Positions 1 through 64,000 of a DNA stretch of 64,000 nucleotides are shown one piece after another. Within the stretch, counting starts at the first letter, position 1, and each line of letters starts with the position of its first letter. The notes below the pieces were generated by a model that was not told the origin of the DNA, did not search any database, and was given only the letters and a program-made list of their open reading frames with translations. The position numbers and the translations under genes were made by a program. The stretch spans positions 1,054,001 to 1,118,000 of the forward strand of contig NZ_CP059557.1 of NCBI RefSeq assembly GCF_022828475.1, given 5' to 3'. This stretch comes from Saccharopolyspora gloriosae. GTDB lineage: Bacteria > Actinomycetota > Actinomycetes > Mycobacteriales > Pseudonocardiaceae.

Positions 1-1
1 G

Positions 2-301
2 CTCGCCGAAGTCTTCGCGCAGCGCACCCGCGCGGAGTGGACCGAGGTTTTCGACGGCTCCGACGCCTGCGTCGCGCCGGTGCTGTCGATGACCGAAGCT
101 CAAGACCACCCGCACATCCGCGCCCGCGGCACGTTGCCGAGCCCGGACGGCGTGCTGCAACCGGCGCCCGCCCCGCGCTTCTCCCACACCCCGAGTTCGC
201 CGCCGCGCCCGGTGCCGGTGCCGGACGCCGCGGTGCTGACGGACTGGCAGGTGTCCACCGCTGCCGACCTGCTCGCTTCCGGCGCGATTCACGAGGTATG
301 A
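2..301 (+). CDS. CaiB/BaiF-family CoA transferase / alpha-methylacyl-CoA racemase, C-terminal fragment
   Basis: Partial gene: the reading frame is open from the left edge and stops at TGA 299-301, so only about 99 C-terminal residues are visible. They read [20 protein letters not shown], then [19 protein letters not shown], then RGTL. This is the characteristic tail of class III CoA transferases, where the EW.....D..CV.PV segment precedes a HPH/R..G.. motif. In this family that part belongs to the interlocked C-terminal domain; the catalytic Asp lies upstream, outside the window. The family either moves CoA between carboxylic acids or epimerises 2-methylacyl-CoA. The downstream acyl-CoA dehydrogenase suggests a role in branched-chain or acyl-CoA catabolism. 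Racemase rather than transferase is a guess from tail similarity. Confidence 0.8.
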
Positions 302-514
302 GGGACCTCGGATTGGTCCGCACAGCGGAATCTCGGCTGCCTGCCTGCTGCGGGATCTCCGCCACGAGGAACATCGCCGCCTCAGCGCGAAGGCGGCCGA
401 GACCCCGCGGGTGGCCGCGCTGCTCAGGTGGTCACCGCTCATCGGCTTCGTCGCCGGCAAGACAACGACACAAGACGCTCTGCACGGGCTGTTGAAGGGA
501 AGCGTGAACACGAG

Positions 515-1657
515 ATGCGCAGGGAACTGTTCGAGGCGGAGCACGAGGCGTTCCGCGAGACCGCCAAGACGTTCATCGCGAAAGAGCTGCTGCCCCACCA
601 GGAAGAGTGGGAGGCGGCGGGCGTGGTCAGCCGCGAAGCGTGGACGGCCGCCGGGAAGCAGGGCCTGCTGGGCATGGCCGTCGACGAGGAGTACGGCGGT
701 GGCGGCGTCGACGACTTCCGGTTCAACGTCGTGCTCGACGAGGAGCTGGTCAACGCCGGGATCAACGGGTTCGGCTCGCCGGTGCACACCGACATCAACC
801 TCCCGTACCTGACGAGGCTGGGCACCGAGGCGCAGAAGCAGCGGTGGCTGCCCGGTTTCTGCTCCGGTGAGACGATCACCGCGATCGCCATGACCGAACC
901 CGGCGCCGGTAGCGACCTGCAGGGCATGCGCACCACCGCCGTCCGCGACGGCGACCACTACGTGCTCAACGGGCAGAAGACGTTCATCTCCAACGGCATC
1001 AACGCCGACCTGGTGATCGTCGCGGCCCGCACCGACCCCGACGCGGGCGCGCAGGGCATCAGCCTGCTCGTGGTGGAACGGGGCATGGAGGGCTTCGAGC
1101 GCGGGCGCAACCTGGACAAGATCGGCCAGAAGTCGCAGGACACCGCGGAGCTGTACTTCAACGACGTGCGGGTGCCCGCGAGCAACCTGCTCGGCGAAGA
1201 GGGCCAGGGCTTCATCTACCTGATGCAGAACCTGCCGCAGGAACGGCTGTCGATCGCCGTGGCCGCGGTCGCCAGCGCCGAGAAGGTCCTGGAGATCACC
1301 AAGCAGTACTGCCGGGACCGCACCGCGTTCGGCCGCCCCATCGGCAAGTTCCAGAACACCCGGTTCGAGCTGGCGGAAATGGCCACCGAGGTGCAGATCG
1401 GCCGCGTGTTCACCGACCGTTGCGTCGCCGACCACGTCCGCGGTGAACTGAGCGTGGAACACGCCGCCATGGCCAAGTGGTGGCTCACCGAGATGAACAA
1501 GCGGGTCGTGGACCGCTGCCTGCAGCTGCACGGCGGCTACGGCTACATGATGGAGTACCCGGTCGCGAAGGCCTTCCTGGACTCGCGGGTGCAGACGATC
1601 TACGGCGGCACCACCGAGATCATGAAGGAGATCGTGGGGCGCTCGCTGGGAATCTGA
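515..1657 (+). CDS. acyl-CoA dehydrogenase
   Basis: A 380-residue flavoprotein that would oxidise an acyl-CoA to the trans-2-enoyl-CoA, passing electrons to ETF. Residues 1-120 form the helical N-terminal domain; the FAD/substrate signature AMTEPGAGSD lies near residue 130; RTAFGRPIGKFQ is near 270; the C-terminal IYGGTTEIMKEIV carries the usual catalytic Glu at about 368. Length is normal for the family. An upstream in-frame start exists, but the protein homology begins at MRRELFEAEH, and the GAAGGGA at 494-500 is the nearest purine-rich stretch, so I use ATG 515. The gene lies 213 bp after the CaiB/BaiF gene and 18 bp before the phosphodiesterase gene, so it probably shares a transcript with the latter. 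Substrate chain length cannot be read from sequence alone. Confidence 0.93.
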   Translation: MRRELFEAEHEAFRETAKTFIAKELLPHQEEWEAAGVVSREAWTAAGKQGLLGMAVDEEYGGGGVDDFRFNVVLDEELVNAGINGFGSPVHTDINLPYLTRLGTEAQKQRWLPGFCSGETITAIAMTEPGAGSDLQGMRTTAVRDGDHYVLNGQKTFISNGINADLVIVAARTDPDAGAQGISLLVVERGMEGFERGRNLDKIGQKSQDTAELYFNDVRVPASNLLGEEGQGFIYLMQNLPQERLSIAVAAVASAEKVLEITKQYCRDRTAFGRPIGKFQNTRFELAEMATEVQIGRVFTDRCVADHVRGELSVEHAAMAKWWLTEMNKRVVDRCLQLHGGYGYMMEYPVAKAFLDSRVQTIYGGTTEIMKEIVGRSLGI

Positions 1658-1675
1658 CGTCACGAAAGGTGCGGC

Positions 1676-2821
1676 ATGGACTGGATGGTCACTCCCGACG
1701 GGGAACGCGCGCTGTCCGATGTCCTGCCGTCGGCGCTGGCCGCCATGGGCATCGCGGGATTCACCGACACGCTCCGGATCCCGCGATGCCGTTCGGCGGC
1801 GGTGCTGCTCATCGACGGCCTCGGCTGGTCCTTGTTGGACGAGCACGCCGCCGACGCGCCGTTCCTGACCTCACTGGCCACCCGCGAGCCGCTGCTGGCC
1901 GGGTTCCCGACGACGACGGCCACCAGCATCACCTCGCTCGGAACCGGACTGGCCGCCGGTGCGCACGGCATCGTCGGCTACACCTTCGCCGAACCGTCCG
2001 GTGGCCTGCTGCACCCGTTGGCCTGGTCCGCCCATGGCAGCCGGCACCGGCCCACGTTGCTCGAGCAGTGGCCGCCGGAGACCGCGCAGCCCACGCCGAC
2101 GGTGCTGCAACGCGCCGCCGACGCGGGAGTGCAGGTGCGCTCGGTGGCGCCCAAGGAGTTCGGCGGTACCGGGCTGACCAGGGCGGCGCTGCGCGGCGGC
2201 GAATTCCGCGGCGTGCACGCGCTCGGCGACCTCGGCGCGGAAGTGCTCGCCGCACTGGCCGAACCCGGTCCCGCGCTGTGCTACGCCTACCACGGTCACC
2301 TCGACTTCGTCGGGCACGGACACGGGCCGGGCTCGCTGCCGTGGCGGCTCCAGCTCGCCCAGGTGGACCGGCTGGTGGCCTCGATCGCGCAGCGGCTGCC
2401 CGGCGGCGCCCAGCTGCTCGTGGTCGCCGACCACGGCATGGTCACCGTCGATCCGGCCGACACCATCGACGCCGACACCGAACCCGCGTTGAGCGCCGGT
2501 GTCCGATTGCTCGGCGGCGACGCCCGAGCCCGCCACATCTACTCCGAACCCGGTGCGCGCGACGACGTCGTCCAGGCATGGCAGGCGATCCTGGGGGAAC
2601 GCGGCGCCGTGATCACGGGCGAACAGGCCATCGACGAGGGCTGGTTCGGCCCGGTCGTGGCCGACTCGGTGCGCCCGCGCATCGGCGACGTGCTGGCGGT
2701 GCTGCGCGAGTCGGCGGTGACCCGGTCCGTGGTGGAACCGGGGGAGTCCGCGCTGCGCGGGCACCACGGTTCGCTCACCGCGGCCGAACAATTCGTTCCC
2801 TTGCTCGTGGCGCAAGGGTGA
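1676..2821 (+). CDS. alkaline phosphatase-superfamily nucleotide pyrophosphatase/phosphodiesterase
   Basis: A 381-residue protein of the type I phosphodiesterase/nucleotide pyrophosphatase group. The metal-binding start of the core is AAVLLIDGLGWSLL near residue 45 (Asp of the first zinc site), followed by the nucleophile region GFPTTTATSITSLGTG (Thr of PTTTATS) and later YHGHLDFVGHGHG and VVADHGMVTVD, which supply the Asp/His ligands. No signal peptide or membrane segment is apparent, so it is probably cytoplasmic. Start ATG 1676 has GAAAGGT at 1664-1670 as ribosome binding site. It follows the acyl-CoA dehydrogenase by 18 bp and precedes the MpaB-like gene by about 30 bp. Substrate unknown; the family hydrolyses phosphodiester or pyrophosphate bonds. 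Confidence 0.88.
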   Translation: MDWMVTPDGERALSDVLPSALAAMGIAGFTDTLRIPRCRSAAVLLIDGLGWSLLDEHAADAPFLTSLATREPLLAGFPTTTATSITSLGTGLAAGAHGIVGYTFAEPSGGLLHPLAWSAHGSRHRPTLLEQWPPETAQPTPTVLQRAADAGVQVRSVAPKEFGGTGLTRAALRGGEFRGVHALGDLGAEVLAALAEPGPALCYAYHGHLDFVGHGHGPGSLPWRLQLAQVDRLVASIAQRLPGGAQLLVVADHGMVTVDPADTIDADTEPALSAGVRLLGGDARARHIYSEPGARDDVVQAWQAILGERGAVITGEQAIDEGWFGPVVADSVRPRIGDVLAVLRESAVTRSVVEPGESALRGHHGSLTAAEQFVPLLVAQG

Positions 2822-2853
2822 TCGCGGTGGTGTGACGGCGACGGAGGTCGATG

Positions 2854-3726
2854 ATGACCGGCGAGGACACGTTCAACACCCCGGATCGAGGCTATTTCGG
2901 TCCGGACACGGTGACATGGCACCTGCACGGCGACCCGTCCATGTGGGCGGCCGGAATCTGCAGCCTCTACCTGCAGGCGCTGCATCCGCGGGCGGTCGCG
3001 GGCGTCGTGCAGAACTCCGACTTCCAGCACGATCCGCTCGGCAGGCTGCGCCGCACCAGCGCCTTCGTCGGTCTCGCCACCTACGGCGGCCGCGCCGAAG
3101 TGGACCGGGCCGCGGCCGGGGTGCGGCACGTGCACTCGATCCTCACCGCCACCGATCACCGCGACGGAACGCCGATCCGGCTCGACGATCCGGAACTGCT
3201 GCGGTGGGTGCACTGCGCTGAGGTCGCCTCGTTCGCCGCCGTGGTGCGGCGTGCCGGCTTCCCGCTCACCGATCCGCTGCTGGACCGGTACTTCGACGAG
3301 CAGCGCCGGTCCGCCGCACTCGTCGGGCTGGACCCGGCGACCGTGCCCGGCTCCCGGCGGGAGATGGCGGCGTACTTCGCCGGGATGCGCCCGCGGCTCG
3401 CGCGGACCGCGGACGCCGAGGTGATCTACCGCTTCCTGCACCGGCCGTTCCCCGAGTGGTGGCGGGCCGGGGTGAACCTGACCTACCTGCCGATCGGGCA
3501 TCTCGCCTACTCGCTGCTTCCCGGTTGGGCGCGGCGGATCTACGGCCGGTCGGCGTTCCCGCGCGCCGCCGTGACGGCGGGACTGCGGGCGGCTCGTGCC
3601 ACGGGACTCGCGGTGCCGGGCGCGATCCGCTGGCGCTTCCCCGCCGATCACGTGCTGCGCGCCGTGGAGCGGCTCGGCGAACCCGTGTACCCGTCCGCCG
3701 CGGCGCTCGCCGCACGCACCGCGTAG
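2854..3726 (+). CDS. oxygenase MpaB family protein (DUF2236)
   Basis: About 290 residues. The N-terminal stretch DRGYFGPDTVTWHLHGDPSM followed by LQALHPRAVAGVVQNS and FVGLATYGG is the DUF2236 / MpaB-Lcp signature; the His of LHP, the downstream Arg-rich turn and the later HCAEVASFAA are where this family binds a b-type haem. Characterised relatives are fungal MpaB, which cleaves a prenyl side chain, and latex-clearing protein, which cleaves rubber; many bacterial members have no assigned substrate. GGAGG at 2843-2847 sits 6 nt before ATG 2854 and only 3 nt before ATG 2851, so I prefer 2854. It ends 8 bp from the convergent YbaB-like gene, without room for a separate terminator. Confidence 0.88.
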   Translation: MTGEDTFNTPDRGYFGPDTVTWHLHGDPSMWAAGICSLYLQALHPRAVAGVVQNSDFQHDPLGRLRRTSAFVGLATYGGRAEVDRAAAGVRHVHSILTATDHRDGTPIRLDDPELLRWVHCAEVASFAAVVRRAGFPLTDPLLDRYFDEQRRSAALVGLDPATVPGSRREMAAYFAGMRPRLARTADAEVIYRFLHRPFPEWWRAGVNLTYLPIGHLAYSLLPGWARRIYGRSAFPRAAVTAGLRAARATGLAVPGAIRWRFPADHVLRAVERLGEPVYPSAAALAARTA

Positions 3727-3734
3727 TCCGGGTC

Positions 3735-4238
3735 TCAGCGCAGGAACGAGTCGCGGGAGAAGTCGTCGTCGTCCCAGTCCTGGGCGCGGCGATTGCTGCC
3801 GGACGGCGGGGTGGAGGTGCCGGCCGGTTTCTCCGCGCTGGGCGTGGCGGGCCGCTCCGGGCGGGGCGCGGGCTGGTCGTCCAGGCCTGCCGGGGGCTGG
3901 GCGCCGTGCGCGTTGTAGGCCTCGCGGAACTGCTCGGCGCGATCGCCCAGCACCGGTTCCACGGTGGCGTTCATGGTCTCCGCGGCCTGCTGGGTCGCCT
4001 GCCGGATCGTCTGCATGATCGTCTGCTGCAGGGCGGTGTGCGACTGGCGCATCGCCTGCTGGCTCAGGCGCAGGTCGAGGACGGCGCCCGAGGGGGCGAC
4101 GGCCACCGTGACCGAGCCGTCCTGGCTGCTGGCCTCGCCGCGGATAGCGCTCATCTTGTCCTTGAGCTGTGCCGCGGCGGAGGCCTGCTCCTCGAAGCGG
4201 GCCAGCATCTCCTGGACGCGTTGCTGAGCACTGGACAT
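3735..4238 (-). CDS. YbaB/EbfC-family DNA-binding protein
   Basis: 167 residues. The N-terminal 100 residues resemble the small YbaB/EbfC dimer: a long helix (MSSAQQRVQEMLARFEEQAS), then the strand pair GSVTVAVAPSGAVLDLRLS and a second helix with QTIRQATQQAAETM. YbaB proteins bind DNA non-specifically and often accompany recR/dnaX; this one is not in that context and has a longer tail (Pro/Ala-rich, ending DDDDFSRDSFLR), as in the actinobacterial paralogues associated with secretion or unknown functions. GGGGAG at 4246-4251 provides a good ribosome binding site. It is divergent from glcD across about 240 bp. A separate function from the recR-linked YbaB is likely but unproven. Confidence 0.82.
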   Translation of the reverse strand: MSSAQQRVQEMLARFEEQASAAAQLKDKMSAIRGEASSQDGSVTVAVAPSGAVLDLRLSQQAMRQSHTALQQTIMQTIRQATQQAAETMNATVEPVLGDRAEQFREAYNAHGAQPPAGLDDQPAPRPERPATPSAEKPAGTSTPPSGSNRRAQDWDDDDFSRDSFLR

Positions 4239-4438
4239 TGAAAAATCTCCCCAGTTCCGGATGTTTTCAGGGAGCGTAGCCAGTGCGGTTCGCGTGCTGG
4301 GGATGTTCTGTCGATTCGGCCGTCGCGAGCGGCGTCGATCGTGGTGACGCGAGGCACAATAGGGGCAGTACGGGGTCTTGTCGACCTCTTGTATCTATGT
4401 GCTGCTCCACCTAAAGTTCTCGATGTTCGGAACAGTGA

Positions 4439-4453
4439 TTCCGCATAGCGAAA
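4439..4453. promoter_or_regulatory. candidate IclR-family operator upstream of glcDEF
   Basis: TTCCGCATAGCGAAA lies 25 bp before the glcD start. It is a near-perfect dyad (TTCCGC / GCGAAA about ATA, one mismatch) of the kind bound by IclR-type regulators in actinobacteria. The GAGGAGG ribosome binding site of glcD follows at 4465-4471. No iclR-type gene is in this window, so the regulator would be encoded elsewhere. Confidence 0.45.
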
Positions 4454-4478
4454 TCCTCGGTAGTGAGGAGGCGTGCCC

Positions 4479-5966
4479 ATGTCCTCGACCAGCACCGCGG
4501 TCCCCGGCGCCGACCTCGACCGGTTGGTGCACCGCATTCGCGCGGTCCTCCCGGAACACTCGGTGATCACCGATCAGCAGCGGCGCCGCACCTACGAATG
4601 CGACGGCCTGGCCAGCTACCGGGTGGTGCCCGCCGTGGTCGTCCTGCCGGAGAGCACCGAACAGGTCCAGCACGTCGTCGCGGCCTGCGCCGAACAGCAG
4701 GTGCCCTTCGTCGCGCGCGGCTCCGGCACCGGACTGTCCGGCGGGGCGCTGCCGCACTCCGAAGGCGTGCTCATCGTGACCTCGAAGATGCGGCGCATCC
4801 TGGAGATCGACGTCGCCAACGAACGCGCCGTCGTCGAACCCGGCGTGATCAACCTCGACGTCACCGGCGCCGCCGCGCCGCACGGCTACTACTTCGCACC
4901 CGACCCGTCGAGCCAGCAGGTGTGCTCCGTCGGCGGCAACGTCGCCGAGAACTCCGGCGGCGCGCACTGCCTCAAATACGGCTTCACCACCCACCACATC
5001 CTCGGGCTGCAGGTGGTCACCCCCGACGGCGAGCTGGTCGAACTCGGCGGCCCCGCACGGGAAGCACCCGGCTACGACCTGCTCGGTGCGTTCATCGGCA
5101 GCGAAGGCACACTCGGCGTCGTCACCCGGATCACCGTGCGGCTGCTGCGCAAACCCGAAGCGGTGCAGACCCTGCTCGCCGGTTTCCGCTCGACCGACGA
5201 CGCGGGCGCCGCCGTTTCCGCGATCATCAGCGCCGGTGTCACCCCCGCCGCCATCGAAATGATGGACGCGCTCGCCATCGAAGCCGCCGAACAAGCCGTC
5301 CACTGTGGATACCCCGACGGCGCGGGCGCCGTGCTCGTCGTCGAACTCGACGGACCCGTCACCGAAGTCGAGCACACCTTCGACGAAGTGCGCAGGCACT
5401 GCCACGAACACGGCGCCTTCGAGATCCGCGTCGCAGCCGACGATCACGAACGCGCCATGATCTGGAAAGGCCGCAAATCCGCGTTCGCCGCGGTCGGGCG
5501 GATCAGTCCCGACTACATCGTGCAGGACGGGGTGATCCCGCGGACCGCGCTGCCTGAAGTGCTCGGACGCATCGCCCGGCTCTCCACTGATTCCGGGGTC
5601 CGCGTCGCCAACGTCTTCCACGCCGGAGACGGAAACCTGCACCCCCTCGTGCTGTTCGACGATGCGGAGGACGGGGCGGCCGAACGCGCCGAAGAGGTCT
5701 CCGGGGCCATCCTCGACCTGTGCATCGAGCACGGCGGCTCCATCACCGGTGAACACGGCGTCGGCGCCGACAAGGTCAAGTACATGGGCCGGATGTTCAC
5801 CGACGACGACCTCGACACCATGCAACTCGTGCGATGCGCGTTCGACCCGGCCGGAATCTGCAACCCGGGCAAGGTGTTCCCGACGCCACGACTGTGCGGC
5901 GAAGTCCCCGGCCCGCGCCGCGGCGTGCACCCGCTCACCGAAGCAGGATTGGCGGACCAGTTCTGA
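4479..5966 (+). CDS. glcD: glycolate oxidase subunit GlcD (FAD-linked oxidoreductase)
   Basis: 495 residues, flavin subunit that oxidises glycolate (or a related 2-hydroxy acid such as D-lactate) together with GlcE and GlcF. The PCMH-type FAD domain shows VARGSGTGLSGGALP near residue 85 and NVAENSGGAHCLKYG near 150; the C-terminal FAD-oxidase domain shows VANVFHAGDGNLHPL near 370 and SITGEHGVGADKVKYM near 415, both standard for GlcD/D-lactate dehydrogenases. A GTG lies at 4473, but GAGGAGG at 4465-4471 is correctly spaced for ATG 4479. The stop overlaps the glcE start by one base. Likely controlled by the IclR-like site just upstream. Confidence 0.95.
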   Translation: MSSTSTAVPGADLDRLVHRIRAVLPEHSVITDQQRRRTYECDGLASYRVVPAVVVLPESTEQVQHVVAACAEQQVPFVARGSGTGLSGGALPHSEGVLIVTSKMRRILEIDVANERAVVEPGVINLDVTGAAAPHGYYFAPDPSSQQVCSVGGNVAENSGGAHCLKYGFTTHHILGLQVVTPDGELVELGGPAREAPGYDLLGAFIGSEGTLGVVTRITVRLLRKPEAVQTLLAGFRSTDDAGAAVSAIISAGVTPAAIEMMDALAIEAAEQAVHCGYPDGAGAVLVVELDGPVTEVEHTFDEVRRHCHEHGAFEIRVAADDHERAMIWKGRKSAFAAVGRISPDYIVQDGVIPRTALPEVLGRIARLSTDSGVRVANVFHAGDGNLHPLVLFDDAEDGAAERAEEVSGAILDLCIEHGGSITGEHGVGADKVKYMGRMFTDDDLDTMQLVRCAFDPAGICNPGKVFPTPRLCGEVPGPRRGVHPLTEAGLADQF

Positions 5967-7219
5967 TGCCCGCGAAGACCACCCCCACCGCCCGCGCCGC
6001 GCTGGAATCCGCGGTGGGCGCCGACCGGATCCGCGAAGCAGCGGAGACCGACGACGTGGCAGGCGTCCGGCCCACCTGGGTCGCCGCCGCATCCGGCACC
6101 GAGGACGTGTCGAAGATCCTGCGCGCCGCCGCCGAACACGAACTCACCGTCGTACCGCGAGGATCCGGGAGCAAACTCGACTGGGGCGCCGCGCCCCGCT
6201 CCGCGGACCTGCTGCTGGATCTGTCCGCGAACAGCGGAATCATCGAACACGCCGCAGGTGACCTGGTGCTCAGCGCCCGAGCGGGCACCCCGCTCGGCAC
6301 CCTGCACGACACCGCCGCCGAAGCGGACCAGCAACTGCCCATCGACCCGCCGGTCCGCACCGCCACCGCGGGCGGCACCGTCGCCACCGCGACCTCCGGA
6401 CCCGGCCGGTACTTCTTCGGAGGCGTGCGCGACCTGCTCATCGGAATCACCGTGGTGCGCGCTGACGGCACCGTGACGACCTCCGGCGGCAAAGTCGTCA
6501 AGAACGTCGCGGGCTACGACCTCGGCAAGCTCTACACCGGATCGTTCGGCACCCTCGGCGTGATCACCGAAGTGGTGTTCCGGCTGCACCCGCTCGCCGC
6601 CGAACACCGCTGGATCAACAGCACCGTCGACACCGCCGCCGACGCGGCCGCCATCGTCGACACCTACCGGCACTGCCAGGCCATGCCCACCGCCATCGAA
6701 CTCGACCGTCCCGAACCCGGCGGCGCCATCACCGTGAGCGCCCAACTCGAAGGACGGCCCGACGCCACCTCCGAACGCGCCGAAACCCTCGCCCGCGACG
6801 TCGGCGGCACCGTCCACGATCACGCGCCGGACTGGTGGGGGGCATCCCCGTTCCGGCCCGCGGACAACGCGCTGCGGCTCGGCGCCGAACCGGCCGCGCT
6901 GACCGCGCTGCTCACCGCCGCCGACCGCGCCGCCGCCGATACCGGGCTGGCGCCCGCGCTGCGCGGAGCCGCCGGACTCGGCGTGCTCCACGCCGGACTG
7001 CCCGCCACCGCCGACGCCCGCGCCGTCAGCGAACTCGTCGCCGCACTGCGCGGCCGGCTCGGATACGTCGTGCTGGAACGAGGAACCGGCGCCGTGCGCG
7101 ACGCACTCGACGCATGGGGTCCGCAGCCCGCCGGGGTGCTCACCCTGATGCGCCGCGTCAAAGACCAATTCGACCCCGGACACCGACTCGCCCCCGGCCG
7201 TTTCGCGGGAGGAATCTGA
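5966..7219 (+). CDS. glcE: glycolate oxidase subunit GlcE (FAD-binding)
   Basis: 417 residues, the second FAD-binding subunit of the glycolate oxidase complex. Visible features are TVVPRGSGSKLDWG near residue 65 (flavin pyrophosphate loop), GTVATATSGPGRYFFGGVRD near 135 and the conserved KVVKNVAGYDLGKLYTGSFG near 180, typical of GlcE. It is shorter than GlcD and lacks the GEHGVG tail, as expected. ATG 5966 overlaps the TGA of glcD (TGATG), and its own TGA overlaps the glcF ATG, so the three subunits are translationally coupled. Confidence 0.94.
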   Translation: MPAKTTPTARAALESAVGADRIREAAETDDVAGVRPTWVAAASGTEDVSKILRAAAEHELTVVPRGSGSKLDWGAAPRSADLLLDLSANSGIIEHAAGDLVLSARAGTPLGTLHDTAAEADQQLPIDPPVRTATAGGTVATATSGPGRYFFGGVRDLLIGITVVRADGTVTTSGGKVVKNVAGYDLGKLYTGSFGTLGVITEVVFRLHPLAAEHRWINSTVDTAADAAAIVDTYRHCQAMPTAIELDRPEPGGAITVSAQLEGRPDATSERAETLARDVGGTVHDHAPDWWGASPFRPADNALRLGAEPAALTALLTAADRAAADTGLAPALRGAAGLGVLHAGLPATADARAVSELVAALRGRLGYVVLERGTGAVRDALDAWGPQPAGVLTLMRRVKDQFDPGHRLAPGRFAGGI

Positions 7220-8550
7220 TGAGCGACACCCAACCGGATGACGTGCTGCGCACCGGCGCCTTCGACGCACTGCACCCGCCGCAGCGCGAACTCATCGACG
7301 ACTGCGTCCACTGTGGATTCTGCTTGCCCAGCTGCCCCACCTACGACCTGTGGGGTGAAGAGATGGACTCGCCGCGCGGGCGGATCTACCTCATGAAAGA
7401 AGGACTCGAAGGCGAACCCATGACCGACACCATGGTCGGTCACATGGACGCCTGCCTCGGCTGCATGGCCTGCGTCAGCGCCTGCCCCTCCGGAGTGCAA
7501 TACGGCAGCCTCATCAACGACACCCGCGCCCAGATCGAACGCCGACACACCCGGGGCCGGTGGGAGAAACTGCTGCGCACCGCGATCTTCACAGTGTTCC
7601 CCTACCCGCGCAGACTCCGCGCCATGCGCGGACCGCTCGCCCTCTACCAACGGCTCCGCATCGGAAAACTGCTACGGCGCACCGGTATCACCGCGGCACT
7701 GCCGCCGCACCTGCGCACCATGGAAACGCTGGCGCCACCGATCAACCGGGCGCCCCGGCTCGGCCACCGGGTGCCCGCCCGCGGAACTCGCCGCGCCACC
7801 GTCGGCATGATCACCGGCTGCGTGCAGAGCGCCTTCTTCCCCGACGTCAACGCCTCCACCGCCAGAGTGCTCGCCGCCGAAGGATGCGACGTCGTCATCC
7901 CGCCCGCACAAGGATGCTGCGGCGCGCTCAGCGAACACTCCGGCCGTGAAGAGGAAGCCGTGGCCTTCGCGCGGTCCCTGCTCGACACCTTCGACGAGTC
8001 CCGAGTGGACCACATCGTGATCAACTCCGCCGGGTGCGGCTCGACCCTCAAGGAATACCCGCGGCTGCTGCGCGACGACCCGCACTACGCCGCCAAAGCC
8101 GAACGATTCGCCGCAAAAGTGCGCGATATCGCCGAACTGCTCACCGAACTCGGACCCGCCGCCACCCGCCACCCGCTGCCCGCCGCCATCGCCTACCACG
8201 ACGCCTGCCACCTCAGCCACGGACAAGGCATCCGGTCCCAGCCGCGCGCCCTGCTCCGCGACATCCCCGGCATCGAACTGCGCGAGATCAACCGCGGCGA
8301 ACTGTGCTGCGGCTCCGCCGGGATCTACAACCTGCTCCAGCCCGAAGCCGCACAAGAACTCGGCGACCGCAAAGCCGCCCACGTCCAAGACACCCGCGCC
8401 GACCTGCTCGTCACCGCCAACCCCGGCTGCTCCATGCAGATCCGCGCGGCACTGGAACGCCGCGGCGAGGCACTGCCCATGGCGCACACCGTGCAGGTGC
8501 TCGACGCATCGATCCGCGGCGCGACAGTGGACACGCTGCTGGACCGGTGA
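7219..8550 (+). CDS. glcF: glycolate oxidase iron-sulfur subunit GlcF
   Basis: 443 residues, electron-transfer subunit. Two [4Fe-4S] ferredoxin motifs lie near the N-terminus: CVHCGFCLPSCP at about residue 29 and CLGCMACVSACP at about 80. Two CCG domains follow: TGCVQSAFFPDVN...GCCGALSEHSG in the middle and YHDACHLSHGQG...GELCCGSAGIYN near the end, the cysteine-rich modules shared with heterodisulfide reductase and succinate:quinone-type subunits. The start overlaps the glcE stop. The glcDEF order and the adjacent permease make a complete uptake and oxidation unit for glycolate/lactate feeding electrons to the quinone pool. Confidence 0.95.
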   Translation: MSDTQPDDVLRTGAFDALHPPQRELIDDCVHCGFCLPSCPTYDLWGEEMDSPRGRIYLMKEGLEGEPMTDTMVGHMDACLGCMACVSACPSGVQYGSLINDTRAQIERRHTRGRWEKLLRTAIFTVFPYPRRLRAMRGPLALYQRLRIGKLLRRTGITAALPPHLRTMETLAPPINRAPRLGHRVPARGTRRATVGMITGCVQSAFFPDVNASTARVLAAEGCDVVIPPAQGCCGALSEHSGREEEAVAFARSLLDTFDESRVDHIVINSAGCGSTLKEYPRLLRDDPHYAAKAERFAAKVRDIAELLTELGPAATRHPLPAAIAYHDACHLSHGQGIRSQPRALLRDIPGIELREINRGELCCGSAGIYNLLQPEAAQELGDRKAAHVQDTRADLLVTANPGCSMQIRAALERRGEALPMAHTVQVLDASIRGATVDTLLDR

Positions 8551-8556
8551 ACCGGC

Positions 8557-8580
8557 GTGACAGGAACGTTCCCTTCCTCG
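8557..8580. repeat. half copy of the 52-bp palindromic repeat
   Basis: GTGACAGGAACGTTCCCTTC-type half unit starting 6 bp after the glcF stop; one change (ACGTT for AGGTT) from the usual right arm. Confidence 0.8.
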
Positions 8581-8600
8581 GTGCCCGGCGACGGCGTGGG

Positions 8601-8625
8601 GTGACAGGAAGGTTCCCTTCCTCGC
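8601..8625. repeat. half copy of the 52-bp palindromic repeat
   Basis: Exact right-arm half unit: GTGACAGGAAGGTTCCCTTC followed by CTCGC. Second of three half units in tandem, same orientation, behind glcF. Confidence 0.88.
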
Positions 8626-8629
8626 ACTG

Positions 8630-8654
8630 GTGACAGGAAGGTTCCCCTCCTCGC
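8630..8654. repeat. half copy of the 52-bp palindromic repeat
   Basis: GTGACAGGAAGGTTCCCCTC then CTCGC; one T-to-C change. Third tandem half unit in this spacer. Confidence 0.82.
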
Positions 8655-8736
8655 GGTGCGCCCGCGGCGCCGCGCTCGGTGGCGGACCCGTCGAATACGC
8701 GCCGCGCGAACAGTTCCTTTTCGCACAGCGGTGACA

Positions 8737-8784
8737 GGAAGGGAACCTTTCTGCCACCGGTGACAGAAAGGTTCCCTTCCTCGC
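8737..8784. repeat. 52-bp palindromic repeat, two-armed copy
   Basis: Left arm GGAAGGGAACCTTTCTG, centre CACCGGTG, right arm CAGAAAGGTTCCCTTCC then TCGC. Relative to the common form the inner C of the left arm is T and the matching G of the right arm is A, so pairing is kept. The left outer edge is replaced by GTGACA. Together with three half units it fills much of the 370-bp glcF-permease spacer. Confidence 0.9.
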
Positions 8785-8920
8785 GGTCTCCCCGAGGACG
8801 AAGTCGATCAAGGCCCCGTACGAACCCCGGTGCCGCGTCCGGTTGGCGCTATCGGACTTGCGGACCCGCGGTTATCGTCGCCGTCTCGGCAGGCTGCCCT
8901 CCGCCCACAAAGGAGTGGTC

Positions 8921-10510
8921 GTGTACCAACAGATCCTGGCCCCGCTGTTCGGCTCACTCGGCTGGAGCGCGCTGGCGGCATCGCTGCCGTTGCTCGTGCT
9001 GTTCGCTCTGCTCGGCCTCATGCGCATGACGGCGTGGAAGGCCTCGCTCATCGCGTTGGCCGTCGCGCTCGCGATCGCGATGTTCGTCTACCCGATGCCG
9101 GTGGACCAGGCACTGCTGTCGGCCACGCTCGGGGCGGCGTTCGGCTTCTTCCCGATCCTGTGGATCGTCATCAACGCCATCTGGATCTACCAGATGACCG
9201 TGACGACCGGGCATTTCGATGTGCTGCAACGAAGCTTTTCCCGGATCAGCGGGGACCGCCGCATCCAAGCCATGATCATCGCGTTCTGCTTCGGGGCGTT
9301 GCTGGAGGCGCTCGCCGGGTTCGGCACGCCGGTCGCGATCACCACCGTGATGTTGCTGGCGCTCGGCATCAGCCCCATGACCTCGGCCGTCGTCGCGCTG
9401 GTCGCCAACACCGCCCCCGTCGCCTACGGGGCGCTCGCGTCACCGCTGGTGACGCTGGCGAGCGTGACCGAGCTGCCACTGGCCGACCTCGGCGCCATGA
9501 CCGGTAGGCAGACCCCGCTGCTCGCGCTGTTCGTCCCCCTGGTCCTCGTCGGCATCATCGACGGAGTCCGCGGTGTGCGGGAGACGCTGCCCGCCACCCT
9601 CACCTGCGGATTCACCTTCGCCGTGGCCCAGTTCGTGGCGTCCAACTACGTGTCCGTTCCGCTGACCGACATCATCGCCGCGCTCGTAGCGGCCGGGGCG
9701 ACCGTGCTGCTGATGCGAGTGTGGACACCTCGCGGAGCCGAACCGCCCGCCTCCGAACCCGCGGGCAGCCGCGCGGAAGTGCTGCGGGCCTACGCGCCGT
9801 ACCTGATCATCATCGCGGTGTTCGTCGTCGCCCAGCTGGGTCCGGTCGCCGACCTGCTCGACGCGGTCACGCTCAAGTTCAACTGGCCCGGACTCGACAT
9901 CCGCGATGCCGGAGGGGAAGCGCTCTCGCTCACCGAGTTCAAGTTCAACTGGTTGTCCGGAGCGGGATCACTGCTGCTGATCGCAGGTCTGATCACCATT
10001 CCCGTGATCGGTATCAGAGCACGTGACGCCCTCGGCCGGTACGGCGCCACCTACCGGCAGCTCGCCTGGGCGATCGTGACGGTGATGACCGTGCTCGCCA
10101 TCGCCTACGTCATGAACACCTCAGGGCAGACCGCGACCCTCGGCACCTGGATGGCCGCCACCGGCGGTCTGTTCGCCTTCCTCTCGCCGATCCTCGGCTG
10201 GCTGGGAGTGGCCGTCACCGGCTCGGACACCTCGTCCAACTCGCTGTTCGGTGCCTTGCAGGTCACCGCGGCCGAGCAGGCCGGAATCGACCCGATGCTG
10301 GCCGCGGCCGCCAACGGATCGGGCGGCGTGCTCGGCAAGATGATCTCTCCGCAGAACCTCGCGATCGCCGCCGGAGCCGTCGGCATGGCCGGGCGTGAGG
10401 GCGACCTCTTCCGCCGGGTCCTCCCGTTCAGCCTCGGCTTCCTCCTGCTGATGTGCGCGCTCATCGCCCTGCAAGCGACCCCGGTCCTGTCCTGGATGAC
10501 GTGGATGTGA
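8921..10510 (+). CDS. L-lactate/glycolate permease (LctP family)
   Basis: 529 residues, about 12-13 hydrophobic segments, an LctP/GlcA-type secondary carrier that imports lactate or glycolate with protons. Family landmarks: PVDQALLSATLGAAFGFFPI near residue 65, CFGALLEALAGFGTPVAI near 125, and near the C-terminus GSDTSSNSLFGALQ and GKMISPQNLAIA. GTG 8921 is chosen because AAAGGAG (8909-8915) sits 5 nt upstream and the hydrophobic protein begins there; the longer upstream frame is not membrane-like. It follows glcDEF after a 370-bp spacer full of palindromic repeats, so it may have its own promoter, but function matches the oxidase. The repeat family begins directly at its stop codon. Confidence 0.93.
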   Translation: MYQQILAPLFGSLGWSALAASLPLLVLFALLGLMRMTAWKASLIALAVALAIAMFVYPMPVDQALLSATLGAAFGFFPILWIVINAIWIYQMTVTTGHFDVLQRSFSRISGDRRIQAMIIAFCFGALLEALAGFGTPVAITTVMLLALGISPMTSAVVALVANTAPVAYGALASPLVTLASVTELPLADLGAMTGRQTPLLALFVPLVLVGIIDGVRGVRETLPATLTCGFTFAVAQFVASNYVSVPLTDIIAALVAAGATVLLMRVWTPRGAEPPASEPAGSRAEVLRAYAPYLIIIAVFVVAQLGPVADLLDAVTLKFNWPGLDIRDAGGEALSLTEFKFNWLSGAGSLLLIAGLITIPVIGIRARDALGRYGATYRQLAWAIVTVMTVLAIAYVMNTSGQTATLGTWMAATGGLFAFLSPILGWLGVAVTGSDTSSNSLFGALQVTAAEQAGIDPMLAAAANGSGGVLGKMISPQNLAIAAGAVGMAGREGDLFRRVLPFSLGFLLLMCALIALQATPVLSWMTWM

Positions 10511-10534
10511 GGAAGGGAACCTTCCCGTCACCGG
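10509..10534. repeat. half copy of the 52-bp palindromic repeat (left arm)
   Basis: GAGGAAGGGAACCTTCCC then GTCACCGG, beginning inside the permease stop codon (TGA 10508-10510). Confidence 0.85.
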
Positions 10535-10535
10535 C

Positions 10536-10561
10536 GCGAGGAAGGGAACCTTCCTGCCACC
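10536..10561. repeat. half copy of the 52-bp palindromic repeat (left arm)
   Basis: GCGAGGAAGGGAACCTTCCT then GCCACC, immediately following the previous half copy in the same orientation. Confidence 0.88.
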
Positions 10562-10588
10562 AACGTGCACGTTGCGCGCTTGAAGGCT

Positions 10589-10640
10589 GCGAGGAGGGGA
10601 ACCTTTCTGTCACCGGTGGCAGGAAAGTTCCCTTCCTCGC
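10589..10640. repeat. 52-bp palindromic repeat, two-armed copy
   Basis: GCGAGGAGGGGAACCTTTCT, centre CACCGGTG, right arm GGAAAGTTCCCTTCCTCGC. Inner parts of the arms carry unmatched changes, so this copy is a slightly decayed palindrome. It lies 12 bp upstream of the candidate thiolase promoter. Confidence 0.9.
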
Positions 10641-10651
10641 ATCGACGGGCA

Positions 10652-10677
10652 TTGACTGTGACAGTGATGGTGTCACA
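10652..10677 (+). promoter_or_regulatory. candidate promoter/operator of the fadA-like gene
   Basis: TTGACT at 10652-10657 could be a -35 element. It overlaps a perfect inverted repeat, TGTGACA (10657-10663) and TGTCACA (10671-10677), separated by GTGATGG. The dyad sits about 45-65 bp before the thiolase start and looks like a repressor operator of TetR or GntR size; the regulator is not encoded next to it. Confidence 0.4.
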
Positions 10678-10720
10678 CTCTGGGTGGAGTAACAGGCCGC
10701 AACGAGGAGGCACGTCGCCC

Positions 10721-11935
10721 ATGTCCGAGGCGCTCGTCTACGACGCGATCCGCACCCCCCGCGGTCGCGGAAAGAAAACCGGATCGCTGCACGGGACCAA
10801 ACCGATCAGCCTGGTCGTCGGACTGGTCGACGAACTCCGCAGGCGCCACCCGGGACTCGACCCCGAACTGATCGACGACCTCGTGCTCGGAGTCGTGTCC
10901 CCGATGGGTGACCAGGGCGGCGACATCGCCAAGACCGCCGCGCTGGCATCCGGTCTGCCCGACACCGTCAGCGGCGTCCAGCTCAACAGGTTCTGCGCTT
11001 CCGGCCTGGAAGCCGTGAACGTCGCGGCGCAGAAGGTCCGCTCCGGCTGGGAGGACGCGGTCCTCGCCGGCGGCGTCGAGTCCATGTCCCGCGTGCCGAT
11101 GGGCTCCGACGGCGGCGCCTGGGCGATGGACCCGGAGACGAACTTCGACACGTCCTTCGTGCCGCAGGGCATCGGGGCCGACCTGATCGCCACCCTCGAA
11201 GGCTTCGACCGCACCACCGTCGACACCTACGCCGCCGAGTCCCAGACCCGCGCTGCCAAGGCCTGGGCCGACGGGCGGTTCTCCCGCAGCGTCGTGCCGG
11301 TGGTCGACCGCAACGGCCGCACCATCCTGGACAAGGACGAGCACATCCGCGCCAACACCACCGCGGACAGCCTCGGCGGCCTCCAGCCGTCCTTCGCGGC
11401 CATCGGCGACATGGGCGGATTCGATTCGGTCGCGCTGCAGAAATACCACTGGGTGGAGCAGATCGACCACGTCCACACCCCGGGCAACTCCTCCGGGATC
11501 GTCGACGGCGCGGCGCTGACCCTCATCGGCAGCGAAAGCCTTGGTGAGCGCACCGGCCTGCGCCCGCGCGCCCGCATTCTCTCCGCGGCGCTCAGCGGAG
11601 CCGACCCGACGATCATGCTCACGGGGCCTGGCCCCGCCGTGCGCAAGGCGCTCGCCAAGGCGAACATGACCATCGACCAGATGGATCTGATCGAGATCAA
11701 CGAGGCGTTCGCCGCGGTGCCGCTGCGGTTCATGAAGGAATTCGGCGTGCCGCACGACAAGGTCAACGTCAACGGTGGCGCCATCGCGATGGGGCACCCG
11801 CTCGGCGCGACGGGCGCCATGATCCTGGGCACCCTCATCGACGAGCTCGAACGCCGTGAGCAGCGCTACGGCGTCGCCACCCTCTGCGTCGGCGGCGGCA
11901 TGGGCATCGCCACCGTCATCGAACGGCTCAGCTGA
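10721..11935 (+). CDS. fadA: acetyl-CoA C-acyltransferase (thiolase, FadA type)
   Basis: 404 residues. Catalyses thiolytic cleavage of 3-ketoacyl-CoA in beta-oxidation. The nucleophilic Cys is in [13 protein letters not shown] (Cys92); the two other catalytic blocks are [15 protein letters not shown] near residue 328 and [17 protein letters not shown] near 355, followed by [11 protein letters not shown] near 387 with the second catalytic Cys. ATG 10721 is preceded by GAGGAGG (10704-10710). The gene is followed after 143 bp by the matching hydratase/dehydrogenase; together they form a FadA-FadB trifunctional-like pair as in other actinobacteria. Confidence 0.94.
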
Positions 11936-11972
11936 CCCCACCCCGCACCGAAGCCGCACCGGCCGTTGCGCC

Positions 11973-12024
11973 GCGAGGAAGGGAACCAACCTGTCACCGG
12001 TGGCAGGAAAGTTCCCTTGCTCGC
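11973..12024. repeat. 52-bp palindromic repeat, two-armed copy
   Basis: GCGAGGAAGGGAACC, centre CACCGGTG, right arm GGAAAGTTCCCTTGCTCGC. It carries AACC for TTCC in the left arm and an unpaired C-to-G change in the right outer arm. Located between the two beta-oxidation genes. Confidence 0.88.
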
Positions 12025-12078
12025 ACCACCGCCGCAGTTCGGGCCGGGCGCTCGCGAACCACGAAGGACATTTCCGCG

Positions 12079-14298
12079 ATGAGCGACCAGAGCACCATTC
12101 GCTGGGACCAGGACGCCGACGGCATCGTCGTTCTCACCCTCGACGACCCCCAGCAGCAGGCGAACACGATGAACGACCGCTACGTGCGGTCGATGGAGGA
12201 GACGCTGCAGCGCCTCCAAGACGAACGCGACAAGATCACCGGCGTGGTGCTGACCTCGGCGAAGAGCACCTTCTTCGCGGGTGGCGACCTGCGTGACCTG
12301 GTGCGGGTCCGCCCCGAGAACGTCGAAGAGTTCGCCGAGGTCAGCGCCACGACCAAACGGCAGCTGCGCACCTTGGAGACCATCGGGGTGCCGGTCGTCG
12401 CAGCGCTCAACGGCACCGCGCTCGGCGGCGGCCTCGAGATCGCGCTGGCCTGCCACCACCGCATCGCGCTCAACGGCTCGAAGACCCGCTTCGGCCTGCC
12501 CGAGGTGACGTTGGGCCTGCTGCCCGGCGCGGGCGGCGTCGTCCGCACTGTCCGCATGCTCGGCATCGCCGACGCCCTGCTCAAGGTCCTCACGCAGGGC
12601 CAGCGCCTGCGTCCGGAGAAGGCCAAGGAACTCGGCCTGATCGACGAGGTCGTGGAGGACGCCGACACGCTGCTGAGCCGCGCGAAGGACTGGATCAAGG
12701 CCAACCCGGAGGCGGTGCAGCCCTGGGACCAGAAGGGCCACAAGATCCCCGGTGGCACGCCGTCGAACCCGAAGTTCGCCGCGAACCTGCCCGCGTTCCC
12801 GGCGAACATCCGCAAGCAGCTCAAGGGCGCCCCGATGCCCGCGCCGAAGCACATCCTCGCCGCGGCCGTCGAAGGCTCCCAGGTGGACTTCGACACCGCG
12901 CTCGAAATCGAGGGCCGCTACTTCGTGGACCTGGCAAGCGGTCAGACGGCGAAGAACATGAGCAAGGCCTTCTTCTTCGACCTCCAGCACATCAACTCCG
13001 GCGGCAGCCGTCCCGACGGCATCGAGCGGTGGAAGGCGAGCAAGGTCGCCGTGCTCGGCGGCGGAATGATGGGCGCCGGCATCGCCTACGTCTGCGCGAA
13101 GGCCGGTATGGAGGTGGTCCTCAAGGACATCTCCTTGGCCGCCGCCGAGAAGGGCAAGGCCTACTCGGAGAAGATTCTCGGCAAAGCCGTCGACAAGGGG
13201 CGGAGCACCGCCGCAGAGCGCGACGAGGTCCTCGGCCGCATCACCGCGACCGACCAGAACGAGCAGCTCACCGGCTGCGACCTGGTAATCGAGGCGGTCT
13301 TCGAAGACACCAAGCTCAAGCACCAGGTGTACAGCGAGATCGAAGACGTCATCGACGGCGACGCTCTGATCGCCTCCAACACCTCGACGCTGCCGATCAC
13401 CTCGCTCGCCGAGGGCGTCCGGCGGCGTGAGGACTTCATCGGGCTGCACTTCTTCTCCCCGGTCGACAAGATGCCGCTCGTGGAGATCATCTGCGGTGAG
13501 CAGACCAACGAACGCGCACTGGCCAGGGCGTTCGACGTCGTGCAGCAGATCAAGAAGACGCCCATCGTCGTCAACGACAGCCGCGGGTTCTTCACCAGCC
13601 GCGTCATCGGGACCTTCTTGCACGAAGGCGTGGCGATGCTCGGCGAGGGCGTTCACCCCGCGACGATCGAACAGGCATCGAACCAGGCCGGGTTCCCCGC
13701 GCCGGTCCTGCAACTGTTCGACGAGCTCACCCTGACCCTCCCGCGCAAGATTCGGGAAGAGACGAAGCGGGCCATCGAGGAAGCAGGCGGCACCTGGACC
13801 CCGCACCCCGCCGACGAGATCCTCGACCGCATGGTCGAGGAATTCGAGCGGCCCGGCCGTTCGGGCGGCGCCGGGTTCTACGAGTACACCGACGGTGTGC
13901 GCGGGGGACTGTGGCCCGGACTCGTGGACCGGCTGGGTGCGGGCAGCGTCGACCCGACGAAGGTCGAACTCACCGATCTCACCGAGCGGTTGCTGTTCAT
14001 TCAGGCCATCGAGACCGTTCGGTGCTTGGACGAGGGCGTGCTGCGGTCCGTTCCGGACGCCAACATCGGGTCGATCTTCGGCATCGGCTTCCCGGCGTGG
14101 AGCGGGGGAGTGGTGCAGTACATGAACGGCTACGCCGGTGGCCTCGCCGGTTTCGTCGAGCGTGCGAAGGCGCTCGCCGACACTTACGGGCAGCGCTTCA
14201 CCCCGCCGGAATCCCTGGTGCGCCGAGCCGAGACGGGCGAGCCGTTCGCACTCGGCGAGCCGGACGACGAGATCGTCAGCGCCACCTCGGCGGCATGA
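12079..14298 (+). CDS. fadB: multifunctional enoyl-CoA hydratase/3-hydroxyacyl-CoA dehydrogenase (FadB type)
   Basis: 739 residues, fused beta-oxidation enzyme. Residues 1-190 are a crotonase domain (oxyanion-hole segments STFFAGGDLRDL near 60 and ALNGTALGGGLEIALA near 112, PEVTLGLLPGAGG near 140 with the conserved Glu). Residues about 320-500 form the NAD-binding 3-hydroxyacyl-CoA dehydrogenase (VAVLGGGMMGAGIAYVCAKAG; SNTSTLPI; GLHFFSPVDKMPLVEI with the catalytic His). C-terminal dehydrogenase domains follow, including NDSRGFFTSRVIG. AAGGA at 12064-12068 precedes ATG 12079. Partner of the thiolase directly upstream. The stop codon TGA (14296-14298) lies within a half copy of the palindromic repeat. 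Confidence 0.95.
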   Translation: MSDQSTIRWDQDADGIVVLTLDDPQQQANTMNDRYVRSMEETLQRLQDERDKITGVVLTSAKSTFFAGGDLRDLVRVRPENVEEFAEVSATTKRQLRTLETIGVPVVAALNGTALGGGLEIALACHHRIALNGSKTRFGLPEVTLGLLPGAGGVVRTVRMLGIADALLKVLTQGQRLRPEKAKELGLIDEVVEDADTLLSRAKDWIKANPEAVQPWDQKGHKIPGGTPSNPKFAANLPAFPANIRKQLKGAPMPAPKHILAAAVEGSQVDFDTALEIEGRYFVDLASGQTAKNMSKAFFFDLQHINSGGSRPDGIERWKASKVAVLGGGMMGAGIAYVCAKAGMEVVLKDISLAAAEKGKAYSEKILGKAVDKGRSTAAERDEVLGRITATDQNEQLTGCDLVIEAVFEDTKLKHQVYSEIEDVIDGDALIASNTSTLPITSLAEGVRRREDFIGLHFFSPVDKMPLVEIICGEQTNERALARAFDVVQQIKKTPIVVNDSRGFFTSRVIGTFLHEGVAMLGEGVHPATIEQASNQAGFPAPVLQLFDELTLTLPRKIREETKRAIEEAGGTWTPHPADEILDRMVEEFERPGRSGGAGFYEYTDGVRGGLWPGLVDRLGAGSVDPTKVELTDLTERLLFIQAIETVRCLDEGVLRSVPDANIGSIFGIGFPAWSGGVVQYMNGYAGGLAGFVERAKALADTYGQRFTPPESLVRRAETGEPFALGEPDDEIVSATSAA

Positions 14299-14319
14299 CA
14301 GGAAAGTTCCCTTCCGTCG
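14296..14319. repeat. half copy of the 52-bp palindromic repeat
   Basis: TGACAGGAAAGTTCCCTTCC then GTCG; its first three bases are the fadB stop codon. Confidence 0.82.
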
Positions 14320-14342
14320 GCGACACGTCACCGGGGCGCTCA

Positions 14343-14395
14343 TGACAGGAAGGTCGCTTTCCACGCACCAGTGACAGGAAGGCGACCTTCCTCGC
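14343..14395. repeat. two tandem variant half copies of the palindromic repeat
   Basis: TGACAGGAAGGTCGCTTTCC (14343-14362) and GTGACAGGAAGGCGACCTTC (14371-14390) with CTCGC-like ends. The usual GGTTCCC core is replaced by GGTCGC in one and GCGACC in the other, a divergent subtype. Confidence 0.7.
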
Positions 14396-14439
14396 CCCGG
14401 CGAACCCGCTGAGCGCGAAGCTCCAGCCGGCCGCTCGAA

Positions 14440-14490
14440 GCGAGGAGGGAACCTTTCTCGCACCGGTGGCAGAAAGGTTCCCTTCCTCGC
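14440..14490. repeat. 52-bp palindromic repeat, two-armed copy
   Basis: GCGAGGAGGGAACCTTTCT, centre CACCGGTG, right arm AGAAAGGTTCCCTTCCTCGC. The inner T in the left arm is matched by A in the right arm. 51 bp long (one base missing in the left arm). Confidence 0.9.
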
Positions 14491-14508
14491 ACCGATCCGG
14501 GCATGAAA

Positions 14509-14542
14509 AAGGGGCGTCGGACCGTGTGGTCCGGCGCCCCTT
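14509..14542. terminator. strong hairpin terminator between convergent fadB and the secreted-protein gene
   Basis: Stem AAGGGGCGTCGGACC (14509-14523) pairs with GGTCCGGCGCCCCTT (14528-14542) around GTGT, one T-G wobble. An A-run (14506-14510) becomes a U-tract on the minus strand, so it best serves the minus-strand gene that ends at 14586. Confidence 0.75.
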
Positions 14543-14585
14543 CTGGGCACTGCGCAGCGCGGCGCCTACTCGGGCACCGCTGTGG

Positions 14586-15347
14586 TCATCGCTGTCCGGG
14601 CAGCTGTGGCAGTCCGGTGGCGACGTTGTGCACGATCTGGCCGGGGACGGAGGTGAGCTCGTCGGCCTTCGTCATCTCGGCGACCTTCCCGGCGGCGGGC
14701 ACGACATCGCCCACCTTCGGCAGGTCCGCGCCGCGCAGGTCGTGCTTGAGCAGCGCGTCGGGCCGGGCGGCCGGGCCGACGGTGTAGCCCTGCGCGGCGG
14801 TGAGGGCGACCGCGGTGTCTCCGGCGGAGACACCCTGGTGGTCGGGCTGCCGCGGCCCGATCTCGGCGTCGAGGAAACCGCCGCCGGGTGCGCGCGACTC
14901 GAGCAACCCGGTGTGCCGCGGCTCCGCCTTGACGCCGATGGTCGGCCGGGTCTTGGTGAGGTCCTCCAGCCGCAGGCGTTCCGCACCGATGTGCCCGGTG
15001 ATGCGGGCGGGCTTGCCGTTGCTCAGCAGCGGCTCACCGTCACGCAGCTCCCCGGCGATGCCGTGCGTGGTGGTGACGATGTCGGCACCGACCTGCTTGA
15101 GCACGTTCGGTGCGCTGGCGCGCAGTTGTGCGTCCACGCAGGGTGCTTTGGTGCTGTTGAAACCAGGAGCGTCCTGCATGCGGCAGGCGTCCACCGGCGC
15201 GGTGATGCCGATGTCGTCGGGCACCGAGGACAGGTCCGGCTTGACGAGTTCGGGTCCTGGCGCTGCCGAGGCGGTGCCGGCCCCGACTGCGGCGAATCCC
15301 GCGGCCACGACGGCTGCTTGCAACGTGCGCGTGGTCCAGGGGCGCAA
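14586..15347 (-). CDS. secreted protein of unknown function
   Basis: 253 residues. The N-terminus MRPWTTRTLQAAVVAAGFAA then VGAGTASA is a clear Sec signal peptide with cleavage expected after ASA. The mature part (APGPELVKPDLSSVPDDIGI onward) has two cysteines about 27 residues apart (DACRM and APCVD) that could form a disulfide, and no recognisable domain. TTG 15347 is used as start because AAGGAG lies 8 nt upstream and the signal peptide begins there. It is followed by the hairpin terminator at 14509-14542. I do not recognise the family; exported globular protein is all the sequence supports. Confidence 0.7.
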   Translation of the reverse strand: MRPWTTRTLQAAVVAAGFAAVGAGTASAAPGPELVKPDLSSVPDDIGITAPVDACRMQDAPGFNSTKAPCVDAQLRASAPNVLKQVGADIVTTTHGIAGELRDGEPLLSNGKPARITGHIGAERLRLEDLTKTRPTIGVKAEPRHTGLLESRAPGGGFLDAEIGPRQPDHQGVSAGDTAVALTAAQGYTVGPAARPDALLKHDLRGADLPKVGDVVPAAGKVAEMTKADELTSVPGQIVHNVATGLPQLPGQR

Positions 15348-15613
15348 GATCAGTTCTCCTTGGTGTCGCGAGTGGGGCTCGGCTCCCGGCCCGGCGCCGG
15401 GGTGCGGTGCCGGGACGGGAACCTGGTGAGGCCGTCCGGTGCGGATGTCGGCGACCCGAACGGGCCGTGCGAAGTCACCTGCTACTCCAGACGATCAACG
15501 CGCTCCCCATCGACACTCTGGCGACCGCTCTTGATCCCTTGAGAAGTAATGCCCCTCGATCGAGTGGTTTTCGGCTGCTCGTTCTGCGGATGGGCAGCGG
15601 GGGTGGGCGGCTG

Positions 15614-16243
15614 TCAGCTCTCCGGCATGAGGCTGGGGCTGATCAAAGCCATGAGGTGCTGGGTGGCGTGTTCGGCGGTGATCTCGGGCCGCTTCTCCCG
15701 CCACAGCGCCAGCCGCTCGCAGGCGCCGATGATCGACTCGGCGAATGCTTCGAGGCGAACCTGGTCCAGTTCGGGCCGGCTGGCTTCGAGCAGCCGGGCG
15801 GTGAGCTCCGTCTGCTGTTCCCTGGTGGCTTCGAGCTCCGTGTTGACCGTCGCCATCGGGATGGCGGCTTCATTGCGCAGCAGTGCCCAGGACTGGGCGT
15901 GATCGTCGCTGAAGCGGAAGAACGCGAGCAGGCAACCGTGCAGCAGCTGGGCGTTGTCCCCGGCGGCGGCCGCCGCGGCTTCGGTCGTGGCGTCGAGCAG
16001 TTCTCGTCGCGCGCGTTCGACACAGGCGAGCAGCAGTCCTTCTTTCGAGCCGAAGTACTCGTACAGCATCGGCTTGGACAGGCCCACGCGGTGCGCGATG
16101 TCGTCCATGGACGTGGCTTGGTAGCTGTTGGTCGCGAATACCTGCTCGGCGACGGCCAGGATCTGCTGTTCCCGCTCTGCCCTGGGGAGACGTTTGCGTC
16201 GCCCGTTCGTCACGGAGTTTCCGCCAGCCTGCTGAACATTCAC
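15614..16243 (-). CDS. TetR/AcrR-family transcriptional regulator
   Basis: 209 residues. Helix-turn-helix near residues 25-65: REQQILAVAEQVFATNSYQA then TSMDDIAHRVGLSKPMLYEY, with FGSKEGLL directly after, the canonical TetR_N signature. The C-terminal ligand domain is helical and variable. It is transcribed divergently from a Baeyer-Villiger-type monooxygenase gene with a 105-bp shared spacer that holds a perfect CCTACT/AGTAGG dyad (16291-16305). By the usual logic of such pairs it represses itself and the monooxygenase until a substrate binds; that is inference. Confidence 0.92.
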   Translation of the reverse strand: MNVQQAGGNSVTNGRRKRLPRAEREQQILAVAEQVFATNSYQATSMDDIAHRVGLSKPMLYEYFGSKEGLLLACVERARRELLDATTEAAAAAAGDNAQLLHGCLLAFFRFSDDHAQSWALLRNEAAIPMATVNTELEATREQQTELTARLLEASRPELDQVRLEAFAESIIGACERLALWREKRPEITAEHATQHLMALISPSLMPES

Positions 16244-16290
16244 GATTCAACCCTACCGAGAAACGCCTCGACGAACCCTACCGAAGGTAA

Positions 16291-16305
16291 CCTACTCATA
16301 GTAGG
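16291..16305. promoter_or_regulatory. candidate TetR operator in the regulator/monooxygenase spacer
   Basis: CCTACT-CAT-AGTAGG is a perfect 6-bp dyad. Related CTAC/GTAG words continue to 16320 (CTACTTGTTGGTAGG), so there may be two overlapping sites. Located 44-58 bp before the monooxygenase start. Confidence 0.55.
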
Positions 16306-16348
16306 CTACTTGTTGGTAGGAAGGTGTGGTCGACCAGGGAGGGCTGGA

Positions 16349-17842
16349 ATGACGCAGGCGTCACCGCAGCGACACGACACGTCCGTCGTCATCGTGGGCA
16401 CCGGGTTCGCCGGGCTGGGCACGGCGATCAAGCTCAAGGAAGCGGGCATCCACGACTTCATCGTGTTGGAGAAGAGCGACGATCTCGGCGGTACCTGGCG
16501 CGACAACACCTATCCGGGATGCGCCTGCGATGTTCCCTCGCTGATGTACTCCTTCTCGTTCGAGCAGAACCCGGACTGGTCCCGGCTGTTCGCCGAACAG
16601 CAGGAGATCTCCGATTACCTCCAGCGCTGCGCGGACAAGTACGGCATCCGCGAGCACATTCACTACGGCGTCGAGTTCACCGGCGCGGAATACGACGAGG
16701 ACCTGCACAACTGGCACGTGTCCACCGCGTCCGGTGCCGAATACGTCGGTCGCGCACTCGTGTCCGGTGTCGGTGCGCTGCACATCCCCAGCTACCCGGA
16801 GCTGAACGGGCTGGAACGTTTCCAGGGCGAGGTCTTCCACTCGGCTCAGTGGAATCACGACTACGACCTGGAGGGCAAGCGGGTCGCCGTCGTCGGAACC
16901 GGTGCCAGCGCCATCCAGTTCGTGCCGAAGGTGGCCGCGCAGGCGTCCAGAATGCACCTGTTCCAGCGGACGCCGCCGTGGGTGCAGCCCAAGCCGGACC
17001 GCGAAATTCCGGAAAAGGTGCGGAAGTTGTTCCGGCGGGTCCCGCTCTTGCAGCGCGCCGCTCGTGCCGCGGTGTATTGGACGCTCGAGTTCCGCTCGGT
17101 GGCGGTGCTGCGAAGCAAACTGCTCGGGAAGATCTCCGAGCACCTCGCCAAGCGCTACATCCGCCGAGTCGTGAAAGACCCCGAAGTGCGCGAGGCGGTC
17201 GTTCCCAAGTACTCCATGGGGTGCAAGCGGATCCTGCTCTCCAGCGACTACTACCCGGCGCTCAACCGGCCCAACGTCGACCTCCGCACGAGCGGTGTCG
17301 CTGAAGTCAAGGAGAACTCGGTCGTCACCGGCGAGGGCGAGGAGTACCCGGTCGACGCCATCATCTTCGGGACCGGGTTCCACGTGACCGACGCTTTCGA
17401 CCACCTCGACATCGTCGGTCGCAACGGGCGGAAGCTGCGGGACGCCTGGAAGGACGGGATGCAGGCCCATCTGGGCGTGACCGTCTCCGGCTTCCCCAAC
17501 CTGTTCTTCCTGCTCGGGCCGAACACCGGACTCGGGCACAACTCCGTCGTGTTCATGATCGAGTCGCAGATCAACTACGTGCTCAGCTGTCTGCGGCCGA
17601 TTCACCGCGGTGAGGTCGATCAGATCGACGTGCGGCAGTCCGTGCAGGACGAATTCAACGACAAGATCCAGCACCAGCTCTCCGATGCGGTGTGGTCCGC
17701 CGGTGGATGCCAGAGCTGGTACCTGGACGTCAATGGCGTCAACCGGACCATCTGGCCCGGCTTCACCTGGAACTATTGGCTGCGCACCCGCAAAGCCGAT
17801 CCGGCCGACTTCGAGATCAAAGCGGCAACCGGGCGCCATTGA
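16349..17842 (+). CDS. flavin-containing monooxygenase, Baeyer-Villiger type
   Basis: 497 residues. Two Rossmann folds: FAD-binding VIVGTGFAGLGTAIKL near residue 14 with the downstream GGTWRDNTYPGCACD segment, and NADP-binding VAVVGTGASAIQFVPKVA near 178. Between them FQGEVFHSAQWN matches the Baeyer-Villiger fingerprint FxGxxxHxxxW. It would insert oxygen next to a ketone using NADPH and O2; substrate unknown. GGGAGGG at 16337-16343 gives a 5-nt spacing to ATG 16349. The long open frame upstream is antisense to the TetR gene and not part of this protein. Likely controlled by the divergent TetR regulator. Confidence 0.93.
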   Translation: MTQASPQRHDTSVVIVGTGFAGLGTAIKLKEAGIHDFIVLEKSDDLGGTWRDNTYPGCACDVPSLMYSFSFEQNPDWSRLFAEQQEISDYLQRCADKYGIREHIHYGVEFTGAEYDEDLHNWHVSTASGAEYVGRALVSGVGALHIPSYPELNGLERFQGEVFHSAQWNHDYDLEGKRVAVVGTGASAIQFVPKVAAQASRMHLFQRTPPWVQPKPDREIPEKVRKLFRRVPLLQRAARAAVYWTLEFRSVAVLRSKLLGKISEHLAKRYIRRVVKDPEVREAVVPKYSMGCKRILLSSDYYPALNRPNVDLRTSGVAEVKENSVVTGEGEEYPVDAIIFGTGFHVTDAFDHLDIVGRNGRKLRDAWKDGMQAHLGVTVSGFPNLFFLLGPNTGLGHNSVVFMIESQINYVLSCLRPIHRGEVDQIDVRQSVQDEFNDKIQHQLSDAVWSAGGCQSWYLDVNGVNRTIWPGFTWNYWLRTRKADPADFEIKAATGRH

Positions 17843-17868
17843 TGCTTCGCACGGGCGTTCGATATAGT
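17839..17868 (+). promoter_or_regulatory. candidate sigma-70-type promoter
   Basis: TTGATG (17839-17844) and TATAGT (17863-17868) are separated by 18 bp, starting at the monooxygenase stop. It would drive the 17954 gene with an 80-base leader. Confidence 0.4.
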
Positions 17869-17953
17869 TCGGGCGTCGTTGTTGGAACAGCCCCGGCTGA
17901 GTTCACCCGGTGTTGGGCCGGAGGGCGGGGCGCATCTTGAGCTAGGGGCTCCG

Positions 17954-18649
17954 ATGCCACAGGCCCGCACGTTGTCGTCCGACGAGATCCGGGGACTCCG
18001 CGAAGAACTGTCCTCCGGTGGTACACCGACGCTGTGGTTCACCTCAGCCGCGGTCGGTGTACCTGAGGGGCGCTCCGGCAAGGTCGTCGCACTCGACGAT
18101 CCGGCGGAGGGTGACTTCATCCAGATCCGCCCGGCGGGGTCGAAGGACGTGCTGTCCTTCTCGGCTGCGGAGGTGACGGCGGTCAAGCCGCCGCGCAAAC
18201 GCAAGGAGCCCGAGCCGGTGGCCCCGGCTAGCGTCGCCGAACCGGCCAAGACCTCGGCGAAGGCGCCGGAGCCGAAACCGGCCGCCGAACCCGCCGGCCC
18301 GGAGCCGTCGAGCTCAGCGCCGAGCGCCAGTGCCGGATCCGCGCCGAAATCAGCCGCGGCGGCGAATCGGCGCAAGCCGAAGCCGCCGGCGGGCGCCACG
18401 GTGATCTTGACGGCCGACCAGGCGGGCCAGTGGAACGTTGAAGTCAGCACCGGCAAGAAGCGCGTCCTGCGCCCCACGCCAGTGTCGACCTCGGCCGTGG
18501 CTCAGGCGGCCAAGTCCTTGCACGAAGAGGTCGCCGCCGCCGTCGAACCGCTGTTGGAAGCGGCGCGGGAGCAGCAGCGCGAACGCGTCGAACAGCTCGA
18601 GCAGCAGCTCGCCGAAGCCCAGCGCATGCTCCACGACCTCACCGAGTGA
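17954..18649 (+). CDS. conserved actinobacterial protein with Pro/Ala linker and C-terminal coiled coil
   Basis: 231 residues. An N-terminal globular part (residues 1-75: TLWFTSAAVGVPEGRSGKVV, DFIQIRPAGSKDVLSF) is followed by a Pro/Ala/Lys/Glu-rich linker (80-145), a second small block (NRRKPKPPAGATVILTAD ... QWNVEVSTGKKRVLRPTPVS) and a C-terminal helix VEPLLEAAREQQRERVEQLE expected to be coiled coil. It resembles Pseudonocardiaceae proteins of a DUF class I recall as DUF6319; that family name is uncertain. ATG 17954 follows AGGGG. No enzymatic motif is visible; nucleic-acid or scaffold binding is possible from the basic linker but unproven. Confidence 0.65.
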   Translation: MPQARTLSSDEIRGLREELSSGGTPTLWFTSAAVGVPEGRSGKVVALDDPAEGDFIQIRPAGSKDVLSFSAAEVTAVKPPRKRKEPEPVAPASVAEPAKTSAKAPEPKPAAEPAGPEPSSSAPSASAGSAPKSAAAANRRKPKPPAGATVILTADQAGQWNVEVSTGKKRVLRPTPVSTSAVAQAAKSLHEEVAAAVEPLLEAAREQQRERVEQLEQQLAEAQRMLHDLTE

Positions 18650-18669
18650 CCCCGGCCGACGGGCGGAGA

Positions 18670-18694
18670 GTGACAGGAAGGTTCCCTTCCTCGC
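18670..18694. repeat. half copy of the 52-bp palindromic repeat
   Basis: GTGACAGGAAGGTTCCCTTC then CTCGC, exact, 20 bp behind the preceding stop codon. Confidence 0.88.
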
Positions 18695-18743
18695 GGGAGG
18701 GAACGGCTACGGCCGTTGCGAGGCGGTGTCGCCGGGGGCGGAC

Positions 18744-18766
18744 GGCAGGAAGGTTCCCTTCCTCGC
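18744..18766. repeat. half copy of the 52-bp palindromic repeat
   Basis: GGCAGGAAGGTTCCCTTCCT then CGC, exact, same orientation as the half copy 50 bp upstream. Confidence 0.85.
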
Positions 18767-18892
18767 TTTCGCGGCCCACTGGCCGCCCGTGAACGATCGC
18801 GGCACGCCCGAACCCAGGCTCACGTCCAACGGTTTCAGCCCAGCGCGGTCGCAGGTGAAGATCGGTGCGAGAAGGCGCCTAGAATCGAGCAC

Positions 18893-19315
18893 GTGACTCG
18901 GATGCTGACCCCACGCTGGTTGCTGCTGCACGCGGTGTTCGTGGCCGCGGTGATCGCAACGGGTTTCTTGGCGTGGTGGCAGTGGGATCGGGCGCACGAA
19001 GCGGGCGGAAGCTTCCAGAACCTCGGCTACGCCCTGCAGTGGCCGCTGTTCGGGGTGTTCACGCTCTGCATGTGGTTCTGGTTGATCCGCATGGAACTGC
19101 AGCAGAACTCACAGCAGGAGCCGGAGACGGTGTCCGGCGAAACGGCAACGGCGGAAACGGCAGCGGCGGAAGCAGCGGGCGACGGCGCCACGAGCCGCAG
19201 GCGGCCGCTCGTACCGCCGCCGGCGCCTCCCGTGGAGGTAAGCGAAGATCCGGAGCTCGCCGAGTACAACCGCTACCTCGCGGAGCTCAACGACGCCGAC
19301 CAGCGGGCAGGCTGA
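18893..19315 (+). CDS. small membrane protein with SURF1-like N-terminus
   Basis: 140 residues starting at GTG 18893 (MTRMLTPRW). Two transmembrane helices: WLLLHAVFVAAVIATGFLAW (residues 9-30) and LQWPLFGVFTLCMWFWLI (about 49-67), separated by a short loop QWDRAHEAGGSFQNLGY. The LTPRWLLLH opening resembles the first helix of SURF1-type proteins but the SURF1 periplasmic domain is absent. A cytoplasmic Glu/Ala-rich tail (about 75-140) ends SEDPELAEYNRYLAELN, a conserved-looking EYNRYLA(E/W)L motif of actinobacterial small membrane proteins. Function unknown. Some databases label similar proteins as glucitol-operon regulators, which the sequence does not support. Confidence 0.75.
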   Translation: MTRMLTPRWLLLHAVFVAAVIATGFLAWWQWDRAHEAGGSFQNLGYALQWPLFGVFTLCMWFWLIRMELQQNSQQEPETVSGETATAETAAAEAAGDGATSRRRPLVPPPAPPVEVSEDPELAEYNRYLAELNDADQRAG

Positions 19316-19333
19316 CCAAGCCGGATTCCGGGC

Positions 19334-19708
19334 TCAGTTGAACGTGATGTCGCCGTTGATCTGTTCGCTCTGAATCAAGTTGCGCACGGTGCCGGAGTTC
19401 TGGTTCACCACGCGGTTGTGCGATGCGGACAATTCGTGGTGCACGTCCGCGCCTGCTTCGCGCAGCTCCGCGTCGAACTCGGGATCGTCCTGCGAAACCT
19501 GGTCCAGACGTTCGGCCAACGCCTGGATCTGAGGCTGCCCCGCCGACGTTCCTTCGGCGGCCTCCAACGCGGCCAGCGTCTCCGGGTCGGCACGACGGCG
19601 CAGCAGGCCGCGCACCTTGTCGAGCGCGCCCTGCGCGGCGCTCCCCAGTGCAACGGCGATCTGCCCGCCGAGCGCGGTGGCCAGGGAATCGAAGAACGGG
19701 TCGACCAT
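19334..19708 (-). CDS. small helical protein with C-terminal RHIM/BASS-like amyloid motif
   Basis: 124 residues. The N-terminus MVDPFFDSLATALGGQIAVA is a hydrophobic/amphipathic helix followed by LDKVRGLLRRR and an acidic helical stretch (residues 40-90). After a short linker the tail reads VVNQNSGTVRNLIQSEQING then DITFN. The pattern G-x-V-x-x-x-I-Q-x-x-x-I-x-G-D-I-x-F matches the actinobacterial RHIM-like amyloid signalling sequences known from NLR and other conflict systems (BASS3-type). In described systems such motifs pass an activation signal from a sensor to a helical cell-death effector. Here the helical N-terminus would be the effector; no NLR with a matching motif is in the window. 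Motif assignment is by eye. Confidence 0.7.
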   Translation of the reverse strand: MVDPFFDSLATALGGQIAVALGSAAQGALDKVRGLLRRRADPETLAALEAAEGTSAGQPQIQALAERLDQVSQDDPEFDAELREAGADVHHELSASHNRVVNQNSGTVRNLIQSEQINGDITFN

Positions 19709-20071
19709 TGGTTCCTCCGCAACGGTTCGTTGTGACCAAGTGTAGGCGTTCGATCACCGGGCTCACTGAGACTTCGGTTGAACCGCAGCGATCGTCGGAC
19801 GTTAGGTGCGACACGTGGCGGAAGAATGCGCCGGTTGCGCCGCACGGTCGATTTTCCGCGTAGTGCCAGGGCGAATGCCGTTTTCGGAAGCTCGGCCGGA
19901 GGTCGGCCTTGACAGGCCGGTGTGATATCAACGGAGGGACCGACGGAGCAGGTTCGGCGACCTCACGGCAATCCGCCGCGCCTTCCCGGAACGCTCGGAG
20001 CCGCCGCCGTGGCGAACGCGCCGGGCCAGGCCCGTGACGAGCGGTCGAGACCAGGTCTTCATGGACATGCG

Positions 20072-22183
20072 GTGATTGGGGCAGGCGTGCGCAGCGGCGT
20101 GCTGTTGAAGATGTTCGGACTGTGCGTACTGGCCGGAGTGCTGGTGGCGACCCTGATGATGCCGATGGCGACCGGCGCCGGGGCGGTGGTGAACCAGGCG
20201 ACCGACGCGATGTCGAGCATGTCGAGCTCACTGGCGAAACGGGACATGCCGCAGGTGTCGGTGGTGACCGACAAGGACGGCGAGCCGATCGCGCACTTCT
20301 TCAAGGACTATCGAGTCGAAACGAAGCCGGAGCAGATCTCCGGCTACATGAAGGCCGCGATCACCGCGGTGGAGGACAAGCGCTTCTGGAACCACGACGG
20401 TGTCGACTGGCAGGGCACGATGCGTGCGCTCGCGAAGAACGTCAGCACCGGCGGCACGGCCCAGGGCGCATCGACGATCACGCAGCAGTACGTGAAGAAC
20501 TACCTGGTGCATGTCGTCGCCCAGAACGAGGTCGACGCGGAGAAGGCCAAGGAGACGACGGTCGCGCGAAAGCTGCGCGAAGCGAAGATCGCCGTTGAGC
20601 TGGAGCGCACCATGAGCAAGGAGGAGATCCTCACCGGCTACCTGAACGTGGTGCCGGTCGGGAACCAGACCTTCGGCGTGGGCGCCGGTGCGCAGACCTA
20701 CTTCGGCACCACCCCGGACAAGCTGACGGTCGCCCAGTCGGCCCTGCTCGCGGCGGTCGTCAACCAGCCCGGCTCGCTGAACCCTCGGTCCAACCCGGAT
20801 GAGGCGCTGGAGCGCCGCAACCTGGTGATCGACCTGATGACGGATCCGCACAACAGCCTCCGGATCAGCGAGGAAGACGCTCAGCTGGCGAAGAACGAGC
20901 CGCTCGGTTTGACGCCGCAGCTGGGGCGTCCGCCGAACGGCTGCGTCGGCATCGGCGACGGCACCACCGACGGCTTCTTCTGCGAGTACGTGCGCAGCTA
21001 CCTGGAACGTTCCGGAATCGACGACGACAAGCTGGAAACCGGCGGCTACACCGTCCGCACCACGCTGGATCGCAAGTCCAGCGATGCGGCGAAGGAAGCG
21101 GCGAAGAAGCAGGTGCCGACGCAGACCGACGGCATCGCCAACGCCATGTCCGTCGTGGAGCCGGGAACGGACAAGCACAAGGTCCGTGCGCTGGTCGCCA
21201 ACCGCGACTTCGGCAACGACCCCAACGCGGGGCAGACGGCCTACGACATCGTCAGCCGAGTCCAGCCCTTCGGCGCCGGTTCGATCTACAAGGTCTTCAC
21301 CGCAGCCGCCGCCCTCGAACAAGGCATGACGATCAACGACAACGTGCCGGTTCCCGCGAACTACACCTCGAGCGTCTACAAGAACGGGACCAACCCGTAC
21401 ACGGTCGGCAACGCCGAGGGCGTCCAGCCGGGTGATCGCACCTTGCAGATGGCGCTCGCGACCTCGCCCAACACCGGCTTCGTCGCACTGCAGGAGAAGG
21501 TCGGGCTCAACGCCGCCGTCGACATGGCCTCGAAACTCGGCCTGCGGCAAGGCATGAACGGCGTGAACAGCAGCGGCTCCACCCTCAAGGACGACGGCTC
21601 CAACGGTCCGTCCCAAGCCGAAGCGGTCAAGAAGAACAAGCGCGGCGCGTTCACCCTCGGCTACACGCCCACCAGCGTGCTGGAACTGTCCAATGTGGCC
21701 GCGACCATTATGAGCGGCGGCACCTACTGCCCGCCGACGCCGCTGGAAGAAATCCGCGATCGAAACGGCAACGAGGTCCCGATCAAGGAAGCTCCGTGCG
21801 AGCAGGCCATCTCGCCGGAGATCGCCGGACAGCTCGCACAGGGCATGAGCAAGGACGACACCGAAGGCACCTCCAAGGTCGCCGCGAGCGCGGCGCAATG
21901 GACCCGGCCGATGATCGGCAAAACGGGGACCACGCAGGAGAGCAAGTCGGCAGGCTTCCTCGCGGCGACCCCGCAGATGGCCGGTGCGGTGCTGACCTAC
22001 GCCGACGGTTCGCGCCCCCGCGGGATCTGCGACGGTGGCGGTGACGCGCCGCCGTACCTGTGCGGCGACGGCAACATCTTCGGTGGCAAGGTACCTGCAC
22101 GGACCTGGTTCGATGCCATGACCAAGATCCACGAAGGGCTTCCGGCGGCGCCACTGCCGGGTAGCCCGCCGCCCGCCCCGTAA
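20072..22183 (+). CDS. class A penicillin-binding protein (bifunctional transglycosylase/transpeptidase)
   Basis: About 703 residues; polymerises and cross-links peptidoglycan outside the membrane. One N-terminal membrane anchor (LLKMFGLCVLAGVLVATLMM). GT51 domain: ITAVEDKRFWNHDGVDWQG (catalytic Glu of EDxxFxxHxG) and QGASTITQQYVKN. Transpeptidase domain: active-site SIYK in FGAGSIYKVFTAAAALEQG, SPN in ATSPNTGF and KTG in MIGKTGTTQESK. The open frame extends to GTG 19922, but family members start just before the membrane helix; GTG 20072 and GTG 20087 are both possible. No PASTA domain is present. Followed by a perfect 15-bp terminator hairpin. Confidence 0.93.
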   Translation: MIGAGVRSGVLLKMFGLCVLAGVLVATLMMPMATGAGAVVNQATDAMSSMSSSLAKRDMPQVSVVTDKDGEPIAHFFKDYRVETKPEQISGYMKAAITAVEDKRFWNHDGVDWQGTMRALAKNVSTGGTAQGASTITQQYVKNYLVHVVAQNEVDAEKAKETTVARKLREAKIAVELERTMSKEEILTGYLNVVPVGNQTFGVGAGAQTYFGTTPDKLTVAQSALLAAVVNQPGSLNPRSNPDEALERRNLVIDLMTDPHNSLRISEEDAQLAKNEPLGLTPQLGRPPNGCVGIGDGTTDGFFCEYVRSYLERSGIDDDKLETGGYTVRTTLDRKSSDAAKEAAKKQVPTQTDGIANAMSVVEPGTDKHKVRALVANRDFGNDPNAGQTAYDIVSRVQPFGAGSIYKVFTAAAALEQGMTINDNVPVPANYTSSVYKNGTNPYTVGNAEGVQPGDRTLQMALATSPNTGFVALQEKVGLNAAVDMASKLGLRQGMNGVNSSGSTLKDDGSNGPSQAEAVKKNKRGAFTLGYTPTSVLELSNVAATIMSGGTYCPPTPLEEIRDRNGNEVPIKEAPCEQAISPEIAGQLAQGMSKDDTEGTSKVAASAAQWTRPMIGKTGTTQESKSAGFLAATPQMAGAVLTYADGSRPRGICDGGGDAPPYLCGDGNIFGGKVPARTWFDAMTKIHEGLPAAPLPGSPPPAP

Positions 22184-22198
22184 CCGCGCCTGAACAAA

Positions 22199-22233
22199 GG
22201 AGGGGCCGTCCGCCACCCGCGGACGGCCCCTCC
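22199..22233. terminator. bidirectional hairpin terminator
   Basis: GGAGGGGCCGTCCGC (22199-22213) and GCGGACGGCCCCTCC (22219-22233) form a perfect 15-bp stem with loop CACCC, followed by TTCTC. It sits between the convergent PBP and CPBP genes. Confidence 0.85.
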
Positions 22234-22247
22234 TTCTCGTATCGCGC

Positions 22248-23192
22248 TCAGCGGCGACTGAGCCTGCGAACTCCGCGCGTCAATCCCGGATCCTCTCGCA
22301 CCAGTGCCACCGGGAGCTTGCCGAACAGGACCAGCACCAGAATCGCCAACGCCAGCACGATCCAGCCCGACCAGCCGAGCAAACCCGACGTGACGTTGTC
22401 CACCGGATGCCCCGCGGCGCTGAACAGAATGCCGAACCCGGCGGCGGCGTTGACGAAACCGTGCGCGATCGCAGCAGGCCAGACACTGTCCGTCGCCAGC
22501 CTCAACCAACCGAGAAGTGCGCTCAGCAAACTGCAGAAGCAGACCATCATGAGGAACGCGACGACGATCGGGGCATTCGGGTAGTTGTATCCGAGGATGA
22601 GCAGCGGAGCGTGCCACAGTCCCCACAGGATGCCCGTCACCAGGAACGCGGCAGGCTGCCCCAACGGCAGCAACGCGGAGGTCAGATAGCCGCGCCAACC
22701 GATTTCCTCCCCGAAAGCGGGGATGACGTTGAGCCAACCGAGCACCATCACCTGCAGCACCTGCACCAGCGCCAACGACGAAGCCGGCGGCGCACCCGCA
22801 GCGGACTCCGCGAAGCCGAACTGTTCGGAAAGTCCGGAAAAACCGGTCCAGTCGGCGTGGTAAACCCCGAACAGCGCGCCGAGCGCCAGCGCGGCCAGCA
22901 TCAGCACCGGCGGGCCGAACCACGCGATCAGCGCCCGCCCCCACCATCGTCGGACGCCACCGGCGTTGGTGATGCCCAAGCCGCGCAACGGTGCGTCCTG
23001 CGGGCTGACCCACTTCGTGACCACGAACGCGGACAACGTGGGCACGAACATCATCACCACCAACAGCAGCGGTGCCCACTCCCACGTCAACCCGGCACCA
23101 GTCAGCCACAACGGCACGGTCAACACCCACGTCACCAGGTAGGTCAGCCCAACAAAGCCCACCACACCTCGAACATCAACTCGATCACCCAC
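22248..23192 (-). CDS. CPBP-family intramembrane metalloprotease
   Basis: 314 residues, about eight hydrophobic segments. The three CPBP/Abi motifs are present: FGEEIGWRGYL near residue 160 (EExxxR), GILWGLWHAPLL near 187 (FxxxH-type), and AIAHGFVNAAAG near 242 (HxxxN/B). These residues form the intramembrane zinc/glutamate active site in the family, which includes the eukaryotic CAAX protease Rce1 and bacterial bacteriocin-immunity proteins. Substrate unknown. The stop is 15 bp beyond the shared terminator; the start region is divergent from the serine hydrolase gene with one palindromic repeat between them. Confidence 0.9.
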   Translation of the reverse strand: MGDRVDVRGVVGFVGLTYLVTWVLTVPLWLTGAGLTWEWAPLLLVVMMFVPTLSAFVVTKWVSPQDAPLRGLGITNAGGVRRWWGRALIAWFGPPVLMLAALALGALFGVYHADWTGFSGLSEQFGFAESAAGAPPASSLALVQVLQVMVLGWLNVIPAFGEEIGWRGYLTSALLPLGQPAAFLVTGILWGLWHAPLLILGYNYPNAPIVVAFLMMVCFCSLLSALLGWLRLATDSVWPAAIAHGFVNAAAGFGILFSAAGHPVDNVTSGLLGWSGWIVLALAILVLVLFGKLPVALVREDPGLTRGVRRLSRR

Positions 23193-23234
23193 ACCCCCAT
23201 CTTGCCAACGGCCCCAACACCCCCGCCTGCTCCC

Positions 23235-23286
23235 GCGAGGAAGGGAACCTTCCTGCCACCGGTGACAGGAAGGTTCCCTTCCTCGC
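23235..23286. repeat. 52-bp palindromic repeat, consensus copy
   Basis: GCGAGGAAGGGAACCTTCCT, centre CACCGGTG, right arm AGGAAGGTTCCCTTCCTCGC; symmetric except for one base pair (GCC/GAC) beside the centre. One of only two copies lying between divergent genes. Confidence 0.95.
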
Positions 23287-23311
23287 AGGAATGCCGTGAC
23301 AGCATGGGCGC

Positions 23312-24670
23312 ATGACGACCTTGCTGCCTTCCACTGATCGAGCGCTGCTCAGACGGCTGGCTGTTGAGCAGAGCCAGAATCGAGTTCCCTCGCTGATAGC
23401 GGGACTCGTCCGCGACGGTGAAACGATCTGGACCGGAAGCAGAGGCATCGTGTCGGGCACTGCCCCGACCTCGGACACGCAATACCGGATCGGATCGATC
23501 ACCAAATCCTTCATCGGAGTCCTGGTGATGCGCCTACGAGACGAAGGCCGTCTCAACCTCGAGGACAAGCTGGAGCAGTACGTCCCGGGCACCGCCGTCG
23601 GAGACCGCAGCATCACCCGCCTGCTGTCGCACACCAGCGGAATGAGCGCGGAGCCCGCGGGTCAGTGGTGGGAACGCACCAAGGGCGGCCCGGTAGAGGA
23701 GTTGATCGCCGGAATTGACGAACACGCCGTCCGCCCGCACCCCAGACATGGATTTCACTACTCCAATACCGGGTTCGGTGTTCTGGGAGAGTTGGTCGCC
23801 CGGCTGCGGGGCCGCCCCTGGTACGAGTCGGTGCGAGAAGAAATCCTCGTTCCATTGGGGATGAACAGGACCACGTTCGGCCCGGAGAACCCGCACGCGC
23901 AGGGCTGGGCAGTCCATCCGTGGGCCGACGTGCTGCTGCCGGAGCCGGCGGAGGATGGCGGCGCAATGGCACCCGCGGGACAGCTGTGGTCCACCTTGGA
24001 CGACATGCTCCGGTGGGCACGGTTCATCTCCGGAGAAACGGCCGAGGTGCTGCATCCAGAGACGGTGGCGGAGATGCGTGCTGCCGGAGCGGTGGACGAC
24101 GGGGATGTCTGGCGTGCGGGGTACGGACTCGGGTTTCAGCTCATCAGGAATCAGGGACGGCGGCTCGCCGGGCACACCGGTTCGATGCCCGGATTCCTGG
24201 CGACCGTGATGGCAGACGCCGGGGACCGGACCGGTGTCGTCTTCATGGCCAACACGACCGCTGGTGTCTCGTCGGCGCTCATCACCGACTTGCTCGGTTT
24301 GCTGGATGAACACGAGCCGCGCATGCCGGAGCCGTGGGTTCCCAGCGCCCATGTGGATGCTGATCTGCTTGAGCTCACCGGTCAGTGGTATTGGGGTCCG
24401 TCTCCCTACGTTCTGCGGATTCTTCCCGATGGCCTGCTGGACTTGGTGCCATGGCAGGGGCGCGGCCGAGCCTCTCGTTTCCGGCGGAATGAGGACGGAA
24501 CGTGGACCGGCTTGGACGGCTATTACTCAGGGGAGCGGCTCCAGGTGGGCCGTTCATCCGACGGATCCGTGACCCATCTGAACCTGAACACCTTCATTTT
24601 CACCCGCACCCCCTACGACCCGAACGCGCCGATCCCAGGCGGCGCCGACCACTGGCGCCCCACACCCTGA
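23312..24670 (+). CDS. serine hydrolase of the beta-lactamase/class C (AmpC/EstB) family
   Basis: 452 residues. The nucleophile motif SITK is in YRIGSITKSFIGVLVMRL near residue 63 (SxxK), and the second catalytic motif is YSN in FHYSNTGFGVLGELVARL near residue 150. HTGSMPGF near 290 takes the place of the KTG/HxG motif. No signal peptide is seen, so it is probably cytoplasmic. The C-terminal 110 residues form the beta-rich extension (ELTGQWYWGPSPYVLRILPD) common in esterase/peptidase members of this family. Substrate may be an ester, D-amino peptide or beta-lactam; sequence does not decide. ATG 23312 is 26 bp from a palindromic repeat. Confidence 0.9.
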   Translation: MTTLLPSTDRALLRRLAVEQSQNRVPSLIAGLVRDGETIWTGSRGIVSGTAPTSDTQYRIGSITKSFIGVLVMRLRDEGRLNLEDKLEQYVPGTAVGDRSITRLLSHTSGMSAEPAGQWWERTKGGPVEELIAGIDEHAVRPHPRHGFHYSNTGFGVLGELVARLRGRPWYESVREEILVPLGMNRTTFGPENPHAQGWAVHPWADVLLPEPAEDGGAMAPAGQLWSTLDDMLRWARFISGETAEVLHPETVAEMRAAGAVDDGDVWRAGYGLGFQLIRNQGRRLAGHTGSMPGFLATVMADAGDRTGVVFMANTTAGVSSALITDLLGLLDEHEPRMPEPWVPSAHVDADLLELTGQWYWGPSPYVLRILPDGLLDLVPWQGRGRASRFRRNEDGTWTGLDGYYSGERLQVGRSSDGSVTHLNLNTFIFTRTPYDPNAPIPGGADHWRPTP

Positions 24671-24683
24671 TTGCTGTGGTGGT

Positions 24684-24735
24684 GCGAGGAAGGGAACCTT
24701 TCTGCCACCAGTGGCAGAAAGGTTCCCTTCCTCGC
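24684..24735. repeat. 52-bp palindromic repeat, two-armed copy
   Basis: GCGAGGAAGGGAACCTTTCT, centre CACCAGTG, right arm AGAAAGGTTCCCTTCCTCGC. The T in the left inner arm is matched by A on the right. Confidence 0.93.
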
Positions 24736-24752
24736 ACCCAATCCAGAGGTTG

Positions 24753-24771
24753 TTAGGTTAGGCTTCCCTCT
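24753..24771 (+). promoter_or_regulatory. candidate iron box (DtxR/IdeR type) upstream of DAHP synthase
   Basis: TTAGGTTAGGCTTCCCTCT matches the IdeR/DtxR consensus TTAGGTTAGGCTAACCTAA at 15 of 19 positions, with the left half identical through position 12. It ends directly before GTG 24772 and 18 bp before ATG 24790, where it would overlap the promoter of a short-leader transcript. Confidence 0.6.
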
Positions 24772-24789
24772 GTGGCGAGCTTGGGTGGG

Positions 24790-25887
24790 ATGATCGGACA
24801 GCCGTCGATCGGAGCCGTACCTGTGGATGGGAAGTCCGTCGTTGAGGTGACTTCGCCGGCCCGACTGCTGGCAGAGATACCCGCCGATCAGTCGGTCACC
24901 GCCAAGGTCGCGACGTGGCGCCGATCAATCGAGGACGTCCTCGCCGGCCGAGACGATCGTCTCCTCGCTGTGGTTGGGCCGTGTTCGGTGCACGACGTGT
25001 CCGCGACCAAGCTGTACGCGCAGTACCTGCGGGAACTCGCTGACGAACTCGCGGATGAGCTCGTTGTCGTCATGCGTGCCTACTTCGAGAAGCCTCGCAC
25101 CACCGTGGGCTGGACGGGTTTGCTCGCGGACCCCGCTCTGGACGACACCGCGGACATCGAAGCGGGGCTCCGCCTTTCTCGGGAGTTGTTGCTCGACCTG
25201 GCCGAACTCGACCTCCCCGTCGCCACCGAGTGGGTCAGCACCCTCGCCGCCGACTATCTCGGAGATCTCATCAGCTACGGCGCCATAGGCGCGCGAACCG
25301 TGGAAAGTCAGGTCCACCGCCAGCTCGCCAGCGCGCTGCCGATGCCGATCGGCATGAAGAACGGCACCAGTGGTTCGCTCCAAGCCGCAGTGGATGCGGT
25401 GATCACCGCGCGGCACCCGCATCGTTTCCTCGCAGCCGGCGACAGCGGGTCCGTGACGTGGGTGCGCAGCTCAGGAAACGCCGCCGCGCACATGATCCTG
25501 CGAGGTGGGAAGAGCGGCCCGAACTACGGAATCGCGTCGGTGCGGCGCGCGGCCGCCATGCTGCGAACAGCGTGCTTACCGCCTGCCGTGGTCATCGACG
25601 TGAGTCACGGCAACAGCGGCAAAGACCACGCCAAGCAACCGAAGGTGGCTGCAGCAGTCGGCGCCCAGGTCGCGAGCGGGGTCGATGTCATCCGCGGTGT
25701 GATGTTGGAAAGCTTCCTAGTCGGTGGACGTCAGGACATCAGTACGACGGACCCCGTGTTCGGGCAGAGCATCACCGATGCCTGCCTGGGCTGGGACGAC
25801 ACGGGCACAACATTGCGGGACTTGGCCGCATCGGTGAGAGCGTCCCGGCGTACCTGTGACTCAGCGAACTGGCTACAGCTCGCGTGA
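24790..25887 (+). CDS. 3-deoxy-7-phosphoheptulonate synthase, type I
   Basis: 365 residues from ATG 24790 (371 from GTG 24772). Condenses phosphoenolpyruvate and erythrose 4-phosphate, first step of the shikimate pathway. Type I (AroFGH-like) motifs: AVVGPCSVHD near residue 60, MRAYFEKPRTTVGW near 95, PIGMKNGTSGS near 190, NAAAHMILRGG near 235, DVSHGNSGKDH near 272. Actinobacteria mostly use the unrelated type II enzyme for housekeeping, so a type I copy is often tied to specialised aromatic metabolism. The iron box directly upstream suggests iron-repressed expression, as for siderophore precursor supply (salicylate or dihydroxybenzoate), but no such biosynthetic gene is adjacent. Confidence 0.93.
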   Translation: MIGQPSIGAVPVDGKSVVEVTSPARLLAEIPADQSVTAKVATWRRSIEDVLAGRDDRLLAVVGPCSVHDVSATKLYAQYLRELADELADELVVVMRAYFEKPRTTVGWTGLLADPALDDTADIEAGLRLSRELLLDLAELDLPVATEWVSTLAADYLGDLISYGAIGARTVESQVHRQLASALPMPIGMKNGTSGSLQAAVDAVITARHPHRFLAAGDSGSVTWVRSSGNAAAHMILRGGKSGPNYGIASVRRAAAMLRTACLPPAVVIDVSHGNSGKDHAKQPKVAAAVGAQVASGVDVIRGVMLESFLVGGRQDISTTDPVFGQSITDACLGWDDTGTTLRDLAASVRASRRTCDSANWLQLA

Positions 25888-25926
25888 AGGGCAGCATCGT
25901 GGCTTCGAGACGCTCATGCTGGTGGC

Positions 25927-26358
25927 GTGCCCGAAGATCTGCGCATCACTTCCAAGCTGACCGTCTCGGCAGCTGAGCTGACCGAACGGTTCTCGCGCTC
26001 GTCCGGGCCGGGTGGGCAGCACGTCAACACATCAGATTCCCGCGTCGAGCTCGCCTTTGACCTGGCGAACTCGAAGCTGCCCGAACCGATGCGGAACCGT
26101 GCGCTCAGCCGTTTAGAGTCTCGCCTGGTCAGCGGCGTCCTCACTGTTGTCGCTTCGGAACACCGCAGCCAGCTGTTCAATCGGGCCGCAGCACGGGAAC
26201 GGTTGGCCGAGTTGTTGGCCGAAGCGATCGCGCCTGAACCGCCACCTCGGAGGCGAACTAAGCCGACCGCTGGTTCGCGGCGCCGTCGACTTGACGGTAA
26301 GAAACGTCGTGGCCAGGTGAAACAGTGGCGACGCCGGGGTGATCCGGAAGACAGCTGA
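25927..26358 (+). CDS. arfB: alternative ribosome-rescue factor ArfB (peptidyl-tRNA hydrolase)
   Basis: 143 residues from GTG 25927. The release-factor catalytic motif GGQ is in SSGPGGQHVNTSDSRVEL near residue 29, and the C-terminus is a long basic tail (PPRRRTKPTAGSRRRRLDGK then KRRGQVKQWRRRGD), which in ArfB/YaeJ enters the mRNA channel of stalled ribosomes. The codon-recognition domains of RF1/RF2 are absent, as expected. It frees nascent chains from non-stop ribosomes. It lies 39 bp after the DAHP synthase gene and overlaps no neighbour. Confidence 0.92.
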   Translation: MPEDLRITSKLTVSAAELTERFSRSSGPGGQHVNTSDSRVELAFDLANSKLPEPMRNRALSRLESRLVSGVLTVVASEHRSQLFNRAAARERLAELLAEAIAPEPPPRRRTKPTAGSRRRRLDGKKRRGQVKQWRRRGDPEDS

Positions 26359-26419
26359 GGCGACCACAGCGAACATCCGGTTAGCCTCGGCCACAGGACG
26401 AGCAGAGAGGATCGCGCTC

Positions 26420-27346
26420 ATGCGGACGGCTTGGGTGATGCCTGGCGGATCAACGTTCGGGGCCATCCAGGCCGGACTCGCCACTGCACTGTTCGAAGCG
26501 GACGTCAAACCGGATCTGTTGGTCGGTACCTCGGCAGGTTCGTTGAACGCGGCGTGGCTCGCCCGGGAACCGTCTAAGCGAGGCGCGAGCAAGCTGCGGG
26601 AACTGTGGCGCTCGATGCGTCGCTCCGACATCTTCCCCCTCCAGCCGACGCGCTTCCTCGCAGGGAAACTCGGGATCACGAACCATCTGATGGCCAGTAG
26701 TGGGCTCGCCCGCTGGGTTCACCGGACCCTCCCGTATCGGACATTCGAGCAAGCTGAGGTCCCCCTCACGGTGACCGCCACCGATGTCGATACGGGTGAC
26801 GCCGTGTACTTCGATCGGGGGCCGTTGCTTCCGCCGCTGGTCGCTTCGTGCTCCATCCCCGGGCTGTTCCCGCCCCTCAAGGTGAACGAGCGGTGGCTTG
26901 TGGACGGGGGAGCTGCGGCTTTCATGCCGATCAGCAGGGCGGTAGAGCTCGGGGCGGAGCGGGTCTTCGTGCTGCCGTGCGGAGGCGATCGGCCGTTCAC
27001 ATGGCAACCGCGTAAGCGTGGTGTCGGCGCCGTCGCGACACTGCCGGTGCCGCGGACTCCGCCTCGCTCGGTCAGTGGCGTCAACGGTGCGGCGCTCGGT
27101 GCTTCGATGCTCGCGGCCGCGCGGCTCGATTTGCAGTTGAACTCGACCCGCTGTGATCTCTACGTGCTTCCGGCTCCCTCAACGGCGGGCTTGTCCCCGT
27201 ACTCGTTCTCGCACTCCGCTGCGCTGATCGACGCGGCTTGGAACCTCACAAGAGCCTGGTTCCCCCACGCCCGACCAATTCCCGCCGGCCCAGTCGACAG
27301 CAGCGGCAACCCAGAACAAAGCCAGCCCTCCCTCACCTGCGGCTGA
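26420..27346 (+). CDS. patatin-like phospholipase
   Basis: 308 residues. The oxyanion-hole motif is PGGSTFGAIQAG near residue 10, the nucleophile elbow is GTSAGS (GxSxG) near residue 35, and the catalytic Asp is in LVDGGAAAFMPI near residue 160 (DGG). These make the Ser-Asp dyad of patatin lipid acyl hydrolases. The short C-terminal region has no membrane helix. AGAGAGGA at 26404-26411 supports ATG 26420; the open frame continues upstream but homology begins at MRTAWVMPGG. Could hydrolyse phospholipid or acylglycerol acyl chains; physiological substrate unknown. Confidence 0.92.
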   Translation: MRTAWVMPGGSTFGAIQAGLATALFEADVKPDLLVGTSAGSLNAAWLAREPSKRGASKLRELWRSMRRSDIFPLQPTRFLAGKLGITNHLMASSGLARWVHRTLPYRTFEQAEVPLTVTATDVDTGDAVYFDRGPLLPPLVASCSIPGLFPPLKVNERWLVDGGAAAFMPISRAVELGAERVFVLPCGGDRPFTWQPRKRGVGAVATLPVPRTPPRSVSGVNGAALGASMLAAARLDLQLNSTRCDLYVLPAPSTAGLSPYSFSHSAALIDAAWNLTRAWFPHARPIPAGPVDSSGNPEQSQPSLTCG

Positions 27347-27351
27347 TCCGG

Positions 27352-27403
27352 CGGAGCAAGGGAACCTTGCTGTCGCCGATGGTAGGAAGGTTCCCTTGCT
27401 CGG
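27352..27403. repeat. 52-bp palindromic repeat, compensated variant
   Basis: Outer arms are GAGCAAGGGAACCTT and AAGGTTCCCTTGCTC: the common GAGGAAGGG/CCCTTCCTC pair is changed to GAGCAAGGG/CCCTTGCTC on both sides, so base pairing is kept. The centre is degraded (TGTCGCCGATGGTAGG). Confidence 0.88.
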
Positions 27404-27449
27404 ATGCCGAGCGCCGTGGTGTGGGGTCGAAACATGAGCATGCAAAAGG

Positions 27450-27485
27450 CCCGAAGCTCCGCAGATATCGCTGGCGAGCTTCGGG
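27450..27485. terminator. hairpin between convergent patatin and AbiEi-like genes
   Basis: CCCGAAGCTC (27450-27459) pairs with GAGCTTCGGG (27476-27485). An A-run precedes it on the plus strand, giving a U-tract for the minus-strand transcript that ends at 27525. Confidence 0.6.
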
Positions 27486-27524
27486 AGGCGTTCGGTGTGC
27501 GGTTGAGTTGGCGCGCGTTAATCC

Positions 27525-28487
27525 CTACTTTTCGATTTGGGTGGTTCGAGCTTCTACTTCAGGTCGTGGCCTCAGGGCGGCTGCTTGGTACGCTCGGCGA
27601 ATGTTCTCGATTACTTCTTCGGGGTTGTTCTTTAGGTCGCTGGGGAGGATCTGGACTACTGCTACGCCGTTGGTCGCATATCGAGTATTGCGTTTCGTGG
27701 TAGCAGCGTAATCGGCCTTGGAAAAGTGGAAGGCGAATGAATCGAACTCGACGGCGAGTGCTACGTCGTCGAACCAGGCATCCGGCAGGCCGAGGTAATG
27801 CCCGCTCGAGTTGAACAGAGGGACGTTCCATGAAGGGGCAGGCAGGTCAGAACGCTTGATCAGCTCAAAGGCGCGAAGCTCGGCGGGTGACCGGAGGTCT
27901 GCGGTCATGGCGCGCAAGATGTCCCTAGGGAGTCCAGTGCCGCGCCTGGTGCCCCGATCCATTTCCTGCTTGAGTGCGCCGGCTGAACAACCGGGCGCCC
28001 GCTGTATCGCTTCGATTAGCAAGGCCTCCGTTGATTCTCGAGGTTGCCATGTGCGTGCCGCATCCATCACTGCTCGTACCGCGGGCGCCAATGGAATATC
28101 GTTCTCGATGACCGGCGCAGGCAGTCGTGTAGTGCGTTCGAACTTGATTCGATCGCTGCCTTGGATCTTTTTGCCGTGCGGGATCAGGACGTGAACCGGA
28201 GCGTCCTCGTCGGGCGTCGACAGTCCGTGCATGCGTGCTCCGTGCATCCCGGTGATCATGGCCGAGGGGCCTGCTCGTAGCAGTGCTGCCGTGATCAAGT
28301 CATGTGTGGTCGGCGGCCCTGGGGCGACCAGGACGATGCCTGGGAGGAGTCGAGTCCACGGTCCATCTGCTCGTGCCCGGCGGTAGCTGGTCGACTGTGA
28401 GACGCCGAGTTTCTCCAGCTCGCCGACGTGGAAGACGCGTCGAGGGGCGGCCTGAACGATGCTTTGGCTGATTACGGTTGATGACAT
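27525..28487 (-). CDS. AbiEi-like winged-helix protein with DUF559/Vsr-type nuclease-like C-terminus
   Basis: About 320 residues. The N-terminal 60 residues (RRVFHVGELEKLGVSQSTSY then RRARADGPWTRLLPGIVL) fit the AbiEi antitoxin winged helix. Residues 75-140 match the AbiEi body (ITGMHGARMHGL, VHVLIPHGK, ERTTRLP). The C-terminus (AELRAFELI, LGLPDAWFDDVALAVEFDSF, VVQILPSDL) has the spaced E, D, ExD pattern of DUF559/very-short-patch-repair-like nuclease folds. Such two-part proteins are common and mostly solitary in actinobacteria; no AbiEii toxin is adjacent, so calling it an antitoxin would be unsafe. ATG 28487 or GTG 28505 can start it. Base composition is lower in GC than the neighbours. 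Confidence 0.72.
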   Translation of the reverse strand: MSSTVISQSIVQAAPRRVFHVGELEKLGVSQSTSYRRARADGPWTRLLPGIVLVAPGPPTTHDLITAALLRAGPSAMITGMHGARMHGLSTPDEDAPVHVLIPHGKKIQGSDRIKFERTTRLPAPVIENDIPLAPAVRAVMDAARTWQPRESTEALLIEAIQRAPGCSAGALKQEMDRGTRRGTGLPRDILRAMTADLRSPAELRAFELIKRSDLPAPSWNVPLFNSSGHYLGLPDAWFDDVALAVEFDSFAFHFSKADYAATTKRNTRYATNGVAVVQILPSDLKNNPEEVIENIRRAYQAAALRPRPEVEARTTQIEK

Positions 28488-28570
28488 GTGATCACTATCG
28501 GTCACCGCAAGTCCATGGCAGTGGCCGACATTCGCCGGTGTGTCGGCGAGGCCTCGACGTCCGCGAAGGT

Positions 28571-28622
28571 GGGAGGAAGGGAACCTTTCTCTTGTATGTG
28601 GCAGGAAGGTTCCCTTCCTCTC
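28571..28622. repeat. 52-bp palindromic repeat, two-armed copy
   Basis: GGGAGGAAGGGAACCTTTCT, degraded centre TTGTATGTGG, right arm AGGAAGGTTCCCTTCCTC. Its right edge runs into the stop codon of the minus-strand aminopeptidase (28621-28623). Confidence 0.9.
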
Positions 28623-30063
28623 AGGGATGCGGGAGGTCGGTGCAGTGGGTGTGTGGGGGTGGGAGAGTTCCCTCTAGGAGGTAGTGGGCCGCGGCCGTGT
28701 CGAGGCAGGGGCTGTGTTGGCTTGCGAAGGCGCCGTGGGAGCGGCTGTCGTCGAGGGTGATCATCCGGGATTGGGGGAGCCGGGCTTGCATTCGCCGTGC
28801 GCCGTCGAGCGGTGTGGTGGGGTCGTGCTCGGCTTGGGTGAGCAGTACGGGAGGCATGTGGGGGTGCCCGAGCCGGGTGGTTTCACGTGGTTCGGGCCAG
28901 AAGGCGCAGGTGCCGGCTTCTAAGCCGGTGAGCACGGGTTGCGGGTCGGCGGCGCGCAGTGCGCGGACCGCGCCCAGGGCGTCGGGGATGGCGGGGCGTG
29001 GGCTGTCGGCGCATTTGACGGCGCGCAGCGCGGCTTCGGAGTTGTGATCGTCGGGTTCGGTGGAACGCAGTGCGCTGTCGTTGCCGGTGTGCACGTACTG
29101 GCTGAGGGCGCGGGCGAACGGTTCCCACCGTTCGGTGCGCGACAGCGTGCGGTAGACGACCCGGTCGAACTCGTCCGGCCCGAATTCGTCGACGGGAAGC
29201 GTGCTGCGTGCGTGGAGGTAATGCTCGCGGACGGTGCGGCGGTCGGCGCCGAGTCCGATTTCGGTATGTGCGGCGATCCAGTCGAACAGGGCGTCGCGCT
29301 GTTCGAGCATGGCGAAGCCTTGGCGGACGTCGAAGTGGTGCCAGTCGTCGGGGCTGACGACGCTGTCGAGCACCATGCGTCCGGTGTGCCGAGGGAATTC
29401 GGCGGCGTAGGCCGCGCCGAGATAGGTGCCGTAGGACACGCCCAGGTAGTTCAGCCGCGGCTCACCGAGCGCTCGCCTGATCCGGTCCATGTCGCGTGCG
29501 GTGTTCGTCGTGTTGATGTGCGGCAGCGCCGGTCCGATGTTGCGGGCGCAGTCGTCGGCGAGTCGGCGTAGGTCGCCGAGGTAGGCGTGTTCCTGTTCGG
29601 CTCCGGTGGGGACGGGGTCGGGCCGCGGGTGTTCGAACAGTCCGCCGGCGGGGCCGCAGTCGACCGGTGCGCTGTGGCCGACGCCGCGCGGGTCGAACCC
29701 GATGATGTCGTAGCTCTGCCTTACTTCGACGGGCATTTTGGCGCGTTTGCTCTCGGCGTAGTCGAGGCCGGTGCCACCGGGGCCGCCCGGGTTGACCAGG
29801 AGTGCTCCGCGTCGTTGCTGCGGCGGGCCGGAAGCGCGGATGCGGGAGACGGCGATGGTGATCGAGGGGCCGTCCGCTTCCGCGTAATCCAGCGGAACCC
29901 GGACATGTCCACATTGGACTTCGTGGTTGTCGGTCACGTCGGCCGGGCATGGCCCGAAAAGGATCCCGTCGCTCGGCGATTCGGCCGCGGCGGGCACGGG
30001 CACGAGCGCGGCGAGCAGGGGTGCGATGAGCAGGGCGGTGCGATTGTGACGCGAGTTGAACAC
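28621..30063 (-). CDS. secreted tripeptidyl/prolyl aminopeptidase-like alpha/beta hydrolase
   Basis: 480 residues from GTG 30063. Signal peptide MFNSRHNRTALLIAPLLAAL then VPVPAAAES with cleavage after AAA. Alpha/beta-hydrolase core: LLVNPGGPGGTG near residue 85 (oxyanion), nucleophile GVSYGTYLG near 200, then TQAEHDPTTPL (Asp) and DSRSHGAF (His) in the C-terminal TAP-like domain. These features match the Streptomyces tripeptidyl aminopeptidase/SlpD-E group, which cleave peptides outside the cell. GGAG 9 nt before GTG 30063 supports this start; the open frame begins earlier at a TTG. It is divergent from the ATP-grasp operon and shares the 100-bp spacer that holds a Fur/Zur-like box. Confidence 0.9.
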   Translation of the reverse strand: MFNSRHNRTALLIAPLLAALVPVPAAAESPSDGILFGPCPADVTDNHEVQCGHVRVPLDYAEADGPSITIAVSRIRASGPPQQRRGALLVNPGGPGGTGLDYAESKRAKMPVEVRQSYDIIGFDPRGVGHSAPVDCGPAGGLFEHPRPDPVPTGAEQEHAYLGDLRRLADDCARNIGPALPHINTTNTARDMDRIRRALGEPRLNYLGVSYGTYLGAAYAAEFPRHTGRMVLDSVVSPDDWHHFDVRQGFAMLEQRDALFDWIAAHTEIGLGADRRTVREHYLHARSTLPVDEFGPDEFDRVVYRTLSRTERWEPFARALSQYVHTGNDSALRSTEPDDHNSEAALRAVKCADSPRPAIPDALGAVRALRAADPQPVLTGLEAGTCAFWPEPRETTRLGHPHMPPVLLTQAEHDPTTPLDGARRMQARLPQSRMITLDDSRSHGAFASQHSPCLDTAAAHYLLEGTLPPPHTHCTDLPHP

Positions 30064-30109
30064 GCTGGGTGACTCCAGTGTTACCTGAATGGGGTTTGCC
30101 AACTGTATT

Positions 30110-30128
30110 GAACATGATTATCGTTACC
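30110..30128. promoter_or_regulatory. candidate Fur/Zur-family box 1 (ATP-grasp operon)
   Basis: GAACATGATTATCGTTACC lies 35 bp before the ATP-grasp start in an otherwise GC-rich spacer. It resembles the dyad GAAAATGATTATCATTTTC of Zur/Fur-type operators (14 of 19 by eye) and shares ATTATCGTT with box 2 at 36518. Confidence 0.5.
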
Positions 30129-30162
30129 GTCCGCTAGTGGGCAACCGTGCGGAGGAGTCGGA

Positions 30163-31431
30163 GTGGGTCACCTGCTGATGGTGGAAAGCTGGGTCGGGGC
30201 GATGAGCACGTTGTTGCCCCGCGGCATCCGGGACGGGGGCCACCGCTTCAGCTTCCTCACCCGGGACGTGCATCACTATCTGCGCGCATGGAACCGGCCG
30301 GGCGCGCATCCCTTGCTCAGCGCGGAGAACGTGCTCAGCGCAGAGACCAACGACGTGCCGTCACTGATCGAGCATGTTGCGAAACTCCAGCCTGCGCTGG
30401 GTTTCGACGGTGTGCTGACTTCATGCGACTATTACCTCGGCGCGACCGCGCACCTCGCGCAGAGCCTCGGTCTCCCCGGATCGCCACCGGAAGCGGTGGC
30501 GCGCGCCTGCAACAAGGACCAGACCCGGCTCGTCTTACGAGATGCCGGCGTTCCCGGACCCGCGTTCGCGCTCGCCGACAGTGCCTCCGGGCTTCGTGAA
30601 GCGGCCTTGGCTCTGGGCTTTCCGCTGGTGATCAAGCCGGTCGACCTGTGCGCGGGCATGTTCGTGCGCAAGGTGTCGAACGAGGCCGAACTGAACGAAG
30701 CGGTGCGCGAGCTGGAGGGGTTCCCGGTGAACGCCCGCGGGCAACGGCGCAGCGCCACGGTGCTGCTCGAGGAGCTGTTGACCGGCCCGGAAGTGAGCGT
30801 GGAAGCCGTTACGGCGCACGGCCGAACGACCGTCGTCGGAGTGACGGACAAGAGCGTCGGGGGCGAGCCCTGGTTCGTCGAAACCGGTCACATGTTCCCC
30901 GCCACGCTCGACGACGAAACCGAGCGGGCCGCCACCGCGGTCGCGGTCGCCGCCGTCGAGGCGCTCGGCTTGGACAACACGGTCACGCACACCGAGCTCA
31001 AACTGACCCCGGCCGGACCGCGCATCGTCGAGGTCAACCCGCGTCCGGCGGGTAACCAGATCACCGAGCTCATCCGCCGGGTTACGGGGATCGACCTGCC
31101 CGCGGTGCACGCGCAGCTCGCCGTGGGCGAACCGCCGCGGTTGACGGCGAACTCCACAGGTGCGGGCAGCGCGGCGATCTCTTTCCTGCTTCCGCCGCGG
31201 ACCGGGCCGATCCGTCGGATCGACGGTGTCGAGGACGTCCACGAAGCCGACGGCGTCGTCGACAGCACCTTCAAACCCGCCGGGCACGTGGCGGGCGCGG
31301 CCAGCAGCAACAACAACTACCTCGGACACGTGATGACGACCGACCCGCAACTCGGCGCGGCGCGCGCGCGAGCCGAGGCGGCGGTGGACTCCCTGCAGGT
31401 GATCTACGCCGAGGATCTGGTCAAGGCATGA
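30163..31431 (+). CDS. ATP-grasp carboxylate-amine ligase
   Basis: 422 residues from GTG 30163 (GGAGGAG at 30151-30157). ATP-grasp core: FPLVIKPVDLCAGMFVRKV near residue 160, VLLEELLTGPEVSVEAV near 205, HTELKLTPAGPRIVEVNPRP near 285 with the Mg-binding Glu/Asn, then AGNQITELIRRVTGIDLPAV. The order and the EVNPRPAG motif match amino-acid/dipeptide ligases (L-amino-acid ligase, carnosine-synthase-like) that activate a carboxylate as acyl phosphate and couple an amine. First gene of a six-gene overlapping operon. With the dipeptide-epimerase-like enzyme downstream, formation of a dipeptide or pseudodipeptide is likely. Substrates are not readable from sequence. Confidence 0.9.
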   Translation: MGHLLMVESWVGAMSTLLPRGIRDGGHRFSFLTRDVHHYLRAWNRPGAHPLLSAENVLSAETNDVPSLIEHVAKLQPALGFDGVLTSCDYYLGATAHLAQSLGLPGSPPEAVARACNKDQTRLVLRDAGVPGPAFALADSASGLREAALALGFPLVIKPVDLCAGMFVRKVSNEAELNEAVRELEGFPVNARGQRRSATVLLEELLTGPEVSVEAVTAHGRTTVVGVTDKSVGGEPWFVETGHMFPATLDDETERAATAVAVAAVEALGLDNTVTHTELKLTPAGPRIVEVNPRPAGNQITELIRRVTGIDLPAVHAQLAVGEPPRLTANSTGAGSAAISFLLPPRTGPIRRIDGVEDVHEADGVVDSTFKPAGHVAGAASSNNNYLGHVMTTDPQLGAARARAEAAVDSLQVIYAEDLVKA

Positions 31432-32261
31432 AGGACTCCTTCCTGTCATTGGACGCGTTCACTGCCGCCGTCGGAGCAGGGCTGGCGGGCGACGAAGTGG
31501 ACGAAGCGGAAGTGAGCGTCGGCTTCCTCACCCAGCAGGGCGTCCGGCATTCCGGGCGGGGCCGGTCGTACCGCAACCATGTGCTGAGCCTGCGAGTGGA
31601 GGACGCCGTCGGGTCGTGCGCTGTGGAGCCGGGAGTGCTCAGCGACGAACTGGTCATCGATTGCGTCGGTGCTTCGGTCGGGCGATTGCTACGGCATCCG
31701 GAGCCCGCGGTGCGCATCGCGGCAGCCGACGCGTACCTGATGTCGCGGCATCCGCACCACGAGCACGCCGAAGAAGTCCGGCTTCGGCGTGGAACCTCGC
31801 TGCAGAAATCATTGCAGCGAGCGGACATCGTGGTCGGCATGGTCCCGGACCACGTTCGCCGAGTGCTGGTGATCGGAGTGGTGAACTCACTGCTGCACCA
31901 GCTCCGCCGGCGCGGCATCGACTACGTCGCCTGCGATTTCAAAGGCGGCGTGACCGAGTGGGACGAGCCGATCGCGCGCGACGCGATGGCCGAAGTCGAC
32001 GGCTGTGATGCCGTGCTGGCGTCCGGAATGGTCGCGGGCAACGACACATTCGAGCCGTTGCTGGCGCACGTGCGCGCTGCAGGGAAGCCACTGGTCATGT
32101 TCGCGCAGACCGCGAGTGCCGTGCTGCCGTGGTTCCTCGGCTCCGGTGTCACCGCGATCTCCGCCGAGCCCTACCCGTTCTTCTGGCTCGACGGCGGGGC
32201 CGGCTCGCTCTACCGCTACCTCGGTCCGCGCAATTCAGAGCCAGGGAAGGACATTCGTTGA
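31428..32261 (+). CDS. Rossmann-like DUF364 (DUF4213/DUF364) protein
   Basis: 277 residues, ATG overlapping the previous stop by 4 bp. The N-terminal half (residues 1-120: SVGFLTQQGVRHSGRGRSYR, DCVGASVGRLLRHPEPAVRI) fits DUF4213; the C-terminal half (RADIVVGMVPDHVRRVLVIG, ACDFKGGVTEW, DAVLASGMVAGNDTFEPLLA, LVMFAQTASAVLPWFLGSGV) fits the DUF364 Rossmann-like domain, which structural genomics papers suggested may bind metals. In known genomes these proteins often sit near metal or ABC transport genes. No catalytic role is established for the family. Position between the ligase and the PLP enzyme suggests a biosynthetic step or substrate handling in the same pathway. Confidence 0.75.
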   Translation: MKDSFLSLDAFTAAVGAGLAGDEVDEAEVSVGFLTQQGVRHSGRGRSYRNHVLSLRVEDAVGSCAVEPGVLSDELVIDCVGASVGRLLRHPEPAVRIAAADAYLMSRHPHHEHAEEVRLRRGTSLQKSLQRADIVVGMVPDHVRRVLVIGVVNSLLHQLRRRGIDYVACDFKGGVTEWDEPIARDAMAEVDGCDAVLASGMVAGNDTFEPLLAHVRAAGKPLVMFAQTASAVLPWFLGSGVTAISAEPYPFFWLDGGAGSLYRYLGPRNSEPGKDIR

Positions 32262-33343
32262 TCGACCTCAGCACGAGCCCGGCCCGAGCGGCCAACCCGG
32301 ACCTGCTGTCGCTGATGCGCGACACGCCGGTCACCAGGGTCAGCACCCCGTTGCCGGATCACCATCCGGGATTCTGGGCGAAACTCGAATGCCTCGGGGC
32401 CGGTGGTATGAAGGCGCGCGCTGCGATCTCGATGCTGCGCGGCGCCCGTTCCCGCGGCGAACTCCGTCCCGGAGCGCCCGTGGTGGAGTCCACCAGCGGC
32501 ACCCTCGGGGTCGGACTCGCCTTCGCCGGCCAAGCACTGGGGCATCCCGTTGTTCTCGTCGTCGACCGGGAACTGGAGCGCAGCATGCGGTCGCTGCTGC
32601 GTGCGCACGGTGCCCGGACCGAGGTCGTCGACCGGCCGCACCCCGTGGGCGGCTGGCAACAAGCCAGGCTGGACCGGGTGCACCAGCTGTGCGCGGAACT
32701 GCCCGACGCCTATTGGCCCGATCAGTACAACAACCCGGACAACCCGGCGGGATACGAGCGACTGGCGGAGGAACTCGTCGCCCAGCTCGGTTCGGCCGAC
32801 ACCCTGGTCTGCAGCGTCGGATCGGGCGGGCACAGCGCGGGCATCATCCGCACGTTGCGGCGGCATTGGCCACGGCTGCGCCTGATCGGCGTCGACACCG
32901 TGGGCTCGACGATCTTCGGGCAGCCCGCGCGCCGCCGCATCATGCGCGGACTCGGCAGCAGCATCTTCCCGCGCAACGTCGCTTACGCCGAGTTCGACGA
33001 AGTGCACTGGGTGGGGCCGGCCGAAGCCGTCGACGCCTGCCGCAGGCTCGCCGCGCACTCCTTCGTCAGCGGCGGATGGAGCACCGGCGCGGTCGCCTTG
33101 GTGGCGGGCTGGGCGGCTCGGCGCGAGTCCGGTTCCCGAGTCGTCACCGTGTTCCCGGATGGCCCGCACCGATACCTCGACTCGATCTTCGACGACGAGT
33201 TCTGCCACGAACACGGCCTGCTCGGGGGCCGCCCGGCCACCCGGCCCGTGGAGATCGCCGACGCCGCGGCGATCGAAGTGCACGGCTGGGCGCGGTGCGG
33301 CTCCGTTCACGATCCGGCGAGGTCCGCGGAGGTGCCCGCATGA
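32258..33343 (+). CDS. cysteine-synthase-family PLP enzyme
   Basis: 361 residues from TTG 32258, which overlaps the preceding TGA and has GGGAAGG at 32244-32250. Fold-type II PLP enzyme: the Schiff-base Lys is in ECLGAGGMKARAAISML near residue 48, the phosphate/substrate loop is ESTSGTLGVGLAFAG near 75 (TSGNT equivalent), and the PLP-phosphate glycine loop is VCSVGSGGHSAG near 185. Homologues make cysteine or beta-substituted alanines such as 2,3-diaminopropionate precursors (SbnA type). Here it probably makes a beta-substituted amino acid used by the ligase. The C-terminal extension past residue 310 (CHEHGLLGGRP...) is typical of the specialised actinobacterial group rather than CysK. Confidence 0.87.
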   Translation: MIDLSTSPARAANPDLLSLMRDTPVTRVSTPLPDHHPGFWAKLECLGAGGMKARAAISMLRGARSRGELRPGAPVVESTSGTLGVGLAFAGQALGHPVVLVVDRELERSMRSLLRAHGARTEVVDRPHPVGGWQQARLDRVHQLCAELPDAYWPDQYNNPDNPAGYERLAEELVAQLGSADTLVCSVGSGGHSAGIIRTLRRHWPRLRLIGVDTVGSTIFGQPARRRIMRGLGSSIFPRNVAYAEFDEVHWVGPAEAVDACRRLAAHSFVSGGWSTGAVALVAGWAARRESGSRVVTVFPDGPHRYLDSIFDDEFCHEHGLLGGRPATRPVEIADAAAIEVHGWARCGSVHDPARSAEVPA

Positions 33344-34368
33344 AGCTCACTTGGTGCACGGGCAGGCTGCAATTACGGGAGCCGTTCCGCATTTCCCGCT
33401 CCGTCATGCACGAACGGGACGCGGTATGGATCGACGTGTCGCACGAGGAGCACATCGGCCACGGCGAAGCCGTCACCAGCGTCTACTACGACCTTGATCT
33501 GTCGCGGATCGTCACGCAGCTCGAAGCGCTGCGGCCGGTCATCGAGGAGAGCGAAGACCCCGACGAGCTCCTCGCTGATGCGCAGCGATGGGTGACTCTC
33601 GACCCGGGACTGCGGTGTGCGGTGGACGCGGCGCTGCACGACCTGGCGGCGAAATGCCGCGGCACCATCGTGCGCGACCTGATCGGGGCACCGTCCTTCG
33701 AGACCGCGCGGACCGCCTGCACGATCGGCATCGTTGATACCGCTCAAGCAGTGCGCACCGCCACCGAACTGACCGGCAGGGGATTCGGCGTCCTCAAAGT
33801 CAAACTCGGCGACGGCACCGAGGACGCGACCAGAGTGGCAGCGATCCGCGCGGCCGCACCCGACGCGCGGCTGCTGCTCGACCCCAACGGCGCTTGGGAG
33901 CCTGATCAGGCGCTTCGCATCCTCGAAGCCCTGGAACCGCACGGCATTTCCGCCGTCGAACAGCCCATCCGGCCCGGCTCCCCCGCGGATCTCGGCTGGG
34001 TCGCCCAACGCAGCCCCATCCCCGTGATCGCCGACGAGGACGCGCAGACCGTTGACGACGTGCGTGAACTCGGGTCTTCAGTGCACGGGGTGAACGTGAA
34101 ACTGGCCAAATGCGGCGGTATCCGGGCTGCCGTCGAGATCATCGAAACCGCCCGTTCCGCTGGTACCGAGGTGATGCTGGGCTGCCTGGTCGCCAGCTCA
34201 CTGGGCATCGCCCCCGCCGTGCACCTGGCCGGGCACGCCAGCTGGATCGACCTCGACGGGCACCTGCTGCTCGCGCACGATCCCTGGGACGGCATCGGAG
34301 GAATCGACGGAACGCTGCGGCTCAGCGGCCGTCCAGGGCTGGGCGTGCTCCCGAGGTCCTCGCCATGA
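33340..34368 (+). CDS. enolase-superfamily dipeptide epimerase-like enzyme
   Basis: 342 residues, ATGA overlap with the preceding gene. MLE-subgroup residues are present: catalytic KxK in FGVLKVKLGDG near residue 150, Mg ligands Asp in LLLDPNGAWEP near 180, Glu in AVEQPIRPG near 207, Asp in VIADEDAQTVDD near 230, and the second catalytic Lys in GVNVKLAKCGG near 252. Near the C-terminus IDLDGHLLLAHDPWDG contains the DxD that in dipeptide epimerases binds the dipeptide amino group. It would invert one alpha-carbon of a dipeptide, implying the product contains a D-residue. Muramyl-peptide recycling is an alternative, but the operon partners argue against it. Confidence 0.88.
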   Translation: MKLTWCTGRLQLREPFRISRSVMHERDAVWIDVSHEEHIGHGEAVTSVYYDLDLSRIVTQLEALRPVIEESEDPDELLADAQRWVTLDPGLRCAVDAALHDLAAKCRGTIVRDLIGAPSFETARTACTIGIVDTAQAVRTATELTGRGFGVLKVKLGDGTEDATRVAAIRAAAPDARLLLDPNGAWEPDQALRILEALEPHGISAVEQPIRPGSPADLGWVAQRSPIPVIADEDAQTVDDVRELGSSVHGVNVKLAKCGGIRAAVEIIETARSAGTEVMLGCLVASSLGIAPAVHLAGHASWIDLDGHLLLAHDPWDGIGGIDGTLRLSGRPGLGVLPRSSP

Positions 34369-35654
34369 CGACCTGGCGGCTCATCCGAAGCTACCCGCTC
34401 GCGGTGCAGGTGCTGCTGGTCAACCAGCTCGGCGTCAACATCGGCTTCTACCTGCTCATCCCGTACCTCGCCGGTTATCTGGGGCACGACCTGGGCATGT
34501 CCGCTGCCTTGGTCGGCGTGGTGCTCGGAGTGCGCAACCTGAGCCAGCAAGGCCTGTTCCTCATCGGCGGCACCGCATCCGACCGGCTCGGTGCCCGCGG
34601 GGTCATCATCGCGGGATGTGCGCTGCGCACCGTCGGATTCGGCCTGTTCGCGCTCGGCACCTCCCTGCCGATCCTGTTGCTCGCTTCGGGACTCAGCGGG
34701 CTGGCGGGGGCGCTGTTCAACCCCGCGGTGCGTGCCTACCTCGCGCAGGAGGCAGGGGAGCGGCGAGCCGAGGCGTTCGCGTTGTTCAACGTGTTCGCGA
34801 ACACCGGGGCGCTGGTCGGGCCACTGCTCGGAAGTGCGCTCGTCGTCATCGGTTTCGCCACTTCCGCGCTCGTCGCCGCACTGATCTTCGCGTTGCTCAC
34901 CATCGCGCAGATCGTCGTATTGCCGCCCAGAGCGGTGGCACCTGCGCGCAACACCGTTCTGGGTGATTGGGGTGGGGTGCTCGGCAACAAGCGGTTCCTC
35001 GGGTTCACCCTTGCGCTGACCGGGATGTTCGCTTTGCAGAACCAGCTGTACCTGGTTCTGCCGATGGAAGCGGCCAGGCTCACCGGATCCAGCGGCTCCG
35101 TCGCCGCGGTATTCATCGTGTCCACAGTGGCCGGACTTCTGCTGCAGGTGCGCATCACCAGACGCTCCCAACGGCGGTGTTCCCAGGGCGGTGCCATCGC
35201 GGCGGGCATGGTCCTGATGGGGCTCGCGTTCCTCGCCACCGTGATCGCCGGAATCGCCGTTCCCAGCGCGTCGGCTCCGCTCGAACCGCCCGATGCACTG
35301 CTCAGGCTCAGTCCGGTGCTGGTGGCGACGCTCGTGCTCACCATCGGGCTGATGCTGGCGCAGCCGTTCGTCAACGACCTCATTCCCGCATTCGGGTCGA
35401 GTTCGCTGTCCGGCACCTACTTCGGGGTCTTCTACCTCGCCTCCGGGATCACCGCGGCAGCGGGCAATGCCGTGATCGGCCGGGTGAGCGATATCGCCGG
35501 ACACCGAATGCCGTGGGCACCGTCGGCACTGTGCCTCGGCCTCGGGCTCGTCTCCGCCGCCGCCGTGATCGTCCTGCACCGCAACGGACTCATAGGTCCG
35601 AAATCGACTTCGCAACCGGGAGCCTCCGCGTGCACAACGACGCCAACTTCCTGA
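34365..35654 (+). CDS. MFS transporter, probable exporter
   Basis: 429 residues, about 12 transmembrane helices starting LIRSYPLAVQVLLVNQLGVN then IGFYLLIPYLAG. The MFS loop motif is GGTASDRLGARGVIIAG after helix 2 (GxxxDRxGxR). ATG 34365 overlaps the previous stop by 4 bp. Architecture resembles drug/metallophore efflux MFS proteins (e.g. the role of CntE or SbnD in staphylococcal systems). Within this operon it most likely exports the product made by the enzymes upstream. The stop lies 25 bp inside the next gene. Confidence 0.9.
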   Translation: MTTWRLIRSYPLAVQVLLVNQLGVNIGFYLLIPYLAGYLGHDLGMSAALVGVVLGVRNLSQQGLFLIGGTASDRLGARGVIIAGCALRTVGFGLFALGTSLPILLLASGLSGLAGALFNPAVRAYLAQEAGERRAEAFALFNVFANTGALVGPLLGSALVVIGFATSALVAALIFALLTIAQIVVLPPRAVAPARNTVLGDWGGVLGNKRFLGFTLALTGMFALQNQLYLVLPMEAARLTGSSGSVAAVFIVSTVAGLLLQVRITRRSQRRCSQGGAIAAGMVLMGLAFLATVIAGIAVPSASAPLEPPDALLRLSPVLVATLVLTIGLMLAQPFVNDLIPAFGSSSLSGTYFGVFYLASGITAAAGNAVIGRVSDIAGHRMPWAPSALCLGLGLVSAAAVIVLHRNGLIGPKSTSQPGASACTTTPTS

Positions 35655-36415
35655 CCGACAACCCCGAGCTTTACGAACAGCAATTCCCCGACCCGGAGCA
35701 CCTCGCCGCACGATTCGTCCTCGACCTGCTCGGTCGGCACGGCGCGGGGAACAAGCTGCTCGACGTGGGGTGCGGCAGCGGACGCGATGCCGGGTTCTGG
35801 TCGCGGAACGGGTATCGCGTGACCGGGATCGATACCTCGCCGCGGATGATCGAGTACGCCCGGGCGCAATGCCCCGACGGCACCTTTCTCGTCGACGACA
35901 TGCGCGAATTCCGGCTGGACGATGTTTTTGACGCCATCACCTGCCTCGACAGCGCCTTCTTGTACTGCCACACGAATTCCGAGCTCGACGGTTTCCTCGA
36001 GCGTTGTCGCGCTCAGGTGCGGCCAGGTGGGCTGCTCATCGCCGAAATGCGCAACGGGGCCTTCTTCCTCGGCAGCCGCGAACTGCTCGACGGTGTTCGT
36101 GAACGGTCCGTGAGCTGGAATGGGGTGGACTACCGGTCCCGGACCCGGCTGTGGATCGACCACGCTGAGCAATTGCTGCGCCGGGAACGTATTTGGGACT
36201 GGCCCGGCTGCGGCGACGAACTCACCCAGCGATCCGCCTGGCGTCTGCTGTTCCCGCAAGAACTTCACCGAATCCTGCGCCAGGCCGGCTTCGAAGTGCT
36301 CGCCATGTTCGACCACCCCGGTCCGCGAACCGACCCCGCTTGGCACCCCGGCTCGCCCCTCAACACATCTCTCACCGGCGACCGCCTCCACCTCATCGCC
36401 CGGCGCCCCACCTGA
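35630..36415 (+). CDS. class I SAM-dependent methyltransferase
   Basis: 261 residues from GTG 35630 (GGGAG at 35618-35622), overlapping the MFS gene by 25 bp. SAM-binding motif I is LLDVGCGSGRDAGFW near residue 45, motif II region GIDTSPRMIEYARAQ near 68, and motif post-II DAITCLDSAFLY near 105. The C-terminal half resembles small-molecule N/O-methyltransferases of the glycine/sarcosine type. Last gene of the biosynthetic operon; it probably methylates an amine or hydroxyl of the product. A palindromic repeat follows 10 bp after the stop. Confidence 0.9.
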   Translation: MHNDANFLTDNPELYEQQFPDPEHLAARFVLDLLGRHGAGNKLLDVGCGSGRDAGFWSRNGYRVTGIDTSPRMIEYARAQCPDGTFLVDDMREFRLDDVFDAITCLDSAFLYCHTNSELDGFLERCRAQVRPGGLLIAEMRNGAFFLGSRELLDGVRERSVSWNGVDYRSRTRLWIDHAEQLLRRERIWDWPGCGDELTQRSAWRLLFPQELHRILRQAGFEVLAMFDHPGPRTDPAWHPGSPLNTSLTGDRLHLIARRPT

Positions 36416-36424
36416 ACTCGTGAT

Positions 36425-36476
36425 GCGAGGAAGGGAACCTTCCTGCCACCGGTGACAGGAAGGTTCCCTTCCTCGC
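36425..36476. repeat. 52-bp palindromic repeat, consensus copy
   Basis: GCGAGGAAGGGAACCTTCCT, centre CACCGGTG, right arm AGGAAGGTTCCCTTCCTCGC; 52 bp, identical to the copy at 23235. It separates the biosynthetic operon from the transporter operon. Confidence 0.95.
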
Positions 36477-36517
36477 GGTGTTCGTGACGTGAGGCAGATC
36501 CCCTTTCGGGGCTTGTT

Positions 36518-36536
36518 GAAAAGTATTATCGTTTTC
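36518..36536. promoter_or_regulatory. candidate Fur/Zur-family box 2 (ABC importer operon)
   Basis: GAAAAGTATTATCGTTTTC has perfect GAAAA/TTTTC outer arms and matches the dyad GAAAATGATTATCATTTTC at 16 of 19 positions. It lies 53 bp before the binding-protein start in an AT-rich island. Confidence 0.55.
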
Positions 36537-36588
36537 TTTTGCTGGTCGGGTGACCGGTTGAAGGCAGGGACCGGAATGGAGGGTGTGC

Positions 36589-38163
36589 GTGGAGTCCGAA
36601 AGGTCGGCCGTGTACTCATCTGATCGAAGCCCGGTGACGAGGCGGGGCTTCCTGGGGCTGACGGCGGCGGCCGCCGTCGCGGGTGTGTCCGGATGCGCCG
36701 CGGGGAGTTCCAGCTCGGGTGCGGGCTCGCCGCGGCCGGGAGGCCGGCTGCGGGCGGTGTTTCCAGGGGGAGGGGCCGAGGAGGTACTGGATCCGCACAC
36801 CACGGATCTGTACGCCGAGGTCGCCCGGGCGAAAGCGCTTTTCGACAAGCTCGCGGACTACGGATCCGACATGTCCCCGCAGCCGCGGCTGGCCGAGCGG
36901 TGGGAGTCGAGCGCGGACCTGCTCACTTGGCGAGTCCCGTTACGGGACGCGACGTTCCACGATGGAAAGCCGGTGCGTGCCGACGACGTGTTATCGAGTT
37001 ACGCGCGCATTCTGCGCCCCGATAGCACTCGCAGGGCCAAGGCCAGCCTGTCGGTCATCGACCTCGCCAACAGTCGTGCCATCGACGACCGCACCGTCGA
37101 GTTCCGGTTGACGCGCCCGTATGCGGAGTTCCCCAACGCGCTCGCCACGTTAGGCGCATACATCGTCCCGGAAGGCGCGCAGGACTTCGACCACCCCGTC
37201 GGGTCGGGGCCGTTCCGGTTCGCCTCGTTCGAACCGGGACGCAGCTTCCTCGGCAAGCGGAACCCCGACTACTGGGAAGGGGCCGCGTATCTCGACGAGC
37301 TGGAGATCCTGGTCAGCAACGACGAATCCGCCAGAGTGAACGCACTGCTCGGGGACCAGGCGGACTACGCGCACGACCTGACCGCCACCACCGCGCGCAG
37401 CCATGAGGACGCCGGGCAGGTCCAGATCCACCGACTGCCGCTGAGCAACTTTCACGCATTGGCGATGAAGGTCGACCGCCCGCCGTTCGATCGACGTGAG
37501 GTTCGGCAAGCGTTCTTCCACTTGATCGACCGCGAGGAACTGGTCCGTGCGGTGTTGCAGGGGTCCGGGGACGTCGCCAACGACCTTTTCGGGAAGAACT
37601 ACCAGTACTACAACAGCGCGTTGCCGCAGCGGCGTCGAGATCTGCACAAGGCCAAGGCGTTGTTGCGCGAGGCGGGTGCGGAGAACCTGACGGTCGAACT
37701 GCTCACCTCCGAAGCGTCACCTGGTCTGCGTGAGGCCGCGTTGGCGTTCGCCGACCAGGCGAAGGAGGCGGGAGTGACGGTTAAGGTGACCTTGGGGAAC
37801 AAGGACACCTACTGGTCGGACATCGCTGAGCAAGGGTCCGTGGTCAGCTACCGCTCCGGTGCGATGCCGATCGAGTCGCACATTTCGCAACGGTTGCTGT
37901 CGGGTTCGACGACCAACAACACCAAGTGGCGTCGTCGCGACTTCGACGAGCTGTACCAACAAGCTCAGGCCACAGCGGACGAACACAGGAGAGCCGAGCT
38001 CTACATGCAGATGCAGCGCGAGCTGTTCGAAGAGGGCGGATTCCTGTGGTGGGGCGTGTCGGATTGGATCGTGGCGTCGGCGAACCGGGTCGGCGGGATC
38101 GATGACCGCGCTCCGGCGAACACCCTGGACTGGGCACGGTTCGACAAGGTGTGGCTGGGGTGA
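36589..38163 (+). CDS. ABC transporter substrate-binding lipoprotein (Dpp/Nik type)
   Basis: 524 residues from GTG 36589 (GGAGGG at 36578-36583). The N-terminus has a twin-arginine-like TRRGFLGLTAAAAVAGVSGC with lipobox VSGC, so it is a lipoprotein, possibly Tat-exported. The body is the SBP family 5 fold: LDPHTTDLYAEVARAKALFD, RDATFHDGKPVRADDVL, VGSGPFRFASFEPG and RREVRQAFFHLIDRE. This family binds oligopeptides, dipeptides, nickel or metallophore complexes. Being first in an operon with two permeases and a fused ATPase, behind a Fur/Zur-like box, it most likely captures the metal complex of the compound made by the upstream operon (inference). Confidence 0.92.
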   Translation: MESERSAVYSSDRSPVTRRGFLGLTAAAAVAGVSGCAAGSSSSGAGSPRPGGRLRAVFPGGGAEEVLDPHTTDLYAEVARAKALFDKLADYGSDMSPQPRLAERWESSADLLTWRVPLRDATFHDGKPVRADDVLSSYARILRPDSTRRAKASLSVIDLANSRAIDDRTVEFRLTRPYAEFPNALATLGAYIVPEGAQDFDHPVGSGPFRFASFEPGRSFLGKRNPDYWEGAAYLDELEILVSNDESARVNALLGDQADYAHDLTATTARSHEDAGQVQIHRLPLSNFHALAMKVDRPPFDRREVRQAFFHLIDREELVRAVLQGSGDVANDLFGKNYQYYNSALPQRRRDLHKAKALLREAGAENLTVELLTSEASPGLREAALAFADQAKEAGVTVKVTLGNKDTYWSDIAEQGSVVSYRSGAMPIESHISQRLLSGSTTNNTKWRRRDFDELYQQAQATADEHRRAELYMQMQRELFEEGGFLWWGVSDWIVASANRVGGIDDRAPANTLDWARFDKVWLG

Positions 38164-39107
38164 GCATTCCCAGCTACGTCGTCCGACGAGTACTTCTGGG
38201 CGTCGTTCAAGTTTTCCTCGCCATGGTGCTCGTGTTCTTCCTGACCGAGGCGCTGCCGGGTGATGCGGCGGTCACCATCGCCGGTGACAACCCGGATCCG
38301 GCGATCATCGAGCTGTTGCGCGAACAACTCGGGCTGAACGCGCCGTGGTGGCAGCGTCTCGGCCAGTGGATGTTCGGCGCTGTCCAAGGTGATTTCGGCC
38401 GGTCGTTGGTGGGTCCCCGTTCCGTAGTGGACATCATCGGTTCCTCCATCGGCCCCACCTTGTTACTGGCGTTGCTGACGTTGGCGCTGGTCATCCCGGT
38501 GTCGCTGGGACTCGGTGTCTTGGCCGCGAATCGGGAAGGCCGCGTCGCCGATCGCGTCATCTCCGCAACCACGCTCGGCCTCTACTCGGTGCCCGAGTTC
38601 GCCATGGGAATTCTGCTGGTCACGGTTTTCGCCGTTCAGCTCGGCTGGTTACCGCCGACGGCGGTCGGCGGTAGCGGACTGATGAGCCGTCCGGCTGTGC
38701 TGGTGCTGCCGGTCTTGGTGCTGCTGCTTCGCCCGATCTGCTCGCTGAGCAGGCTCATCCGAGCGGGAATGATCGACGCATTGCATTCGAGCTTCGTTCA
38801 GCAGGCACGTCGCTCCGGGATTTCGCCAGTGCGTGTGCAGGTGGCGCACGCCCTGCCCAACGCCGTCGTTCCCGCCGTGCAGCAACTCGCGCGGACGGCC
38901 GACTGGCTCATCGGCGGCGTCATCGTAGTGGAGGCGATCTTTGTGATCCCAGGGCTGGGCACGACGCTGATCGAGTCCGTCTCGGCGCGGGATCTTCCGG
39001 TGATCCAAGGATTGTCCGTTGTGTTGGCGAGCGTGACGGTCCTGGTGAACCTTGCCGCCGACATCGTTGCTCGCATCCTCGCGCCGGCAGCGGAGGCATA
39101 CGGATGA
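38160..39107 (+). CDS. ABC transporter permease (DppB/NikB type)
   Basis: 315 residues, GTG 38160 overlapping the preceding TGA. About six membrane segments; the N-terminal helix and loop YVVRRVLLGVVQVFLAMVLV then EALPGDAA and LREQLGLNAPWWQRLGQWM are the DppB signature. The EAA-like loop contacting the ATPase is ARRSGISPVRVQVAHALPNA, followed by GGVIVVEAIFVIPGLG. Forms the translocation pore with the next gene product. Confidence 0.92.
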   Translation: MSIPSYVVRRVLLGVVQVFLAMVLVFFLTEALPGDAAVTIAGDNPDPAIIELLREQLGLNAPWWQRLGQWMFGAVQGDFGRSLVGPRSVVDIIGSSIGPTLLLALLTLALVIPVSLGLGVLAANREGRVADRVISATTLGLYSVPEFAMGILLVTVFAVQLGWLPPTAVGGSGLMSRPAVLVLPVLVLLLRPICSLSRLIRAGMIDALHSSFVQQARRSGISPVRVQVAHALPNAVVPAVQQLARTADWLIGGVIVVEAIFVIPGLGTTLIESVSARDLPVIQGLSVVLASVTVLVNLAADIVARILAPAAEAYG

Positions 39108-39895
39108 GGCGTTTTTTGATCCCAGGGCTGCTGATCGCTATCCCGGTGGTGCTGGCGGTGTTCGGCCCGATGTTCGCGACCGCTGAGGTAGACAAGGACG
39201 TCGCGTTCAGTAGTGGCGCCGGGCATCTGTTCGGTACCGACTTCGTCGGCAGAGACGTGTGGAACGAGGTTCTGCTGGGCGGTCGCTCAGTCGTGCTGGT
39301 CGCCGTGGCGGCCACCCTGTGCACATACCTGATAGCGGTCCCGATCGGAGTCGCGGTCGGGATGAGCCGGGCCAGGTTCGTCGGTGAGGCGGTGATGCGA
39401 CCGCTGGACGTCTTCCTAGCGGTGCCGTCGATGCTCTTGCTGCTGTTGCTGGCTTCCACGGCGCCGAACGTCCTTTGGGCGTTGGTCGTGATCGTCACAG
39501 TGATCAACCTTCCGGATGTCATCAGAATGTCGCGTGCTTCGGCGCTCGCGATCGCGGCGAGACCGGCCGTGGAGGCGATGCGCCTCCAAGGAGAGAATCG
39601 GGCACGCATCGGGTTCGGCTATGTCGTGCGGGCGATGGTGCGGACCTTGGCCGCGGATTTGGGGACGAGGTTCACCGGTGCCATCTACCTCGTTGCGTCG
39701 GCGAGTTTCCTCGGCGTCGGTGTGTCCCCGCAGACCAGCGACTGGGCGGCGATGGTGGACCGCAACCGCACCGGTCTGTTCCTGCAGCCTTGGGCGGTTG
39801 TGTTGCCCGCATTGCTGATCGTGGCATTGTCGGTGGGAGTCAATCTGGCGTTCGACCAGCTGTTGCGCAGGAAGCGGCGAGAGGTGCGCACGTGA
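39104..39895 (+). CDS. ABC transporter permease (DppC/NikC type)
   Basis: 263 residues, ATGA overlap with the preceding permease. About six transmembrane segments. HLFGTDFVGRDVWNEVLLGG near residue 43 is the conserved DppC FGTDxxGRDV motif; the coupling loop is EAMRLQGENRARIGFGYVVR and the end ASFLGVGVSPQTSDWAAMV is also family-typical. The N-terminus is somewhat shorter than most DppC proteins. Second pore subunit. Confidence 0.92.
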   Translation: MRRFLIPGLLIAIPVVLAVFGPMFATAEVDKDVAFSSGAGHLFGTDFVGRDVWNEVLLGGRSVVLVAVAATLCTYLIAVPIGVAVGMSRARFVGEAVMRPLDVFLAVPSMLLLLLLASTAPNVLWALVVIVTVINLPDVIRMSRASALAIAARPAVEAMRLQGENRARIGFGYVVRAMVRTLAADLGTRFTGAIYLVASASFLGVGVSPQTSDWAAMVDRNRTGLFLQPWAVVLPALLIVALSVGVNLAFDQLLRRKRREVRT

Positions 39896-41460
39896 ACGTC
39901 GTCGATGTCGGCGAACTGAAGGTCTCGCTGGATGCTCGGCCCGTGGTGGAGGGAGTGTCGTTCGCCTTGGCTGGCGGCCAGGTGACCGCGTTGGTGGGCG
40001 AATCCGGTAGTGGCAAGACCACCACCGGACTGGCTCTGCTCGGTGAATATCCGTCCGGGGCGGACGTCGCCGGCGAGGTAGTGGTGGCCGGTCACCGAGT
40101 GGGCGCCGGAAATCCACCCGCGCCCGGCAGGGTCGGGTACATCCCGCAACACCCGTCGGCGGCGCTCAATCCGGTGCGCCGTGTCGGCGCGGTGCTGCGG
40201 GAGATCGCACGCAGGCACATCGGTGACGTTCCACGCGCCGAACGCAAGGAATTCGTCCGCGCCAAGGTCGAGACCGCGTTGCGCCGAGCACAGCTCCCCG
40301 ACGGCGACGCCCTGTTGAACCGCTATCCGCACCAGCTCTCCGGCGGGCAACAGCAGCGCATTCTGCTGGCCCAAGCGTTGGTGTGCGACCCGGCGGTGGT
40401 GATCGCGGACGAGCCGACCACCGGTCAGGACGCGCTCACCCGCATGCAGATCGTGGCGGAGCTGCGGAACCTGGCCGAAATGGGCATCGCGGTGCTGCTG
40501 CTCACCCATGACCTCGACGTGGTGCGGCAGCTGGCGCATAACGTGCTGGTCATGCGTGCCGGGGCGGTCGTCGAATCCGGATCTGCGGCCGAGGTTCTGA
40601 GCTCGCCGGAACATCCCTACACGAGACTCTTGGTCGAATCGCAGCCCGACAGCCGGGTACCACTCGGTACCGGCGGCGAGGCTCCGCCCGCAGTGGTGTC
40701 CGCGCGTGAGTTGGTAGCCGGGCACCGAGAACGGGGACGGTACGTCGAGACGCTGCACACGATGTCGCTCGACATCGGGCTTGGGGAGCGCATCGCCATC
40801 GTGGGCCGTTCCGGCAGTGGCAAGACGACGCTGGCCAGGTGTCTCGCCGGTCTGCACCCACCTCGAAGCGGGTCTGTGCTGCTCGACGGAACGCCGCTCG
40901 CAGCTCGATTGCATGGGCGAACCCGCGAACAGCTGGCGGACATCCAGTACGTCTTCCAAGACGCCCGAGCATCGTTTAACGAGTTCGCACCCGTTATCGA
41001 CCAGGTGGCCAGAACGGCGGAACGACTTCGAGATGCCGGTCGTCAGCAGGCTCGCCGCCAGGCGAACGGTTGGTTCGAACGGGTGGGACTCGGTTCGGAG
41101 ATCACCGCTCGCCATCCTGAATCGCTGTCCGGCGGCGAGTTGCAACGCGCTGCGCTCGTCCGGGCGCTGCTCGCCGAACCACGAGTCCTGATCTGCGATG
41201 AGATCACGTCCGGACTGGACACGGTGACGCAAGCGGAGCTGCTCGGCGCGCTGAAGGAACTCCAGGGCGCGGCCCACTGCGCCTTGGTGGTGATCACACA
41301 TGACCTGGGGGTGGTGGCCGATCTTGCCGACCGGGTGGTGATCGTCGAAGAAGGACAGATCGTCGAGCAGGGGCCTGCCTCGGAAGTGCTGCGTTCTCCA
41401 CAACATTCGATGACGTGCGCGCTGGTCGAGGCCGCGACGAGCCGAATCGCCCGGGCGTAG
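39892..41460 (+). CDS. ABC transporter ATP-binding protein, fused DppD-DppF type
   Basis: 522 residues from GTG 39892, overlapping the permease stop. Two full nucleotide-binding domains in one chain: first Walker A VGESGSGKTTTG near residue 38, signature LSGGQQQRILLA near 145, Walker B VVIADEPTTG near 168; second Walker A VGRSGSGKTTLAR near 303, signature LSGGELQRAALV near 407, Walker B VLICDEITSGLD near 430. Each domain also has its His-switch (THDLDVV, THDLGVV). Such fusions drive dipeptide/nickel/metallophore importers. The stop lies inside a terminator hairpin. Confidence 0.94.
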   Translation: MNVVDVGELKVSLDARPVVEGVSFALAGGQVTALVGESGSGKTTTGLALLGEYPSGADVAGEVVVAGHRVGAGNPPAPGRVGYIPQHPSAALNPVRRVGAVLREIARRHIGDVPRAERKEFVRAKVETALRRAQLPDGDALLNRYPHQLSGGQQQRILLAQALVCDPAVVIADEPTTGQDALTRMQIVAELRNLAEMGIAVLLLTHDLDVVRQLAHNVLVMRAGAVVESGSAAEVLSSPEHPYTRLLVESQPDSRVPLGTGGEAPPAVVSARELVAGHRERGRYVETLHTMSLDIGLGERIAIVGRSGSGKTTLARCLAGLHPPRSGSVLLDGTPLAARLHGRTREQLADIQYVFQDARASFNEFAPVIDQVARTAERLRDAGRQQARRQANGWFERVGLGSEITARHPESLSGGELQRAALVRALLAEPRVLICDEITSGLDTVTQAELLGALKELQGAAHCALVVITHDLGVVADLADRVVIVEEGQIVEQGPASEVLRSPQHSMTCALVEAATSRIARA

Positions 41461-41479
41461 GCCCGCCAGGGCGATTCGG
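41442..41479. terminator. terminator hairpin at the end of the importer operon
   Basis: CCGAATCGCCC (41442-41452) pairs perfectly with GGGCGATTCGG (41469-41479); inner GGGC/GCCC around GTAG forms a second step. The ATPase stop codon (41458-41460) lies in the loop. Confidence 0.65.
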
Positions 41480-41601
41480 GGACGACTCGGCATGGGCGTG
41501 CGGTAAGCGGAGGGGAACATGCCTCCATGCTTCATCGTCGAACGACTGTTCGTCATCGCTGAAGCGGGTAAGGATCGTGTCGCCCGATCTTGCGCGTTCG
41601 A

Positions 41602-42216
41602 TCACCCGGCGTAGTCGATGTCGGAAAGCTCGAATCCGGCCGACTTCGGGTGAGTTGTTCCCGTCTTGCCCGCGAGTGCAATCTCGAAATGGACGCTGGG
41701 GCTGTACCGGGAGTCCTGGCGGGCGTCGTAGATCTCCGTCGCCGCGCTCTGCCAGAACGGCGCGGCGCCCTCGATCGCGGGATTCGTGTGCAGGTAAATC
41801 GTCGAGTACTCCGGCGTGCTCGACACGAAATCGCAGGCCATCGAGACCAATGCGGTCGCCAAGCCGTGGCGTCGATGCTCCCGGTCCACGTAGACGCGGA
41901 ACAACTGGGCCGTCCGGCCGTCGCTGTACCGGGCGGCGAGCCACTCCGGGTGCGGTGGGCACCGCGGGCCGCCCGAACGGATCGCCGTCGTCGCCGCGAC
42001 CTGCCCGTCCCGAACCGCTACGAACAGCGCGTGGCGCGGGTTGTTCAGGTAGGCGCCTTCGATGTCCACGACATCCGAGTGCCAGCGCGCGTGGTAGCCG
42101 TGCCCGAACTCCTTGTAGAAGGTGTCGAGCATGACCCTCCGGGCGCCCTCGACGTCTTCGATGCGGGCGCGGCGCGCGACGTACTCGCCGATTCGGTGCT
42201 CTTCCTGGTGATCCAT
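41602..42216 (-). CDS. GNAT-family N-acetyltransferase
   Basis: 204 residues. The acetyl-CoA-binding motif A is TAQLFRVYVDREHRRHGLAT then ALVSMACDFV (R/Q-x-x-G/A as RRHGLA) near residue 105; the C-terminal strand HTNPAIEGAAPFWQSAA contains the family N and F/Y positions. GGAG lies 6 nt upstream of ATG 42216. It converges on the importer operon, and 70 bp upstream of its start lies a third Fur/Zur-like box (42285-42303), so it may belong to the same regulon and acetylate an intermediate or the product. A general detoxifying or signalling acetyltransferase is the alternative. Confidence 0.85.
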   Translation of the reverse strand: MDHQEEHRIGEYVARRARIEDVEGARRVMLDTFYKEFGHGYHARWHSDVVDIEGAYLNNPRHALFVAVRDGQVAATTAIRSGGPRCPPHPEWLAARYSDGRTAQLFRVYVDREHRRHGLATALVSMACDFVSSTPEYSTIYLHTNPAIEGAAPFWQSAATEIYDARQDSRYSPSVHFEIALAGKTGTTHPKSAGFELSDIDYAG

Positions 42217-42284
42217 ATGTTCTCCATCGGGTTCTCGCGCCTGGGTCGCCGAGCAACGCGACTACCGGTGCGCCGAAGCCACAA

Positions 42285-42303
42285 TACAATGACTCTCGTT
42301 TTC
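42285..42303. promoter_or_regulatory. candidate Fur/Zur-family box 3 (GNAT gene)
   Basis: On the minus strand the site reads GAAAACGAGAGTCATTGTA; on the plus strand CTCGTTTTC is shared with box 2 apart from one base. It lies 70-90 bp upstream of the GNAT start. Weakest of the three. Confidence 0.4.
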
Positions 42304-42355
42304 AATAAGGCCAGGGTTCCAGCGGAAGAAGATCGAGAAGAGGTGCTGAGGTACC

Positions 42356-42407
42356 GCGAGGAAGGGAACCTTCCTGTCACCGGCGACAGAGAGGTTCCCT
42401 TCCTCGC
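42356..42407. repeat. 52-bp palindromic repeat, two-armed copy
   Basis: GCGAGGAAGGGAACCTTCCT, centre CACCGGCG, right arm AGAGAGGTTCCCTTCCTCGC, with CCGCGAGG/CCTCGCGG extending the outer pairing. It lies between divergent GNAT and SDR genes. Confidence 0.93.
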
Positions 42408-42422
42408 GGCTGGGCTGCGCGG

Positions 42423-43907
42423 ATGTGGGGACGAGCGCAGGCTGCGGGGATGGTGTGTCTGGTTACCGGGGCGAGCGGTTACGTCGGTGGGCGGTTGGTG
42501 CCCCAGCTGCTGGAGGACGGGTGGCGGGTCCGATGCCTGGTGCGAAATCCGGAGAAGCTGCGCGACGTGCCTTGGCGGAATCGCGTGGAAGTGGTTCGCG
42601 GGGACCTGCTGCAGGAACAAGATGTGGCTGCGGCATGCGACGGAGTTGAGGTCGTTTACTACCTGGTCCATTCGATGGCGGAGTCCGGTTTCGCCGTTCG
42701 GGACCGGAGGGCGGCGATGATCGTGGGGCAGGCGGCCAGGGAGGCGTCGGTTCAGCGCATCGTGTACCTCGGCGGGGTGCATCCGGCGGGGGAGGACCTG
42801 TCGGAGCACATGGGTTCGCGAGCGGAAGTCGGCGAGATCCTGTTGCGCAGCGGGGTTCCGACGGTAGTGCTGCAGGCTGCCGTGATCATCGGTTCCGGCT
42901 CGGCGAGTTTCGAGATGTTGCGGCACTTGACCGAACGGTTGCCCGTGATGGTGACCCCGCGCTGGGTGCACAATCGGGTGCAGCCGATCGCGGTGCGTGA
43001 CGTGGTGCATTATCTGGCCTCGGTGTCGCGCCTGCCGAGATCGATCAACCGCACCTTCGACGTGGGCGGCCCGGACATCCTGACTTACGGCGAGATGATG
43101 CGCCGCTACGCGGTCGTGGCCGGCCTGCCGCCGAGGCGGATGTTGCCCGTCGGTGTGCTCACGCCCTGGCTGAGTGCCCAGTGGATCAACGTGGTCACTC
43201 CGGTGCCGAAGAAGGTGGGAAAACCGCTGATCGAGTCCCTCATCCACGAGGCGGTCTGCGCCGAGAACGAGATCGACGATGTGGTGCCCCCGCCCGCGGC
43301 GGGTTTGACCGGATACGACAGGTCCGTCGAACTGGCCTTGCGCAAGATCCGGAACGCGGAGACGGAAACCCGCTGGTCGGATGCGGCCCCTGCGGACGCT
43401 CCCTCCGAACCGCTGCCGTCGGACCCGGCCTGGTCTGGTGGCACCGTCTACACGGACGTGCGTGAGAAGTGGAGCCCGGTCGCCCCGGAGCGTCTGTGGC
43501 GCGTCATCGAGGGCGTCGGTGGTGAGCACGGCTGGTATTCGCCGCGGCTGCTGTGGGTGGTGCGGGGAGTTCTCGACAAGGTGTCCGGTGGCGTGGGACT
43601 GCGGCGGGGGCGTCGCCATGCGCAGCGGCTGCGAGTCGGGGAGGCGCTCGATTGGTGGCGAGTGGAGGAACTTGCGGAGGGGCGGCTTCTTCGGCTGCGA
43701 GCAGAAATGCGACTGCCGGGGCGGGCGTGGCTGGAGTTCGTCATCGCACCGGACGAGGCGGGCGGATCGCACTACCGCCAGCGCGCGGTATTCGTTCCGC
43801 GCGGATTGGCCGGACACGTTTACTGGTGGCTGGTCGCTCCGTTTCACGGAGCGGTCTTCGGCGGAATGGCACGAAATGTTCTCCGTGCCGCTTCGGCAGG
43901 TGAGTGA
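42423..43907 (+). CDS. NmrA-like SDR-family protein with C-terminal DUF2867 domain
   Basis: 494 residues. The N-terminal Rossmann motif is LVTGASGYVGGRLVPQLL near residue 13 (TGxxGxxG), followed by atypical extended-SDR features (RNPEKLRDVPW, GDLLQEQDVAAAC, YYLVHSMAE). Residues 300 to the end (REKWSPVAPERLWRVIEGVG, HGWYSPRLLWVVRGVLD, YWWLVAPFHGAVFGGMARN) match the DUF2867 lipid/START-like domain seen in YtfG/ycf-like fusion proteins. No catalytic Tyr-x-x-x-Lys is obvious, so redox activity is uncertain. Start ATG 42423 or ATG 42450. Starts 16 bp after a palindromic repeat. Confidence 0.85.
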   Translation: MWGRAQAAGMVCLVTGASGYVGGRLVPQLLEDGWRVRCLVRNPEKLRDVPWRNRVEVVRGDLLQEQDVAAACDGVEVVYYLVHSMAESGFAVRDRRAAMIVGQAAREASVQRIVYLGGVHPAGEDLSEHMGSRAEVGEILLRSGVPTVVLQAAVIIGSGSASFEMLRHLTERLPVMVTPRWVHNRVQPIAVRDVVHYLASVSRLPRSINRTFDVGGPDILTYGEMMRRYAVVAGLPPRRMLPVGVLTPWLSAQWINVVTPVPKKVGKPLIESLIHEAVCAENEIDDVVPPPAAGLTGYDRSVELALRKIRNAETETRWSDAAPADAPSEPLPSDPAWSGGTVYTDVREKWSPVAPERLWRVIEGVGGEHGWYSPRLLWVVRGVLDKVSGGVGLRRGRRHAQRLRVGEALDWWRVEELAEGRLLRLRAEMRLPGRAWLEFVIAPDEAGGSHYRQRAVFVPRGLAGHVYWWLVAPFHGAVFGGMARNVLRAASAGE

Positions 43908-44002
43908 AGCCGCGGAGCGCTGATGCGCAGGGTGGCCGGCTGCCGACGGGTGACGCCTCGCACGTGCGCATCACCACGTCCGTGGCAGGAAGACGAGAGC
44001 GC

Positions 44003-44024
44003 GCTGCCTGCATTGAAAGGCAGC
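44003..44024. terminator. weak hairpin downstream of the SDR gene
   Basis: GCTGCCT (44003-44009) pairs with AGGCAGC (44018-44024). No T-tract, so the terminator call is tentative. Confidence 0.25.
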
Positions 44025-44132
44025 TTCGTCCTTCTCGGCTCGCAACCCTCAGGTGAAAACGAATCGGCGAGCCCATAAAAACAAAAAGGACAAGAACGCT
44101 GGTCAGCGCCTTGTCCATGCTGGCTATTCGAG

Positions 44133-44205
44133 TGCCCTCGGCAGGACTCGAACCTGCGACACCTGCCTCCGGAGGGCAGTGCTCTATCCGCTGAGCTACG
44201 AGGGC
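44133..44205 (-). tRNA. tRNA-Arg (anticodon CCG)
   Basis: Read on the minus strand: acceptor GCCCTCG pairs with CGAGGGC, D-arm GCTCAGCGGATAGAGC, anticodon stem CTGCC/GGCAG with loop CTCCGGA (anticodon CCG, reads CGG), and T-arm CGCAGGTTCGAGTCCTGCC; 73 bases with discriminator A and no encoded CCA. TAGGCT on the minus strand at 44227-44232 could be its -10 element. Confidence 0.95.
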
Positions 44206-44308
44206 TTGCTGTTGTTGACGTAGGTCAGCCTAGCGCACCGGTCGGTGTGTGCTGGAAGGGGGTAACGGTTCCGGTGGCTTGTGTGCCGTCCAACGAGTGG
44301 ACACTTGT

Positions 44309-44337
44309 TTGCATTCATGCGTATCTCGCTATATATC
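44309..44337 (+). promoter_or_regulatory. candidate promoter of the CDF transporter gene
   Basis: TTGCAT (44309-44314) and TATATC (44332-44337) are 17 bp apart, 30 bp before the start. The AT-rich stretch GCTATATATCATG is unusual here and may also hold a metal-sensor operator. Confidence 0.4.
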
Positions 44338-44365
44338 ATGGTGTCGTGTGGATGGGAGGTTCGTG

Positions 44366-45283
44366 ATGGGCCATGGCCACGGCCACGGGTCGGCAGCAGC
44401 GCCGGCCAGCGCCTCAGGGCGGTACTCGCGGCGTCTGGCGACCGCCTTCGGCGTGTTGCTGGCGTTCTTCGTCCTGGAAGCGACTGTCGGGTACCTCACC
44501 TCATCCCTGGCGTTGCTGTCGGACGCGGGGCACATGTTGACCGACGTCCTGGGCGTCGGCATGGCGCTCGCCGCGATCACCGCGGCACGCCGTCCCGCAT
44601 CCGACAAACGGACGTTCGGCTGGTACCGGATCGAAGTGCTGGCTGCGCTCGCCAATGCCGTGCTGCTGTTCGCCGTCGCCGGTTACATCCTCGTTGAGGC
44701 GGTCGGCCGCTTCCAGCAGCCGCCCGAAGTGGCCGGGTTGCCGATGATGCTCACCGCCGCGGCCGGCCTCGCGGCGAATGTGGTGGCATTCCTGCTGCTG
44801 CGGGAGGGCGCTTCGGAAAGCCTCAACCTGCGCGGCGCGTATCTGGAGGTCCTGGCCGACACCATCGGATCGGTCGGCGTGCTGATCGGGGGTGCGCTGG
44901 CCTGGGCTTTCGGGTGGTACCTGGTCGACCCGATCGTTGCCGTCGCCGTGGGACTGTTCGTGCTGCCCCGCACTTGGAAGCTGGCCCGGCAGGCACTGCG
45001 GATCTTGGTGCAGCAGGCGCCGGAAGGCGTTGATGTGCCTGCGATGCGCGATGACCTCGCCGCGCTGCCCGCGGTGAACGAAGTGCACGACTTGCACGTG
45101 TGGACGCTGACCTCCGGCATGGAAGTCGCTTCGGCGCACCTTGCCACTTCGGCTGAGGCCGACCACGGGGACGTGCTCGTGTCCGCTCAGCGGCTGCTGG
45201 CCGAGCGCTACCGCATCGAGCACGCCACCTTGCAGGTCGAGCCCGCCGAGTGCGCCAGTCGCTGCCAGGCGCTGACCTGGTGA
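44366..45283 (+). CDS. cation diffusion facilitator (CzcD/ZitB type)
   Basis: 305 residues from ATG 44366 (GGGAGG at 44354-44359). The His-rich start MGHGHGHGS is typical of zinc/cobalt CDFs. Six transmembrane helices; the metal site is in LLSDAGHMLTDVLGVG (HxxxD, helix 2) and LEVLADTIGSVGVL (D-x-x-S type, helix 5). A cytoplasmic C-terminal domain follows (VNEVHDLHVWTLTSGMEVAS). It exports divalent metal, most often zinc, against protons. The stop codon lies inside a half copy of the palindromic repeat. Its presence 2-14 kb from the candidate metal-scavenging locus may be coincidental. Confidence 0.93.
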   Translation: MGHGHGHGSAAAPASASGRYSRRLATAFGVLLAFFVLEATVGYLTSSLALLSDAGHMLTDVLGVGMALAAITAARRPASDKRTFGWYRIEVLAALANAVLLFAVAGYILVEAVGRFQQPPEVAGLPMMLTAAAGLAANVVAFLLLREGASESLNLRGAYLEVLADTIGSVGVLIGGALAWAFGWYLVDPIVAVAVGLFVLPRTWKLARQALRILVQQAPEGVDVPAMRDDLAALPAVNEVHDLHVWTLTSGMEVASAHLATSAEADHGDVLVSAQRLLAERYRIEHATLQVEPAECASRCQALTW

Positions 45284-45304
45284 CAGGAAGGTTCCCTTGC
45301 TCGC
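45279..45304. repeat. half copy of the 52-bp palindromic repeat
   Basis: GGTGACAGGAAGGTTCCCTT then GCTCGC; it contains the CDF stop codon TGA (45281-45283) and marks the left edge of the rho-argS block. Confidence 0.86.
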
Positions 45305-45318
45305 GCTGCCGCGCGAAA

Positions 45319-45356
45319 AAGCCGGCCCGCGCCCCTTGTGGGGTGCGGGCCGGCTT
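45319..45356 (-). terminator. intrinsic terminator of rho
   Basis: AAGCCGGCCCGCGCCCC (45319-45335) and GGGGTGCGGGCCGGCTT (45340-45356) form a 17-bp stem with one G-T wobble and loop TTGT. On the minus strand it is followed by a U-run (complement of AAAAA at 45316-45320), a canonical intrinsic terminator. Confidence 0.88.
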
Positions 45357-45374
45357 GGGCGGTGGGGGCGACGG

Positions 45375-47405
45375 TCAGTCGTCGTCCTTGCCGCCGGGGG
45401 TGTTCTTGGCGACCTGCATCAGGAACTCGATGTTGGTGCGCGACTTGCGCAACCGGTCCTGCAGGAGTTCCAGCGACTGCTGGGCATCGAGCGCGGAGAG
45501 CACTCGGCGCAGCTTGTGGGTCACGGCGAGCTCGTCGGGCGAGAGCAGGATCTCGTCCTTGCGGGTGCTGGAGGCGTCCACGTCGACGGCGGGGAACAAC
45601 CGCTTGTCGGCGAGTTTGCGGTCCAGCTTGATCTCGGCGTTGCCGGTGCCCTTGAACTCCTCGAAGATCACCGTGTCCATTGTGGACCCGGTTTCCACCA
45701 GCGCCGTGGCGAAGATGGTCAGCGAGCCGCCGTTCTCGATGTTGCGGGCCGCGCCGAGGAAGCGCTTCGGCGGGTACAGCGCCGTCGAGTCGACACCGCC
45801 GGAGAGGATCCGGCCGGAAGCCGGGGCCGCCAAGTTGTAGGCACGGCCGAGGCGGGTGATCGAGTCGAGCAGCACGACCACGTCGTGTCCCATCTCGACG
45901 AGGCGCTTCGCTCGCTCGATGGACAGCTCGGCCACCGTGGTGTGGTCCGACGGCGGGCGGTCGAAGGTGGAGGCGATGACCTCGCCCTTGACCGAGCGCT
46001 GCATGTCGGTGACCTCTTCGGGGCGCTCGTCGGCGAGCACCACCATGAGGTGGCATTCCGGGTTGTTCGTGGTGATCGCGTTGGAGATCGCCTGCAGCAC
46101 CATCGTCTTACCGGCCTTCGGCGGCGAGACGATCAGCGCGCGCTGACCCTTGCCGACGGGCATGACGAGGTCGATGATCCGCCCGGTGAGGTTCTGCGGT
46201 TCGGTCTCCAGCCGCAGTCGCTCGTTGGGGTACAGCGGAGTCATCTTGTGGAATTCCGACCGCCCCTTCGCGGCGTCCGGCTCGAGGCCGTTGATGGCGT
46301 CGACGCGGACCAGCGGGTTGAACTTCTGCCGCTGCTGCTCGTTGTCGCGGGGCTGGCGGATGACGCCCTTGATCGCGTCGCCGCGGCGCAGGCCGTACTT
46401 GCGGACCAGCGACAGCGACACGTACACGTCGTTCGGCCCCGCGAGGTAGCCGGACGTGCGGACGAACGCGTAGTTCTCCAGCACGTCGAGGATGCCCGCG
46501 ACGGGAAGCAGGACGTCGTCGTCGCGGACTTCCGGCTCGTTGCCGCCGCCTTCGGGGCGGCCACGGTTGCGCCGGCGATCCCGGAACCGGCGTCCGCGCC
46601 TGCGGCCACCGTCCTCATCGGAGTCGTCCTGCGGCCGGTTGTCCTGCTTGTCCTGCTGCTGCCGGGAATTCTGCCGGTCGTTGCGGTCTTGGCCGCCCCG
46701 GTTGTCCTGGCGATCCCGGTTGTCCTGACCGCCGCGGTTATCCGAGCGGTCCCCCCGGTTGTCCTGCCGGTCGTTGCGGTCCTGGCGGTCGCCGCGGTTG
46801 TCCTGCCGGTCGTTGCGGTCCTGGCGGTCGCCCCGGTTGTCCTGGCGGTCGCCCCGGTCCTGACCGCGCTCGTCGGACTGGTCCTGGTTGCCGGAACGGT
46901 TGTTGGAGCGACGGCGCCGGTTGTTGCCGCGGCGTCCTTCGTCCTCGCCGCCCTGCTCGGCGCCTTGCTGCCGCCGGGAGCGCCCGCGGGTCGGCGCGGA
47001 GCCGTTGTTGCCGGAATCCGGGGTCGCGGCCGCCTCTTGCTGCTGGGGCGCGGAATCGGACTCGTCGAGCGAGGGCTGGTGAGCCTTGTCGCGGCTCGGC
47101 GCGCTTTCCTTGGCCGCACCGCCGTCTTCCTGCGCGGGCTGCTTGGCCTGGCGGGAACGGGCCGGCGCTGCGCCTTGCCGTTCCTTGATGGCCGCGATCA
47201 GGTCGCCTTTGCGCAGACCGCTGGTGTCGATCCCCAGTTCTCCCGCAAGTTGTCGCAGCTCGGCGAGAACCATGCCGGACAGTCCTCCGCGGCGACGCGG
47301 GGCGCCATTGGTCTCGGCGCCCGCGGCCGGCTGCTCAGACTCCTGCTGGCCAGCCTTGGAGACGCCGTTGGTCGTCTCGCTGCTCAACAGTTCGGTGTTG
47401 CTCAC
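45375..47405 (-). CDS. rho: transcription termination factor Rho
   Basis: 676 residues, against about 420 in E. coli. N-terminal helix-bundle GMVLAELRQLAGELGIDTSG then LRKGDLIAAIKERQ; a 190-residue insert (about 90-290) rich in Arg, Asp, Gln and Asn, with tandem RGDRQDNRGDRQDRNDRQDN-like repeats; the RNA-binding cold-shock domain (VAGILDVLENYAFVRTSGYL); then the RecA-like motor with Walker A PPKAGKT near residue 427 and Walker B DVVVLLDSITRLGRAYN. The insert is typical of actinobacterial Rho and is thought to give extra RNA affinity. GTG 47405 has GGAAGGA 6 nt upstream. It follows thrB across 856 bp that hold no convincing gene. Confidence 0.97.
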   Translation of the reverse strand: MSNTELLSSETTNGVSKAGQQESEQPAAGAETNGAPRRRGGLSGMVLAELRQLAGELGIDTSGLRKGDLIAAIKERQGAAPARSRQAKQPAQEDGGAAKESAPSRDKAHQPSLDESDSAPQQQEAAATPDSGNNGSAPTRGRSRRQQGAEQGGEDEGRRGNNRRRRSNNRSGNQDQSDERGQDRGDRQDNRGDRQDRNDRQDNRGDRQDRNDRQDNRGDRSDNRGGQDNRDRQDNRGGQDRNDRQNSRQQQDKQDNRPQDDSDEDGGRRRGRRFRDRRRNRGRPEGGGNEPEVRDDDVLLPVAGILDVLENYAFVRTSGYLAGPNDVYVSLSLVRKYGLRRGDAIKGVIRQPRDNEQQRQKFNPLVRVDAINGLEPDAAKGRSEFHKMTPLYPNERLRLETEPQNLTGRIIDLVMPVGKGQRALIVSPPKAGKTMVLQAISNAITTNNPECHLMVVLADERPEEVTDMQRSVKGEVIASTFDRPPSDHTTVAELSIERAKRLVEMGHDVVVLLDSITRLGRAYNLAAPASGRILSGGVDSTALYPPKRFLGAARNIENGGSLTIFATALVETGSTMDTVIFEEFKGTGNAEIKLDRKLADKRLFPAVDVDASSTRKDEILLSPDELAVTHKLRRVLSALDAQQSLELLQDRLRKSRTNIEFLMQVAKNTPGGKDDD

Positions 47406-48261
47406 GAATGTCCTTCCTGACCGGACCGCGCCTCCTACGCGCCCCAGCGGATTGCCCGCCCGCTCTTGTCAACGGACGGCCTTTTTGTGCTACCAGCCTG
47501 ATGCCGGTCGAGTTCAACTCGCACGCGCGGCTCGATCGACGTCGGCGACCAGGCGGAACCAGCAGCACCGGGCGGTGGGAGGTACCCGGGTCACGTGCTC
47601 GTCCGAATGTCGTTACGCGGTGCGGTTATCACGCTTTTGCGTGTCAGAACCACGGTGCACGTGCGACGCATCCACTCCGATCCACACTCGCCGATGCACG
47701 CCTTGCTGCCGCCTCACTCAGGTGTTGTCGTTCATGGGGAGCGCTGTGATTTCCGGTCCGGCCCGATGTACCGCAGTGCAGAATCGAGACGACAGGCACC
47801 GGGGTGCGCCGAACCGGCGTCGATCGCTTCAGGAACGTGACCGTCACGGTCAGGCCCCCACGCTGCGTCGGCCGGGACTCACAGGTCGGCAGCCCCGCGC
47901 GAACCCCATTGAGTTGACAACTCCTGCCTCTGTCACCGCGACCGGAAACCCGCCGATCCTGATCTTCACCCGCGTGGAGTGGAGCTCGATTCACTAGCGA
48001 GAGATGTGCCCCGGAGAACGAAGCCCCGGTTGCGGCACCGGCGCCCTGCGCGCGGTGACTGATTGACCTTGAGGGTAGACGCCCCGCCACCGAGGTGCAA
48101 CAACCTCCAGAGGCGCGGCATGCTCTCATTTGATCACAGTGCCTGCGAAAACCGGCCGCGCCAAAGCACCCACCGATTCGAAACACCTGCCGAGCAGCCC
48201 TGACGTTCTGCCGACATGTCCTTTGTACCACCACGCCGACCGGAATGGTCGGGCCGGGCGG
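47406..48261. other. 856-bp spacer between thrB and rho, no gene seen; probable rho leader
   Basis: Open frames here are short or lack protein-like composition. On the minus strand there is a TTGACA 70 bp upstream of rho without a clear -10, a small hairpin CACGCTTTTGCGTG (47630-47643), and a GAGTTGACAACTC dyad (47912-47924). Rho genes are commonly autoregulated through long leaders (established in E. coli); that this spacer does the same is inference. Confidence 0.45.
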
Positions 48262-49188
48262 TCATTCCGGCGATGTCGGCTCGGATATCACCTGAACGCC
48301 ATGCCCATCCACCGGAAGGCGCAGTGCGGTGAAGCCGGTGGTGTCCACGGTACTGGGGAGTTCGCCGCCGGAGGGCAGCGCCAGGACCGTCGGTCCGGCC
48401 CCGGAGACCGCGGCGGGCACGCCCGCAGTCCGCAATCCCCGCACCAGTTCGATCGTCCGCGGCCAGGCGGATTCCCGGTAGTCCTGGTGCAGCCGGTCCG
48501 CCGTGGCGGCCAGCAGCAGCGAAGGGTCGCTGGTCAAGGCATGCACGGCGAGTGCGGCGCGGCCCGCGGCGAACGCGGCGTCGGCGTGCGGAACCTGCTC
48601 GGGCAGCAGGCCGCGAGTGGTGTGCGTGGTGGACTCCGAGGCTGTCACGAGCGCGATCGGGTGCACTTCGGGGTGCGCGGGCAACGATGCGGCCCGGAAT
48701 CGTTCGGTGTCGCGCCAGGCGATCACCACGCCCCCCAGCAGGCTCGCCGCGACGTTGTCCCCGTGGCCCTCGCAATCGGCGGCCGAGTGCAGGGCCTGTT
48801 CGAGGTTCTTGTTGTCCCGCAGCGGGAAGCCGGCGAGCTCGTAGGCCGCGGCGATGCCCGCGACGATGGCCGCCGCGGAGGAGCCCAGGCCGCGCGAATG
48901 CGGAATGGTGTTGTGACAGCGCAACCGGACGGCGGGGGCGGCGACGCCGAGTTCCGCCCACGTTCGGTGCAGGACGCGCACGATCAGGTGCTCGTGGTCG
49001 GTGGGCACGGAGCCCGCGCCCTCGCCTTCGGCGGTGACCTGCGCGCTTCCCGCCGGGCCGTCGGTCACCTCGACGCGCACCGTGTCGTACAGCGCGAGCG
49101 CCATGCCGAGCGCGTCGAAACCGGAACCGAGGTTGGCGGTGGAGGCGGGCACCGTGACCCGCACTCCACCGCCTGCCCGCAGGCTCAC
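48262..49188 (-). CDS. thrB: homoserine kinase
   Basis: 308 residues from GTG 49188, whose codon overlaps the thrC stop (GTGA). GHMP-kinase motifs: [19 protein letters not shown] at the start, the ATP-binding loop [20 protein letters not shown] near residue 98, and [12 protein letters not shown] near 270. It phosphorylates homoserine for threonine synthesis. The gene order hom-thrC-thrB, each overlapping the next by four bases, is the standard actinobacterial threonine operon. Confidence 0.95.
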
Positions 49189-50276
49189 ACCAGTTCCAGC
49201 GCGGTGGCCACGGCGCGCGGATCCACCGGCAGCGGCTCGACCTCGACCATGCCGGACAGGGCGGTGTCGGGGTCCTTGAGCCCGTGACCCGTCACCGTGC
49301 ACACGACCTTGGAACCGCGCGGCAGCCGCCCGTCCTCGACGGTGGCCAGCAGACCGGCCACACTGGAGGCGGAAGCCGGTTCGACGAACACGCCTTCCCT
49401 GGACGACAGCAGCCGGTAGGCGTGCAGGATCTCCTCGTCGGTGACCGCCGAGAACAACCCGTCCGAGGCGCTCTTCGCGGCCTCGGCGTGCTGCCAGGAG
49501 GCGGGGCTGCCGACCCGGATCGCGGTGGCGATCGTCTCCGGGTTCGAGACGGGTGCGCCGTGCACGAGCGGCGCGGCACCGGCCGCCTGGAAGCCGAACA
49601 TGCGCGGGGTGGCCGCGATGACGTCGTCCGCGGAGTACTCCGCGTAGCCCTTCCAGTAGGCGGTGATGTTGCCCGCGTTGCCCACCGGCAGGCAATGCAC
49701 GTCCGGCGCGGAGCCGAGCACGTCGCAGATCTCGAACGCGGCGGTCTTCTGACCTTCCAGCCGCACCGGGTTCACCGAGTTGACCAAGGTCACCGGGTGT
49801 TCGGCGGAGGTCTTGCGGGCCAGCTCCAGGCAGTCGTCGAAGTTGCCCTGCACCTGCAGGATCTTCGCGCCGTGCGCCACGGCCTGCGCCAGCTTGCCCA
49901 TCGCGATCTTGCCCTGCGGCACCAGTACCGCCGAGGTGAGCCCGGCGCGCGAGGCGTAGGCCGCCGCGGACGCGGAGGTGTTGCCGGTGGACGCGCAGAT
50001 GACGGCCTTGCTGCCCGCGGCGAGCGCGTGGGTGATGGCGACCGTCATGCCGCGGTCCTTGAACGAGCCGGTCGGGTTCGCGCCCTCGACCTTCAGGTAC
50101 ACCTCGCACCCGGTGAGCTCGGACAGGTGGTGCGCGGCGACGAGCGGCGTGTTGCCCTCCTGCAAGGTCACCACGCGGGCATCCTCGGGGATCTCCACGC
50201 GGTCCCGGTACGCCTCGATGAGGCCGGGCCAGCCCGCCCTCGCCCCGGCGGGCGCGCTCTGGATGTTCGAAGTCAC
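49185..50276 (-). CDS. thrC: threonine synthase
   Basis: 363 residues. PLP-dependent fold type II: the Schiff-base Lys is in [18 protein letters not shown] near residue 70, the [17 protein letters not shown] loop near 95, and the phosphate-binding [14 protein letters not shown] near 200. Short form typical of actinobacteria (ThrC class without the N-terminal SAM domain). It converts O-phosphohomoserine to threonine. Start overlaps the hom stop by four bases. Confidence 0.96.
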
Positions 50277-51577
50277 GACGATTCACCTTCCACGCGCATC
50301 ACGCTGACGACCTCCCGCACCGACGCCAGCTGCGCGATCTTGTCCACGGTGGACTTGAGAGCGGCGTCGGTCGCGGTGTGGGTGACCACGACCAGGCTGG
50401 CCTCTTCGCCGCGGCCTGCCTGGCGCACCACCGAAATGCTCACATCGTTGTCGTTGAACGTGGCCGCCACTTGGGACAGCACGCCCGGTTTGTCGTCCAC
50501 ATCGAGGCTGATGTGGTAGCGGGTCGGGGTGGCGCCCATCGGCTGCACCGGCAGCTTCGCGTGCGCGGATTCGCGTGGCCCCTTGCCCGCCACGACCAGG
50601 TTCCGCGCCACCGCCACCAGGTCGCCCAGCACGGCGCTCGCGCTGGGCGCACCGCCCGCGCCCTGCCCGTAGAACATCAGGCTCCCGGCGGCCTCGGCCT
50701 CCACGAACACCGCGTTGAACGCGCCGCCGACACTGGCCAGCGGGTGGTCGCGGGGGATCATCGCCGGATGCACCCGAGCGGACACGGACTCGGTGCCGTC
50801 CTCGGCGACGACGCGCTCGCAGATCGCGAGCAGCTTCACCGTGCGATCCAGCGACTTCGCCGCGGCGATGTCTCCGGGACGCACCGCCGAAATGCCCTCG
50901 CGGTGCACGTCGGTGGCCGCGACCCGGGTGTGGAACGCGAGCGCGGCGAGGATGGTGGCCTTCGCGGCCGCATCGAATCCGTCCACGTCGGCGGTCGGAT
51001 CCGCTTCCGCGTACCCGAGCCGCCCGGCCTCGTCGAGCGTCTCCGAATAGCCGGCGCCGGTCGAGTCCATCGCGGACAGGATGTAGTTCGTGGTGCCGTT
51101 GACGATGCCCATCACCCGGTTGATGCGGTCCCCGGCGAGGGACTCGCGCAGCGGGCGCAGCAGCGGAATGGCACCGGCGACGGCAGCCTCGAAGTAGATG
51201 TCCACCCCGGCCTCGTCGGCCGCCGAGTACAGCTCGGAGCCGTGCTCGGCCAGCAGCGCTTTGTTACCGGTCACCACGGACTTGCCGCCGCGCAGCGCGC
51301 GCAGCAGCAGCGACCGGGCGGGCTCGATGCCGCCGATGAGCTCCACGACCACGTCCACGTCGCCGTCGACCAGCGCGGCCGCGTCCGTGGTGAGCAGGTG
51401 CTCGGGAACGTTCGGATGCTTGTGGGGGCGCCGCACGGCGACCCCGGTGACCTGCACTGGAGCCCCGGTCCGCGCCGCGAACTCCTCGGGGCGGCCCTGT
51501 AGCAGGCGCAGTACCTCGGTGCCGACCGTGCCGCAGCCCAGCAGCGCGACCCGGATCGGCTCACGGTCCTCGATCAC
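50273..51577 (-). CDS. hom: homoserine dehydrogenase
   Basis: 434 residues from GTG 51577. NAD(P)-binding [17 protein letters not shown] near residue 10; catalytic core [13 protein letters not shown] near 105, and [11 protein letters not shown] then [20 protein letters not shown] near 165-205. A C-terminal ACT domain ([20 protein letters not shown] then [11 protein letters not shown]) mediates threonine feedback inhibition in this family. It reduces aspartate semialdehyde to homoserine. Directly follows lysA. Confidence 0.96.
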
Positions 51578-52996
51578 TCACACCTCCAGCCGGAGCAGGT
51601 CGTCCTCGGTCTCCCTGCGCAGCAGCAGTCGCGACTGCCCGTCCCGCACGGCGACGACCGGCGGTTTGGGCAGACGGTTGTAGTTGCTCGCCATGACATA
51701 GCAGTAGGCGCCGGTTGCGGCGACGGCCAGCAGGTCGCCCGGAGCAATGTCCTCCGGCAACCAGCAGTCTCGCACCACAACGTCACCGGACTCACAATGC
51801 TTGCCCACGATGCGGGACAGCACCGGGTCCGCTTCGGCCGATCGGGACACCAGCCTGCAGTCGTACACGGCGTCGTAGAGCGAGGTGCGGATGTTGTCGC
51901 TCATGCCGCCGTCGACGCTGACGTAGCGGCGCGACACCCCGCCGTCGAGCTCGACGTCCTTGATCGTGCCCACTTCGTAGACGGTCACCGTGCCCGGCCC
52001 GGCGATCGCGCGACCCGGCTCGACCGCGACCTTCGGCGGTTCGAAACCGGCGAGGTCGCATTCCTTGCGGACCACGTCGTGCAGCCGGGTGGCCAGTTCG
52101 TTGACCGGCAGCGGATCGTCGTCGGCGGTGTAGGCGATGCCGAGGCCGCCGCCGAGGTCGACCGTCGTCAGCTTCTCCAGCGCCTCCGCGCCGTGCTCGG
52201 CGCGCAGGTCGGCCAGCAACGCCACCACGCGGTGCGCGGACAGGCCGAAACCGTCGTCGTCGAAGATCTGCGAACCGATGTGGCTGTGCAGGCCCACCAG
52301 TTCGAGCGACTCCGCCTTGATCACGCGGCGGGCGGCTTCGGCGGCCTGCCCGGAGGCCAGCGAGAAGCCGAACTTCTGGTCCTCGTGCGCGGTCGCGATG
52401 AACTCGTGCGTGTGCGCCTCGACGCCGACCGTCACCCGGATCATCACCTGCTGCGTCACGCCGCGTTCGCGGGCGAGGTGGTCCAGGCGGGCGATCTCGT
52501 GGAACGAGTCCAGCACGACGGAACCGACGCCGGCGTCGACCGCCGTGGCCAGCTCGTCGACGGACTTGTTGTTGCCGTGGAACGTGATGCGTTCCGGCGG
52601 GAACTCGGCGCGCAACGCGACGCGCAGCTCACCACCGCTGCACACGTCCAGGCTCAGGCCCTCCTCGGCGACCCAGCGGGCCACCTCGGTGCACAGGAAC
52701 GCCTTGGACGCGTAGTGCACCGAAGTCGGATCGCCGAACGCCGTTGCGTACTCGGCGCAGCGGGCGCGGAAATCGGCTTCATCCAGGATGAACAGCGGAG
52801 TGCCGTACTCGCGGGCGAGTTCCCGCACGTCGGACCCGGCGAAGGTGACGGAACCGTCGGCGCCGCGGTGTGCGCCACGTGGCCACACCGCCGCGTGCAA
52901 CTCATCGAGCTCGGTCTCGTCTGCCGGGACCGGCCCGGCGGTGCTGCCCGGCAACAGGACCTCGGCATGCCGAGGTCCGGCGGGGTGGGCGCGCAT
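51578..52996 (-). CDS. lysA: diaminopimelate decarboxylase
   Basis: 472 residues. Fold type III PLP enzyme: the PLP Lys is in [17 protein letters not shown] near residue 95; HSHIGSQI near 230 and [11 protein letters not shown] near 278 bind PLP phosphate; the C-terminal substrate site is [10 protein letters not shown] and CESGDVV (active-site Cys). Final step of lysine synthesis from meso-DAP. ATG 52996 has GGAG 8 nt upstream. Lies between argS and hom, as in mycobacteria. Confidence 0.96.
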
Positions 52997-53089
52997 GATC
53001 GCGGCTCCTCTGCGAAATCGTGCTGAACCAGGGGAGCCGTACCCGGCCCCCCGGTGCAGCCGCCCGAAGCCGGGCGGGGACGTTGTGGA

Positions 53090-54751
53090 TCACATTTGGT
53101 CGGGCGCGGAGACCCCGAGCAGGCCCAGGCCGTTGGCCAGCACCTGGCGGGTCGCCTCGCACAACTGCAACCGCGCGACCGTCAGCGGATTCGCCTGGTC
53201 GTCGCCCGGCTGCAACACGCGGCACGCGTCGTAGAACTTGTGGTAGGCGCTGGCCACGTCCTCCAAGTACCGCGCGATGCGGTGCGGTTCCCGCAGTTCG
53301 GCGGCCGAGAGCACCACTCGCGGGTACTCGCCCAGCGTGCGGATCAGGTCGCCCTCGCGTTCGTGGGCGAGCAGCGACAGGTCCGCCTGTTCGACCGGAC
53401 CCCGGTCGATGCCCAGGGACGCGGCGTTGCGCTGCAACGACGCCAGCCGCGCGTGCGCGTACTGCACGTAGTAGACCGGGTTCTCGTTGCTGCGCTTGCT
53501 GATCAGGTCCAGGTCGATGTCCACCGCGGAATCCACCGAGGACCGGGTCAGCGAGTAGCGCGCGGCGTCCACGCCGACGGCCTCGACAAGGTCCTCCAGC
53601 GTGACCACGGTGCCCGCGCGTTTGCTCATGCGCACCGGTTTGCCCTCGCGCATCAGGTTCACCATCTGCCCGATCAGCACCTCGACCGCGTCCGGGTCGT
53701 CGTCGAACGCGGCGGCGGCGGCTTTGAGCCTGCTCACGTAGCCGTGGTGATCGGCGCCCAGCATGTACAGGCACAAGTCGAATCCGCGGGCGCGCTTGTC
53801 CCGCAGGTAGGCGACGTCACCGGCGATGTAGGCCGTGGCGCCGTCGCTCTTGATCACGACGCGGTCCTTGTCGTCGCCGAACTCGGTGGACCGCAGCCAC
53901 CACGCGCCGTCGGCGAAGTACAGGTGCCCGGACTTCTTGAGCTGCTCCACCGACTCGCTCACCGCACCGGAAGAATGCAGCGAGTCCTCGTGGAAGAACA
54001 CGTCGAAGTCGGTGCCGAACTCGTGCAGGCTGCGCTTGATCTCGTCGAACATCAGGCCCACGCCGACCCGGCGGAACGTCTCGTGCCGCTCGTCGTCCGG
54101 CTGCTCCAGCGCACCCGGCGAAGCGTCCAGCACCTGCCGGGCGATGTCGGCGATGTAGGCGCCGCCGTAGCCGTCCTCCGGCGCGGGCTCGCCCTTCGCC
54201 GCGGCCAGCAGCGACAGCACGAAACGGTCGATCTGCGCACCCGCGTCGTTGAAGTAGTACTCGCGCACCACCTCGGCGCCCTGCGCGGACAGCGCGCGGC
54301 CCAGCGCGTCCCCGACCGCGGCCCAGCGGGTACCGCCCAGGTGGATCGGGCCGGTCGGGTTCGCCGACACGAACTCCAGGTTCACCCGCAGGCCCTGGTA
54401 GCGGTCGCCACGACCGAACTCGGCGCCCGCGGAGACGACGTCGCGCACGATGCCCGCCTGCGCGTCGGTGGCGAGCCGGAGGTTGAGGAAACCCGGACCG
54501 GCGACCGTGACCTCGGAAATGCCGTCCTGCCCGGTCAGCGACTCCGCCAGCCAAGTCGCCAGGTCGCGCGGCGGCACGCCCGCCTTCTTCGCGACCTGCA
54601 TGGCGACGTTCGTCGCGTAGTCGCCGTGTTCCGGGTTGCGGGGGCGCTCGACCGTGACCGTCTCAGGCAGCACGGAAACATCCAGGTCGCGTGCGGACAG
54701 CACGTCGACGGCGGTGTTGCGGACGAGATCAGCGAGCGCGGCAGGAGTCAC
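53090..54751 (-). CDS. argS: arginyl-tRNA synthetase
   Basis: 553 residues, class Ia synthetase. N-terminal Add-1 domain (residues 1-115), HIGH-equivalent [20 protein letters not shown] near residue 130, KMSKS-equivalent [16 protein letters not shown] near 373, and the anticodon-binding helical domain with [12 protein letters not shown] near 425 to the typical C-terminus. GTG 54751. First gene of the minus-strand block argS-lysA-hom-thrC-thrB-rho; divergent from the DUF3105 gene. Confidence 0.97.
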
Positions 54752-54960
54752 CCGACAAAGTCTAAGGATGTGTCGTCGCTGTTCAGCGAACGGGTGCGGG
54801 CAGCACCCGAGTGCGCCGCACTGCGGGTAATCGGACGGTGATCCGAATGTGAGAGCGTGACCTACGACGTGTTCGACGTACGCCCACCGGTGGCCGCGGG
54901 ATCTCTAGACTGGCGAGCCGGGTCACCTGGCGACCGATGGCGAGACGAGGTCCGAACAGC

Positions 54961-55760
54961 ATGGCGAGCGGTAAGAAGAACAAAGCGATGCGCAAAGCAC
55001 GCGGTTCCGTGGTGCAGCAGCGCTCGATCCCGTGGATGACGTTGTCCGGAGTCGGGGTCGTCCTCCTCGTCGCCGTCGTCGTGTTCGGGTACGCCTACGT
55101 GCGCTACGCCGACCAGGCCGAGTCCCGCGAGGCGCAGGCGCAGGCCGAGGCCGCCGCCGCGCCGTTCAAACCCACTCCGCAGAACCCGGACCCGTCGAAG
55201 ACGATCCCCGGAGTGGAACTCGCCGACTACGCGGGCCAGCAGCACGTCACCAGCACCCAGCGCGTCGCCTACGACAAGACCCCGCCGTTCGGCGGCCCGC
55301 ACGACGGCATCTGGGCCGACTGCACCGGCGTCGTCTACCCGCAGGCGGTGCGCACCGAGAACATGGTCCACTCGCTGGAGCACGGCGCCGTGTGGATCGC
55401 CTACAACCCCGCTCAGATCGACGAGGCGGGCAAGGCGAAGCTCAGCCGCCGGGTGGAGAACACGCCTTACACGATGATGTCGCCGTACCCGGAGCTCGAC
55501 AGCCCGATCTCGGTGCAGTCCTGGGGCCACCAGCTCAAGCTCGACGACCCCGACGACCCGCGCATCGACCAGTTCATCGCGGCGCTCAAGCAGAACCCGA
55601 ACAACGTCTACCCGAGGTCGGCGGCTCCTGCCAGGCCTACCCCGGTGCGTTCGAGACCCAGAACCCGCCGCCGTTCGACCCGACGCCGCCGCCCGCGGAC
55701 GCCATCCCCATGAGCGGTGAAGGCACCGCGCCCGCACCGGGCGAAATGGGCGGACAGTGA
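54961..55760 (+). pseudogene. DUF3105 membrane-anchored protein, interrupted by a one-base frameshift
   Basis: Basic start MASGKKNKAMRKARGS, one membrane helix (MTLSGVGVVLLVAVVVFGYA), then a DUF3105 extracellular domain with HVTSTQRVAYDKTPPFGGPH and HSLEHGAVWIAYNP. At 55612-55616 the sequence reads CCGAG where the protein needs CCGGAG: after NNVYP the frame turns into an Arg/Pro-rich tail that stops at 55713, whereas the +1 frame from 55614 continues EVGGSCQAYPGAFETQNPPP and FDPTPPP, the normal DUF3105 ending, to TGA 55758-55760. That stop overlaps the DUF305 GTG. One G is therefore missing, by mutation or sequencing error. Function unknown; often paired with DUF305. Confidence 0.85.
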
Positions 55761-56434
55761 GCGGTGACAACGGGGCCGTGACGGGTTCTCCGTTGCCCGC
55801 GCGCATCGCCGTCGCCGTCGGTGCCGCCGTGGCGCTGCTGCTGCTCGGCGGCGCCGTCGGCCTGCTGCTGGCCACGCCGTCGCAGGACGCCGAGCCCGCG
55901 GCCAGCGCCGTCGACATCGGGTTCGCACAGGACATGTCGACGCACCACCAGCAGGCCGTCACCATGGCCACGCTCGCCAGGGAACACGGGGCGGACGTGG
56001 CCGTGCGCCAGCTGGCGTTCGACATCGAAACCAACCAGCGCGACCAGATCGGGCGCATGCAGGGCTGGCTGAACCTGTGGGGCGAGCCCGTGAGCAGCGC
56101 CGGGGCGCCGATGCAGTGGATGCAGGCCGGCGGGCACGAACACGGCATGAGCCACTCCATGAGCGGCGGAGGCAGCATGCCCGGCATGGCCGACACCGCT
56201 GAGCTGGATCGGCTGCGCTCGCTCAACGGTCCCGAGTTCGACACCTACTTCCTGCAGCTCATGTTGCGCCACCACGAAGGCGGGGCGCCGATGGCCCGCT
56301 ACGGCGCCGAGCACGCCGGGCTCGGGCCGGTGCGCGGACTCGCCGCGAACATGCTCGGCTCGCAGAGCAGCGAGAGCGAACTCATGCGCGGCATGCTCGC
56401 CGATCGCGCCGTGCGGCCACTGCCCGCGAACTGA
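55757..56434 (+). CDS. DUF305 ferritin-like exported protein
   Basis: 225 residues from GTG 55757. One N-terminal membrane anchor (IAVAVGAAVALLLLGGAVGL). Two DUF305 repeats: FAQDMSTHHQQAVTMATLAR near residue 57 and YFLQLMLRHHEGGAPMARYG near 165, each with the HH/M motif of the helical bundle. Between them a Met/His/Gly-rich linker HEHGMSHSMSGGGSMPGM could bind copper. DUF305 proteins often accompany copper handling; no copper pump is adjacent. Coupled to the DUF3105 gene by a GTGA overlap. Confidence 0.9.
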   Translation: MSGDNGAVTGSPLPARIAVAVGAAVALLLLGGAVGLLLATPSQDAEPAASAVDIGFAQDMSTHHQQAVTMATLAREHGADVAVRQLAFDIETNQRDQIGRMQGWLNLWGEPVSSAGAPMQWMQAGGHEHGMSHSMSGGGSMPGMADTAELDRLRSLNGPEFDTYFLQLMLRHHEGGAPMARYGAEHAGLGPVRGLAANMLGSQSSESELMRGMLADRAVRPLPAN

Positions 56435-56504
56435 CCTCGCCGGACTCGGTCCGCTCGTCGCCCACATCGACCCGGAACACCGTGGGGACCCTGCACGCCG
56501 TGAT

Positions 56505-56556
56505 GCGAGGAAGGGAACCTTCCTGCCACCGGTGGCAGGAAGGTTCCCTTCCTCGC
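56505..56556. repeat. 52-bp palindromic repeat, perfect copy
   Basis: GCGAGGAAGGGAACCTTCCT, GCCACCGGTGGC at the centre, right arm AGGAAGGTTCCCTTCCTCGC: a complete 52-bp palindrome with every pair matched. It marks the right edge of the argS-rho block. Confidence 0.96.
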
Positions 56557-56562
56557 CGGACG

Positions 56563-56955
56563 TCAGCGCGGGCGGCAGTCGGGGCGGGTGGTGGCGTTGC
56601 GGGAGACGAACACCGCGAGCACTGCGAATGCCGTGCCTCCGAGCACGAGCGTCGGCACCAGCGGCACCTGGACCTGATCGAAGGTGAGCGCGCACCCGAA
56701 CATCACCACCGGATACGCGAACCGGAGGCCGAGGCGCTGCCACTCCCGGGACCACCGCACCCGGCCGCCGGTGAGCAGCGCGAGCCCCGCGGCGAAGCCG
56801 AGCAGCACCGGGACCGACAGTTCGAAGCCCGGCGTGCCGTGGCCGAACGACCAGGCCAGCAACGCCGCGACCCCGGTGGCGGCGCCGAGGAACAACAACG
56901 GCAGCAAGATCCACAACCGGACTGTGAGGTTGCGCAGGGCGGGGCAGAGCAGCAC
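56563..56955 (-). CDS. small membrane protein of unknown function
   Basis: About 130 residues if started at GTG 56955 (LLCPALRNLTVRLWILLPLL); the frame is open back to 57093, but the extra N-terminus is Pro/Gly-rich and unlikely. Four transmembrane segments: WILLPLLFLGAATGVAALLA, LSVPVLLGFAAGLALL, LRFAYPVVMFGCALTF and LVPTLVLGGTAFAVLAVFVS. No motif recognised. No good ribosome binding site precedes any start, so the N-terminus is uncertain. It lies between DUF305 and rpmE, convergent with the former. Confidence 0.6.
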   Translation of the reverse strand: MLLCPALRNLTVRLWILLPLLFLGAATGVAALLAWSFGHGTPGFELSVPVLLGFAAGLALLTGGRVRWSREWQRLGLRFAYPVVMFGCALTFDQVQVPLVPTLVLGGTAFAVLAVFVSRNATTRPDCRPR

Positions 56956-57191
56956 GGGTAAAGGATGATCGTGAGTTGCTCCGCTCGCACTGATCGGCGG
57001 CGGCCACTCGGCGGACGGTCGTCCCGTCGCGCCGGACGGTCGTGCACCCCCGCGACTAGGAATAACGTTCGGCCCGCCTGCGTTCCAGGTCAACCCACTC
57101 GGTCTGGCAGAATGACGGGCCGAGTCGGCTCCGGTTCACCTCGCGATGACGGTCGACGAGGACCCGGCGGCCCCGAACAGGAGGACACGCT

Positions 57192-57419
57192 TTGAAGGCG
57201 GACATTCATCCCGAGTACGTCACCACTCAGGTGAACTGCGGCTGCGGGAACAGCTTCACCACCCGGAGCACCACCAAGGCAGGCAGCATCACGGTCGAGG
57301 TCTGCTCGAACTGCCACCCGTTCTACACGGGCAAGCAGAAGATTCTGGACACCGGTGGCCGGGTGGCTCGTTTCGAGGCCCGCTACGGCCGTCGTCAGAA
57401 GGACGGCGCCAAGAAGTAG
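57192..57419 (+). CDS. rpmE: 50S ribosomal protein L31 (zinc-binding form)
   Basis: 75 residues from TTG 57192 (AGGAGG at 57180-57185). Sequence [20 protein letters not shown] then [20 protein letters not shown] and [10 protein letters not shown]. The four cysteines CGC...CSNC form the zinc ribbon of the C+ paralogue, the zinc-replete version; the Zur-controlled C-minus paralogue is not in the window. The gene is followed by a strong terminator and by prfA. Confidence 0.97.
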
Positions 57420-57427
57420 CTGAGCCG

Positions 57428-57471
57428 ACGGCGCCCGCTCTCGCGCACTGCGCGGGGCGGGCGCCGTTTTT
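57428..57471 (+). terminator. intrinsic terminator behind rpmE
   Basis: ACGGCGCCCGC (57428-57438) pairs perfectly with GCGGGCGCCGT (57457-57467), inner CGCGC/GCGCG, followed by TTTTT (57467-57471). Confidence 0.88.
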
Positions 57472-57552
57472 CGTGTCGAACCCGGTCCGAGGCTCGCCCC
57501 GCACCGTTTCCGTCGTTCAGCCAATCCCGTTCCAGGAGTGAAGAGGGTTCCC

Positions 57553-58626
57553 GTGGAAACGTCGAAGCTCGAAGAGTTGCTCGCCGAGCACGCGGAACTG
57601 GAGCGGCGACTGGCCGAACCGGACGTGCACGCCGACCAGGCCAACGCGCGGAAACTCGGGCGTCGCTACGCGGAACTGACCCCACTGGCCAAAGCCGCGA
57701 AAGAATGGGAGCAGACCCGCTCCGACCTGGCGACCGCGCGGGAACTGGCCGCCGAGGACGATGGGTTCGCCGCTGAGGCCGACTCGCTGGCCGAAGCGCT
57801 GCCCGCGTTGGAGACGAAGCTCACCGAGCTGCTGCTGCCGAGGGACCCGCACGACTCCTCCGATGTTGTGCTGGAGGTCAAATCCGGCGAAGGCGGTGAG
57901 GAATCGGCGCTGTTCGCGGGTGACCTGCTGCGGATGTACCTGCGCTACGCCGAACGGCAGGGGTGGCGCGCGGACGTGCTCGACTCCACCGAATCCGACC
58001 TGGGCGGATACAAGGACGTCACGGTCGCGGTGAAGACCAAAGCGGGCGACACCGGCCCTGACGGGGTCTGGGCGAAGCTGAAGTTCGAAGGCGGCGTGCA
58101 CCGCGTGCAGCGGGTGCCGGTGACCGAATCCCAAGGCCGCGTGCACACCTCGGCGGCCGGGGTGCTGGTGTATCCGGAGACCGAAGAGGTCGAAGTCGAG
58201 GTCGACGAGAAGGACCTGCGCATCGACGTGTACCGGTCCTCAGGACCCGGTGGGCAGAGCGTCAACACCACCGACTCAGCGGTGCGGATCACCCACCTGC
58301 CCACGGGCACCGTGGTGTCCTGCCAGAACGAGAAGTCGCAGCTGCAGAACAAGCTGCGCGCCATCCAGGTGCTGCGTGCCCGGCTGCAGGCGCTCGCCGA
58401 GGAGGAAGCGCAGAAGGAGGCCGCCGAGACGCGGCGCAGCCAGGTGCGCACCGTGGACCGGTCCGAACGCGTCCGCACCTACAACTTCGCGGAGAACCGC
58501 ATCTCCGATCACCGGGTGAACTACAAGGCCTACAACCTGGATCACGTGCTCGACGGTGAACTGGACGGGGTGCTCGCCGCGCTGGTCGCCGCCGACCGCG
58601 AAGAGCGTCTCGCGTCGAGTTCCTGA
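57553..58626 (+). CDS. prfA: peptide chain release factor 1
   Basis: 357 residues from GTG 57553, preceded by AGAGGG; GTG 57538 is less well spaced. Domain 1 helices ([20 protein letters not shown]), the codon-recognition PxT motif as PVT in [17 protein letters not shown] near residue 185, and the catalytic GGQ in [17 protein letters not shown] near 230. It recognises UAA/UAG. PxT rather than SPF identifies RF1. Followed by prmC, which methylates the GGQ glutamine. Confidence 0.96.
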
Positions 58627-58665
58627 AGCGCAGGTGCGGCCCCAACGGTGACCAGTGTGTTCGCC

Positions 58666-58690
58666 GTGACACGAAGGTTCCCGTCCGCGC
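58666..58690. repeat. degenerate half copy of the palindromic repeat
   Basis: GTGACACGAAGGTTCCCGTC then CGCGC; several changes from the right arm. 40 bp behind prfA. Confidence 0.55.
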
Positions 58691-58739
58691 GGGGTGTCGC
58701 CTGAACGAGGTGGCGGATCATGCGCTCTAAGCTTGCCCC

Positions 58740-59873
58740 GTGACTCGACAGCCACTGCGCCTGGCCATCCTCGAAGCGGAACGCGTGTTGTCCGCGGCAG
58801 GCGTGGCGAGCCCCCGGACGGACGCCGAACTCCTGGCCGCGCACTTGCTCGGTGTGGAGCGGACGAAACTGATGATGGTGCCGCTGGTCGACCCGCCCGT
58901 GGTGGAGGCACTGCAGGCGCTCGTCCGGCAACGCGCGGACCGGATTCCGCTGCAACACCTGGTGGGAACCGCGAGTCTCGGCAACGTGACGCTCAGCGTC
59001 GGCCCCGGTGCGTTCGTTCCTCGTCCGGAGACCGAGCTCCTGCTGGCCTGGGGACTCGCGAGCCTCGAAGGCGTCGAACGCCCCGTCGTGGTCGACCTGT
59101 GCTCGGGAACCGGTGCGCTGGCGCTGGCCGTGGCCAACGCGCGCCCGGACGCGCAGGTGCACGCCGTGGAACTCGACCCGAACGCGCTGGCCTGGGCGCG
59201 GCACAACATCGACCAGCAGGCCATCGCAGGGGACACACCGGTGCGGCTCTACGCGGGCGACGTGTTCGACCAGACACTCCTGATGGAGTTGGAAGGCCTG
59301 GTCGACCTGGTGCTGTGCAATCCGCCTTACGTGCCGGAGGGCACGCCGGTGCCACCCGAGGTGCGCGAGCACGATCCGCACGCCGCGGTGTTCGGCGGGC
59401 GCGACGGTCTCGACGTGGTCCGGCAGGTCGTCGGGTGCGCGGCGCGACTGCTCCGCCAAGGTGGGGGTGTGGCCATCGAGCACGACGACACCCACGGCGG
59501 TTCCGTGCCCGCGCTGCTCAAGGCGCGGCGAGTGCTCAGCGACGTCGAGGATCACCCCGACCTCGCCGGTCGCCCTCGGTTCGCCACCGCCCACCGCGCC
59601 GCCCCGAGCTCTGAACCGCCCCCGAACTCTGAACCGGCACTGATCCACGCAGCGGCCGCCCCGGCCGGAACCCCTCCAGGCCGTGCGAACTCCTCGCCGC
59701 CTGCGCACCAACCGTGCCCGCCCGAACCGGGCTCATCAGCACGTCGAATCCGGCCCCGCATCGTCGACGCCGCACGCCGTGATCGCTGCGAGGAAGGGAA
59801 CCTTCCTGCCACATGTGACAGGAAGGTTCCCTTCCTCGCTGGACTCCGCCGAGGGCGGTGGGGGTGTGGCTGA
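58740..59873 (+). CDS. prmC: protein-(glutamine-N5) methyltransferase PrmC with an aberrant C-terminal extension
   Basis: 377 residues as read, about 90 longer than usual. GTG 58740. N-terminal helical domain (residues 1-80), SAM-binding VVDLCSGTGALALAVAN near 117, and the catalytic NPPY in LVLCNPPYVPEG near 190 that holds the release-factor Gln. The family end EDHPDLAGRPRFATAHR is reached at residue 287; after it the frame runs through a Pro/Ser-rich stretch and a whole palindromic repeat (encoding [19 protein letters not shown]) to TGA at 59871. A TGA at 59612-59614 lies in another frame, so a small indel may have removed the normal stop. The catalytic domain is intact. Confidence 0.88.
   Translation: MTRQPLRLAILEAERVLSAAGVASPRTDAELLAAHLLGVERTKLMMVPLVDPPVVEALQALVRQRADRIPLQHLVGTASLGNVTLSVGPGAFVPRPETELLLAWGLASLEGVERPVVVDLCSGTGALALAVANARPDAQVHAVELDPNALAWARHNIDQQAIAGDTPVRLYAGDVFDQTLLMELEGLVDLVLCNPPYVPEGTPVPPEVREHDPHAAVFGGRDGLDVVRQVVGCAARLLRQGGGVAIEHDDTHGGSVPALLKARRVLSDVEDHPDLAGRPRFATAHRAAPSSEPPPNSEPALIHAAAAPAGTPPGRANSSPPAHQPCPPEPGSSARRIRPRIVDAARRDRCEEGNLPATCDRKVPFLAGLRRGRWGCG
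59788..59839. repeat. 52-bp palindromic repeat, two-armed copy with altered centre
   Basis: GCGAGGAAGGGAACCTTCCT, centre CACATGTG, right arm AGGAAGGTTCCCTTCCTCGC. The centre changes from CCGG to CATG and stays palindromic. It lies inside the extended prmC reading frame. Confidence 0.92.
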
Positions 59874-59890
59874 GGGTGGGAGGGCGCAAA

Positions 59891-59926
59891 AAGATCCGGC
59901 CAGGGACGGTGCCCTGGCCGGATCTT
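59891..59926 (-). terminator. intrinsic terminator of the DivIVA-family gene
   Basis: AAGATCCGGCCAGGG (59891-59905) pairs with CCCTGGCCGGATCTT (59912-59926), 15 bp perfect, loop ACGGTG. The A-run at 59888-59892 is a U-tract on the minus strand. Confidence 0.88.
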
Positions 59927-60002
59927 GATCTGTTCTGGGTTGTTGGGTCCGCTGGTTCCCGGCGGCGGATCGATACCGCGGGGGCGTCTCCGAGTGCCGG
60001 AG

Positions 60003-61553
60003 TCAGCGGCGCGGGCGGGAACCTTGCTCGGCCGGTTCGGCCTGGGGAACCCCGCCTTGGTTGCCGCCGCCGGGACGCTGCTGCTCGGCGGCGCCGGGTA
60101 TGGGCAGCTGGATTCGCCGAGTCGGCGGGTCGTGCGGGTTCTGCTGCTGCGCGAGGTTGTTGCCGGGCAGGCTCTGCCGCTGGATCTTCTCCGTCGGCCC
60201 GTCACCGGCAGCGGCCGGCTCCTGGGTGCGCTGTTCCCGCGGCTGCGGCGGCCGCTCCTCGGCGACCGCGGTCTCGGCGGACTTGCGCGCCTGCTCGCGC
60301 GCTTCCGCAGCGGCCTCCCGCAGCGAGGCTTCCTCTTCGTCCTCCTGCGCGAGGCGGGACAGCAGCGGAGTCGTCTGCCCGAGCAGTTCGGCGGCGTCCC
60401 GCAGCTTCCCGGCGACGGTGTCGCGCAGCTCGGTCAGCGAATGCACCTGCTGGTCCGCCTTGGTGAGCCTGCGCTGGCACTCCTCTGTGGTGGCGCCCAG
60501 CCTGCGCTCGGCGTCGAGGCGTGCCTCGCGGATGAGGCGCTCGCTTTCGCGGGTGCCTTCCTCGACCAGCCGGGTCGCCTCGTCCGTGGTCTCGCGGATC
60601 ATCAGCTCGGAACGCTCGGTGGCCTCGCTGATCAGCCGCTCGGCTTCCTGCGTGCTTTCGCGCTCGAGCTTCTGCGCGGCTTCGACGCTGTCCTTCTCCC
60701 GCTTCTGCGCGGCCTCGGTGCTCTCCCGCTCGAGGCGCTGGGCGGCTTCGGTGCTCTCCCGCTCCAACTTCTCGGCCGCTTGCGTGGACTCGGTGGTGAG
60801 CCTGGTGGCCTCGTCGGTGGCTTCGCGGACCCGCCGGTGCGCTTCGTTGGTGCCTTCCCGCAGCCTGCGGTTGGCTTCCTCGGTGGCTTCGCGGACGCGG
60901 CGCTGGGCGTCGGCCTTGCTGGTGGTCTCCTGCTCGGTGAGGGTCTTCATCGACTCGGTGCGCCGGGCGGCCATCGCGATCTCGAAGTCCTCTTCGACCT
61001 GCACGCGGCGGGCTTCAGACTCCGCATCGGCGCGGGTGCGGTTCTCCTCGGCCTCGTTGGTGATCCGCTCGGCCTCGGCCTTGGCCTTGTCGAGCACCGA
61101 ACGGTGCTCCTGCTCCATTTCGGAGCGCCGGGTGTCGACCTCGGCGATGAGCTTCTCGTAGCGGGTGCGCAGTGCACCGGCCTCCGCTTCCGAGCGGGAG
61201 CGGGTCTCGGCGGCGTCCTTCTCCGCGCGCGAGCGGATGTCGTTGGCCTCGTCCTGCGCCAGCCGCAGCATCCGCTGCAACCGTTCGCTGAGTCCTTCCA
61301 GCGTCGTCGGCGGCTTGGACAGCCGCTCCACCTGCCCGCGCAGGTTCTCGATCTCCGAACGCGAGGACTCCAGCTGCTTCGACAGGTCTCGTGCCTGTGA
61401 AACCGCCGCGTCGCGGTCGGAAGTGATGATGCGCAGATCTGCATCGACCCGTTCGAGATGCTCGTCGACCTGGGCGCGGTCGTATCCGTTCTTGCGAACG
61501 AGGTCGAAGCCCGATCCCAGCGGGAGAAGATCACGGTCGTCGGCGAGGCCCAT
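60003..61553 (-). CDS. DivIVA-domain coiled-coil protein (Scy/FilP-like)
   Basis: 516 residues. Residues 10-40 (LGSGFDLVRKNGYDRAQVDE, HLERVDADL) are a DivIVA-type N-terminal motif as found in Scy/FilP. Residues 40-390 are almost continuous coiled coil, rich in Glu/Arg/Ala, with short tandem repeats such as ESTEAAQRLER, ESTEAAQKREK, DSVEAAQKLER and REATEEANRR, REGTNEAHRR, REATDEATRL. The tail (400-516) is Pro/Gln/Gly-rich and probably disordered. In Streptomyces such proteins organise polar growth with DivIVA and form cytoskeletal filaments; a similar role is inferred. No ParA/MreB gene is adjacent. Confidence 0.85.
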   Translation of the reverse strand: MGLADDRDLLPLGSGFDLVRKNGYDRAQVDEHLERVDADLRIITSDRDAAVSQARDLSKQLESSRSEIENLRGQVERLSKPPTTLEGLSERLQRMLRLAQDEANDIRSRAEKDAAETRSRSEAEAGALRTRYEKLIAEVDTRRSEMEQEHRSVLDKAKAEAERITNEAEENRTRADAESEARRVQVEEDFEIAMAARRTESMKTLTEQETTSKADAQRRVREATEEANRRLREGTNEAHRRVREATDEATRLTTESTQAAEKLERESTEAAQRLERESTEAAQKREKDSVEAAQKLERESTQEAERLISEATERSELMIRETTDEATRLVEEGTRESERLIREARLDAERRLGATTEECQRRLTKADQQVHSLTELRDTVAGKLRDAAELLGQTTPLLSRLAQEDEEEASLREAAAEAREQARKSAETAVAEERPPQPREQRTQEPAAAGDGPTEKIQRQSLPGNNLAQQQNPHDPPTRRIQLPIPGAAEQQRPGGGNQGGVPQAEPAEQGSRPRR

Positions 61554-61722
61554 GGTGCAACGCTACCTGGAAGGCAACGGCGTTGTGGGAGGTGTGGGCG
61601 GGATGACGGGAGAATTCTCTTGCCCGAACCACCTGGTCGGTACCGCCGGGCCGAAAGTCCCTTGACCGGCCGGCCAGCCAAGGCGAACGGTGAAGACGTC
61701 GTCAGCGCTGGAGGTGATCGGC

Positions 61723-62115
61723 ATGTCCACCATGGCGAACGAGCCGTCCAAGATCAAGCCGTGGACTCGGTGGCAGGACTGGGCCGCACTTGCGCTCGGT
61801 GTGTACGTGATCCTCGCGACGATGTGGACGCGGACGAGCGGCGGCGCCGTGGCGACGATGATCGTGCTGGGGGCGCTGCTGGTGCTCGCCGCGGTGTGGT
61901 CGCTTGCGATGCCGGGCTCGATGACCAGCGAGTACGCCCACATGTTGCTGGGAGTCCTGCTGTTCCTCGCGCCATGGGTGCTCGGCTACTCGGGGCTCGC
62001 CGGTGCGGCTTGGACGTCTTGGGTGGTGGGGGTGCTGGCGGTCGTCGTCGGTGCCGCCGCGCTGCCCGAGGCGAACGTGGCGCACAGCAGGGGAATGGCC
62101 GCCGGGCAGCACTAG
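61723..62115 (+). CDS. SPW-repeat membrane protein
   Basis: 130 residues from ATG 61723, preceded by an unusually perfect ribosome binding site GGAGGTGATC (61710-61719). Four transmembrane helices in two repeats: WQDWAALALGVYVILATMW and LGALLVLAAVWSLAM, then AHMLLGVLLFLAPWVLGYS and WTSWVVGVLAVVVGAAALPE. The repeat motif (LGxxLxLxPWxLG / W-x-x-W-V-V-G) identifies the SPW family. Function unknown; often near stress genes. Confidence 0.88.
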   Translation: MSTMANEPSKIKPWTRWQDWAALALGVYVILATMWTRTSGGAVATMIVLGALLVLAAVWSLAMPGSMTSEYAHMLLGVLLFLAPWVLGYSGLAGAAWTSWVVGVLAVVVGAAALPEANVAHSRGMAAGQH

Positions 62116-62140
62116 CCGCGGCTGGTCGCCGGCTCCGCGC

Positions 62141-62164
62141 GTGGCAGGAAGGTCCCTTCCGCGC
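62141..62164. repeat. degenerate half copy of the palindromic repeat
   Basis: GTGGCAGGAAGGTCCCTTCC then GCGC; one T lost from the core. 26 bp behind the SPW gene. Confidence 0.6.
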
Positions 62165-62214
62165 GCCGGGTCGCCGGGCGCCGACGTGGTGGTGTCGGCC
62201 GGAGAGGCACGCCG

Positions 62215-62966
62215 ATGGCACGAGCATCGGGAAGGCGGACGAGTCGGCAGGTCCACGCACCCGCCGGGGAACGCGGTGCGGGCAAGCCCGCAGGACTCCC
62301 TGACCGGGCGGATTCCGCCGATCCGACCGGTCGGCGGACCGAAACACGGGTCCTCGAAGCGAATCCGGCGTCGGCGCGGGACCGGATCCTGTCGGCGGCG
62401 GGAGAGCTGTTCGCCGAATCGGGATTCGCGGCCACACCCACCTCGCGGATCGCGGAACGGGCGCGGGTGCCCAAAGGACTGATCCACTACTACTTCCGCC
62501 GGAAACCGGACTTGCTGGTCGCGCTCGTGGATCGGTTGCCCGCCGATCGAGTCGACGCCGACCGGATCGTGATCCGGGTGACGTGGCGGGAAGCCTCGGC
62601 AGGCTGGTCGATGAGCTGGATCGGAAGTTCGAATCCGCGTTGCCGCTCAACCACCTGTTGTGGCGGGAGGCCGATACGCACAGCGCCGTGCGGCGGGCGT
62701 TGCGCGAGCGGTTCCGGGCCGTGGTGGAGCAGATCCGCCAGGTCGTCTCAGTCGCCTTGCCGGATCGGCGCGACGGCGACGAGCTCGATACGGCGGCGGT
62801 GCTGCTGGCGCGGGTCGTCGATCATCGGCATGCGGTGAGCGGGCGCGTCGAACGCGACGAGGCGACGGACCGCGAGATCGATTTCATCGCTCGCGCGCTG
62901 GAACCGCGCGTTCGGCGGCACGGAACGCGGGTGGGGGCCGCCGAACGCGCACGGTGCGACAGGTGA
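62215..62966 (+). pseudogene. TetR/AcrR-family regulator, interrupted by a one-base frameshift
   Basis: The N-terminus has a 50-residue Arg/Pro-rich leader, then the TetR helix-turn-helix RDRILSAAGELFAESGFAAT then PTSRIAERARVPKGLIHYYF and RRKPDLLVALV. After DADRIVIR (about 62577) the frame loses protein character, while the frame starting at 62577 continues GDVAGSLGRLVDELDRKFES then LPLNHLLWREADTHSAVRRA to TGA 62964-62966, a normal TetR ligand domain. One G is missing in the CCGGG run at 62574-62578. Read as annotated it yields a 207-residue hybrid that cannot fold as TetR; restored it is about 250 residues. Mutation or sequencing error cannot be told apart here. Confidence 0.8.
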
Positions 62967-62973
62967 GGTCCGG

Positions 62974-63414
62974 TCAGGCCGCGGGTTCGACGAGTTCGAC
63001 CAGCACCCCGCCCGCGTCCTTCGGGTGCACGAAGTTGATGCGGCTGTCCGCCGTGCCGCGGCGCGGGGCGTCGTAGAGCAACCGTAAACCTTTGGCACGC
63101 AGTGCCGCACTGGCGGCTTCGACGTCGGTGACGCGGAACGCGAGCTGCTGCAAGCCCGGGTTGTTGCGTTCGAGGAATTTCGCGATCGCCGAGTCCGGCC
63201 GCAGCGGAGCCAGCAGCTGGATCTGGGTGGCTCCCGCGACGTCCCCCGGCGCCCGCAGCATCGCCTCGTGGACACCTTGGTCTTCGTTGACCTCGCTGTG
63301 GGTGACTTCCAGGCCGAAGGTCGAGCGCTGGAACTCGATCGCAGCGTCGAGGTCGGCGACCGCGATGCCGACGTGATCGACGGCGGTGATCAGTCCGCTC
63401 AATTCGCTGTACAT
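62974..63414 (-). CDS. mce: methylmalonyl-CoA epimerase
   Basis: 146 residues from ATG 63414. VOC-fold metal enzyme: ITAVDHVGIAVADLDAAIEF near residue 9 (His metal ligand), TQIQLLAPL near 64 (Gln ligand), LQQLAFRVTDVEAA near 85 and INFVHPKDAGGVLVELVEPA at the end (Glu ligand). Interconverts the epimers of methylmalonyl-CoA in propionate metabolism. The frame is open further upstream but the family begins at MYSELSGLITAVDHVG. It converges with the frameshifted TetR gene 7 bp away. Confidence 0.95.
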   Translation of the reverse strand: MYSELSGLITAVDHVGIAVADLDAAIEFQRSTFGLEVTHSEVNEDQGVHEAMLRAPGDVAGATQIQLLAPLRPDSAIAKFLERNNPGLQQLAFRVTDVEAASAALRAKGLRLLYDAPRRGTADSRINFVHPKDAGGVLVELVEPAA

Positions 63415-63567
63415 GGCGGGCAGCCTAACGCGCCGTGAACCCGGCGAAGGTGTGCGAAATGTGGCAAGAAAAAGGACTTGTGCGGTTCTCGGATTGGGCT
63501 GATCGGCGGAGTCGGGGTTGCAGTGATCGGCGTGAACATGTTGCCGGTTCACGTCGAAAGGCGAGTG

Positions 63568-64000
63568 ATGGTTGCGAAGAAACCGAACCGGCTGAGAGCT
63601 CGGCCGGTCCTGATCGCGGCGGCCGCCGCGGTGGTCACCCTGGGGGTGCCCTCGCTCGCCGCCGCGGCCGGTGACGGCGGGTCCGTCTCCGGCGGCGGCG
63701 GTCCCAATCCCGAAGAGATCCGACTCAAGCACGAACGAGCCCATGTGAACGCCGCCCCGCTGAAGTTCGGGGCCGAATCCTACGAAGCCGTGCGATCCGC
63801 GGCGGCCGCGGCCGCGAAAGACGCCGACTGCTCGGTGAGCGCCGATGCCGCGACCAACCTGACCCTGGCGATGACCTGGCCGGAAGTCGCCGGATCAGGC
63901 GCGGCGCCGTCGCCCATGACCCTGTCCCGGTACGACGACCAGACCGCCCTCGGCGATCCCGAGCAACGCGGTGACGGACTCTTCTTCAACCCCGGCGTCG
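63568..64000 (+). CDS. secreted protein, N-terminal part (runs off the window)
   Basis: At least 144 residues; open at the right edge. ATG 63568 with GAAAGG at 63556-63561. Signal peptide MVAKKPNRLRARPVLIAAAA then AVVTLGVPSLAAAAGDG, with cleavage near AAA-AG. The mature start has a Gly-rich linker (GGSVSGGGGPNPEEIRLKHE), then a domain beginning KDADCSVSADAATNLTLAMT with WPEVAGSGAAPSPMTLSRYD. I do not recognise the domain; the conserved-looking FFNPGV at the edge suggests a larger exported actinobacterial protein. Confidence 0.75.
   Translation, partial: MVAKKPNRLRARPVLIAAAAAVVTLGVPSLAAAAGDGGSVSGGGGPNPEEIRLKHERAHVNAAPLKFGAESYEAVRSAAAAAAKDADCSVSADAATNLTLAMTWPEVAGSGAAPSPMTLSRYDDQTALGDPEQRGDGLFFNPGV

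Follow-up and report, generated by a model that had tools for sequence, protein, structure and literature searches.

A DUF364 and SbnA-like enzyme pair in a candidate zinc-starvation metallophore locus of Saccharopolyspora

Which small molecule could be made by a compact gene set that combines a biosynthetic operon with a putative exporter and an importer, and would this molecule serve to gather metal? We addressed this question for a locus in the window, i.e., the whole 64 kb stretch of Saccharopolyspora DNA that was analyzed. As presented in Table 1, the locus comprises six overlapping genes on the + strand (30163-36415), then four importer genes of the Nik/Opp type and, convergent to these, a GNAT gene. 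All of these lie where the initial annotation had placed them, and the Pfam and NCBIfam matches agree with the families named there, both for the six overlapping or abutting genes and the convergent acetyltransferase and for the Dpp/Nik-like importer with its lipoprotein receptor and fused ATPase (SBP_bac_5, two BPD_transp_1 and two ABC_tran stretches). The four junctions from the ATP-grasp gene through DUF364, the PLP enzyme (PALP) and the enolase to the MFS gene are overlaps of 4 bases each, and the MFS and methyltransferase genes overlap by 25 bases. Both limits given previously fall on box edges, box 1 starting at 30109 and box 3 ending at 42304; an alpha/beta hydrolase gene on the far side of box 1, divergent from the ATP-grasp gene, had been missed.

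Table 1. Features of the locus and its candidate accessory genes (window positions).
Feature	Position	Strand	Matches and remarks
Secreted TAP-like alpha/beta hydrolase, candidate accessory gene	28621-30102	-	Pfam Abhydrolase_1 and TAP-like
Zur-like box 1 (TGAACATGATTATCG)	30109-30123		Between divergent hydrolase and ATP-grasp genes; 10/11 to published Zur motif
ATP-grasp ligase with L-amino acid ligase C-terminal domain (LAL_C2)	30163-31431	+	Pfam PF13535 2.4e-21, PF18603 2.5e-16
DUF364 (PF04016) enzyme, core gene	31428-32261	+	Enolase-N-like and Rossmann-like fold
SbnA-like PLP enzyme (PALP; beta-replacement family), core gene	32258-33343	+	TIGR03945 254.9 bits
Dipeptide-epimerase-like enolase-superfamily enzyme	33340-34368	+	Pfam MR_MLE_C 6.9e-39; NCBIfam DgcA-type
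MFS transporter, putative exporter (MdtH-like), core gene	34365-35654	+	Pfam MFS_1 2.6e-28; MdtH model 143.7 bits, below cut-off
Class I SAM-dependent methyltransferase	35630-36415	+	Pfam Methyltransf_25 1e-17
Weak Zur-like box 2 (TGAAAAGTATTATCG)	36517-36531		Upstream of importer; 8/11
Substrate-binding lipoprotein, SBP family 5 (NikA/CntA/Dpp kind)	36583-38163	+	Pfam SBP_bac_5 2.4e-80
ABC permease B	38151-39107	+	Pfam BPD_transp_1 6.1e-30
ABC permease C	39104-39895	+	Pfam BPD_transp_1 3.7e-20
Fused ABC ATPase, two nucleotide-binding domains	39892-41460	+	Pfam ABC_tran, 2 stretches, 1.6e-55
GNAT acetyltransferase, convergent accessory gene	41602-42216	-	Pfam Acetyltransf_1 1.3e-12
Zur-like box 3, upstream of GNAT gene	42290-42304		9/11

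The DUF364 protein scores over the PF04016 gathering threshold and is about 14-15% identical to Dhaf4260 (3l5o) and PH1506 (3npg). A DUF364 structure paper from 2010 proposes heavy-metal chelation in its title and a flavin or pterin derivative in its abstract, and its accessible text assigns no reaction (PMC2954201). Among NCBIfam models, the PALP scores best with SbnA (TIGR03945, 2,3-diaminopropionate biosynthesis); since the score stays below the curated cut-off of 349.95 bits, the protein is of the same kind as SbnA but belongs to a different equivalog. SbnA is also its best PDB relative by sequence (5d87, 6e-42). The PLP lysine and the equivalents of SbnA R132 and Y152 are invariant in 136/136 alignment rows. 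A Gly occupies the position aligned to SbnA residue 185, which, like the score below cut-off, counts against the metallophore reading given below. In the enolase, the KxK motif, the metal ligands, the second Lys and the DxD motif, which we take to be the marks of a dipeptide epimerase, are conserved in 78-79 of 79 rows, consistent with this predicted activity. The substrate-binding protein (SBP) matches the Opp5A_nikA (167.7 bits) and CntA (85.8 bits) models of NCBIfam, both under cut-off, and its N-terminus appears Tat/lipobox-like when judged by eye.

The co-occurrence that the initial annotation had proposed to look for was observed. Among the best 80 relatives, where some loci end at contig ends, palp, duf364 and grasp were found together in 80, with enol in 78, mfs in 76, the SBP gene in 74 and the methyltransferase gene in 71, so that exporter and importer are usually encoded with biosynthesis (their transport direction being putative). 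The locus is kept across Saccharopolyspora, Streptomyces, Micromonospora, Lentzea and Frankia. A GNAT homologue lies within the stretch in 51/80 named relatives. The hydrolase homologue is divergent and adjoins the ATP-grasp gene in 23/80, a 24th match (L110) lying elsewhere, and in Streptomyces angustmyceticus a hydrolase is annotated at the same place.

To evaluate metal control, boxes were scored as matches out of 11 to the S. coelicolor Zur motif, given as tGaNNatSatNNtCa in the accessible text of PMC5472717. This consensus is only a proxy in a Saccharopolyspora genome, because the canonical Zur-type targets of the window genome, rpmB2 (TGAAAACGAATGTCG) and a znuA upstream (TGACAACGGTTTCCG), fit it less well. 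The 64 kb window holds 3 positions with a score of 10, 11 with a score of 9 and 80 with a score of 8. A Fur/Zur-like box had been claimed upstream of each unit; boxes 1 and 3 bear this out, whereas box 2, because 80 window positions reach the same score, is alone not above chance. Close relatives have the same or almost the same box 2 (identical in loci L022, L023 and L024, related in L027), and in the wider set only 3/83 SBP upstreams reach ≥9/11. Before the ATP-grasp gene, a box of ≥9/11 was found in 58/78 named relatives compared to 3.7% of shuffles; the 20 loci without one include L062, which gave no readable score. GNAT upstreams reached this level in 18/51 cases, versus 1.2% in shuffles. 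Upstreams of interior genes gave 0/90 (duf364), 0/89 (palp) and 0/87 (enol), and the interior control perC gave 5/85 versus 0.7% in shuffles; the perC matches therefore indicate that scores of the ≥9/11 type also arise without a promoter. The window genome encodes five Fur-family regulators and contains 95 sites, each on both strands, that fit the Zur pattern with at most one mismatch, compared to 11 for the reversed pattern. Overall, these sequence data point to metal-responsive control of the biosynthetic operon. The loci without a box of ≥9/11, the weak box 2, the number of Fur-family regulators and a copy of the locus on a Rhodococcus plasmid, whose box reaches only 8/11, weigh against it. 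Separately, an identical copy of box 1 was found at G000:C1:2647068.

One scan returned at least 583 DUF364 relatives, and the pair of DUF364 and SbnA-like PLP enzyme was observed in three clades, in most cases beside genes for an exporter and an importer, the window locus being of the clade A type. These two are the enzymes common to every clade. In clade B, both core genes and the MFS gene are present in 22/22 loci, an importer of the window's type in 14/22 and a GNAT homologue in 7/22. A cobalamin riboswitch (RF00174, 85-103 bits versus a gathering score of 31.5) lies shortly upstream of duf364 on the same strand in 22/22 loci, none of which has a strong Zur box. In clade C, both core genes are found in 26/26 loci, with an MFS gene in 20/26 and an importer in 23/26, FecBCD-type in 21/26; Zur-like boxes occur in 11/26 loci versus 0.1 expected. 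The window's own genome harbors a clade-B operon (G000:C1, about 4144000), with matching SBP and permease genes about 187 kb off (about 4330000) that have no ATPase gene beside them; of seven cobalamin riboswitches detected in this genome, one precedes the synthesis/export operon and another the importer genes. A search of the same genome for the cobalt permease families CbiM and NicO found neither. The B12 riboswitch of the sister operon suggests a second use of the enzyme core, in cobalt acquisition, and clade B is probably a cobalt metallophore system.

Taken together, the Zur-like boxes of clade A, the riboswitches of clade B, and the boxes and FecBCD-type importers of clade C support the earlier reading of a metal-regulated system of synthesis, export and re-import. 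Judged from sequence, we consider it likely that the window locus is a zinc-starvation metallophore system, whose product would be made, exported and re-imported; its transporters are of the types listed for opine-like zincophores in the accessible text of PMC7438024. With less assurance, we lean slightly towards DUF364 and the SbnA-like PLP enzyme forming the shared core of a new class of metallophores, in which clades A and C would be zincophores under Zur and clade B, under cobalamin riboswitches, a dedicated "cobaltophore" providing the cobalt needed for B12; no paper with this word was found in the literature searched. When zinc falls, Zur would leave box 1 and the operon would be transcribed. 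The SbnA-like PLP enzyme would then make an alanine with a beta-amino substituent, its probable substrates being O-phosphoserine and an amine donor, e.g., an amino acid, and DUF364, as a Rossmann-type partner enzyme, would turn this alanine derivative into the chelating core. In clade A, the ATP-grasp ligase, the epimerase-like enolase and the methyltransferase would tailor this core; the sequence of ligation, epimerisation and methylation is the putative one of the initial annotation. The MFS protein would export the product, and the SBP/permease/ATPase unit would bring the metal complex back in. In this scheme, the chemistry, the product and its binding of metal are inferred, as are the directions in which the transporters work.

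MetE needs zinc and MetH needs B12, and shortage of either cripples methionine synthesis. Since zinc and B12 shortage both hit methionine synthesis, the PLP enzyme, DUF364 and the transporters could serve methionine or sulphur amino acid rescue, synthesising or transporting such an amino acid instead of a chelator. The relation of the PALP to cystathionine beta-synthase and cysteine synthase would fit, as would a methanethiol-oxidase-like SBP56 gene after the clade-B operon in 3/22 loci, all in the window's genus and including its own genome. The cobalamin riboswitch of metE in the window genome can be read both ways, linking methionine synthesis to B12 and leaving metE with its own control already. 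We regard such a rescue as unlikely: the tested PALPs of clades A, B and C all have SbnA as their top NCBIfam model, an exporter and an importer in one operon are unlike a salvage pathway, and none of the ligase, epimerase and methyltransferase genes is a sulphur gene.

A bioactive dipeptide or antimetabolite under zinc regulation, made by the L-amino acid ligase, exported and taken up by the producer itself, with acetylation as self-protection, would also explain the LAL_C2 domain of the ATP-grasp protein, its distant resemblance to BacD and DdaF, the DxD motif of the epimerase and the GNAT gene, and no metallophore would be involved. However, no homologues of the ligase and enolase were found in the stretches of the 22 clade B loci (nor of the clade-A-type methyltransferase) or of the 26 clade C loci, yet these keep DUF364 and PALP throughout, together with MFS and importer genes at the frequencies given above, and the regulatory elements indicate zinc or B12. 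We therefore give a dipeptide product little chance.

The zinc-starvation metallophore reading places the locus beside known systems whose enzymes differ. The [S,S]-EDDS system has genes for an SbnA-like PLP enzyme, as does the window locus, and for an SbnB-like dehydrogenase and an argininosuccinate-lyase-like enzyme. The window locus has instead DUF364, ATP-grasp, epimerase and methyltransferase genes; neither an SbnB-like dehydrogenase nor an argininosuccinate-lyase domain was found among its 11 proteins, the ATP-grasp match to PRK02186 covering the N-terminal part only. The SbnA/SbnB L-Dap module of staphyloferrin B provides the closest PDB relative of the window PLP enzyme by sequence, but the partner here is DUF364 and not SbnB, and no NIS synthetase was found among the locus proteins. 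The sbn genes are under iron control, whereas the elements of the window and clade B point to zinc or B12. The EDDS system of Amycolatopsis japonicum is likewise actinobacterial and is described as zinc-regulated in the accessible text of PMC12161575. Coelibactin of S. coelicolor, a Zur-regulated NRPS zincophore in the corresponding part of PMC5472717, is similar as a Zur-controlled small-molecule cluster in an actinobacterium, but the window locus has no NRPS. Staphylopine, pseudopaline, bacillopaline and yersinopine resemble the window locus in their compact biosynthesis genes, MFS exporter, Opp-type or FecCD importer and methyltransferase or acetyltransferase extras; they differ in carrying the nicotianamine-synthase-like CntL beside the opine dehydrogenase CntM, by which the accessible text of PMC7438024 defines opine-like metallophores. 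The window locus has neither, and no such models were among the Pfam matches of its 11 proteins. If the product were a known zincophore of the opine-like or EDDS type whose enzymes had gone unrecognised, the logic, the kinds of exporter and importer and the Zur-like control would be shared, but these missing enzymes make it very improbable. By its sequence-based assignments, the enzyme set resembles neither the opine-like nor the EDDS-like one, in line with the initial annotation, which had also matched it to no described pathway; our literature search, with thin coverage of subscription papers and preprints, found no published description of this gene set either.

If the metallophore reading is true, the DUF364 family gains a pathway and a partner enzyme, and a widespread actinobacterial metallophore class is added, whose loci are expected to be missed by rules based on opine-like or EDDS-like cores. 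If the reading of clade B is true, there are bacteria that release a small molecule and take it up again to gather cobalt for B12, under B12 control.

Iron control of clade C was also considered, using a consensus that we take to represent IdeR/DmdR1 boxes, and was rejected. In the nine loci scanned, six of them from the 26 of clade C, the best matches were mostly 12-13 of 19, i.e., at the level of shuffles (12-14), and Zur-like boxes fitted better. The exceptions were L032, whose matches of 15/19 and 14/19 fall within a called gene some 3 kb away from the called operon, and the clade-A locus L156, with 14/19.

All genes listed by the initial annotation were found in the window under their correct names. 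In this 6.88 Mb Saccharopolyspora-type genome, the ATP-grasp, DUF364, SbnA-like PLP-enzyme and enolase genes each overlap the next gene by 4 bases, and the MFS and methyltransferase genes overlap by 25 bases; downstream of this six-gene run lie the importer unit and then a convergent GNAT gene. The proposed check of co-occurrence in other genomes was run, and the genes were kept together across the best 80 relatives. Since these were the best 80 of at least 583 DUF364 relatives in a scan of species genomes, the counts for window-type loci (clade A) hold for close relatives. Homologues were found for the PLP enzyme, DUF364 and ATP-grasp (80 each), enolase (78), MFS (76), ATPase (76, possibly including unrelated ABC ATPases), PerC (75), substrate-binding protein (SBP, 74), PerB (73), methyltransferase (71/80) and GNAT (51/80), some of the 80 loci being cut by contig ends. 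Among the host genera are Saccharopolyspora, Streptoalloteichus, Lentzea, Actinokineospora, Micromonospora, Nonomuraea, Frankia and Streptomyces. The same gene order was observed on plasmid records of Streptomyces and Rhodococcus, under generic annotations ("DUF364 domain-containing protein", "cysteine synthase family protein", "dipeptide epimerase"). Because 23 of the 80 relatives have a hydrolase homologue as divergent neighbour (a 24th match is located elsewhere), as does the annotated Streptomyces plasmid, the hydrolase gene may be part of the system.

Zur control of the locus is predicted, based on a motif from another genus. We scored 15-mers out of 11 against the S. coelicolor Zur motif tGaNNatSatNNtCa from a ChIP study (PMC5472717). 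A Fur/Zur-like box had been claimed upstream of each unit; the scores bear this out for box 1, before the ATP-grasp gene (10/11), and box 3, before the GNAT gene (9/11). Box 2, before the importer unit, scores 8/11, which is no evidence by itself since 80 positions across the 64-kb window reach that score. Within 250 bases upstream of the ATP-grasp gene, 67/87 loci possess a box of at least 9/11, a few genomes being counted twice. Among the best relatives only, 58/78 reached at least 9/11 and 31/78 at least 10/11, compared to 3.7% of shuffled upstreams at 9/11 or more; the 20 loci without such a box include L062, which gave no readable score. At the same threshold, the interior genes of these loci gave 0/90 (duf364), 0/89 (palp) and 0/87 (enol), perC 5/85 (shuffles 0.7%), the SBP gene 3/83 and GNAT 18/51 (shuffles 1.2%). 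The best upstream box was 10/11 on the Streptomyces plasmid and 8/11 on the Rhodococcus plasmid. As the similar-looking boxes that precede the rpmB2-type ribosomal-protein operon and one znuA gene in this genome match fewer motif positions, the motif used in this genus may not be exactly that of S. coelicolor. An identical copy of box 1 was observed at G000:C1:2647068-2647082 of the same genome, with a sulphydrylase-like gene and a reading frame resembling an oxygenase nearby (named by eye).

The transport parts of opine-like zincophore systems, as described in PMC7438024, match those of the window locus. However, these systems are defined by the enzymes CntL and CntM, and neither was found, in agreement with the nicotianamine-like synthase and opine dehydrogenase initially noted as lacking. 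With EDDS-type systems, the locus has in common an SbnA-like enzyme and (predicted) zinc control. EDDS-type systems use SbnB-like and lyase enzymes, which were not found at the window locus. On these grounds, we file the locus as a putative metallophore system belonging to neither family.

Two further locus types with DUF364 and an SbnA-like PLP enzyme were designated clades B and C. In a tree of 75 DUF364 proteins (27 of the 89 clade-A rows, all 22 of clade B and all 26 of clade C), each clade was set apart from the rest by a single branch (SH-aLRT 98, 95 and 100). The window's genome and five genus mates searched each possess two DUF364 loci. With a clade-B DUF364 query, matches of any clade were detected in 6/396 phylum-sampled genomes (the own genome among them), 138/346 family genomes and 121/295 genomes of one genus, apparently Streptomyces.

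For clade B, 22 of the top 24 second-type places by score were read (5 + 17), 17 of them picked before any riboswitch search in them. DUF364, the PLP enzyme and MFS were present in 22/22, an adjoining SBP-permease-permease-ATPase unit in 14/22 and a GNAT gene in 7/22; no homologue of the ligase, enolase or methyltransferase was found in these 22 stretches of 15-19 kb. A predicted cobalamin riboswitch (RF00174, 85-103 bits, gathering score 31.5) lies upstream of DUF364 on the same strand in all 22, its 3' end some 150-340 bases ahead of the DUF364 match. No strong Zur-like box (at least 10/11) was found in the 170 bases upstream of their system genes (0/22; 0.2 expected). By Rfam, no cobalamin riboswitch was found at the window locus, and a regular expression found none before duf364 in the named clade-A loci (one distant match in 80).

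In the window's genome, at least seven cobalamin riboswitches scored above the cut-off (150 of 592 first-look candidates scored). According to Pfam and position, they precede, in addition to metE and the DUF364-PALP-MFS operon, genes for a family-5 SBP, a ribonucleotide reductase, a FecB/BtuF-kind periplasmic binding protein, a chelatase-like AAA protein and CobN. The family-5 SBP has 67% identity to the clade-B SBP of locus L030; two permease genes come after it, and beside these no ATPase gene was detected. Synthesis/export and import thus lie about 187 kb apart in this genome, each with its own cobalamin riboswitch. Because both are riboswitch-linked, and searches of this genome found no CbiM or NicO cobalt/nickel permeases, we favour cobalt as the putative metal of clade B. 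We keep as a rival explanation that zinc shortage and B12 shortage both signal a need for methionine. Downstream of the DUF364-PALP-MFS operon of this genome lies a methanethiol-oxidase-like SBP56 gene, which L036 and L037 share; none was found in the remaining 19 clade-B loci.

The 26 clade-C loci, hand-picked from a lower identity tier for genus coverage, all carry DUF364 and the PLP enzyme, with homologues of MFS (20/26), a GHMP kinase (18/26) and another methyltransferase (16/26); importers are FecB/FecCD/FecE-type in 21/26 and Opp-type in 2/26. A Zur-like box of at least 10/11 precedes a system gene in 11/26 (0.1 expected), and no riboswitch was found before duf364 (Rfam, 4 loci; regular expression, 22 loci, two matches elsewhere). 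A clade-C type DUF364/PALP/MFS/FecBCD operon with a 9/11 Zur-like box upstream was also observed on a Tsukamurella tyrosinosolvens plasmid (L273).

Features of the window and of its genome (G000:C1)
Feature	Position	Remarks
Hydrolase gene	28621-30102	divergent from ATP-grasp gene, box 1 between
Dispersed palindromic repeat GGAAGGGAACCTTCCTGNNACCGG and its inverse	e.g. 23239-23282, 36429-36472, 42360-42403, 56509-56552	
Cation diffusion facilitator (CDF)	44366-45283	Cation_efflux, ZT_dimer; outside locus
L31-Actinobacteria ribosomal protein leader	57125-57172	RF03158, 50 bits
Clade-B DUF364-PALP-MFS operon (L021)	G000:C1:4144071-4144910	cobalamin riboswitch upstream
Clade-B type SBP and two permeases	L270 about 6448-9694 (G000:C1 about 4328400-4331700)	highest-scoring cobalamin riboswitch of genome upstream

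No Zur-like box of at least 8/11 was found at 44200-44400, by the CDF gene of the window; CDF homologues with Zur-like boxes close to them were observed near the clade-B loci L231-L233. The dispersed repeat gave 28 matches in the window at up to 3 mismatches (0 expected), many copies being arranged as inverted pairs.
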